Shown here: piece after piece, positions 1 through 23,804 of the stretch
How positions within the stretch are numbered: the first letter of the stretch is position 1
Layout: each line of letters begins with the position of its first letter
IMG/VR virus record: IMGVR_UViG_3300008448_000653
Coordinates: 1-23,804 of that record
Source of the DNA: a virus
Direction: 5' to 3' (one strand)
Length of the DNA: 23,804 bases
Program-made: the position numbers and the translations under genes
The notes under the pieces: generated by a model
Told to the model about the DNA's origin: nothing
What the model saw: only the letters and a program-made list of their open reading frames with translations
The model's database searches: none

Positions 1-208
1 ACAACTCACAGCAGCACAGCGGGTAAAACTAAACATCTCCTCGACATATCCTGGTCCGCTTAACAACATCACAGAGATCAAAATCTACACCAATACATTT
101 AGTTCTCATCTCGCTATCGACAATCTCAACTACACGGTGGTTCCTGTACCATCGGCACTTGCCCTGCTTGCGATTGCTGGTATTTCAACTAATCGACGGA
201 GGAAGTAA
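1..208 (+). CDS. PEP-CTERM-like secreted protein, C-terminal part (5' end outside window)
   Basis: This is the last 68 codons of an open frame entering from the left edge, read from base 2 to the TAA at 206-208. The visible protein ends with a PEP-CTERM-like sorting tail: VPVPSALALLAIAG, a few polar residues, then RRRK. In this family the tail is a Pro-containing motif, one hydrophobic helix and a basic end, which a bacterial exosortase processes during export to the cell surface. The upstream part is rich in Thr, Asn and Ser, as expected for an exported beta-rich domain, but I cannot name a domain. The stop is followed two bases later by the next start codon, and the bases encoding the Arg run also supply the GGAGG-type ribosome site for that next gene. 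It sits upstream of phage replication genes, so a phage origin is likely. Whether the host processes the tail is inference. Confidence 0.7.
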   Translation, partial: QLTAAQRVKLNISSTYPGPLNNITEIKIYTNTFSSHLAIDNLNYTVVPVPSALALLAIAGISTNRRRK

Positions 209-209
209 A

Positions 210-308
210 ATGCTTGATCTCATAACCATTGGTTTCTTTATTATCGCCTTCGTATTTGTCTTAGTAGATCTTCGTCTGCGCCGACTTGAGAATAAACAGG
301 GAAAGTAG
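210..308 (+). CDS. 32-residue single-span membrane peptide
   Basis: This ATG frame of 32 codons encodes a peptide with one hydrophobic segment (residues 3-19, ITIGFFIIAFVFVLV) followed by a basic, charged tail (DLRLRRLENKQGK). It should insert in the inner membrane with the tail in the cytoplasm by the positive-inside rule. A strong ribosome site (CGGAGGAAG, 197-205) lies at good spacing before the ATG, and the gene fits exactly between the PEP-CTERM-like gene and the next start at 311, which supports it being real. The function is unknown. Small phage membrane peptides include holin-like, antiholin and superinfection-exclusion proteins, but nothing here distinguishes these. Confidence 0.6.
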   Translation: MLDLITIGFFIIAFVFVLVDLRLRRLENKQGK

Positions 309-310
309 AA

Positions 311-502
311 ATGAATAAAGATAATGACGATAAAGACATTGCCTATGAACTTCGCGTTCTGAGCAAGAGGCAAGATCTGCCACCTGATGTAATTCGTACA
401 ATTTCAGAGGCATATGCTGAGATTGTGGAACTTCGCAGTCAAGTAAGCAAATATGCTCTGGAAGCGATCACTCGTTTCGATGAGGAGAATGGATTAATAT
501 AA
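311..502 (+). CDS. small hypothetical protein
   Basis: A 63-residue acidic protein (many Asp and Glu, starting MNKDNDDKDIAYEL) with no Cys and a likely helical C-terminal half. It begins two bases after the preceding stop, with a GGGAAAG ribosome site at 300-305, and its TAA overlaps the ATG of the next gene by one base (TAATG at 500-504), so it is embedded in the operon. I do not recognise a family. The sequence is soluble and helix-rich, with no signal peptide or membrane span. Confidence 0.6.
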   Translation: MNKDNDDKDIAYELRVLSKRQDLPPDVIRTISEAYAEIVELRSQVSKYALEAITRFDEENGLI

Positions 503-780
503 TGTATGGAATAGTTACTGATAAAGACAATTTTGTGATGGATAACATGAAAGACCCTTCGGGAGAACCCCGCAAGGGTACTCTTCTTTTTAAAAAGAAG
601 TCAGATGCAGTAGCAGAATGTGACTACCTAAATAGTATACGACATAAAATGAAAATTAGTGAATGTTATAGCGTTTCAAAATTCACAGAAGAAAACTTGA
701 CAGACTATGGTATAATTTTAGATGGTAAATGGCAAAGGAATCTTAAATGTACAATAACTTTCGACCAACTGGTAGCGTAA
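502..780 (+). CDS. hypothetical protein
   Basis: A 92-residue soluble protein starting MYGIVTDKDNFVM. Its first half looks like a short beta-alpha unit (GTLLFKKKSDAVAECDYLN), a pattern common in small phage proteins of unknown role. The start overlaps the preceding stop by one base. Its last 34 bases overlap the next gene in another frame, and they contain both an extended -10 promoter (706-716) and the next ribosome site (AAAGGA, 734-739). So the 3' end of this gene also serves as the control region of the following gene. I do not recognise a family. Confidence 0.55.
   Translation: MYGIVTDKDNFVMDNMKDPSGEPRKGTLLFKKKSDAVAECDYLNSIRHKMKISECYSVSKFTEENLTDYGIILDGKWQRNLKCTITFDQLVA
706..716 (+). promoter_or_regulatory. 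extended -10 promoter inside the preceding gene
   Basis: TATGGTATAAT contains a perfect -10 hexamer (TATAAT, 711-716) preceded by the TGn extension. The same 11 bases occur in the promoter at 9043-9053. A TTGACA lies at 697-702, but only 8 bases separate it from the -10, so it cannot be a normal -35 partner. Transcription would start near 722-723, giving a leader of about 24 bases that carries the AAAGGA ribosome site of the gene at 747. Confidence 0.5.
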
Positions 781-1370
781 TTCAACTTATGGATGGTAGA
801 GTCTTCAAAAGAAACCAAAAGAATCTTTGGGAAGATATTAACACAGGTGTTACAATCACGGAACAGCAACTTGGTACGATGATATCATCTGCAAATTTTA
901 GTTCTGATGCAAGTGGTGGAGGTAGAACAAATAGAAAGAATACATTTGTTCCAGACTATACTGCAACTCAAAGAGAATGGGGAGATATAAATGGTCTTAA
1001 TTATGGTGTAGAAGCATTCAATTCAAATCAAATAATTTCAGGAATAAATGCTCCAATTGAAATTAGATTATCATTTGAAAATACTACATCTGGAGGAAAT
1101 GCAGTTTATGCAGCAACAAGTTCATTGAAAGTTTATAAAAATGATATCTTAATAGATACAATTTCTACAAATACTAGACCGACTAAATCTGGAGATGGTG
1201 CTGGATTATATACTTTGAGTGAAACTTTTTCAAATAATGATACACTAAAATTTGGAGCAATTAGTACTACTGATATAAATTATGATATTGTTAGTGTACA
1301 AAATAAAACTGAAGGTGGTTCATCTATATCTTTAACAGGAATTACAGTTATTATTTCAGAACTTGGTTAA
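747..1370 (+). CDS. beta-rich virion or fibre-like protein
   Basis: A 207-residue protein. ATG at 747 was chosen because AAAGGA lies seven bases upstream; an internal ATG at 789 has no comparable site. The first 50 residues are a compact N-terminal segment (GRVFKRNQKNLWEDINTG) followed by a Ser/Gly-rich linker. Residues 90-207 alternate hydrophobic and Thr/Ser/Asn residues, typical of a beta-sandwich or fibre tip (IEIRLSFENTT, SLKVYKNDILIDTIST, ITVIISELG). There are no Cys, no signal peptide and no membrane span. This type of sequence suits a virion surface protein. It is out of place between small genes and a DNA polymerase fragment, and it has its own candidate promoter. A cargo gene inserted into the replication region is one explanation. 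No specific family was recognised. Confidence 0.6.
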   Translation: MYNNFRPTGSVIQLMDGRVFKRNQKNLWEDINTGVTITEQQLGTMISSANFSSDASGGGRTNRKNTFVPDYTATQREWGDINGLNYGVEAFNSNQIISGINAPIEIRLSFENTTSGGNAVYAATSSLKVYKNDILIDTISTNTRPTKSGDGAGLYTLSETFSNNDTLKFGAISTTDINYDIVSVQNKTEGGSSISLTGITVIISELG

Positions 1371-1375
1371 TATAA

Positions 1376-2494
1376 ATGAATTTGAAATCTTTATCTGATG
1401 AACAACTTCTATATTTAAAGCATCAAACAGAAAATGATATTTCGAAGTATCATAACTTTCAACTTGTAAGAAAGATTCAACTGAATTCTGCTTACGGTGC
1501 AATCGGAAATGAATATTTTAGATATTATTCCACTGAACTTGCAGAAGCGATTACTTTATCAGGACAATTATCTATTCAATGGATTGGTCAAGAAATCAAT
1601 TCTTATTTGAATAAGATTATTGGAACTGAAGATTATGATTATGTAATTGCCTCTGATACAGATTCGATTTATCTACGTCTAGAAAAACTTGTAGATAAAA
1701 TCTATAAAGATAAGAATGAAAATACTAAAAAGATTGTAGATGCTTTGGACAATACTTCAAAGGATATCATTCTTCCATTTATTGATAAGAAGTTTAAACA
1801 ACTGGCAGAAACCATGAACGCATATGAAAATAAGATGCACATGGAGAGAGAAGTAATTGCTAACAAAGGTATTTGGACTGCGAAGAAAAGATATATGTTG
1901 AATGTTTGGGATTCTGAAGGAGTCAGATATTCAGAATCAAAACTCAAAATCATGGGTATTGAAACAACACGTAGTTCAACACCTGAATGTATTCGTAAAC
2001 TTCTAAAGGAAGCAATTCATATCACAATGAATGGAACCGAATCAGAGATGATCTCGTTTGTTGAAAATTGTAGAAATGAATTTAATCAACTAACTCCAGA
2101 AGATATTGCATTTCCAAGAAGTGTGAATGGAATGGGAGACTATTTCGATAAAACACAGATCTATAGAAAATCAACTCCCATGCATGTGAAAGGATCATTG
2201 ATTTATAATCATTATTTGGAAAAATTTAAACTGACTAAAAAGTATAAGAAAATTATTGAAGGAGATAAGATAAAATATCTCCATCTTAAGAAACCAAATC
2301 CATTCCTTGATATTCGTGGAGACATGCAAGTAATAGCATTCCCAAATGTTCTTCCAAAGGAATTTGGTCTTGATAATTTTATTGATTATAAAACACAATT
2401 TGAAAAATCTTTTATTGATCCGTTGACTACCATTCTAGATACTATAGGATGGAGTGCGGAGAAAAAGCATACACTAGAATCATTATTTGGTTGA
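1376..2494 (+). CDS. 43: T4 gp43-like family B DNA polymerase, C-terminal part (fingers/palm motif C/thumb)
   Basis: A 372-residue protein matching the last ~370 residues of T4 gp43 (898 residues). Motif B is at residues 33-41 (KIQLNSAYG, with invariant Lys, Asn, Tyr, Gly), motif C at 94-97 (DTDS, metal-binding aspartates), and the KKRY thumb motif at 170-173. The protein ends in LESLFG, equivalent to the sliding-clamp-binding tail of T4 gp43. From the motif B Asn to the C-terminus is 335 residues against 334 in T4, so this part is complete. What is missing is the N-terminal domain, the 3'-5' exonuclease and motif A. The frame opens with its own ATG five bases after the preceding stop, with no clear ribosome site. 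The missing half is not in the window; it must be encoded elsewhere and assemble in trans, or the polymerase is broken. Split gp43 proteins are known in some T4 relatives. Confidence 0.9.
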
Positions 2495-2504
2495 AAGGAA
2501 TATT

Positions 2505-3551
2505 ATGAGTGACTTCTTATCGTCAATGGTTAAATCATCTGGAAACAAATACGCTTCACTTGTATCTGATGGATTGGATGGATCAGATGTAGGTGGATTT
2601 GTAGATACTGGATGCTACATGTTGAATGGACTTCTTTCTGCCGATATTTACGGTGGACTTCCAAACAATAAGATTCTTGCACTAGCAGGAGAATCTTCAA
2701 CAGGTAAAACTTATTTCACTTTAGGAATTGTTTCTAAGTTTCTGAGAGATAATCCAGAGGCAGTAGTTTTATATTTTGATTCTGAACAAGCAGTAACATC
2801 TGAGATGTTTAAGAATCGTGGAATTGATCCTAAGCGAGTCGGAGTATTTCCAGTATCGACAATTGAAGAGTTCAGGCATCAGGCAATTACGATTGTTGAT
2901 AAGTATCTTGCATTGCCGAAGGAAGATCAGAAACCAACGATGGTGGTTCTAGATTCTCTTGGCATGTTGTCAACTTCCAAGGAAATGAATGATACTGCTG
3001 AAGGTAAGGAAACGCGAGACATGACTCGCGCACAAATTATCAAGTCAACATTCAGAGTTCTTACAGTTAAACTTGGAATTGCAAAGATTCCAATGATTAT
3101 GACAAACCACACATATCAAGTTGTTGGTGCATATGTTCCAATGTCAGAGATGGGTGGTGGTACTGGTCTAAAGTATGCTGCATCAACAATCGTGTATCTA
3201 TCCAAGAAGAAAGATAAGAATGCTGATGGACAAGTAGTTGGAAATATTATTCACTGTAAACTCTACAAGGGTAGATTTACAAAAGAAAATAAGCAGATTG
3301 ATGTTCGTCTAAATTATGACAGCGGATTAGATCCGTATTATGGTCTTGTAGATATTGCTGTTAGTGCTGGAATCTTCAAGAAAAATTCTACACGAATTGA
3401 ACTTCCTGATGGATCGAAAGCATTTGAAAAGACCATCTATGATAATCCTGAAAAGTATTTCACGAAGGATGTTCTTGACCAAATCAATGAGGCGGTGTAT
3501 AATGAGTTCAGTTATGGTGGAGAAACCAAAACTGAAGTCGAGGAATCATGA
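2505..3551 (+). CDS. uvsX: UvsX-like recombinase (RecA family)
   Basis: A 348-residue RecA-family strand-exchange protein. It forms filaments on single-stranded DNA for recombination-dependent replication and repair. Walker A is GESSTGKT (residues 62-69); Walker B is [10 protein letters not shown], with Asp150; FDSEQ at 91-95 fits the RecA/UvsX glutamate region; and [12 protein letters not shown] resembles the T4 UvsX DNA-binding loop region. Length is slightly below T4 UvsX (391). The ATG at 2505 is preferred over a TTG at 2487 because AAAGGA lies just upstream and MSDFLSS resembles the T4 N-terminus. The C-terminus is acidic, as in UvsX. It follows the polymerase by ten bases and overlaps the helicase start by four (ATGA). 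Confidence 0.93.
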
Positions 3552-4900
3552 CTGATATTGAAAAACTGATACTGCATAATCTCTTAAGAAACGAAACATA
3601 TTCACGAAAAGTTACTCCCTTCCTCAAGAGGGAGTATTTTCATGATCGTGCAATACGATTTGTTTTTGAAACTATTCATGAGTTTATTCAGAAATACAAT
3701 AACCTTCCAACCAAGGAAGCGTTGTATATCATTCTTGATAAGAACAAATCAATCACACAAGAGGAACTGAAGCGTGTCTCACAAATCGTTGAGGAAATAT
3801 CGCATAATCAAGAGTCGTGTGACAATGAATGGTTGTTCAATGAAACGGAAACATTCTGCAAAGAGAAAGCGGTCTACAATGCGATCATGGAATCCATTCA
3901 AATTATTGATGGAAAATCTCAACAAGCACAGGGATCTATTCCTGATATTCTATCGAAAGCATTAGCAGTATCTTTTGATGTTCATATTGGTCACGATTAC
4001 ATTGAAGACTATGAAAAGCGATATGATTTCTACCATACAGTAGAAAAGAAGGTTCCATTCGATTTGGATTACTTTAATCAAATCACAAACGGTGGAACTC
4101 CGTCAAAGACTCTCAATATCGTAATGGCAGGAACTGGCGTAGGAAAGTCTCTTTTCTTATGTCACCATGCTGCAAATTGTCTGAAGCAGAACGCCAATGT
4201 TCTGTATATTACGTGTGAAATGGCAGAAGAAAGAATTGCAGAAAGAATTGATGCAAATCTTCTTGATATTACTCTTGACAATCTGAAAGAACTTCCAAAG
4301 ACTGTATATGAAAAGAGAATGGAAAATCTTTCATCTGGAGTCACAGGTAAACTTATCATCAAAGAATATCCAACTGCAACTGCTAATGTAAATCATTTTA
4401 GATTCTTGTTGGATGAACTTTGGTTGAAGAGAAAGTTTAAACCAGACGTAATCTTTATTGACTATTTGAACATCTGTGCATCTGCTCGTCTGAAAAATGG
4501 AAACAATATCAATTCTTATACTTACATTAAATCCATTGCAGAAGAGTTGAGAGGTCTTGCTGTAGAGTATGGTGTACCTTTGTTTAGTGCTACCCAGACT
4601 ACTCGCTCTGGTTATTCCAATTCAGATGTAGGTCTTGAAGATACTTCAGAATCGTTCGGTCTTCCCGCAACTGCTGACTTTATGTTTGCTCTTATCTCTA
4701 CAGAAGAACTTGCAGAGCAAAATCAAATCATGGTCAAGCAATTGAAAAATCGTTATAATGATACTGCTGTGAATCGTAAATTCTTGTTAAGTATCAATCG
4801 TGCAAAGATGAAACTTACAGATATTCAATCACAATCAAATACAGTAATTCCAACTACTCCAACTCAAAAGAAAACGAAAATGGATGATTGGAAATTCTAA
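3548..4900 (+). CDS. 41: gp41-like replicative helicase (DnaB family)
   Basis: A 450-residue hexameric 5'-3' helicase that unwinds DNA at the fork and works with the gp61 primase encoded next. An N-terminal helical domain (1-150) contains the DnaB-like [19 protein letters not shown] segment. The RecA-like motor follows: Walker A GTGVGKS (195-201), [17 protein letters not shown] (the DnaB H1a/H2 region) near 218-234, Walker B VIFIDYL with Asp305, then [13 protein letters not shown], a DnaB sensor/H3-like motif. The length is close to T4 gp41 (475). The start overlaps the uvsX stop by four bases and the stop shares one base with the primase ATG, giving a tightly coupled recombination-helicase-primase block. 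Confidence 0.93.
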
Positions 4901-5877
4901 TGTCACTTTATCTTGATAAGAAATACATCAATCTAGTTTCCAATTCTCTTGAGAAGTTCAAATGGAAGAAGAATACACTTGCAAACTGTAGATGTCCAAT
5001 CTGTGGCGATTCCACAGTAAGTAAAACAAAGGCAAGAGGTTATTTCTTTAGTTCAGATGATTCTTTCTTTTTTAAGTGCCATAATTGTGGTATATCATTT
5101 AATGTTTATAAATTTTTAGAAATTGTATCTCCAAGTCTTTTTCAGCAATATTGTCTTGAAAAGTTCAAAGACGATACTCGTAAAGAACTTGAGTTTACTT
5201 CACCAGTAGTTTCTATTACTTCTTCGATTCCAGAATATACTCTGATTAAAGATTTACCAGAGAATCACGAAGCAAGACAATTTATTGAAAATCGAAAGAT
5301 TCCATATCTAAATTCTAAAATTGGATACGTTGAATCGTTTGCAAGATTTGCAAAAGAATTTAATCCAGATTATGAACTTATGGATGATTCTCGAATTATA
5401 ATTCCAATTTTTGATGAGCACAATCAGTGTATTGGTGTTCAGGGTAGAACCATCAAGAATGCTAAACCAAAATATATCACACTCAAAAAGACTGAAAATA
5501 TTAAACTAATTTATGGTCAAGATCGTGTGGATAAAAGCAAGCGTATTCTCGTCGTAGAGGGTCCAATTGACAGTCTATTCGTTGCCAATGGAATCGCTTG
5601 CTTGGGTTCAGGAAATTTTCTAGAAATTAGAGAAAAGTTTCAAAAACAAGATCTTGTGTTCATTCTGGATAATGAACCTAGAAATAAACAAATTGTAGAC
5701 ATTATGTCAGAACTTATACAAAGAAACGAAAAAGTTTGTATATTTCCATCTAATATTAAACAAAAAGATATAAATGATATGGTCTTGTCAGGAATAAATG
5801 TTCCTGATATCATAGACAATCACACATATCGTGGTGCATCAGCACTTTTAAATTTTAATTCATGGAGAAAATGTTAA
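4900..5877 (+). CDS. 61: gp61-like DNA primase
   Basis: A 325-residue primase that makes RNA primers for the lagging strand together with gp41. The N-terminal zinc-binding domain has CPICGDS (Cys32, Cys35) and CHNCG (Cys60, Cys63). A TOPRIM fold follows: RILVVEGPIDSLF with catalytic Glu220, and FILDNEP with acidic residues 257-259 binding metal. Length is close to T4 gp61 (342). The ATG at 4900 overlaps the helicase stop (TAATG) and gives an N-terminus like that of gp61; an in-frame ATG at 4888 lies inside the helicase gene and is less likely. The gene ends in TAATG, sharing a base with the next start. Confidence 0.92.
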   Translation: MSLYLDKKYINLVSNSLEKFKWKKNTLANCRCPICGDSTVSKTKARGYFFSSDDSFFFKCHNCGISFNVYKFLEIVSPSLFQQYCLEKFKDDTRKELEFTSPVVSITSSIPEYTLIKDLPENHEARQFIENRKIPYLNSKIGYVESFARFAKEFNPDYELMDDSRIIIPIFDEHNQCIGVQGRTIKNAKPKYITLKKTENIKLIYGQDRVDKSKRILVVEGPIDSLFVANGIACLGSGNFLEIREKFQKQDLVFILDNEPRNKQIVDIMSELIQRNEKVCIFPSNIKQKDINDMVLSGINVPDIIDNHTYRGASALLNFNSWRKC

Positions 5878-6398
5878 TGAAGATTTCAAAGGAAAATTAT
5901 CTACTTCTGAACGCAGTTGCCGAATTTCATATGAAGTTTAGCGAATATGTGCGAGAACAAGATTCTGATCTTTTCTTTAGGGCAGTAGATTATGCAAAGA
6001 CATATACCAATGTTGAGGGTATGCAGTTTGATTATTGGCATGATGATAATAAGAAGTTCCTCAGCGAACTTTTAGCAGTTTTGGAAACCAAGTCTATTTC
6101 GTTTGATAAGTTTGTTGCCAAGGTAGGCAATATCGAAGATGCAAAGGAAGCATGGATGAAAAAGAATAAGACTACCAGCGATGATATGCTAGGAATGAAG
6201 AATTATCTTGAGAATTTTAAACGACATGCAAATGAACTTGATTATGACAGTTTTGATGTTGACGATTGGAGAAATTTTGTAAATGTTTGCAAGTACATCA
6301 AAGATGATTCGAAATTTATTGAGATGATTGAAAATCTTATCTTGAAGTATTTCAATGAAAATAGTGATTTGTATAAGGAATTTAAAAATGAAAACTGA
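5877..6398 (+). CDS. hypothetical protein in the replication operon
   Basis: A 173-residue soluble, acidic, mostly helical protein, rich in Asp, Phe, Tyr and Lys, with no Cys. I do not recognise a family. ATG at 5877 was chosen because it overlaps the primase stop (TAATG) and GGAG lies at 5864-5867; earlier in-frame ATGs at 5862 and 5871 would sit inside or on top of that ribosome site. The 3' end overlaps thyX by 11 bases. Its position between primase and nucleotide synthesis genes suggests a replication accessory role, but nothing in the sequence proves it. Confidence 0.7.
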   Translation: MKISKENYLLLNAVAEFHMKFSEYVREQDSDLFFRAVDYAKTYTNVEGMQFDYWHDDNKKFLSELLAVLETKSISFDKFVAKVGNIEDAKEAWMKKNKTTSDDMLGMKNYLENFKRHANELDYDSFDVDDWRNFVNVCKYIKDDSKFIEMIENLILKYFNENSDLYKEFKNEN

Positions 6399-7077
6399 AA
6401 GAATTACAGTTCTTGATTCTGGTTATGTTGAATATGTCGATCATATGGGTACTGATCTGACTATTGTTAATGCTGCCAGAGTCTCGTTTAATAAAGAAAG
6501 CGAATGGGATACTGGACATGTTCTTTCCGTTAAAGATTCCAAATTAGTCAAGTATCTCGCAGATCATAATCACTGGACTCCATTCGCGCATACATCTATT
6601 ACTTTGCGAATCAAAGCACCGATTTCAATTCGTACACAACTTTTTAAGCACAAGGTTGGATTTACGGAGAATGAAATCTCTCGCAGATATGTTTCATACG
6701 AACCAGATCTTTATTATCCATTCTTTCGTGGTAAACCAACGAATGGAGCAAAGCAAGGATCAGAAGATTTTATTCAAGATCCAAAGGTAAAACTTACAAT
6801 CGACAAGATCTATCGTGATTCTGCTGAATCCGCTATTGAAGCGTATAATGACTTGCTAGATGCAGGAGTAGCACCAGAGCAAGCAAGATTTATTTTACCG
6901 CAGGGAGTTTATACAGAGTGGTGGTGGACAGGATCTCTTCCAGCATACGCACGTGTTTATAAGCAAAGAATTGATCCACATGCACAATGGGAAGTTCAAC
7001 AATATGCAAAATCAATAGGTGAAATTATTGAATCGCTATTTCCTGAATCCTGGAGTGTCCTTACATCGAATACATAA
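6388..7077 (+). CDS. thyX: ThyX flavin-dependent thymidylate synthase
   Basis: A 229-residue FAD-dependent enzyme that methylates dUMP to dTMP using methylene-tetrahydrofolate and NADPH. The ThyX signature region is at residues 82-101: RTQLFKHKVGFTENEISRRY. The usual RHR is replaced here by KHK, a change I recall in marine phage ThyX proteins, while the NExSxRY part is kept. APEQARFILPQ (162-172) and DPHAQWEVQQYA near 196-207 fit the dUMP/FAD-binding C-terminal region. ATG at 6388 follows AAGGA and gives a standard N-terminus; the in-frame ATG at 6355 would add 11 residues inside the preceding gene. It supplies dTMP next to the RNR gene, so the two form a DNA-precursor pair. Confidence 0.93.
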   Translation: MKTERITVLDSGYVEYVDHMGTDLTIVNAARVSFNKESEWDTGHVLSVKDSKLVKYLADHNHWTPFAHTSITLRIKAPISIRTQLFKHKVGFTENEISRRYVSYEPDLYYPFFRGKPTNGAKQGSEDFIQDPKVKLTIDKIYRDSAESAIEAYNDLLDAGVAPEQARFILPQGVYTEWWWTGSLPAYARVYKQRIDPHAQWEVQQYAKSIGEIIESLFPESWSVLTSNT

Positions 7078-7103
7078 AATGCCACTTTCAATAAGGAGTA
7101 AGA

Positions 7104-9029
7104 ATGAAAGAATTACCTTCAGATTATCAAAAATTTATACACACATCAAGATATGCTCGTTGGATTGAGAAGGAAAAGCGTCGAGAAACATGGGAAGAGA
7201 CTGTTAAGCGTTATTTTGATTTCTTTGAAGTTCAACTCAAAGAACATAATAATTACGTTGTTTCTCCAGAACTTCGTTCTGAACTTGAGAATGCTGTTCT
7301 CAATCTTGAGATCATGCCAAGCATGAGAGCGTTAATGACTGCTGGTGAGGCACTTCGTCGTGACAATACAGCAGGATATAATTGTTCGTATGTTGCAGTA
7401 AATCGTGTGAGAGCATTTGATGAAATTCTATACATTCTGATGTGTGGAACTGGTGTTGGATTCTCTGTGGAGAGACAATATGTTGAAAAACTTCCTACAA
7501 TCGCTGAACACTTTAATCCTAGCGATACCACGATCATCGTGGAAGATAGCAAGGCTGGTTGGTCTAAAGCATATAAAGAACTTATCTCCCTACTCATTGG
7601 AGGTCAAATTCCAAAGTGGGATGTATCAAAAGTTCGTCCTGCTGGGGCGAGACTCAAAACTTTCGGTGGGCGAGCAAGTGGACCAAGACCCCTCGAAGAT
7701 CTTTTTAAATTCACCTGTGATACTTTTAAGAGAGCAGCAGGAAGAAAACTCACCTCAATCGAATGTCACGACATCGTATGTAAGATTGCAGAAATTGTCG
7801 TGGTCGGAGGAGTCCGTAGATCTGCTCTTATTAGCCTATCAAATCTCACAGACGAAAGAATGAGAGATGCAAAGTCTGGTGCATGGTGGAATGAGAATCC
7901 ACAACGCGCACTTGCAAATAACTCAGTTGCATACAAGGAAAAACCAGAGATTGGTATTTTCATGGATGAGTGGGTTTCACTCTATAAGTCTAAGAGCGGA
8001 GAACGAGGAATCTTTAACCGTTCGGCAGCACAGAAGACTGTAGCAAAGTTAGGAGAACGTCGTGATTCTTCTTACGAGTTTGGAACAAATCCATGCTCAG
8101 AAATTATTTTGCGTGATCGTCAATTCTGTAATCTGACTGAAGTTATTATTCGAACAGAAGATACTCAAGATACCATTGCACGTAAGGTTAGACTCGCATC
8201 TATTCTTGGTACATGGCAAGCATCACTCACACATTTCCCATACCTTTCATCAGAATGGAAAAAGAATTGTCAGGAGGAAGCATTGCTCGGTGTATCAATG
8301 ACAGGAATTCTAGACAATCCTCTTATGGGTAGTAAGGATCATCGTTTGTTGTCTGGTGTTCTAGAAGATCTTAAGAAAGTAGCAATTGATGCAAACAAGG
8401 AATGGTCTGATAAACTTGGTATAAATCCTGCTGCTGCTATTACATGTGTAAAGCCTTCGGGAACAGTTAGTCAATTGACTGATGCTGCGTCTGGTATTCA
8501 TGCTCGTCACAGTGAATATTATATTCGTACAGTTCGTGCAGATCGCAAGGATCCATTGTGTCAGATGATGATTGATCTTGGATTCCCCGCAGAACCATGC
8601 GTAATGAAACCAGATCATACGATGGTATTCTCATTCCCAATGAAGGCAGTTGGTTCAATTACTCGTAATGATTTGACTGCAATCGAACATCTTGAATTGT
8701 GGTTGACATATCAACGCCATTGGTGTGAGCATAAACCATCAATCACGATAACTGTTCGTGAACATGAATGGATGGAAGTTGGTGCATGGGTATATAAGCA
8801 CTTTGATGAGATTAGTGGTATTTCCTTCTTACCACACTCCGATCACTCATATCGTCAAGCACCATATCAGGAATGCACCAAGATTGCATATACTGCTTTG
8901 CTTGTAGAAATGCCTAAAAATGTAGATTGGTCACTTCTCAAGAATTATGAAAAGACTGACACGACCGCAAGTTCGCAGACATTTGCTTGCTCTGGTGATA
9001 AGTGTGAATTGGTGGATCTTACAACTTGA
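7104..9029 (+). CDS. nrdJ: class II (adenosylcobalamin-dependent) ribonucleoside-triphosphate reductase, monomeric type
   Basis: A 641-residue B12-dependent reductase converting ribonucleotides to deoxyribonucleotides. Compared with the Lactobacillus leichmannii enzyme (739 residues): redox Cys94 (NCSYV), the catalytic NPCSE loop at 329-333 with thiyl-radical Cys331, partner redox Cys342 (FCNL), and the C-terminal relay pair Cys629/Cys634 (CSGDKC), with the same spacing as the known relay cysteines. No intein or frameshift is seen. A strong ribosome site (AAGGAG, 7092-7097) precedes the ATG. No activator or NrdB gene is adjacent, consistent with class II, which needs no oxygen and no second subunit but needs host- or environment-derived B12. 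The TGA stop lies inside the -35 element of the next promoter. Confidence 0.93.
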   Translation: MKELPSDYQKFIHTSRYARWIEKEKRRETWEETVKRYFDFFEVQLKEHNNYVVSPELRSELENAVLNLEIMPSMRALMTAGEALRRDNTAGYNCSYVAVNRVRAFDEILYILMCGTGVGFSVERQYVEKLPTIAEHFNPSDTTIIVEDSKAGWSKAYKELISLLIGGQIPKWDVSKVRPAGARLKTFGGRASGPRPLEDLFKFTCDTFKRAAGRKLTSIECHDIVCKIAEIVVVGGVRRSALISLSNLTDERMRDAKSGAWWNENPQRALANNSVAYKEKPEIGIFMDEWVSLYKSKSGERGIFNRSAAQKTVAKLGERRDSSYEFGTNPCSEIILRDRQFCNLTEVIIRTEDTQDTIARKVRLASILGTWQASLTHFPYLSSEWKKNCQEEALLGVSMTGILDNPLMGSKDHRLLSGVLEDLKKVAIDANKEWSDKLGINPAAAITCVKPSGTVSQLTDAASGIHARHSEYYIRTVRADRKDPLCQMMIDLGFPAEPCVMKPDHTMVFSFPMKAVGSITRNDLTAIEHLELWLTYQRHWCEHKPSITITVREHEWMEVGAWVYKHFDEISGISFLPHSDHSYRQAPYQECTKIAYTALLVEMPKNVDWSLLKNYEKTDTTASSQTFACSGDKCELVDLTT

Positions 9030-9053
9030 CAATAAATATAATTATGGTATAAT
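9026..9053 (+). promoter_or_regulatory. consensus sigma70-type promoter overlapping the nrdJ stop codon
   Basis: TTGACA (9026-9031), 16 bases, then TATAAT (9048-9053) with a TGn extension (TATGGTATAAT, 9043-9053). Both hexamers are perfect, so host sigma70 polymerase should use it strongly without phage factors. The -35 includes the nrdJ TGA (9027-9029). Transcription should begin near 9060, directly before a GC hairpin, and read the PEP-CTERM-like gene. Confidence 0.8.
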
Positions 9054-9062
9054 ACTAAAAAC

Positions 9063-9079
9063 TCCCCCTCGTTGGGGGA
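9063..9079 (+). promoter_or_regulatory. 5' leader hairpin of the PEP-CTERM-like transcript
   Basis: TCCCCC, loop TCGTT, GGGGGA forms a six-pair GC stem starting about three bases after the predicted transcription start. No T-tract follows, so it is not a terminator. The ribosome site GGAG (9084-9087) lies just after it and stays single-stranded. A 5' stabilising hairpin is the simplest reading. Confidence 0.5.
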
Positions 9080-9093
9080 TCATGGAGAAAAAT

Positions 9094-9525
9094 ATGATTA
9101 AGAACGTAATGGCAAGTATCGTAGCAACCGTAATGTTTGGTGCTGAGGCAATGGCAGATTTCATCGTTGTTAACAATCCAGTAGTTGATACTGTTGGATT
9201 CTATTCTGATGCATTTGAATCAAAGGGTGCATATACTTATGCACAGAGTGGTGCTCAGGGATTTGAACTTGAGGATTCATACACAACTTCTTCATTGAAG
9301 TGGTGGGGTTCTATGAATGGTTTCAATGGTCAGGGTCTTTCAAATGTTGATTGTTTCCAGATCGTTGTTTGGAATACAGACTTTGAAACACAAGTTACAA
9401 ATCAAATTATTGATTTGGAAAATATTACAGCAACTGCAACTGGAGAAACTATTTCTTTGGTCAAGCAATCTATGAGTTTTATGTTCCAATTTCATTCCAG
9501 ATTACTTCAGGTTCATACTTTATGA
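9094..9525 (+). CDS. secreted PEP-CTERM-like protein, N-terminal part before an apparent frameshift
   Basis: ATG at 9094 follows GGAG (9084-9087) at ideal spacing; an in-frame ATG at 8947 lies inside nrdJ and upstream of the promoter. Residues 1-21 form a signal peptide (Lys3, hydrophobic core, AMA cleavage before DFIVV), so the protein is exported. The mature part has Gly, Trp and Thr and looks beta-rich. After ...TGETIS (about 9456) this frame turns into low-quality sequence ending VHTL, while the -1 frame continues sensibly (FGQAIYEFYVPISFQITSG) into the downstream ORF with the PEP-CTERM-like tail. One extra T in the CTTTGG run near 9455-9460 would restore one protein of about 220 residues. 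Either the gene is freshly broken, there is a sequencing error, or the frame is switched. No classical slippery heptamer is present in the right phase. Confidence 0.7.
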   Translation: MIKNVMASIVATVMFGAEAMADFIVVNNPVVDTVGFYSDAFESKGAYTYAQSGAQGFELEDSYTTSSLKWWGSMNGFNGQGLSNVDCFQIVVWNTDFETQVTNQIIDLENITATATGETISLVKQSMSFMFQFHSRLLQVHTL

Positions 9526-9761
9526 ACATTGGAGCACAACTCAATGATGCTGCTGGTGATCAATTTGTTTGGTCGCAGGGTCAGAATGTTCAAGACTTCT
9601 GGTTTACTGATGAAAATGGACAGAATAAGTGGGGTGATTGGCGACCACTTCCTACATTCATCGGTAATACCGCAGGGGGTGCGTTTGTGCTTTCCGCTCC
9701 TGCTCCTGGGGCAATTGCTCTTCTTGGTATGGCGGGTCTGATGGGTCGCCGTCGTCGCTAA
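9522..9761 (+). CDS. PEP-CTERM-like protein, C-terminal part after the apparent frameshift
   Basis: This 79-codon frame can start at the ATG at 9522, which overlaps the upstream TGA (ATGA), but it is more likely the 3' part of the gene starting at 9094. The in-frame sequence upstream of the ATG, from about 9455, is also coherent protein. It ends with a textbook sorting tail: Pro-Ala-Pro, the hydrophobic stretch GAIALLGMAGLMG, then RRRR. In this form the tail resembles those of planctomycete (Phycisphaerae) surface proteins. If only this part were translated it would lack a signal peptide, which argues against an independent gene. No ribosome site precedes 9522. Confidence 0.65.
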   Translation: MNIGAQLNDAAGDQFVWSQGQNVQDFWFTDENGQNKWGDWRPLPTFIGNTAGGAFVLSAPAPGAIALLGMAGLMGRRRR

Positions 9762-9769
9762 TATAAATA
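9762..9769 (+). promoter_or_regulatory. T4-type late promoter octamer (candidate small-RNA promoter)
   Basis: TATAAATA immediately after the stop codon of the PEP-CTERM-like gene. T4 late genes use this octamer as their only core element. If active, transcription would start near 9775 and run through two hairpins to the terminator at 9807-9836, before the next promoter. There is no reading frame in between. Confidence 0.4.
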
Positions 9770-9774
9770 TATAA

Positions 9775-9836
9775 CATACCCCACTTGAGATAGCATCTCA
9801 GGTCCGACAACCTCCAGAAATGGGGGTTGTTTCTTT
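9775..9836 (+). ncRNA. candidate ~60-base small RNA with two hairpins
   Basis: The spacer between 9762 and 9836 contains a late promoter octamer, a nine-pair hairpin (9783-9803, stem ACTTGAGAT/ATCTCAGGT with one G-U pair, loop AGC), a three-base gap, then the terminator hairpin. A transcript from 9775 would be a short two-hairpin RNA. The alternative is that the first hairpin is only a spacer or a processing site of the upstream mRNA. Confidence 0.3.
9807..9836 (+). terminator. intrinsic terminator with AGAAAT loop
   Basis: The stem ACAACCTCC (9807-9815) pairs with GGGGGTTGT (9822-9830) with one T-G pair, and the loop is AGAAAT. A TTCTTT tract follows and runs directly into the next TATAAATA promoter. 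It ends the PEP-CTERM-like transcript and belongs to a family of similar hairpins at 11483, 12591 and 15857. Confidence 0.75.
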
Positions 9837-9843
9837 ATAAATA
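9836..9843 (+). promoter_or_regulatory. T4-type late promoter for the beta-helix gene
   Basis: TATAAATA, exact match to the T4 late consensus, located 16 bases before the ATG at 9860. The short leader contains AAAGGAG (9848-9854). The first T of the octamer is also the last base of the upstream terminator tract. Confidence 0.75.
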
Positions 9844-9859
9844 TTATAAAGGAGACATT

Positions 9860-11476
9860 ATGCACGAACTAAGACCAGTAGCGAGATGGGCAAGAGTTCC
9901 TTGGGAAACCGTCGATGGATTAGAACAAATAGGTGTTGTTTCTTTTCATAAGGATGGAATCAAGGAAGTTAGATATAAGATTGATATAGGCAATAAAGGT
10001 CCAGCAGATCTAAGTTTGGTTCTTTCTAATTTTGGAAAGATTACAACAGAAGGTGATCAGAATGGAGATGGAAAGGTAGATGCCACCGATTTAAGTTTGG
10101 TTCTTTCCCAATTTGGTGAACAATATGAAGTTGTAGTTACAGAATCAAGAGCAAATCAAAAAACAAAAATTGAAGAATATTCTTTTGATTTTGATTTCTC
10201 TCCCCTTTCAGAAGGAAAGATTGTAGAAGTTCAGGCAACTGTTGTGGCAAATGATGGAACAATCGTTGAACTGAAAGATCCCCGTACAATAGACAACTAC
10301 CGAGATGGGTTTCACTCTATTTGCTTACAGAAGAAATGGACTCCAGAAAAAGTATATACTGTAGATCAAAATGGTTCTGATTCAAACGATGGTATTTCTG
10401 CTCCATTCAAGACAATCGCAAAAGCATTTTCAGTTGCAAACTATGGAGATGTGATTGAGCTAAGTTCTGGAGAGCACGAATTGACTTTGCCATCTGTAAA
10501 ACCAAAACCAAAGCAAGGACTTGGAAATTGGGTCATTGTTCGTGGTAAAGGAATGAATGACACGATTCTATTCTCTCAAGGTGCTTTTAGAACATTTAAT
10601 AAAATCAAGTTTGAAAACTTGATGGTTGATATTGGTAGATCAAACTATGCTACCAATGCTTCAAACCTATGGTGGCACAACTGTAAGTTTTACTCACCAA
10701 GTTCAGAAGCGTGGTGGGCAGATGGTATTGCGAAGCATGGTCCACCAGATCCATCAATTCCTATCAGCGCGAAGGGAACAGATGCAGCATGGCACAGGGA
10801 TGGTGCTTGCTATACAGATTGCCATCAAGAACTTTATTGTCAGGGATTTGGTGGAAGTCCAATGGCAAGAAATTGTATAGTTAAGCGTATCTGGGGAGAT
10901 GCTTTTTCTATGGCACATGGAATCTATAACTGCTCAGTCGATGAATTTGCTGGGTATTTAACAGATAAGCATAGCGATCTATATCAGGCATGGGGAGATA
11001 AGACAAATGTTATTTTCTACGGAGTAACAGCAACAAAACTTGAGTCAGTTCAGGGTATTTTCTGCCGAATGGTAGATGTTCCAGTTTCAAGTCTTCCACC
11101 ATTTGATCCAAATATCCATGAGCAAACCGCTCTTTGGAATTGTGCGTTTGTTAATTGTGTAATACAACATATACCAAGACCATATAAGGGATATGTTAAT
11201 GGTGGTGGTCCTCCATATTCACAACTTAATAATAAAATTAAACATGTTCTTCTAACAAATGTTCAATTAGCATATCAAAAGATTTTCTTTGGTGGTGACG
11301 AAGAAGGTTGGGAAAAGAAGAACCATGAAGATGTCATCCTAACTGGTTGCGATCTTCATTGGTCAAATTTTAGTGATTTTGAAGATCCAAGAAGAGGATG
11401 GACAAAGATAGATGGTGGATATGAAAGAACTGGTGTGAAAGTATTAGACTGTTACAACTCAGTTCCAAAAGGATAA
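9860..11476 (+). CDS. beta-helix virion protein with inserted dockerin-like module (tail spike/fibre candidate)
   Basis: A 538-residue protein; ATG at 9860 follows AAAGGAG. Residues ~20-45 and ~88-140 look like two halves of an Ig-like beta domain (IGVVSFHKDGIKEVRYKI; EEYSFDFDFSPLSEG then VEVQATVVANDG). Between them, residues 47-87 form a type I dockerin-like module: two near-identical helices (ADLSLVLSNFG, TDLSLVLSQFG) and one complete calcium loop DQNGDGKVDATD (66-77). The first calcium loop is degenerate. From ~165, VYTVDQNGSDSNDGISAPFK followed by IAKAF is the usual opening of a right-handed beta-helix (DUF1565/pectate-lyase-like), and the remainder has repeated Asn/Cys-rich turns. There is no signal peptide and a late promoter drives it, so a tail spike or fibre is the best guess, possibly polysaccharide-binding or -degrading. 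No catalytic residues can be assigned. Confidence 0.75.
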   Translation: MHELRPVARWARVPWETVDGLEQIGVVSFHKDGIKEVRYKIDIGNKGPADLSLVLSNFGKITTEGDQNGDGKVDATDLSLVLSQFGEQYEVVVTESRANQKTKIEEYSFDFDFSPLSEGKIVEVQATVVANDGTIVELKDPRTIDNYRDGFHSICLQKKWTPEKVYTVDQNGSDSNDGISAPFKTIAKAFSVANYGDVIELSSGEHELTLPSVKPKPKQGLGNWVIVRGKGMNDTILFSQGAFRTFNKIKFENLMVDIGRSNYATNASNLWWHNCKFYSPSSEAWWADGIAKHGPPDPSIPISAKGTDAAWHRDGACYTDCHQELYCQGFGGSPMARNCIVKRIWGDAFSMAHGIYNCSVDEFAGYLTDKHSDLYQAWGDKTNVIFYGVTATKLESVQGIFCRMVDVPVSSLPPFDPNIHEQTALWNCAFVNCVIQHIPRPYKGYVNGGGPPYSQLNNKIKHVLLTNVQLAYQKIFFGGDEEGWEKKNHEDVILTGCDLHWSNFSDFEDPRRGWTKIDGGYERTGVKVLDCYNSVPKG

Positions 11477-11482
11477 ATAAAA

Positions 11483-11516
11483 ACAACCCCCAGAAATGGG
11501 GGTTGTTTCTTTTCAT
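11483..11516. terminator. bidirectional terminator between convergent genes
   Basis: Perfect nine-pair stem ACAACCCCC/GGGGGTTGT (11483-11506) with loop AGAAAT. On the plus strand TTCTTTTC follows; on the minus strand TTTTTATT follows. It ends both the beta-helix gene and the convergent gene at 11532-12560. Confidence 0.85.
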
Positions 11517-11531
11517 GATATATTTAATATT

Positions 11532-12560
11532 TTATCTTCTAATCTTAGTTCTTGGATTTATTCTACCCATTGTTTTATCTACAAAATCAACAGTTTTATT
11601 TCTTTTTTGCATTACAGCATCTACTTCTTGTTGTGGAATTGGTTGATCTCCATACTGTGCGGTGAGTCTTTCTAGTTCTTTATTTGCTTCTTTCTTTGCT
11701 GCTTCTTTTTCTTTGAATAATGCGTAATCGTCACCACCACCAATTTCAAATCCTCTTTCTTCCATTCCTTTCATAACCTCTACACGATTTTTATATCCAG
11801 TCAGCGGACCTTCTCTCTCAATATCACGCTCTGCTGCTTGTCTTAATAATTGATCGTCTACAGATCTAGGTTCCTTGAATATATTAACACCTCGTTGTGC
11901 TAATCTACCATAGTGGGTTGCTCTAGACTCTTGGCGTGGTGGATTTCTGTCGATTTCTCTTGCTGCTGCAATCGCTGCTTTATTTGCTGCTGCTTGTGCT
12001 TGCATTTCTGGAGTTATTGGATTGAGTTGGCGAAGTCTTTGTTCTGATTCTTTTCTTGCTTTTTCAGCAGCAGCACCAGTTTCGTGTCTGTAACCAAACA
12101 TTCCACTTTCAGAACCACCTACTTTACCTACACTGTATCCAAGTTCATTTGCTTGTCCAACAAAGTCCTGATCTGCACTCAAATTCTTTATTGCTTGCGC
12201 CCTGATTGCAACATCATCTCCATCTCCACCAGCAGTTCTAATGTTTGACATTTCTTGACGAAGACGAGTTTGCATTGCCTTTAGTTGTTGTTTTCTTGCC
12301 TTTTTTTCTTCATTTTTTCCAATAGAGACTTGTTGAGAATTTTCTCTCGACAATGCTTGATATCCTTTATATCCAGCATATCCTAGACCAGCACCAACAA
12401 GACCACCACCGATTACTTTTCCTGGTGTTGATTTTGCTACTCTGATTGCTTTACCTGTTCCTCTTCCCAGAAAACGTCCTAACCATCCAGCAGCAGTTCC
12501 GAGAGCACTTTCAGAAACTAAAAGTTTTTTATAATCATTAACAATGTTTTCGTTAATCAT
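11532..12560 (-). CDS. virion-like protein with glycine-zipper segment
   Basis: A 342-residue protein. ATG at 12560 was chosen because GGAG lies just upstream and the late promoter is 16 bases away; the longer frame from 12590 would start inside the promoter/terminator region. The N-terminus (MINENIVNDYKKLLVSE) is a short amphipathic helix ending in a Glu motif, like capsid-targeting peptides of T4 internal head proteins. Residues ~48-70 form a glycine-rich hydrophobic segment (GGGLVGAGLGYAGYKGY). The rest is highly charged and helical, rich in Ala, Arg, Glu and Gln, and probably coiled coil. No family was recognised. The late promoter and composition suggest an internal head or structural protein. 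Confidence 0.7.
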   Translation of the reverse strand: MINENIVNDYKKLLVSESALGTAAGWLGRFLGRGTGKAIRVAKSTPGKVIGGGLVGAGLGYAGYKGYQALSRENSQQVSIGKNEEKKARKQQLKAMQTRLRQEMSNIRTAGGDGDDVAIRAQAIKNLSADQDFVGQANELGYSVGKVGGSESGMFGYRHETGAAAEKARKESEQRLRQLNPITPEMQAQAAANKAAIAAAREIDRNPPRQESRATHYGRLAQRGVNIFKEPRSVDDQLLRQAAERDIEREGPLTGYKNRVEVMKGMEERGFEIGGGDDYALFKEKEAAKKEANKELERLTAQYGDQPIPQQEVDAVMQKRNKTVDFVDKTMGRINPRTKIRR

Positions 12561-12576
12561 AATTTCTCCAATAATA

Positions 12577-12584
12577 TATTTATA
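12577..12584 (-). promoter_or_regulatory. T4-type late promoter, minus strand
   Basis: TATAAATA on the minus strand (TATTTATA on plus), 16 bases before the ATG at 12560, with GGAGAA in the short leader. It directly follows the T-tract of the terminator at 12591-12614. Confidence 0.75.
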
Positions 12585-12590
12585 AAACAA

Positions 12591-12614
12591 ACAACCCCCA
12601 TTTCTGGGGGTTGC
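12591..12614 (-). terminator. minus-strand terminator with AGAAAT loop
   Basis: Read on the minus strand: CAACCCCC, loop AGAAAT, GGGGGTTG, then TTTGTTTTAT. It ends the gene at 12630-13532 just before the late promoter of the next gene. Confidence 0.8.
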
Positions 12615-12629
12615 TTTCTAAATTGAAAC

Positions 12630-13532
12630 TTATCTTTTCGCTTTTGCTCTTGCTGCTGCTACTCTTGCTGCATAGTTTGATGCCCAGTTTGCTGGGGCGG
12701 GAGCAGCATTTTGTGCTGCTTGTATTTCTTGTTGTGATGCTGCTGGTGCTTCTACCTTTACAGGTTTTGCAGAAGGAGGATTGAACATTGGTTGGTCAAA
12801 ACTAGAACTTGCTATATCTGCCAACTCACCACGAATTTTTGACATATTATCGCTTGGAGAATATGCTCCAGTACGAGATACGTTTTGCAATTGTGCTGTT
12901 CTTTTTGCTTTTTCAAATGCTTGAACTTGTGCAATTGGAGTCGTTATATTACCTAAACCTGTAGAAAATCTATCAGTAAATGATTTTCCTGGAACATTAC
13001 TCATTTGATTTGGTTCGGGTTTTGTTGTTGGTTGAACTGATATTGGTTTTCCATCCATATCAGTGATACCTTGTGTTCCTGGTGAAACATTAGTTGGAAG
13101 AGCAGTTGGAATTCCTGTTTTGTTTGCAGTGGTTTGTGATGCTGCTATTTCTTGATTAGTAGGAATTGCTGATTTAGAAGCAAATAATGATTTTCCTCCA
13201 CCACTTGATACAGGAGCGGTTGTTGTAGTTGGTGCGGGTGCTTGAGTTTGTGCTGGTGTTTGAGTTTGTGATTTTGCTGCTGCTCTACGATTTGCTTCTG
13301 CTTCTAACTCCAAATATTCTTTACTTTGCTTTGGATTCTTATTGAAAATAGAAGTATTCTTCTTATTTCTCATTCTTTTTTGTAATTCGAGATCAGAGAT
13401 TTGACCTAGACCCAATCCTGGTTGACCTTCAGCAGTTCCTGGAAATTGTTCTTTAACTACTATTTGTGAAATAGCATTTTTCATTGAATTTACTAGTTTT
13501 CTATCGAAATAGTTTGGATTATATCCGCTCAT
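12630..13532 (-). CDS. low-complexity Ala/Pro/Thr/Gln-rich protein
   Basis: A 300-residue protein with an AAGGAG ribosome site and an upstream late promoter. Residues 1-30 are a helix-forming N-terminus (YFDRKLVNSMKNAISQIVVKEQF); 85-115 is a Pro/Thr/Gln/Ala linker (QTPAQTQAPAPTTTTAP); the middle is disordered, rich in Thr, Asn and Pro; the C-terminus is Ala-rich and basic (ASNYAARVAAARAKAKR). No domain, signal peptide or membrane span is visible. Late expression and composition suit a virion-associated or scaffold-type protein, but this is inference. Confidence 0.65.
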   Translation of the reverse strand: MSGYNPNYFDRKLVNSMKNAISQIVVKEQFPGTAEGQPGLGLGQISDLELQKRMRNKKNTSIFNKNPKQSKEYLELEAEANRRAAAKSQTQTPAQTQAPAPTTTTAPVSSGGGKSLFASKSAIPTNQEIAASQTTANKTGIPTALPTNVSPGTQGITDMDGKPISVQPTTKPEPNQMSNVPGKSFTDRFSTGLGNITTPIAQVQAFEKAKRTAQLQNVSRTGAYSPSDNMSKIRGELADIASSSFDQPMFNPPSAKPVKVEAPAASQQEIQAAQNAAPAPANWASNYAARVAAARAKAKR

Positions 13533-13554
13533 TGTTTCTCCTTAATTAACTATA

Positions 13555-13562
13555 TATTTATA
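13555..13562 (-). promoter_or_regulatory. T4-type late promoter, minus strand
   Basis: TATAAATA on the minus strand, 22 bases before the ATG at 13532, with AAGGAG in the leader. It lies in the 34-base gap between two divergent genes. The plus strand of the same gap is only AT-rich and has no octamer. Confidence 0.75.
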
Positions 13563-13566
13563 TATT

Positions 13567-14121
13567 ATGATAATTGCAGGGATAGACTATTCTTTAAACG
13601 GACCAGCGATATGCGTATTCAATACCAGTTATCGGTTTGAATTTTCATCCTGTAATTTTTATTTTTTAACAGATACTAAAAAATATGCAACAAAATTCAT
13701 GAATAATATTCATGGAGAACTTTTCAGTCCATATGATGAAGAATGTGAAAGATATGATTCAATTTCTGATTGGGTAATAAAAAGTTGCTTTGGATGTGAA
13801 CAAGTGGCACTGGAAGGATACGCATATAATGCTACTGGAAGGGTATTTCACATTGCTGAAAATACTGGAATATTAAAATATAAATTATACCAAGCATCCA
13901 TTCCTGTTGAAATAATTGAACCATCAAGAGTCAAAAAACTTGCAACTGGAAAGGGCAATTCAGATAAAAAAATGATGTATGAGTCTTTTGTAAAGGATGT
14001 TGGTATACCTTTACAAGAAATAATCACTCCTAACAAAAAAGATATCGGAAATCCAGTTTCCGATATCATTGATGCTTTTTATATTTGTAAAAGTTTATAT
14101 TTACAGATTAAGACTTCTTAG
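13567..14121 (+). CDS. RuvC-like Holliday junction resolvase/endonuclease
   Basis: A 184-residue RNase H-fold nuclease of the RuvC type. Acidic residues sit where expected: Asp7 (AGIDYSL), Glu83 (ALEGYAY), Asp166 and Asp169 (SDIIDAFYI); KGNSDKKMM (129-137) matches the basic RuvC loop before the last strand. Likely role: cutting branched DNA during recombination or before packaging. The position of Asp7 fixes the start at 13567, although no ribosome site is visible; the ATG may be read from a very short leader. Its 3' end overlaps the convergent gene by 14 bases, and a perfect hairpin inside the coding region (14041-14067) probably terminates the opposite strand. Confidence 0.8.
   Translation: MIIAGIDYSLNGPAICVFNTSYRFEFSSCNFYFLTDTKKYATKFMNNIHGELFSPYDEECERYDSISDWVIKSCFGCEQVALEGYAYNATGRVFHIAENTGILKYKLYQASIPVEIIEPSRVKKLATGKGNSDKKMMYESFVKDVGIPLQEIITPNKKDIGNPVSDIIDAFYICKSLYLQIKTS
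14035..14067 (-). terminator. minus-strand terminator inside the RuvC-like gene
   Basis: GATATCGGAAA (14041-14051), loop of five, TTTCCGATATC (14057-14067): a perfect 11-pair stem. On the minus strand it is followed at once by six T (plus 14035-14040 is AAAAAA), giving an intrinsic terminator 40 bases past the end of the minus-strand gene at 14108. The same bases code for the catalytic end of the RuvC-like protein. Confidence 0.6.
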
Positions 14122-14626
14122 TTTTTTTCTTAGTATCTACAAATCCATCTCCGTTTTTATCTTCATTTCTACCTTGAAGGTAATACCACGCAAGACCAAA
14201 TATGACAACAAGATAAAATAATAGAGCATACCAGTTAATTCTGCTCATCTTTATTTCTGTTCCTATAGGTAACTTAACTTCAGTTTGTGCTTCTATACTT
14301 ACTTTAGTTACATCACTTGTCTGAATGTCAGTATTTTCTGGTAATATAATTGTTGTGTTCTTTGGAAGTATTACCTCTAATGGTTTATCTTTGACGATAT
14401 CCTCCTTTACAAAAACAACTGTATCGTGTTCTAATGTTACTTCTGTTTTCTTATCAGGATCTGTTTTGAGATGTGTTCCCTTTGAAAGATCAGCAGTAGT
14501 ATCTTTTGCTATTATTGTCTCTGTAGTTTTATTTAAAACGTCTGGAGATGTTTGCATCATACTTGTTGTACAGACTGACTTACAAGATGCTAATACACAT
14601 AGTATTAAAATTAAAAAATATTTCAT
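14108..14626 (-). CDS. lipoprotein with C-terminal membrane span; candidate u-spanin
   Basis: A 172-residue protein. Residues 1-15 are a lipoprotein signal with lipobox LASC (lipid on Cys15). Residues 25-128 are Thr/Lys/Val-rich with alternating beta-strand patterns (KPLEVILPKNTTIILPENTD). Residues 132-150 form one membrane span (WYALLFYLVVIFGLAWYYL), and the tail holds an EF-hand-like half loop DKNGDGFVD (156-164) plus Lys residues. An outer-membrane lipoprotein tethered to the inner membrane by a C-terminal span is the architecture of u-spanins (phage T1 gp11), which fuse the two membranes at lysis. It starts by an ATGA overlap with the holin-like gene, with AGGAAA upstream. An ordinary host-interacting lipoprotein is the alternative. 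The acidic calcium-type loop in the cytoplasmic tail is unusual. Confidence 0.6.
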   Translation of the reverse strand: MKYFLILILCVLASCKSVCTTSMMQTSPDVLNKTTETIIAKDTTADLSKGTHLKTDPDKKTEVTLEHDTVVFVKEDIVKDKPLEVILPKNTTIILPENTDIQTSDVTKVSIEAQTEVKLPIGTEIKMSRINWYALLFYLVVIFGLAWYYLQGRNEDKNGDGFVDTKKKTKKS

Positions 14627-15057
14627 GATTTATTTCCTGCTGTAGCACTACCAAAATAGAATCCAACAATTGCTAATAAAATCTGACGATTCTCTTGGGT
14701 AAACAAATATCCATTTACAGTTTGAAAAACAGTCTCTGTTGTCTGTGGAATTAGACCAAATAGAATTTCTGGATGAGTTTGATTTATTTCAACTATAGTG
14801 GGTATATTAAAGAATGGAAGAACGAATGGTGCTGCTATCGTGCCAAATAGGACTGCCAAGACAATGATTTGTCGTACTGCTTTACCAGCATCAATTGGTA
14901 CTCTTTTAGCAGCAGTCTCTCTAGTCTTTTCGCTAAAATTATTTAAATCTAATAATCTTTTAAAGTTTTCTTGTTCTGCTTGGCGTTTCTCTGCCATATA
15001 GCGAAACAAGAATCCAGTAGCAGATCCACCTATAAGTGTCAGAAGTTCTATTGGCAT
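14623..15057 (-). CDS. multi-span membrane protein; candidate holin
   Basis: A 144-residue protein with three likely membrane segments: 5-21 (LLTLIGGSATGFLFRYM), 63-83 (RQIIVLAVLFGTIAAPFVL) and 125-141 (QILLAIVGFYFGSATAG). The first loop (22-60) is charged and helical. Size and topology fit a class I-type holin, and it is coupled by ATGA to the u-spanin-like gene. I recall similar proteins of this type annotated as holin or membrane protein in marine phages; no motif proves pore function. AAGGAG (15068-15073 on the minus strand) precedes the ATG. No endolysin gene is next to it. Confidence 0.55.
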   Translation of the reverse strand: MPIELLTLIGGSATGFLFRYMAEKRQAEQENFKRLLDLNNFSEKTRETAAKRVPIDAGKAVRQIIVLAVLFGTIAAPFVLPFFNIPTIVEINQTHPEILFGLIPQTTETVFQTVNGYLFTQENRQILLAIVGFYFGSATAGNKS

Positions 15058-15248
15058 TTCTTTTTAACTCCTTGTAAAACAATATAATCTTCAGGAATAT
15101 CTTCTGGATTCATTTCTGATCTTTTGACAGCAGCATCGAACTCTTTTTCAGTCAAAAGTAGTTCAAATTGGTATCCAGCAGAATTGACATGGGTGCAAAA
15201 ATAATACTCTTTTGATTCGTTACCCTTTTTATTTTTATTTTTTGCCAT
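15048..15248 (-). CDS. small hypothetical protein
   Basis: A 66-residue soluble protein: a Lys/Asn-rich N-terminus, then YYFCTHVNSAGYQFELLLTEKEFDAAVKRSEMNPEDIPEDY, and a Lys-rich end. ATG at 15248 (MAKNKNKK) was chosen because GAAGGGA lies upstream; the longer frame from 15260 needs a TTG. It overlaps the holin-like gene by ten bases, so it is the first gene of that operon. No family was recognised. Confidence 0.6.
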   Translation of the reverse strand: MAKNKNKKGNESKEYYFCTHVNSAGYQFELLLTEKEFDAAVKRSEMNPEDIPEDYIVLQGVKKKCQ

Positions 15249-15263
15249 AGATCCCTTCAAATA

Positions 15264-15271
15264 TATATAAT
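15264..15271 (+). promoter_or_regulatory. possible divergent promoter region (TATATAAT)
   Basis: The 37-base gap between divergent starts at 15248 (minus) and 15286 (plus) holds TATATATAAT. TATATAAT on plus lies 14 bases before the ATG at 15286, similar to the spacing of the exact late octamers, but it deviates from TATAAATA. The minus strand reads TATATATT at similar spacing. Confidence 0.3.
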
Positions 15272-15285
15272 GTTAGGGTAAAAAT

Positions 15286-15852
15286 ATGCAAAGAGAACAA
15301 TTTAAAAATTTAGTCAAATCAGTTCAAATGCTTCTTGAGGGTAGACGAGGGGAAGATGATTATTTTGGATATGGTGGAGAACGATATGCTAATTTCCCAA
15401 CTGAAGCAGAAGTTTCATCAGGTGGATATGATGACCCTGCTGCTGTTCAGTCTGGATTAGTTAAAGGGTCTACCCCAATAGCACCACATAGTAATGTTTC
15501 AACCTCAATGGGAGCACATCCCAGCATGGTTCCTAAAATTCAAGCAAAAGAATTTGGTGCTTCTGGAAAACAACTTTCGTTAGCATCACATATGCCATAT
15601 CCTGAAACTATATCTCAATCAAATCAATATGTAAATGATCCAGTCATTCGAGATAATCTTCACGAACTTCCACCAGAAGCACATTCAGAACTTCTTAATA
15701 TGGCACAAAATGTACGTTTTAGAAATCCAGAAAGTATAAGAGATATTGGAAGATTTTTAGTAAGAAGTGGAGTAGATCCAGCACATCCACATGTTCGTAA
15801 ATTATTCAATGATGCAGATTTTCATGAAGAACATAATAGATATAGTTACTAA
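15286..15852 (+). CDS. hypothetical virion-type protein
   Basis: A 188-residue protein with an N-terminal amphipathic helix ending in a Leu-Leu-Glu motif (EQFKNLVKSVQMLLEG), then a Gly/Tyr/Asp-rich linker (25-50), a Ser/Pro/His-rich middle, and a helical C-terminal domain (125-180) rich in Arg, His, Asp and Asn. The N-terminus resembles the capsid-targeting peptides of T4 head proteins, which are cut after (L/I)xE. No known domain was recognised. It is the only plus-strand gene in an otherwise minus-strand stretch. AGGGT lies upstream of the ATG, and the gene ends at a bidirectional terminator. Confidence 0.65.
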   Translation: MQREQFKNLVKSVQMLLEGRRGEDDYFGYGGERYANFPTEAEVSSGGYDDPAAVQSGLVKGSTPIAPHSNVSTSMGAHPSMVPKIQAKEFGASGKQLSLASHMPYPETISQSNQYVNDPVIRDNLHELPPEAHSELLNMAQNVRFRNPESIRDIGRFLVRSGVDPAHPHVRKLFNDADFHEEHNRYSY

Positions 15853-15856
15853 GAAA

Positions 15857-15878
15857 AACTCCCCAGAAATGGGGAGTT
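15857..15878. terminator. bidirectional terminator between convergent genes
   Basis: AACTCCCC, loop AGAAAT, GGGGAGTT: a perfect eight-pair stem. The plus strand is followed by ATCTTTTAT, the minus strand by TTTTCTT. The stem overlaps the stop codon of the minus-strand gene (15877-15879) and starts four bases after the plus-strand stop. Confidence 0.8.
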
Positions 15879-16104
15879 ATCTTTTATATCTCTTTATTAT
15901 TTTTCTTCTAAAAGGTTCACTTAATATAGGTGAACTTTTTTGCATATTTCCAGAGGTATAACTTGCTTGTGCCTCTTTCGACACAGCAACATCATCTGGT
16001 GGAGGACCACCAATATTATATCCCATACCAGATATAGCACCACTAGAAGCAGTCATTTCTTCTTCTAGGTAAAGTTTATCTAATAATTGTCGAAATGAAA
16101 TCAT
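15877..16104 (-). CDS. small protein with capsid-targeting-like N-terminus
   Basis: A 75-residue protein: a helical start ending in acidic residues (MISFRQLLDKLYLEEEM), a Gly/Ser/Pro-rich middle (GAISGMGYNIGGPPPDD), and a strongly basic end (FRRKIIKRYKR). The first part fits a T4-like capsid-targeting/protease site (LEE), and the basic tail could bind DNA. I recall similar small proteins in marine myoviruses but cannot name a function. It is joined by an ATGA overlap (16101-16104) to the upstream gene, with AGGA before the ATG. Confidence 0.6.
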   Translation of the reverse strand: MISFRQLLDKLYLEEEMTASSGAISGMGYNIGGPPPDDVAVSKEAQASYTSGNMQKSSPILSEPFRRKIIKRYKR

Positions 16105-16478
16105 TTTATCCTACTTAAAACTTTTAATATTTTTTGATCTAACTCTATCTCTGATAAATTTACTTCTGGAATAGTTGGAGGTAAATACTGCAAATAATCT
16201 AAAAATGTTTTGAGTGGAGAGTGTAACTCTTTATTTAACTTGTAGAATAATATTCGAGAACACGCTTCAGCACCAAAAACATTTTGAAGAATAATAATAT
16301 GATTCAATATCAATCTGTCTTTTAATTTATGATTCTTCTTATATTTCAATAATAATCTTTTGATATATTTTATTCTTAAAATATCCTCTTTGAACTCTTC
16401 TATACCAGTACAAAGAGGATTGCTATACATCTTCATAGCAAACATCATAAAATTATTTTGATTTAATCTTTCCTTCAT
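16101..16478 (-). CDS. conserved-looking helical phage protein of unknown function
   Basis: A 125-residue protein from ATG 16478 (MKERLNQNNFMMFAMKM); a TTG at 16487 would add three residues. It is all helical, with NPLCTGIEEFKEDILRIKYIKRLLLKY and LKDRLILNHIIILQNVFGAEACSRIL as its main segments. I recall proteins with the same pattern (a Met-rich start, an NHII.L.NVFG.EA core) in T4-like marine phages, all of unknown function. No ribosome site is evident upstream of the start, so the exact start is uncertain. It ends with an ATGA overlap into the next gene. Confidence 0.7.
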   Translation of the reverse strand: MKERLNQNNFMMFAMKMYSNPLCTGIEEFKEDILRIKYIKRLLLKYKKNHKLKDRLILNHIIILQNVFGAEACSRILFYKLNKELHSPLKTFLDYLQYLPPTIPEVNLSEIELDQKILKVLSRIK

Positions 16479-16495
16479 TATAAACAAAAATCAAT

Positions 16496-17131
16496 TTATT
16501 TTTTAGTCTTCTTCTTGGACGTAGATTCAGAAGACTCAAAAGAAGGTCTGCTTAATCCACTGTATCTTACTTGTTCTGCCTTGTTTTTTTCTAACATTTC
16601 TCTAACAAGTGCAATTCTCTTATTTCTCTTGACAATATTGATATCGACTGATTCTTCTTGCATTCCCATTGGAGTACTTCCTGCTGTCATCTTACCTTCT
16701 AATTTAAATCCACCATCTACAGGCATTACACGAATTTCTAAATCATATTTTGGAAGATCTTCTCCACTGTCAAATCCTACAGATAGATCTGTGGTTGGGG
16801 TGACACCAAATACTTCAGTTCCAGTTGTAACAACAAAGTGATTAATTGGATCTAGTGGTTTTTGACTATCGAACTCAAAGTCAAAATTTATATGATTAAG
16901 TCTTGATTTGAGTTGAGCAACTTCATATTGTGGATTGAGCGTAACTTTCTTAAAGAAAGCGTCAATAAAAGTATTGATTCTATGCAATCCTTCAGGAGTT
17001 TGAGCATTTAATCTATCTTTTCCTTGAACTGTTTCTGCATCAACTGGACCCAATGCACCATAATATTCTGGTGCTTGACCGAATCCAAAACCATCTGCAT
17101 ATCCGCTAATGTTTTCTGTTAAGTTTTTCAT
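16496..17131 (-). CDS. hypothetical protein with its own late promoter
   Basis: A 211-residue protein. The N-terminal part is Gly/Tyr/Ala-rich (ENISGYADGFGFGQAPEYYGALGP), the middle (60-165) alternates beta strands (HINFDFEFD; YDLEIRVMPVDGGFKLEGKMTAG), and the C-terminal part is helical and ends in a disordered Lys-rich tail (KKKTKK). No family was recognised. An exact late octamer lies 16 bases before the ATG at 17131, so late expression and a virion or assembly role are likely. Confidence 0.65.
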   Translation of the reverse strand: MKNLTENISGYADGFGFGQAPEYYGALGPVDAETVQGKDRLNAQTPEGLHRINTFIDAFFKKVTLNPQYEVAQLKSRLNHINFDFEFDSQKPLDPINHFVVTTGTEVFGVTPTTDLSVGFDSGEDLPKYDLEIRVMPVDGGFKLEGKMTAGSTPMGMQEESVDINIVKRNKRIALVREMLEKNKAEQVRYSGLSRPSFESSESTSKKKTKK

Positions 17132-17146
17132 AGGATTTCTCTCTTT

Positions 17147-18259
17147 TTATTTATACTTTTTTCCCTTGTGCTTTTTCTTCCTGACAGACTCTTTTCCGCG
17201 CTTCTTCATCTGAATAAATGTTGCAAGTCTGTACTTAGCATTTTCTAAGGAATCTCCTGCCTTTACAACTTTGACATTTTTAAGAGATTTCTTTGTTTTA
17301 TCTCTTTCTTTTATTTCACCTTTTGTCATGGTTCCAGCATTTGATTGATTCACTATTTCTTCAGATAATCTTAATAAGATATAGTTATCAACAACAGTTG
17401 ATTTTAAATTCTCACTGATTGATTTTTTGCCTTTTCGCCATCCACCACCCTGTTTCTTATACCACTTTGCTGCCCAACCATTAGCATAAGCACTTGGATA
17501 AACGTCAAACTTCTTTCTTGCTAATGCTTTTGCCCTTGACCATAGTTTTGGGTTAGTTGGTTTATTTTCTTCCATAAGGGGAAAAACTGATTCATTCATA
17601 GAACCACAGCGGCATCCCCAAACACGAAGTGATGCATTGATCTTAGAATCTGGATCGTTTGCGGTCTTTGCGCTGGTGTTTCTCTTTTTCATTCCACACA
17701 TACGAGCACAAAATGATTTTCTTCTTGCTTGCGTCTTTGAAGATAGTTTATCAAAACCACCTTTTCTTTTTGCTTCATCTTTAGTTTCAATACCAGCATG
17801 AATTCCTTGTCTTTTTGCTTCTGCTCTAGAAAGACCACCCTCTGGATGATTCTTACCTTTCACAAAACCTTTATATGGTTTCTTGTTTTCGGAAAGATCT
17901 CCACAACCACAATCGCTCGTTCTTGCTTTTTCTAAAATTATTTTTTGAATGATTAGGTCTTTCATAAAGTTTTCTTTGATCCTTCCAGGTTTATATTTAT
18001 TTTTTGGTCCATCCCAAGTTTTTCCAGACTTATGAGAACTCCACTGTTTACCTTGCTTGTGGGCAGATTGTTTGAGTCTTACTGCTTTTTCTTTTTCAGA
18101 TTTATCCATCTCTCCCCATGTTTGTGGACTCTTGTCAGAAACTCTTTTAGATGGTCTACATTTGACTCTACCCTTTCCTGAATAAGATCCACATTCTTCT
18201 CCACTCTGAGAGGTCCATTTTTCTTTAAACCATCTTCTTAAGTCTTCTTTAATGTCCAT
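17147..18259 (-). CDS. very basic, Cys-containing multi-module protein (DUF5872/DUF6321-like)
   Basis: A 370-residue protein, about a quarter Lys/Arg. Visible modules: residues 1-75, DLRRWFKEKW followed by a Cys/Gly/Lys segment and CRPSKRVSDKSPQTWGEM (DUF5872-like in my reading); ~138-220, GGLSRAEAKRQGIHAGIETK then SFCARMCGMKKRNTSAKTAN and RVWGCRCG (DUF6321-like); ~240-275, WSRAKALARKKFDVYPSAYA and WAAKWYKKQGGGWRKGKK; then a long basic tail. The DUF names are from memory and were not searched. The Cys pairs suggest metal binding and the charge suggests nucleic-acid binding, perhaps in the capsid. It overlaps the 799-residue gene by 11 bases. Its TAA stop (17147-17149) lies in the late promoter of the next gene. 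Confidence 0.65.
   Translation of the reverse strand: MDIKEDLRRWFKEKWTSQSGEECGSYSGKGRVKCRPSKRVSDKSPQTWGEMDKSEKEKAVRLKQSAHKQGKQWSSHKSGKTWDGPKNKYKPGRIKENFMKDLIIQKIILEKARTSDCGCGDLSENKKPYKGFVKGKNHPEGGLSRAEAKRQGIHAGIETKDEAKRKGGFDKLSSKTQARRKSFCARMCGMKKRNTSAKTANDPDSKINASLRVWGCRCGSMNESVFPLMEENKPTNPKLWSRAKALARKKFDVYPSAYANGWAAKWYKKQGGGWRKGKKSISENLKSTVVDNYILLRLSEEIVNQSNAGTMTKGEIKERDKTKKSLKNVKVVKAGDSLENAKYRLATFIQMKKRGKESVRKKKHKGKKYK
17148..17155 (-). promoter_or_regulatory. T4-type late promoter, minus strand
   Basis: TATAAATA on the minus strand, 16 bases before the ATG at 17131, overlapping the stop codon of the preceding gene. There is no terminator between the two genes, so the downstream gene can be read from both this promoter and the one at 20655. 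Confidence 0.7.
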
Positions 18260-20648
18260 TGTCTGCTCTATTCTCAGATTTATCTCTGACTCTCAGATTG
18301 TGCTTTCCATTATTTTTTGGATTGCCATCTTTATGGTCTACATCTTTACCATCACCTTTTTTAACTTTACCAAGTTTCATCATCAATCTACGAGCGAGAA
18401 CTCTCTTACTGCGATTCTTTCTTTGTTCTGGTTTTGAGTGGTAGTTATCATATTCTTTTCTATAATTTCTACCTTCTCCAAGAGGAGATTTCATTGATCC
18501 ATCTTCAGTATAATCATAAGGATTTTCTACTGGAATTTGGAACTCTTTACCATTTACATAAACTCTATTTGTACGAGTTCCTGGATTTTGTGCAATATCA
18601 GTCCAATCTACTATTGGTTCTGATAGATTGAAATCAAAACTATCTTCAAAGAATTGATAAAGTTTGAAGTAATCATTTCCAATATAATCAAATGCTTCTT
18701 TCAAGTATTGTTTCGCTTGCTCAGGAGTTTCTGGATCTGGAACAATTGACTGCTCCATTTCTTTGTCTACCTTTTCAATCAAAGTCTTCATAAACTTAAA
18801 TACGATCTTTTTTTCAGTGATAATATTAATAGCACTCATTACTGATCTAAAAGTATAAGATCTCCAGTCTTCTTCTAGAGTTACCTTTTGACCCATACTT
18901 TCCTTATGTGCTTTAAATTCTCTCCATCTTTGTTTTTCAGTTTTTGTTGCAACTGGAGAAGACTTGAATCTTAATTGGAAATTGACATTGCCTACTAATT
19001 TTTCAGCATATTCAATTGTGATTGGTGTAAGTTTTGCATCAGTTCCGTCGTGATTTAAACTGAGGACGTGGGTGGCAATTGAAGGACTTTCTTCATCAAA
19101 CTTACCAGATCCAGTCAGAAGAGCGTATATGAATGTTGCTGCAAATTTTTTATTCTTATTTAAAATGCTGTTCAACATTTCAGTTGCCTGTGTGTGTAAC
19201 TTCTCTCTAATATTTACTATTGAGAGTTCACCTTCTTTTGTCCCACCAGTTTGGAACAGTGAAACTGGACCAGACTGTGTTCTTAGATTTCCTGAAAGAT
19301 TTGTCTTGAAAAAATCAATGAAATCTTTAATTTCTTTAGTCTCAGATTCTCCAAGTTGATCTCCGACTTGTTGCATGGTCCATTGTAAGAATGAAGTTGT
19401 TTCTGCTTGACCACCAGAAGTAAACTGTGAACTTCCAACCTTTACTGATGCTCTTATTACTGGTTCTTTTGTATTTGGATCCAAGAAAACTATATCAGTC
19501 TTTGGTGTTTTATCTTTGACCCCATTTTGTTTAGCAATCTCAGAAAGTTTTGATTCTCTCTTCGATCTTCCAGTTTGTTTTGCAAGCAAACCACCAACCT
19601 GTGTCATTATAGTTTGTGCTGCTCTCTGACATGAAGGCATGAATGATTGATTTTGATTCTCAGAAGCAATCTTGACTTCACGATCACTCAATAACTTAGA
19701 ACTTACCATTTGTTCTGGACTTAAACCAAGCATCGAATTGATGATAAATGCAATTCCATTTTCCATTTCTTCTGCACCATGTGTAGTAGCAAAAGTATCA
19801 TTTCTTGATGCTTTCTTAGTCGCTGGTATCATTGGAGGTGGTGCTTGTTCCACTGGTTCACTTCCTTTTTCTTTTTCTGAATCACCTTTAGATTTCTTTT
19901 GTGATGTTTTTGATTTTGTAATCTTTCCAAATAGTTCGATTGAAGTTGTTGTATTTTCAAAATCTGGATTTTGTAAGTACTCTCTTACATTTTCTACAGT
20001 TGCCTTTTCTGCTGGAACGATTACATCATGTCTAGATGAATTGTATGACTCTTTATCTATGATCTTGATCTTGCCGTTTTCTTTAATTACCATTATAGAA
20101 CCAGCAGTATCTCCTGCTTGTTTTCTGACAGCATCTCTTTCTCTTTGTCTTCTTTTATTTTCTCTATTTTGTTCTGTTCTTCTTTTCTTTTGATTTGAGT
20201 CTGGTTCTCTTCTGTTTTGTTCTGCTTCAATGATAAAATCAACATAGTCTGGTTCAAATGAAGAGTTTAAGTTTCGAAGTCTGTCAGATTCTCCTCTTAT
20301 GACTTCTGGCATGACTCGTTGAATCATCTTGTCAACGATCTTCTTTCTCTTATTGATATTTCGATCAATTTGAACACGTTGAGACATTGACATCTTTTTC
20401 CAGTTTCCACCAGAAACTTTATGTCTTAGAACATCTTTTATTCTATTTTTTGCTCTCTTCTTGAGTTGAAGAATTGATCTTCTTTTCTTTGCCCTCATTG
20501 CTCTGACAATTTTTCTTCTTGGAGCAGTTCTTTTGGCAATTCTGGATAATTTCATCCTTGTCTGTGCGGATACCTCTTCATTAATAAAATTATTAAGAAA
20601 GTTAGCAATGACAGGGTTTAAATTATCTGAAGGTTCTTCATTCGACAT
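18249..20648 (-). CDS. large fused protein: basic N-terminal domain, nuclease-like middle, C-terminal HNH endonuclease
   Basis: A 799-residue protein. Residues 20-130 form a helical, Arg/Lys-rich domain (RMKLSRIAKRTAPRRKIVRAM; WKKMSMSQRVQIDRNINKRKK) that I recall from cyanophage-type genomes. Residues 140-285 are a charged linker. Residues 285-480 contain EEMENGIAFIIN, KTDIVFLD (Asp385) and ASVK (401-403), compatible with a PD-(D/E)XK-type nuclease core; this is inference. Residues 735-799 are an HNH nuclease: YHSKPEQRKNRSKRVLARR, then VDHKDGNPKNN (Asp771, His772) and NLRV. It could be a homing-type, packaging-associated or DNA-degrading nuclease. The ATG at 20648 has no ribosome site and lies six bases from an exact late octamer, so the message may be leaderless. 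No truncation is seen. Confidence 0.75.
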   Translation of the reverse strand: MSNEEPSDNLNPVIANFLNNFINEEVSAQTRMKLSRIAKRTAPRRKIVRAMRAKKRRSILQLKKRAKNRIKDVLRHKVSGGNWKKMSMSQRVQIDRNINKRKKIVDKMIQRVMPEVIRGESDRLRNLNSSFEPDYVDFIIEAEQNRREPDSNQKKRRTEQNRENKRRQRERDAVRKQAGDTAGSIMVIKENGKIKIIDKESYNSSRHDVIVPAEKATVENVREYLQNPDFENTTTSIELFGKITKSKTSQKKSKGDSEKEKGSEPVEQAPPPMIPATKKASRNDTFATTHGAEEMENGIAFIINSMLGLSPEQMVSSKLLSDREVKIASENQNQSFMPSCQRAAQTIMTQVGGLLAKQTGRSKRESKLSEIAKQNGVKDKTPKTDIVFLDPNTKEPVIRASVKVGSSQFTSGGQAETTSFLQWTMQQVGDQLGESETKEIKDFIDFFKTNLSGNLRTQSGPVSLFQTGGTKEGELSIVNIREKLHTQATEMLNSILNKNKKFAATFIYALLTGSGKFDEESPSIATHVLSLNHDGTDAKLTPITIEYAEKLVGNVNFQLRFKSSPVATKTEKQRWREFKAHKESMGQKVTLEEDWRSYTFRSVMSAINIITEKKIVFKFMKTLIEKVDKEMEQSIVPDPETPEQAKQYLKEAFDYIGNDYFKLYQFFEDSFDFNLSEPIVDWTDIAQNPGTRTNRVYVNGKEFQIPVENPYDYTEDGSMKSPLGEGRNYRKEYDNYHSKPEQRKNRSKRVLARRLMMKLGKVKKGDGKDVDHKDGNPKNNGKHNLRVRDKSENRADNGH

Positions 20649-20654
20649 ATAACT

Positions 20655-20662
20655 TATTTATA
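20655..20662 (-). promoter_or_regulatory. T4-type late promoter, minus strand, six bases from the ATG
   Basis: TATAAATA on the minus strand; only AGTTAT separates it from the ATG at 20648. With the usual distance from octamer to start site, transcription would begin at or next to the A of the start codon. It directly follows the terminator T-tract. Confidence 0.7.
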
Positions 20663-20665
20663 AAA

Positions 20666-20688
20666 GAAAAACCCCCTATGTGGGGGTT
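20666..20688 (-). terminator. minus-strand terminator
   Basis: AACCCCC, loop of five, GGGGGTT (20670-20688), followed on the minus strand by TTTCTTTTAT. It overlaps the stop codon of the gene at 20687-21064. Its loop differs from the AGAAAT family. Confidence 0.8.
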
Positions 20689-21064
20689 ATTCAATTACCG
20701 TTTCAATGAAGGAGTATCCTTTGTGGGTATTTCTTTGTCCAGATATCACTTCATACAGACTAGATCTTGTAAGTTCGTATTCCTTACAGAAGTGCTGAAT
20801 GTTTGTCGTTTTTACAATATTTCCATCTGGATCTTTGAATACCCACGTCTTTTTTGGTTCAGTATTGATTACTGGTTGTGGATCTTCAGGTAGTTGTATT
20901 TCATTTTCAGAAAGTGACCATTCGTAGTATCTGCCGACCCTAGTAAAAGATCCACCAAATTTTTGACAGAATAAATTTCTAAAATACCCAGATCTAGCAT
21001 CATCGTTACAACGTATCCATGTAAATGAACCTTTACTGTTTACATCATTCATCGATAGTGCCAT
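20687..21064 (-). CDS. small protein with NUMOD1-like DNA-binding module
   Basis: A 125-residue protein. The N-terminal part (1-55) has WIRCNDDARSGYFRNLFCQKF and GRYYEWSLSE. Residues ~72-120 (WVFKDPDGNIVKTTNIQHFC, then ELTRSSLYEVISGQRNTHKG) match the pattern of NUMOD1/IENR1 helix-turn-helix repeats found on homing endonucleases: G.I....NI..FC.......S.. V..G....HKGY. No nuclease domain is attached, so it may be a DNA-binding protein or the remnant of a homing nuclease. ATG at 21064 is preferred over 21052 because AGAGG precedes it; the gene overlaps the exonuclease by 20 bases. Confidence 0.6.
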   Translation of the reverse strand: MALSMNDVNSKGSFTWIRCNDDARSGYFRNLFCQKFGGSFTRVGRYYEWSLSENEIQLPEDPQPVINTEPKKTWVFKDPDGNIVKTTNIQHFCKEYELTRSSLYEVISGQRNTHKGYSFIETVIE

Positions 21065-21710
21065 TGAAATTTACCTCTCTTTTATATGTATCAATACAAT
21101 TTTTCAAAGGTTCAATCCAGGACTTAACATCAGACTTGAAAACCTGAACAAATCCTTGTTCATTGACCATCAATATAACAATTTTATTGATCTTTTCGCC
21201 AGTTCTTTCTTGCCATAGAAGAGAATATGCTGCTCCTTGGCAGAAGTAGTTATCAATATCAACTTTCTTTTTCGGATATGTACTTGCTTTAAAGTCGATG
21301 ATCGCTAGTTCTTTATCATATTCTGCAATACAGTCAACTCTTCCAGCAAGACCAACTTTCTTTCCCCACAGAGTCTTTTCAATTGCTCGAATGTTATTGA
21401 TCTTATCAAGTTCATTCTTTATCAACTGAAAAAGTTCATCTGACTTATTATCGACAGATTCGTTGAGGAGGTAAGACTCTATCTTTTCGTGTAAGTTATT
21501 ACCACGATCACAAACTCTTTGAGATTCTTTTTTATTATTCTCTCTCCAGGTTGCGAACTTTTTATTCTTTTCCCATCCAACGACAGAAGTAACTGATGGA
21601 AATAATCCTTCAGGAGTGGAATATGCTCTATAATTATCACGATCTATTCGTGTAATTTCTTGGTCAGGAAGTTCGATAAAATTATGTTTAAAATTTCCAA
21701 TCACAAACAT
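21045..21710 (-). CDS. PD-(D/E)XK exonuclease (RecB/Cas4/MGME1-like)
   Basis: A 221-residue nuclease. Key motifs: RGNNLHEKIESYL (69-81, with Glu75 in the helix), RAIEKTLW (108-115), AGRVDCIAEY (122-131, metal-binding Asp126), IIDFKAS (137-143, Asp139 and Lys141 of the D...DxK core), and NYFCQGAAYSLLWQERTG (154-171, Gln158 of the QxxxY motif). This is the arrangement of RecB-family exonucleases such as MGME1, which degrade single-stranded ends. Related proteins occur in many T4-like marine phages. Likely role: DNA repair, recombination or host DNA degradation. No ribosome site is visible before the ATG; the 18-base gap upstream has TTATAATA. Confidence 0.8.
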   Translation of the reverse strand: MFVIGNFKHNFIELPDQEITRIDRDNYRAYSTPEGLFPSVTSVVGWEKNKKFATWRENNKKESQRVCDRGNNLHEKIESYLLNESVDNKSDELFQLIKNELDKINNIRAIEKTLWGKKVGLAGRVDCIAEYDKELAIIDFKASTYPKKKVDIDNYFCQGAAYSLLWQERTGEKINKIVILMVNEQGFVQVFKSDVKSWIEPLKNCIDTYKREVNFNGTIDE

Positions 21711-21728
21711 ATTATAACATCAGAAATA

Positions 21729-22775
21729 TTATTCTGCAACACCTTTTTTAATATCAGAGATATGATTATTTAGTTGTCTTCCCTCAGTAGATCTTAAGTA
21801 TCTGTTTACAGCACTATACGCTTTCTTATATAATACATCTCTAGTATTATATTCTACTGATTCTGGAAGACCTACATTTCGTCTTCTATATTGCATTGCA
21901 ACATCAGTAGGCATTGTAAAGAATGGATGATATCCTGCACGTTCTCCTTGTTGTGGTTGACCAGATCTAATACTTTTTGCATATGAAGATGGATCAGTTG
22001 AAGAAAATGATCCAAGTTGATAAAATCCAGGATCTCCTGCTTGTGTTGGTATTGGTAAACTTTCTTTTGGTATGCTACTGATAACATCACCAACCGAATC
22101 ACCAACAGATGTTGCAAGTCCACTACCTACGGCAGCACCAGCACCAGCAGCAAGTGCGCCTTTTGTAACTGGACTTGATAATATTCTAGCAGTTCTAGAT
22201 CCAGCAGGAACACCAGTGGTTGCCAATCTGCCAAGACCAGAGGTAAGTTTTGTCGCTGGTTTTACTCCAGTTCCTTTTGTTATTGTACTAACATCTGGTT
22301 CTTCGATTGGTTTTGTTGTTTCTTTTCTTCCAGGAGTTGTTCTTGGTTTTGATGGTGTCTTTGGAGATGGTCTTGGAGTGACCATTGGAGTTTCTACTTG
22401 TTTGAAACCTTTAACTGCGGTGGCAGCATCTGCTGCTTCAACTCCTGCTTTTGCCAACTTTCCACCTTGAGCAATATCTCCAACAACTGGAATTGCTCCA
22501 AGTAGATTTAGACCAGCAGCACCCCATTCACCTCTTGCTGCTCTTGCTGCTGCTAAACCTAGATCAGCAACACTTGATGCCAACATAGCAGGAACTCCAA
22601 CTGCTGCTCCAACACCAGTTGCAGATGCAGCAAGACCGCCAACGCCCACACCAGCAGATGCTAACTCAGCAGCATTCAATGCTTTATCTGGAAGGTAAGT
22701 ATCAAGAAATTTTTTATATCCTTTAAATTCGTTAATACTTTTATAGACGTTTTCGTATATGCTAGATCTGCTCAT
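21729..22775 (-). CDS. Gly/Ala-rich hydrophobic protein with pre-toxin-like segment; virion candidate
   Basis: A 348-residue protein. ATG at 22775 overlaps the upstream stop (TAATG) and follows GGAGAGGA; the ATG at 22787 lies inside the previous gene. Residues ~35-110 form a long Gly/Ala-rich, possibly membrane-inserting region, including ARGEWGAAGLNLLGAIPVVG, a pattern I know from pre-toxin/polymorphic-toxin linkers and from internal virion proteins. Residues 135-170 are a Pro/Thr/Lys linker; 205-235 is another Gly/Ala segment (KGALAAGAGAAVGSGLATS). The C-terminal 100 residues are soluble and mixed. There is no toxin catalytic domain at the end. An injected or membrane-acting virion protein is plausible. 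Confidence 0.6.
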   Translation of the reverse strand: MSRSSIYENVYKSINEFKGYKKFLDTYLPDKALNAAELASAGVGVGGLAASATGVGAAVGVPAMLASSVADLGLAAARAARGEWGAAGLNLLGAIPVVGDIAQGGKLAKAGVEAADAATAVKGFKQVETPMVTPRPSPKTPSKPRTTPGRKETTKPIEEPDVSTITKGTGVKPATKLTSGLGRLATTGVPAGSRTARILSSPVTKGALAAGAGAAVGSGLATSVGDSVGDVISSIPKESLPIPTQAGDPGFYQLGSFSSTDPSSYAKSIRSGQPQQGERAGYHPFFTMPTDVAMQYRRRNVGLPESVEYNTRDVLYKKAYSAVNRYLRSTEGRQLNNHISDIKKGVAE

Positions 22776-23074
22776 TATCCTCTCCATTGTTTTCCAGACA
22801 ACCCAGATGCTATATCTAAGTTTTTATGAACTCTTTTTGGTGTTTTTCTTTTAATTTTATCTACTAGATGTTTCCATCTTCCACCTGTTGCTTTATCTGC
22901 ACTCATTGTTGTATCTGAGGAAACTGCAACATTCACATCATCATAATTTCTTTTTATTTTCTTTTTCTTACAACTTGGGCAAGGTTCATTTAAAGGTTTT
23001 TCTCTGTCAGAGACTGACAAAAAAGAATCAAACGTATGATTACACTTTTCACATATAAATCCATAATTAGGCAT
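22775..23074 (-). CDS. FmdB-type zinc-ribbon protein
   Basis: A 99-residue protein starting MPNYGFICEKCNHTFDSFLS, with CEKC (Cys8, Cys11) and CPSC (32-35) forming a zinc ribbon of the FmdB/CxxC_CxxC_SSSS type. Proteins of this kind are common in T4-like marine phages, often as small proteins near virion genes; the function is not established (a regulator or assembly factor is usually guessed). The C-terminal half is basic (KHLVDKIKRKTPKRVHKN). AAGGA precedes the ATG; TAATG overlaps the next gene. Confidence 0.8.
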   Translation of the reverse strand: MPNYGFICEKCNHTFDSFLSVSDREKPLNEPCPSCKKKKIKRNYDDVNVAVSSDTTMSADKATGGRWKHLVDKIKRKTPKRVHKNLDIASGLSGKQWRG

Positions 23075-23077
23075 AAT

Positions 23078-23437
23078 TTATCCTTGTAGTGCTGCGTTTC
23101 TTTGTGCTCTTGCTTGGACGCTCTGCATATTTCTTTCAAAATAATTTCTAGAAGCATTTCCGCTGAAGTATTGACCAGAACGAACTAATTCTGACTTCGC
23201 CATTCTTTTTTGTGCTGATATCGATTTTGCATTAGATCCTTCAGGAACTTGAAATGTTTGACCAGAACGAACTTGTTGTGATGTTGCAAATCTTCTCTCT
23301 AAAGATTTATTTTTAGCATTTCTTATTTCTGGAACTTGAAAACTTCTACCAGAACGAACCTGTTCAATCATACCAAGACTTCTATCTCTTGATTCTTTTG
23401 TTGCGACTTTGAATATGTTTTGACCAGTGTATGGCAT
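23078..23437 (-). CDS. protein of 29-residue repeats
   Basis: A 119-residue protein with three repeats of exactly 29 residues, marked by VRSG at 27-30, 56-59 and 85-88, each followed by an aromatic (SF, TF, YF) and, in the first two, QVPE, then a charged helix of the type NAKxxSxxxRxAxS. The first 26 residues look like a fourth, degenerate copy (TGQNIFKVATKESRDRSLGM). It is basic, with no Cys, signal or span. Repeats of this kind suit a fibrous or DNA/tail-associated structural protein. I do not recognise a family. AGAGG lies five bases before the ATG, and a CTAAATA element lies upstream. Confidence 0.7.
   Translation of the reverse strand: MPYTGQNIFKVATKESRDRSLGMIEQVRSGRSFQVPEIRNAKNKSLERRFATSQQVRSGQTFQVPEGSNAKSISAQKRMAKSELVRSGQYFSGNASRNYFERNMQSVQARAQRNAALQG
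23165..23365 (-). repeat. 87-base in-frame repeats coding for the 29-residue units
   Basis: The coding repeats have a period of 87 bases: the plus-strand motif CCAGAACGAAC recurs at three places (VRSG codons at 23348-23359, 23261-23272 and 23174-23185). The DNA around each copy has diverged, so the duplication is not recent or it is under selection. Confidence 0.7.
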
Positions 23438-23450
23438 AGTTACCTCTTTA

Positions 23451-23804
23451 TTATTTAGTCTTTATTTTTTGTCCAGGTTTGATTCTATCTGGATTTTTAA
23501 TATCTGGATTTAATTTTATAATTTCATCAACGGTCTTATTATATTGTTTAGCAATTTTACTTAAACTATCTCCAGATTTTACTTCATAATCAGAAGTAGG
23601 TTCTTTAGTTTGTTGTGTTTGTGGTTGTATTTGAGTTTGTGGTTTTTGCTCAACTGGTTTTTGCTCAACTGGTTTTTGTTGTGTAGATTTTTGAGGTTTT
23701 GGAATATTTACACCTTTTTCATATGCTTTTGCATATGCTGGTTCTGGTGGAAGTCCTCTGAATCTAGTTACTAATTTTTTCTCATCTTCTGGCGAAAGTG
23801 GTTT
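23451..23804 (-). CDS. LysM-domain protein, C-terminal part (5' end outside window)
   Basis: This is the last 117 residues of a minus-strand frame that enters from the right edge, ending at the TAA at 23451-23453. The C-terminal ~45 residues form a LysM domain: YEVKSGDSLSKIAKQYNKTV, then LNPDIKNPDRIKPGQKI, which binds peptidoglycan or chitin-type glycans. Before it is a Gln/Pro/Thr linker with a short tandem repeat (QKPVE twice, 15-base unit). LysM in phages occurs in lysins and in baseplate/tail proteins (T4 gp53 is one example). The visible N-terminal portion (PEDEKKLVTRFRGLPPEPAY) gives no enzymatic motif, so both options stay open. Confidence 0.75.
   Translation of the reverse strand, partial: KPLSPEDEKKLVTRFRGLPPEPAYAKAYEKGVNIPKPQKSTQQKPVEQKPVEQKPQTQIQPQTQQTKEPTSDYEVKSGDSLSKIAKQYNKTVDEIIKLNPDIKNPDRIKPGQKIKTK
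23452..23458 (-). promoter_or_regulatory. possible late-promoter variant CTAAATA
   Basis: CTAAATA on the minus strand, 14 bases before the ATG at 23437, overlapping the stop codon of the LysM gene (23451-23453). It deviates from TATAAATA, so it is only a candidate. Confidence 0.3.

Follow-up and report, generated by a model that had tools for sequence, protein, structure and literature searches.

The window, which comprises the whole of a 23,804-bp IMG/VR virus record and is a fragment of a phage genome, carries on its plus strand a run of T4-type replication genes: the C-terminal half of a split, T4 gp43-like family B DNA polymerase (1376..2494, corresponding to positions 498-852 of the 856 of phrog_262), a UvsX-like recombinase (2487..3551; phrog_97, E 4.5e-87), a DnaB-like helicase of the gp41 type (3548..4900; phrog_19, E 8.2e-124) and a gp61-type primase (4888..5877; phrog_47, E 6.8e-70). 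These are followed by genes for a ThyX thymidylate synthase (6355..7077; TIGR02170 135.3 bits, above the cut-off of 87.9) and a B12-dependent ribonucleotide reductase (7104..9029; phrog_367 E 1.1e-188, TIGR02505 313.2 bits, below 340.05), and the next conserved gene downstream encodes a RuvC-like nuclease (13567..14121, plus strand), assigned by synteny and a PF02075 score of 19.5 bits, below 22.2. The DNA polymerase of relatives is 841-852 aa (G455, G460) or 847 aa (G457) long. The PHROG profile matches confirmed the T4-like replication genes recognised in the first-pass annotation, and the T4-like assignment rests on these genes together with gp23, present in 5 of 45 records and absent from the window fragment. 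The window UvsX is 63% identical to that of Pelagibacter phage HTVC008M and 60% identical to that of Methylophilales phage Melnitz, both of which are T4-like phages.

Downstream of the reductase lies a gene, here designated PEP1 (9094..9761, plus strand), which encodes a protein with a signal-peptide-like start, a beta-sandwich and a PEP-CTERM-type tail (9696-9758). In the window this single gene is split by a one-base indel near 9457, leaving the tail-bearing part at 9522-9761; the copies of contigs L002, L003 and L006 are intact at this site, and that of L166 is apparently frameshifted too. A second gene with such a tail, PEP2 (2..208, plus strand), is represented by its 3' part, since its 5' end is cut off by the contig end. 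The PEP2 tail (...VVPVPSALALLAIAGISTNRRRK) scored 18.2 bits against TIGR02595, exceeding the cut-off of 16, and 15.7 against PF07589 (cut-off 20.7), while the PEP1 tail (...APAPGAIALLGMAGLMGRRRR) scored 11.9 and 13.5, below both curated cut-offs. PF07589 was above its cut-off in none of the 45 phage records, 31 of which gave no match even at E 0.01. The Pro-motif, hydrophobic stretch and Arg-rich end described earlier for the two genes ending at 208 and 9761 are real, and the PEP-CTERM profiles recognised the former tail with TIGR02595 and the latter with neither model. PEP1 has in common with the known PEP-CTERM/exosortase sorting system (TIGR02595, PF07589, PF09721) a signal-peptide-like start, a Pro-containing motif, a hydrophobic stretch and an Arg-rich end; it differs in being phage-encoded, in its motif P[ATS]P[GS] instead of PEP, and in its scores below the curated cut-offs.

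PEP1 was encoded by 48 further IMG/VR contigs, 38 of which form the main set and 10 more of which were found by the tail motif. The tail was present in all 34 main-set copies having a 3' end, the other four contigs (L014, L017, L023, L039) running off before it. A signal-peptide-like start was seen by eye in 29 of 29 aligned rows and is a low-confidence helix (residues 3-16) in the AlphaFold model, the pLDDT of which was 76.7. Over 36 moderately diverged pairs, the signal peptide had a pN/pS of 0.70, the mature part one of 0.17 and the tail one of 0.21. The PEP1 tail is preserved by selection, and chance was dropped as the origin of the tails given the existence of the family, the retention of the tail in every complete copy and these ratios. 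PEP2 relatives were encoded at 16 viral loci, and the nine that were aligned have the same tail and, by eye, a signal-peptide-like start; the body of PEP2 had no bacterial match at 1e-7 among 298 genomes, its tail region alone being matched in three of them.

The carriers of PEP1 include T4-like phages and a second group, which we take to be of the T7 type. In most T4-like carriers the B12-type reductase gene precedes PEP1, directly or within about 1 kb, and in many contigs PEP1 is located between the reductase and RuvC-like genes. PEP1 is dispensable: two close relatives, L040 and L252, lack it at this place, their beta-helix gene coming next after the reductase gene.

A perfect sigma-70-type promoter (TTGACA-16-TATAAT, with TG before the second hexamer; 9026..9053, plus strand) precedes PEP1 and is the sole 12-of-12 site in the whole window. 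A perfect site was found 67-104 bp upstream of PEP1 at 9 of 15 loci of the T4-like set, window not counted, several of the nine being close relatives. Eight records contained nine perfect sites, four of them at PEP1, against a Markov expectation of 0 to 0.1 per record, and in G460 (156 kb), G463 and the window the site before PEP1 is the only one in the record. Contigs L031 and L034 have an 11-of-12 site with a 15-base spacer, and no perfect promoter preceded PEP1 in L007, L024, L029, L030 or any of the 12 T7-like copies tested. Promoter-like sites overall were no commoner than expected (41 against 43.8). Other perfect sites stand before genes of gp46-like, HNH-like and methyltransferase-like type, and further ones precede genes that, judged by eye, are presumably of envelope type, namely a Cys-lipoprotein (L008, L010, L037) and an outer-membrane-barrel-like protein (G425). 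PEP1 is followed by a terminator-like stem-loop (9806..9831, plus strand), of which a near copy occurs at 11481..11508 on the same strand; positions 1-12000 of the window contain 18 terminator-like sites against 6.1 expected.

The gene between these two stem-loops (9860..11476, plus strand) had been read as bearing a type I dockerin-like calcium loop and paired helices. Its product looks like a beta-helix protein of tail or baseplate type, judged by eye to lack a signal peptide, with a dockerin-like insert (PADLSLVLSNFG ... GDQNGDGKVDATDLSLVLSQFG) at 10001..10117 on the plus strand; this view of the protein is the one point of detail in which we depart from the earlier reading. Matches to DUF1565 (19.4 bits), Dockerin_1 (18.4) and a Pel9A-like profile (15.6) were all below cut-off, and the PHROG profile search gave no match. 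Dockerin_1 (E 0.0026, cut-off 22.9) aligned residues 76-95 with the first model repeat only, and the 94% identical relative in L040 scored 18.0 bits. With one loop, the dockerin of the window is incomplete and falls short of a type I dockerin, taken here as a score above 22.9 with two loop-helix repeats. The L040 relative matches tail/baseplate PHROGs (E 2.5e-5 and weaker), and the idea of a secreted host enzyme was dropped on this ground and for the lack, by eye, of a signal peptide. Dockerins with two repeats were found in secreted proteins of L006, L225 and L212 (32.7, 35.2 and 30.4 bits), and a secreted subtilase of L226 has dockerin-like repeats by eye, not called by Pfam.

Profile searches of whole genomes disclosed PEP1 homologues in bacteria (G026, E 1.9e-24; G001, E 1.3e-21), which are flanked by what we take, by eye, to be folP-like and fumarase-like genes. 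In the family of G026, 20 of 181 genomes had a homologue at E<=1e-7, the best (E 6.6e-63; 48.8% identity over 213 residues) adjoining presumed clpB-like and nadB-like genes. In the tree, a branch with support 100/99 sets 29 phage rows apart as one clade, beside PEP-CTERM genes of bacterial chromosomes. PEP1 is homologous to bacterial chromosomal genes and is probably host-derived. The only homologues extending past the tail came from the class of G026 or from G001 (titled Phycisphaerales), Verrucomicrobiota not being sampled as a class; the name Phycisphaerae for the former rests on members titled Phycisphaerae (G023, G027) or Phycisphaerales (G015, G028). None of 274 genomes of the class of G021 had a homologue in a run without positive control, which shows little, and a scan with two short patterns from the PEP1 alignment confirmed none of 40 genome stretches as relatives. 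The exact tail motif occurred in at least 120 genome stretches, several from one genome, with at least 90 planctomycete-type, at least 18 unnamed and at least 12 other titles, taken unchecked from the records. Of 32 bacterial genomes selected because they had the tail motif or a homologue, 28 contained exosortase (PF09721), members of the group holding the homologues among them; none of six phage records did.

The cohesin-like/dockerin protein of the phages (Dockerin_1 32.7 and 35.2 bits) has, as PEP1 does, full-length bacterial homologues (E 5.5e-48, 6.5e-45 and 1.0e-34) on chromosome-like contigs of the same class as those of PEP1, so that the planctomycete link proposed in the first-pass annotation gained support from both families, as it did from the titles of the motif-bearing stretches. 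Against 50,697 phage records, tblastn found no PEP1, PEP2 or cohesin-like/dockerin protein, HTVC008M and Melnitz being in the collection searched, and the gene at 9860 had one weak match, in a Synechococcus phage, at residues 150-237, outside the dockerin part. The phages probably infect planctomycetes (Phycisphaerae), and that of the window probably came from lake water, as record titles such as LacPavin and Baikal suggest.

For the N-domain of the cohesin-like/dockerin protein, Pfam gave no cohesin match at E 0.05, only the dockerin region was matched among the best 60 rows of a PDB profile search, and the AlphaFold model (pLDDT 47.2) was too poor to draw a fold from; a bacterial gene adjoining one homologue gave a cohesin score of 19.6, below 24.1. 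For freshwater Phycisphaerae (Nemodlikiaceae) a cohesin/dockerin "planctosome" has been proposed (PMC6461901). The phage set resembles it in having secreted dockerin proteins whose partner domain is putatively jelly-roll-like, in dockerin-bearing peptidases and in the full-length homologues in the same class; it differs in being phage-borne, in an N-domain that Pfam and PDB profiles do not recognise as cohesin, and in its peptidase, a subtilase instead of M12B or M14.

These observations lead us to favour, at somewhat better than even probability, a T4-like phage of Phycisphaerae with a host-derived, exosortase-sorted PEP1 that changes the surface of the infected cell. T4-like and T7-like phages would carry this small secreted beta-sandwich with its PEP-CTERM-type tail, some with PEP2 as well, and the consensus host-type promoter in many T4-like members leads us to propose strong, early transcription by host RNA polymerase. 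The signal peptide would then direct the export of PEP1, host exosortase would recognise the tail, and the infected cell would finally carry the protein on its surface. The occurrence in both phage kinds suggests a benefit at the infected cell and not in one virion type. From the kind of protein and the promoter, the likeliest use may be superinfection exclusion or surface remodelling, with a receptor masked or replaced. Superinfection-exclusion envelope proteins of phages include T4 Imm, T4 Sp and T5 Llp, which PEP1 would resemble in action, as a phage gene changing the infected cell envelope; unlike them, it would be routed by an exosortase-type tail. The earlier suggestion of a phage that uses or mimics a host surface-sorting system is supported, with exosortase processing as its predicted step, and dockerin-bearing phage proteins encoded nearby would make the same use of host extracellular attachment systems.

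Among other explanations, a change in how the infected cell adheres or in its extracellular polymer (with aggregation, proteolysis or release), in place of phage exclusion, is unlikely, yet the strongest of them. The dockerin-like repeats of the secreted subtilase, the cohesin-like/dockerin proteins of relatives and the peptidase complex proposed for freshwater Phycisphaerae (PMC6461901) agree with it, as do weak PDB matches of PEP1 to carbohydrate-binding beta-sandwiches; but these are poor (query TM <=0.37, the best being a chlorovirus capsid protein), and sugar binding is not claimed. Somewhat less likely still, PEP1 and PEP2 could be decoys that flood the host exosortase and leave host surface proteins (receptors, matrix) unsorted. 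The conserved tail, similar to tails present several per bacterial genome, and the promoter of many copies are in keeping with this, but constraint on the mature beta-sandwich equals or exceeds that on the tail, something a mere decoy would not need. That PEP1 is a tail-associated virion protein, its PEP-CTERM-type tail acting otherwise, is very improbable: the viral library gave 21 fold matches at E<=0.001, including phage minor tail proteins as the best (E 3.3e-5, TM 0.44), but beta-sandwiches are common, TM did not exceed 0.48, all aligned rows have the signal-peptide-like start, and in T4-like carriers the gene is placed after replication genes.

A host from another exosortase-bearing phylum, the planctomycete likeness being old or due to transfer, is improbable, though less so than the virion role. 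The listed motif stretches include unchecked titles of Limnohabitans (5), Chitinophaga (4), Ferrovaceae, Verrucomicrobiales and Bacteroidia (one each), tail matches at E<=0.001 number 6 in the Verrucomicrobiales genome and 7 in the Bacteroidia one, and the phages have 35-51% G+C against 58-73% at the bacterial loci; against this, homologues beyond the tail are confined as described, and the evidence from two gene families converges on one class. Contamination or binning artefacts, conceivable in that homologous genes lie on bacterial chromosomes, have almost no probability left and were dropped given the synteny: PEP1 occupies the same reductase/RuvC-like place in many contigs, phage rows are separate from host rows, and the gene is present on gp23-bearing contigs of 156 and 168 kb.

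Beyond the preferred reading of PEP1 as a sorted surface protein, we tentatively propose, at rather less than even probability, that at least two unrelated kinds of Phycisphaerae phage share a surface-takeover set of early exosortase-sorted PEP-CTERM proteins, to which some add dockerin/cohesin-like adaptors and dockerin-tagged proteases plugging into the host planctosome. No description of phages using exosortase sorting and cohesin/dockerin attachment was found in the literature searched; the open-licence literature yielded no phage-coded exosortase substrate and little on phages of planctomycetes. Phycisphaerae are reported to form a large part of lake communities (PMC6461901), and PEP1 could be used to mark phages that infect this class. 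As a conserved phage gene apparently directed at one host surface system, it also opens the function of planctomycete PEP-CTERM proteins to experiment. Phages of two kinds, probably infecting planctomycetes, carry host-type secreted proteins with a host sorting tag, and some also dockerins, which suggests that the infected cell is given a new surface decoration. If the wider proposal holds, phage-coded parts would rebuild that surface by way of two host attachment systems.

Two plus-strand genes of the window end in PEP-CTERM-like tails, as the first-pass annotation had described: PEP2 (2-208), the 3' part of a gene whose 5' end lies off the contig, and PEP1 (9094-9761), encoding a protein with a signal-peptide-like start and a beta-sandwich. 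When PEP-CTERM HMMs were applied, the tail ending at 208 scored over the cut-off of the NCBI PEP_CTERM model, while that ending at 9761 fell below both curated cut-offs (NCBI model and PF07589) and is convincing because of the PEP1 family. Among viral contigs, 38 PEP1 relatives were found; the tail closes all 34 copies that reach a stop codon, and the remaining four run past the contig end. The exact tail motif occurred in 22 viral stretches, 10 of them on contigs beyond this list, and all 10 additional contigs had a PEP1 match. Among 29 intact copies aligned, mean column identity was 74%, and every row shows the tail and, by eye, a signal-peptide-like start. The pN/pS values, from 36 moderately diverged pairs, were 0.70 for the signal peptide, 0.17 for the mature part and 0.21 for the tail. 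The window copy is split by a one-base indel near 9457, where those of the viral contigs L002, L003 and L006 are intact. PF07589 was over cut-off in none of 45 phage records, with matches in 14 of the 45 at E 0.01; another phage protein with a PEP-CTERM-like end (L225 3340-3846, from the longer viral record G439) reached 14.7 bits, under the cut-off. PEP2 was found at 16 viral loci, 10 of which have the polymerase half on the downstream side.

In a literature search with subscription papers and preprints outside its scope, no title concerned phage-coded PEP-CTERM or exosortase substrates, and no paper combined PEP-CTERM with both viral contigs and auxiliary metabolic genes, or with viral genomes. 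Judged by title, matches for dockerin in phages of Planctomycetes were off topic; to go by the entries themselves, none of the matches listed for dockerin with phages concerned dockerin, and those listed for planctomycete phages matched on CL500-3 only.

The T4-like replication genes claimed earlier were identified in the left half of the window, which is a single 23,804-bp virus record from IMG/VR. The block encodes a family B polymerase (its C-terminal half alone), UvsX, a DnaB-like helicase, a primase, ThyX and a ribonucleotide reductase of B12 type. UvsX shares 63% identity with that of Pelagibacter phage HTVC008M and 60% with that of Methylophilales phage Melnitz; 6 of 2,475 records matched at 60-80% identity, and all others lower. 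The window lacks gp23, which was present in 5 of 45 records searched, including contigs of 168, 156 and 102 kb. The DNA polymerase (1376-2494) is split, the C-terminal half alone being encoded in the window and in G420 (377 aa), compared with 841-852 aa in G455, G457 and G460; a 799-aa protein (18249-20648) carries a C-terminal HNH_3 endonuclease domain.

In most T4-like contigs the reductase gene is followed, directly or within about 1 kb, by PEP1 and then by a RuvC-like gene, PEP1 having another location in the gp23-bearing G439, G443 (L029) and G457. In L040 (1777-1918) and L252 (11138-11253) no PEP1 separates the reductase gene from the beta-helix gene behind it; PEP1 is therefore not essential and, on the pattern of these two contigs, seems to behave as an optional cassette. 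A second group of 16 carriers (L009, L011, L012, L014-L022, L025-L028) bears what we take to be T7-type tail and terminase genes, and in L021 PEP1 is flanked by a lipoprotein-like gene and terminase. In a third group (L032, L033, L035) PEP1 lies immediately upstream of ThyX, its neighbours in L032 being phage RNA polymerase, primase-helicase and DNA polymerase I. The three groups leave out L036 and L038.

A profile search of 30 genomes holding the tail motif gave two near full-length PEP1 homologues, one in G026, a planctomycete MAG from Lac Pavin (1.9e-24), the other in G001, Phycisphaerales ZLKRG20 (1.3e-21); the others among the matches listed span the tail or the last third of PEP1. Both are flanked by presumed folP-like and fumarase-like genes, which places them on chromosomes, and both bear out the link to planctomycetes made in the first-pass annotation, from which a host of this type may be inferred. 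Homologues were found in 3 of 397 genomes from an even sample of G026's class (1e-8), in 1 of 294 from its phylum (1e-6), namely G026, and in 20 of 181 from its family (1e-7), where 13 of the 20 span the greater part of the domain, 2 of these 13 lacking the tail; in a search without positive control, the profile matched none of 274 genomes from the class of G021. The best homologue (G1062; 48.8% identity across 213 residues) is flanked by genes that we take to be clpB-like and nadB-like. The tail motif occurs in at least 120 stretches of species genomes, those listed comprising 90 with planctomycete-type titles, 18 unnamed and 12 with other titles. A host from another phylum appears unlikely. 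Exosortase (PF09721) was detected in 28 of 32 bacterial genomes, selected by tail motif or homologue and not a survey (missing from G008, G013, G021 and G027), and in none of six phage records. In G253 C35 and G295 C5 a distant PEP1-like bacterial gene lies about 3.6 kb from an exosortase gene.

A tree built from 29 phage and 10 bacterial rows places all phage rows on one side of a branch with 100/99 support; the join to L282 has 84/77, with long branches there flagged by the program. T7-like copies are interspersed with T4-like ones, which, together with the phage clade, suggests that PEP1 was probably captured once from a Phycisphaerae-type host and, in that probable order, later exchanged between phages.

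A perfect TTGACA-16-TATAAT site (9026-9053), the sole 12-of-12 promoter site within the window, ends 40 bp upstream of the PEP1 start; promoter-like sites overall were not enriched (41 found, 43.8 expected). Excluding the window, a perfect site stands 67-104 bp upstream of PEP1 in 9 of 15 loci of the T4-like set, although relatedness makes these nine non-independent (L002-L005 and L013 form one group of near relatives, and L008, L010 and L037 another); spacers vary between the groups of relatives and in G460 and G463. L031 and L034 have an 11-of-12 match with a 15-base spacer, L007, L024, L029 and L030 have neither kind before PEP1, and none of 12 T7-like copies tested has a perfect site there. 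Eight records (G460, G463, G420, the window, G455, G457, G425 and the first 100 kb of G439) hold nine perfect sites, whereas Markov controls (20 sequences for each record) average 0 to 0.1 a record. Four are at PEP1 (G460, G463, G420, window), that being the single perfect site in G460 (156 kb), G463 and the window; in G455, G457, G425 and G439 they lie elsewhere or are lacking. Directly after PEP1, at L008 8927, L010 3222 and L037 5296, a second perfect sigma-70 promoter precedes a Gly/Tyr-rich lipoprotein, by eye presumably a Cys-lipoprotein. Other genes behind perfect sites are, on our assignment by eye, an outer-membrane-barrel-like protein with a signal-peptide-like start (G425 21134-22021) and HNH-like (G425), gp46-like (G457) and methyltransferase-like (G420) genes. 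We read this as probable early expression of PEP1 by the host polymerase.

The dockerin-like loop with paired helices attributed to the tail- or baseplate-like beta-helix protein (9860-11476, plus strand) was recovered as a single loop and two helices, but scored under the Pfam Dockerin_1 cut-off; the gene was found at one locus in the viral-contig search. Near-identical terminator-like stem-loops (9806-9831 and 11481-11508) lie on its two sides, an arrangement that would suit an exchangeable cassette. Beta-helix proteins are encoded next or next-but-one to PEP1 in the window, L002, L003 and L177, and the loop is present in that of the window, by eye in that of L177, and also in that of L040; Pfam found no dockerin in the direct L002 counterpart, and the gene after it scored 15.1 bits. 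In the same positions L006, L024, L029, L034 and L176 encode a secreted dockerin protein with a putative cohesin-like N-domain, and L030 has a 31% relative there. The dockerin of the secreted protein scored 32.7 and 35.2 bits, and this protein is rarer than PEP1 (4 viral loci). Full-length bacterial homologues in G009, G003 and G026 (41, 39 and 35% identity, respectively) adjoin other dockerin genes, one with HYR; at 1e-8, 35 of 298 genomes matched, chiefly in the dockerin part. A GDSGSPV-bearing protein of the 168-kb gp23-bearing phage G457 (L212 13132-14196), presumably serine-protease-like, has a dockerin over cut-off (30.4 bits). A phage subtilase (L226 561-1979, G439; 142.5 bits) has a signal-peptide-like start, two C-terminal dockerin-like repeats seen by eye and uncalled by Pfam, and what we take to be Glu at the usual catalytic Asp position. 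For the Nemodlikiaceae, freshwater planctomycetes, a cohesin/dockerin peptidase complex, the planctosome, has been proposed (PMC6461901).

The analysis shows the gene family, its conservation and host-type origin, the exosortase of that bacterial group and the promoter position; we infer that phage PEP1 would be made early, exported and sorted by the host exosortase in an infected planctomycete-type host. What the protein would do can be read in several ways. Viral fold matches of PEP1 to minor tail proteins lend some support to a virion protein, which we nevertheless regard as very unlikely; together with the PEP1-lacking contigs, these matches also weigh against a change of the cell surface. 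Roles of PEP1 and PEP2 as decoys, or in adhesion, appear less likely than a surface change. A surface change is preferred because phages of unrelated build have PEP1 in common and because consensus promoters precede envelope-type proteins more than once in the set: sorted PEP1 would alter the surface of the infected cell and so bring about superinfection exclusion.

What the first reader, a model, noticed from the sequence alone, without database searches (positions are those of the whole stretch)
1376..2494. Split T4-type DNA polymerase: only the motif B/C/thumb part is present, behind a block of cargo genes
The frame begins 32 residues before the motif B Lys and ends with the normal clamp-binding tail. 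Exonuclease and motif A are missing, and the ~1.3 kb upstream encodes unrelated small and virion-like genes. The break falls between motif A and motif B, in the fingers, a place where polymerase halves could still associate. Split gp43 genes in some T4 relatives are linked to mobile endonucleases.
Basis: partly seen in the sequence, partly recalled or inferred. Interest (0 to 1): 0.7.

Follow-up and report, generated by a model that had tools for sequence, protein, structure and literature searches.

The report
Phage DNA polymerase gene in pieces
This uncultivated T4-like virus carries only the back half of its DNA polymerase as a gene of its own; dozens of relatives keep the front half 0.2 to 8 kb upstream, behind an island of tRNA genes, a methyltransferase gene, endonuclease genes and other cargo, so an essential enzyme is most likely built from two separately made chains.

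Summary
ORF 1376-2494 (372 aa) is the C-terminal half of a T4-type gp43: motif B Lys is residue 33, motif C DTDS is intact, and the clamp-type tail is present. The front half is missing only because the record, a 23.8-kb fragment, starts 1.4 kb upstream. The closest colinear relative (84% DNA identity over 6.9 kb) has the N-half (exonuclease, motif A) 3.5 kb upstream. I found the same split in 35 viral contigs, gaps 0.18-8 kb; ten relatives' records searched hold only the halves. In this clade the gap is a tRNA island: tRNA-Leu(UAA) in 22 of 24 surveyed loci, often with a SpoU methyltransferase, HNH or GIY-YIG endonucleases and swappable cargo. Both halves keep every catalytic residue checked and are under strong purifying selection. 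Nothing suggests an intein or intron. The best reading is a two-chain polymerase, as shown for Aeromonas phage 25 gp43A/43B. A syntenic uninterrupted locus is sister to the clade; the cut recurs at the same fingers-tip site in unrelated lineages, and fused genes nested in the clade point to reversal or repeated fission. One contig has the polymerase in three pieces. New variant of a known kind.

The parts
1376..2494 (+). gp43 C-terminal half (fingers second helix with motif B, palm with motif C, thumb, clamp-type tail), 372 aa, separate ORF
   Evidence: dN/dS 0.034 against L003
1472..1495 (+). motif B (K33 to Y40: KIQLNSAY)
1655..1666 (+). motif C DTDS (residues 94-97)
2..208 (+). C-terminal end of a PEP-CTERM-type secreted protein, cut by the contig start; right part of the gap between the gp43 halves
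   Evidence: Pfam PEP-CTERM E 0.016, below cut-off; 92-96% DNA identity to whole genes in L134, L135, L168, L172
210..308 (+). short possible membrane peptide (32 aa), gap cargo
   Evidence: read from the sequence; no search made
311..502 (+). 63-aa small protein, gap cargo; homologue in the gap of L174
502..780 (+). 92-aa 'MYGI' protein, a common protein in the right part of the gap in relatives
747..1370 (+). 207-aa protein of unknown function directly before the C-half; relatives lie shortly before the C-half in L161, L163, L164, L116
   Evidence: no Pfam/PHROG match
2505..3551 (+). UvsX recombinase, the usual downstream neighbour of gp43
   Evidence: phrog_97 E 4.5e-87; same order in S-SSM4 and in the uninterrupted locus L173
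3548..4900 (+). gp41-type replicative helicase
   Evidence: phrog_19 E 8e-124

Best explanation
The window holds the right end of a split gp43 locus. The virus makes its family-B replicative polymerase as two polypeptides: an N-half of about 490 aa (N-terminal domain, 3'-5' exonuclease, motif A palm, first fingers helix), encoded off the left edge, and this 372-aa C-half (second fingers helix with motif B, motif C palm, thumb, clamp tail). The cut lies in the tip of the fingers hairpin, so both chains pair there and share the palm; they most likely assemble without covalent joining. The gap between the genes is a long-lived island of tRNA genes, a SpoU methyltransferase, homing-type endonucleases and exchangeable cargo. 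Shown in relatives: separate ORFs, conserved gene order, catalytic residues, selection, the uninterrupted sister locus. Inferred: co-assembly, the N-half in this very virus, how the split arose.
For: C-half assignment. N-half upstream in relatives. Window 502-7318 is colinear with L161 4397-11221 at 83.7% DNA identity, and L161 carries the N-half at 268-1746. No full-length gp43 in ten relatives' records up to 117 kb. Both halves under purifying selection: dN/dS 0.03-0.09 for the C-half (one pair with saturated dS and one pair in the wrong register set aside), 0.05-0.11 for the N-half. Exonuclease and polymerase residues complete across the pair. The N-half model folds well (pLDDT 84, pTM 0.80) and matches RB69 gp43. 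Uninterrupted gene in similar gene order in L173, sister of the clade. Precedent: phage 25 43A and 43B co-purify and have polymerase activity (PMC2988022).
Against: The N-half was not seen for this virus. No two-chain model or experiment. The C-half alone gave a weak model (pLDDT 68, pTM 0.45). The contig of L168/L173 shows that a virus with the same PEP-CTERM cassette can carry a fused polymerase, so the cargo alone does not prove the split.
Confidence: 0.88

Rival explanations
1. The ORF is a decaying remnant or a second copy; the virus replicates with another, full-length polymerase.
For: The record is a fragment, so another polymerase cannot be excluded directly.
Against: dN/dS 0.034 against a 94%-identical contig; all catalytic residues kept; ten relatives' records up to 117 kb hold only the halves; halves kept across many lineages of one clade.
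Confidence: 0.04
2. The halves are rejoined after expression, by a split intein or by trans-splicing of a split group I intron.
For: Inteins and introns interrupt other phage genes; Aeromonas phage 25 43B is annotated as split by a group I intron.
Against: The N-half profile match covers residues 1-490 of 492 and the C-half match 2-372 of 372, leaving no room for an intein. Rfam finds only tRNAs in L161, L149, L147 and L011 and nothing in the window or L015. The gap is filled with other genes, and the C-half has its own start codon.
Confidence: 0.03
3. The split is an assembly or frameshift artefact.
For: Metagenomic contigs; one relative (L075) does look like a frameshift in a fused gene, and L072 looks frameshifted at motif B.
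Against: 35 contigs from many metagenomes show separate ORFs with genes between them; isolates 44RR2.8t, phage 25 and ACG-2014f are split at about the same place.
Confidence: 0.02
4. On the origin (within the best explanation): a homing endonuclease broke gp43, and tRNAs and cargo came later.
For: HNH or GIY-YIG genes in the gap of L011, L161, L091, L127, L163, L174, L119 and directly before the C-half of L015; phage 25 has a GIY-YIG gene between 43A and 43B.
Against: The smallest gaps (L147, L149, L151) hold a tRNA-Leu(UAA) and none of the endonucleases searched for; tRNAs are nearly universal in the gap, endonucleases are not.
Confidence: 0.4
5. On the origin (within the best explanation): a tRNA gene was inserted first, and endonucleases and cargo arrived afterwards.
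For: tRNA-Leu(UAA) in 22 of 24 gaps surveyed and a tRNA in all 24; gaps down to 181 bp are a tRNA plus a short stretch.
Against: Splits outside the clade have no tRNA in the gap: ACG-2014f and L061, and 44RR with a 49-bp gap; the tRNA-Leu genes differ in length and are not shown to be one lineage.
Confidence: 0.35

Closest known systems
Split gp43A/gp43B of Aeromonas phages 44RR2.8t and 25 (Petrov, Ratnayaka and Karam 2010, read through PMC2988022)
   Same: Same enzyme, about the same cut (fingers tip; N-half 498 aa, C-half 391 aa in 44RR), endonuclease gene in the gap in phage 25
   Different: Gap is 49 bp or one endonuclease gene; no tRNA/methyltransferase island. Separate lineage, grouped with fused RB69
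Synechococcus phage ACG-2014f gp43 (two annotated gp43 genes)
   Same: About the same cut, two small ORFs between the halves
   Different: No tRNA in the gap; lies among fused cyanophage-type polymerases; grouping it with this clade is rejected (p-AU 0.006)
PHROG families phrog_2062 (N-half) and phrog_1918 (C-half)
   Same: Near whole-length matches of the two halves
   Different: They are profiles only; no statement about gap content
Genes-in-pieces ribonucleotide reductase NrdA of phage Aeh1 (mobE), as described in PMC2988022
   Same: Essential enzyme cut by mobile DNA, works as two chains
   Different: Other enzyme, single endonuclease gene in the gap
Split DNA polymerase of OM43 phages MEP401/402 (PMC10580990)
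   Same: Polymerase in two genes with a small ORF between
   Different: Zobellviridae-related phages, described there with one small ORF only

Membership tests
T4-type family-B DNA polymerase (gp43) | Polymerase motifs B and C and clamp-type tail | tested here: met
T4-type family-B DNA polymerase (gp43) | Exonuclease domain and motif A in the same genome | tested here: inconclusive
   Absent from the fragment; present upstream in the colinear relative L161 and others
Split gp43 (43A/43B type) | Separate C-half ORF starting in the fingers tip | tested here: met
Split gp43 (43A/43B type) | N-half ORF upstream on the same strand | tested here: inconclusive
   Shown in 35 relatives, off the contig here
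Split gp43 (43A/43B type) | Halves assemble into an active polymerase | not testable with these tools
   Reported for phage 25
Split intein / fractured gene | Intein-N and intein-C domains at the break | tested here: not met
   Profile matches run to the ends of both halves
Group I intron-interrupted gene | Group I intron at the break | tested here: not met
   Rfam: tRNA only, or nothing
Gene fission by free-standing homing endonuclease | Endonuclease gene in the break | tested here: inconclusive
   No endonuclease recognised in window 1-1375; present in about a third of the relatives' gaps

The most novel reading that the evidence does not exclude
The fingers tip of gp43 is a standing cargo harbour: once cut, the gene stays in two parts because the island carries useful tRNAs and a tRNA methyltransferase, and processing of the tRNAs cuts the message between the halves. 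The island then collects cargo (up to about 20 genes, 8 kb) shared between lineages by recombination, and the gene can be cut again (three pieces in L127) or healed by recombination (L125, perhaps L153-L160).
Probability: 0.3. Interest if true: 0.78.

Novelty: new variant of a known kind. Interest (0 to 1): 0.6.

Why it matters
A replicative polymerase is among the genes one would least expect to be cut. Here a wide uncultivated clade carries it in two parts with up to 8 kb of foreign genes between, and unrelated lineages were cut at about the same spot. That gives natural split-polymerase designs to test, an uninterrupted-site comparison for how mobile DNA breaks essential genes, and a case where fission, cargo exchange and apparent re-fusion can be followed in one tree. 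It also warns that annotation and marker-gene surveys may call these viruses polymerase-poor or partial.

Tried and rejected
Full-length polymerase in relatives' large contigs: none besides the halves. Group I introns: no Rfam match. Inteins: no room. L072 was first counted as an independent split, but its C frame lacks motif B and looks frameshifted, so it is left out; L075 is a frameshift in a fused gene. Some 'SPLIT' labels in the C-tree (L016, L018, L029, L034, L039, L048) are contig-edge truncations of fused genes (compare). An exact 24-base probe from the window start was used to look for a contig reaching further left; it found other viruses with the same cassette, not this one. Support for the three-piece polymerase in a second contig was sought and not found. 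The C-half dN/dS values for L118-L119 (match of L119 in two pieces, wrong register) and L140-L146 (dS saturated) were discarded. Placement of the last residues of the N tails is unreliable (they slid into gaps), so the split site is read.

Full report
1. What is at 1376-2494. The frame is a 372-aa ORF with its own ATG. It matches positions 498-852 of the gp43 profile phrog_262 and nearly all of phrog_1918, a 382-aa family that fits gp43 C-halves. It aligns to T4 gp43 from residue 539 and RB69 gp43 from residue 553 to the C-terminus. Motif B, motif C and the palm/thumb residues tested (RB69 E686, K705, K706) are intact. The window itself is the complete IMG/VR record, a fragment; nothing left of base 1 is known for this virus.

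2. The missing half. The relatives at 70-77% protein identity or more whose contigs reach the start have a separate C-half ORF of about the same length, except for a frameshift in L015. Wherever the contig reaches far enough, an N-half ORF of about 490 aa lies upstream on the same strand: 32 contigs and three more, some of them near-identical. Gaps run from 181 bp (L147) to about 8 kb (L174, G012). The nearest relative with both halves is L161/L103: window 502-7318 matches L161 4397-11221 at 83.7% DNA identity in one alignment, and L161 has the N-half at 268-1746 and the C-half at 5286-6404. Window 1-502 instead matches gap cargo of L134/L135 in two pieces (93-96% DNA identity), whose C-half in G012/L174 is much more distant. 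The cargo is therefore exchanged between lineages, and the window's left end sits in the same kind of gap. Ten relatives' records, up to 117 kb, contain one N-half and/or one C-half and never a full-length gene.

3. What fills the gap. In 24 clade loci with the gap scanned for tRNAs, all have a tRNA and 22 have tRNA-Leu(UAA), usually with tRNA-Gln(UUG) and often tRNA-Leu(CAA). A SpoU-family methyltransferase lies in the gap in 19 of the 24 loci compared, as a rule right after the N-half (Pfam SpoU E 2e-23); among 50,697 phage records only five have a relative of it, at under 40% identity. HNH or GIY-YIG genes occur in about a third. Further cargo includes a metallophosphatase, PEP-CTERM-like proteins, a nucleotide-sugar epimerase-type enzyme, a DUF5856 protein and several small proteins. 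The minimal gaps (L147, L149, L151) hold a tRNA-Leu(UAA) and a short remainder. The large contigs G001 and G002 also have tRNA genes elsewhere, so the gap is one tRNA cluster among others.

4. Is it functional? Both halves show strong purifying selection: C-half dN/dS 0.034 (window-L003), 0.089 (window-L103), 0.03-0.09 for other usable pairs; N-half 0.05-0.11. Exonuclease residues D114, E116, D222, D327 and motif A D411 (RB69 numbering) are kept in every N-half aligned; motif B and C residues are kept in every C-half except L072, which looks frameshifted. The N-half of L161 models well alone and matches RB69 gp43; the C-half alone models poorly around motif B and part of the palm, the parts that would pack on the N-half, though the shallow alignment may also explain it. 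By extrapolating the alignments, the cut maps between about RB69 residues 509 and 528, in the tip of the fingers hairpin (domain borders from general knowledge of RB69 gp43). Assembly of separately made halves into an active enzyme is reported for Aeromonas phage 25 (PMC2988022). Co-assembly here is inferred.

5. Evolution. A tree of both halves with the fingers tip left out puts fused L173 as sister to the clade (support 100). L173 has a matching neighbourhood without the island: MazG/dCTPase-like gene upstream, then a fused gp43, UvsX and gp41. Splits also occur in Aeromonas phages, ACG-2014f and L061; the trees need five to seven changes of state, and starred branches force five or six. Grouping ACG-2014f with the clade is rejected (p-AU 0.006). 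Within the clade, fused L153-L160 are nested (splits without them as one clade: p-AU 0.0015), which means re-fusion or repeated fission. L125 is fused; its N-half lies deep inside the split clade and its C-half outside, which looks like healing by recombination at this junction. These are quick-search trees, and the groups tested were chosen after seeing them.

6. A third piece. L127 has gp43 in three ORFs: 423 aa, then a Mom-family gene (Pfam Mom E 1e-27), then 103 aa carrying the first fingers helix, then the tRNA-Leu/HNH gap and the C-half. The first two pieces align to residues 1-418 and 414-492 of the N-half. It rests on one contig.

7. Known or new. Split gp43 is known and both halves have near full-length PHROG families, so this is not a new kind. 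In the titles and abstracts returned, and in the passages read, I saw no tRNA-island split of gp43, but most subscription papers, including Petrov 2010 itself, are not held. No isolated phage exceeds 60% identity in either half. I rate it a new variant of a known kind.

8. Verdict. The N-half is most likely not lost: it should lie off the contig, beyond an island of which the window's first 1.4 kb is the right end.

Noticed in passing
L127:6001-10735: gp43 in three separate ORFs with a Mom-family DNA-modification gene in the second break; single contig.
   Followed up: partly
window 2-208, 9522-9761; L009:8119-8763; L012:1741-2388; L174:4088-4741: Phage-encoded secreted-type proteins with PEP-CTERM-like tails (Ala-Pro-Ser, hydrophobic helix, RRRR), a sorting signal of some bacteria such as Planctomycetota (from memory); a hint at the host, not tested.
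   Followed up: partly
window 8947-9761: ORFs 8947-9525 and 9522-9761 together look like one PEP-CTERM protein broken by a frameshift.
   Followed up: no
window 9827-11476: 549-aa protein with a dockerin type I-like repeat and beta-helix-like region (weak Pfam matches, below cut-offs).
   Followed up: no
L147:3876-3951, L149:2054-2128, L151:4102-4176, L004:3444-3518, L161:2387-2462: tRNAs with the Leu(UAA) anticodon only 75-76 nt long, without the long variable arm normal for bacterial tRNA-Leu; others in the clade (L124, L134) are 84 nt.
   Followed up: no
N-half tails of 44RR, ACG-2014f, L061, L161 and most of the clade: N-halves of separate lineages end with a similar short tail, helix plus RG(L/V), just before the stop; shared ancestry or convergence is unclear.
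   Followed up: no
L125:3618-6152: Fused gp43 with an N-half from the split clade and a C-half from outside it: apparent recombinant at the fission site.
   Followed up: partly
L011:7105-7930 and 8409-8481; L013:1741-2523: SpoU methyltransferase close to the two tRNA-Leu isoacceptors whose wobble base TrmL modifies in E. coli (from memory); the profile match of the L161 copy is better to RlmB/TrmH than to TrmL.
   Followed up: partly
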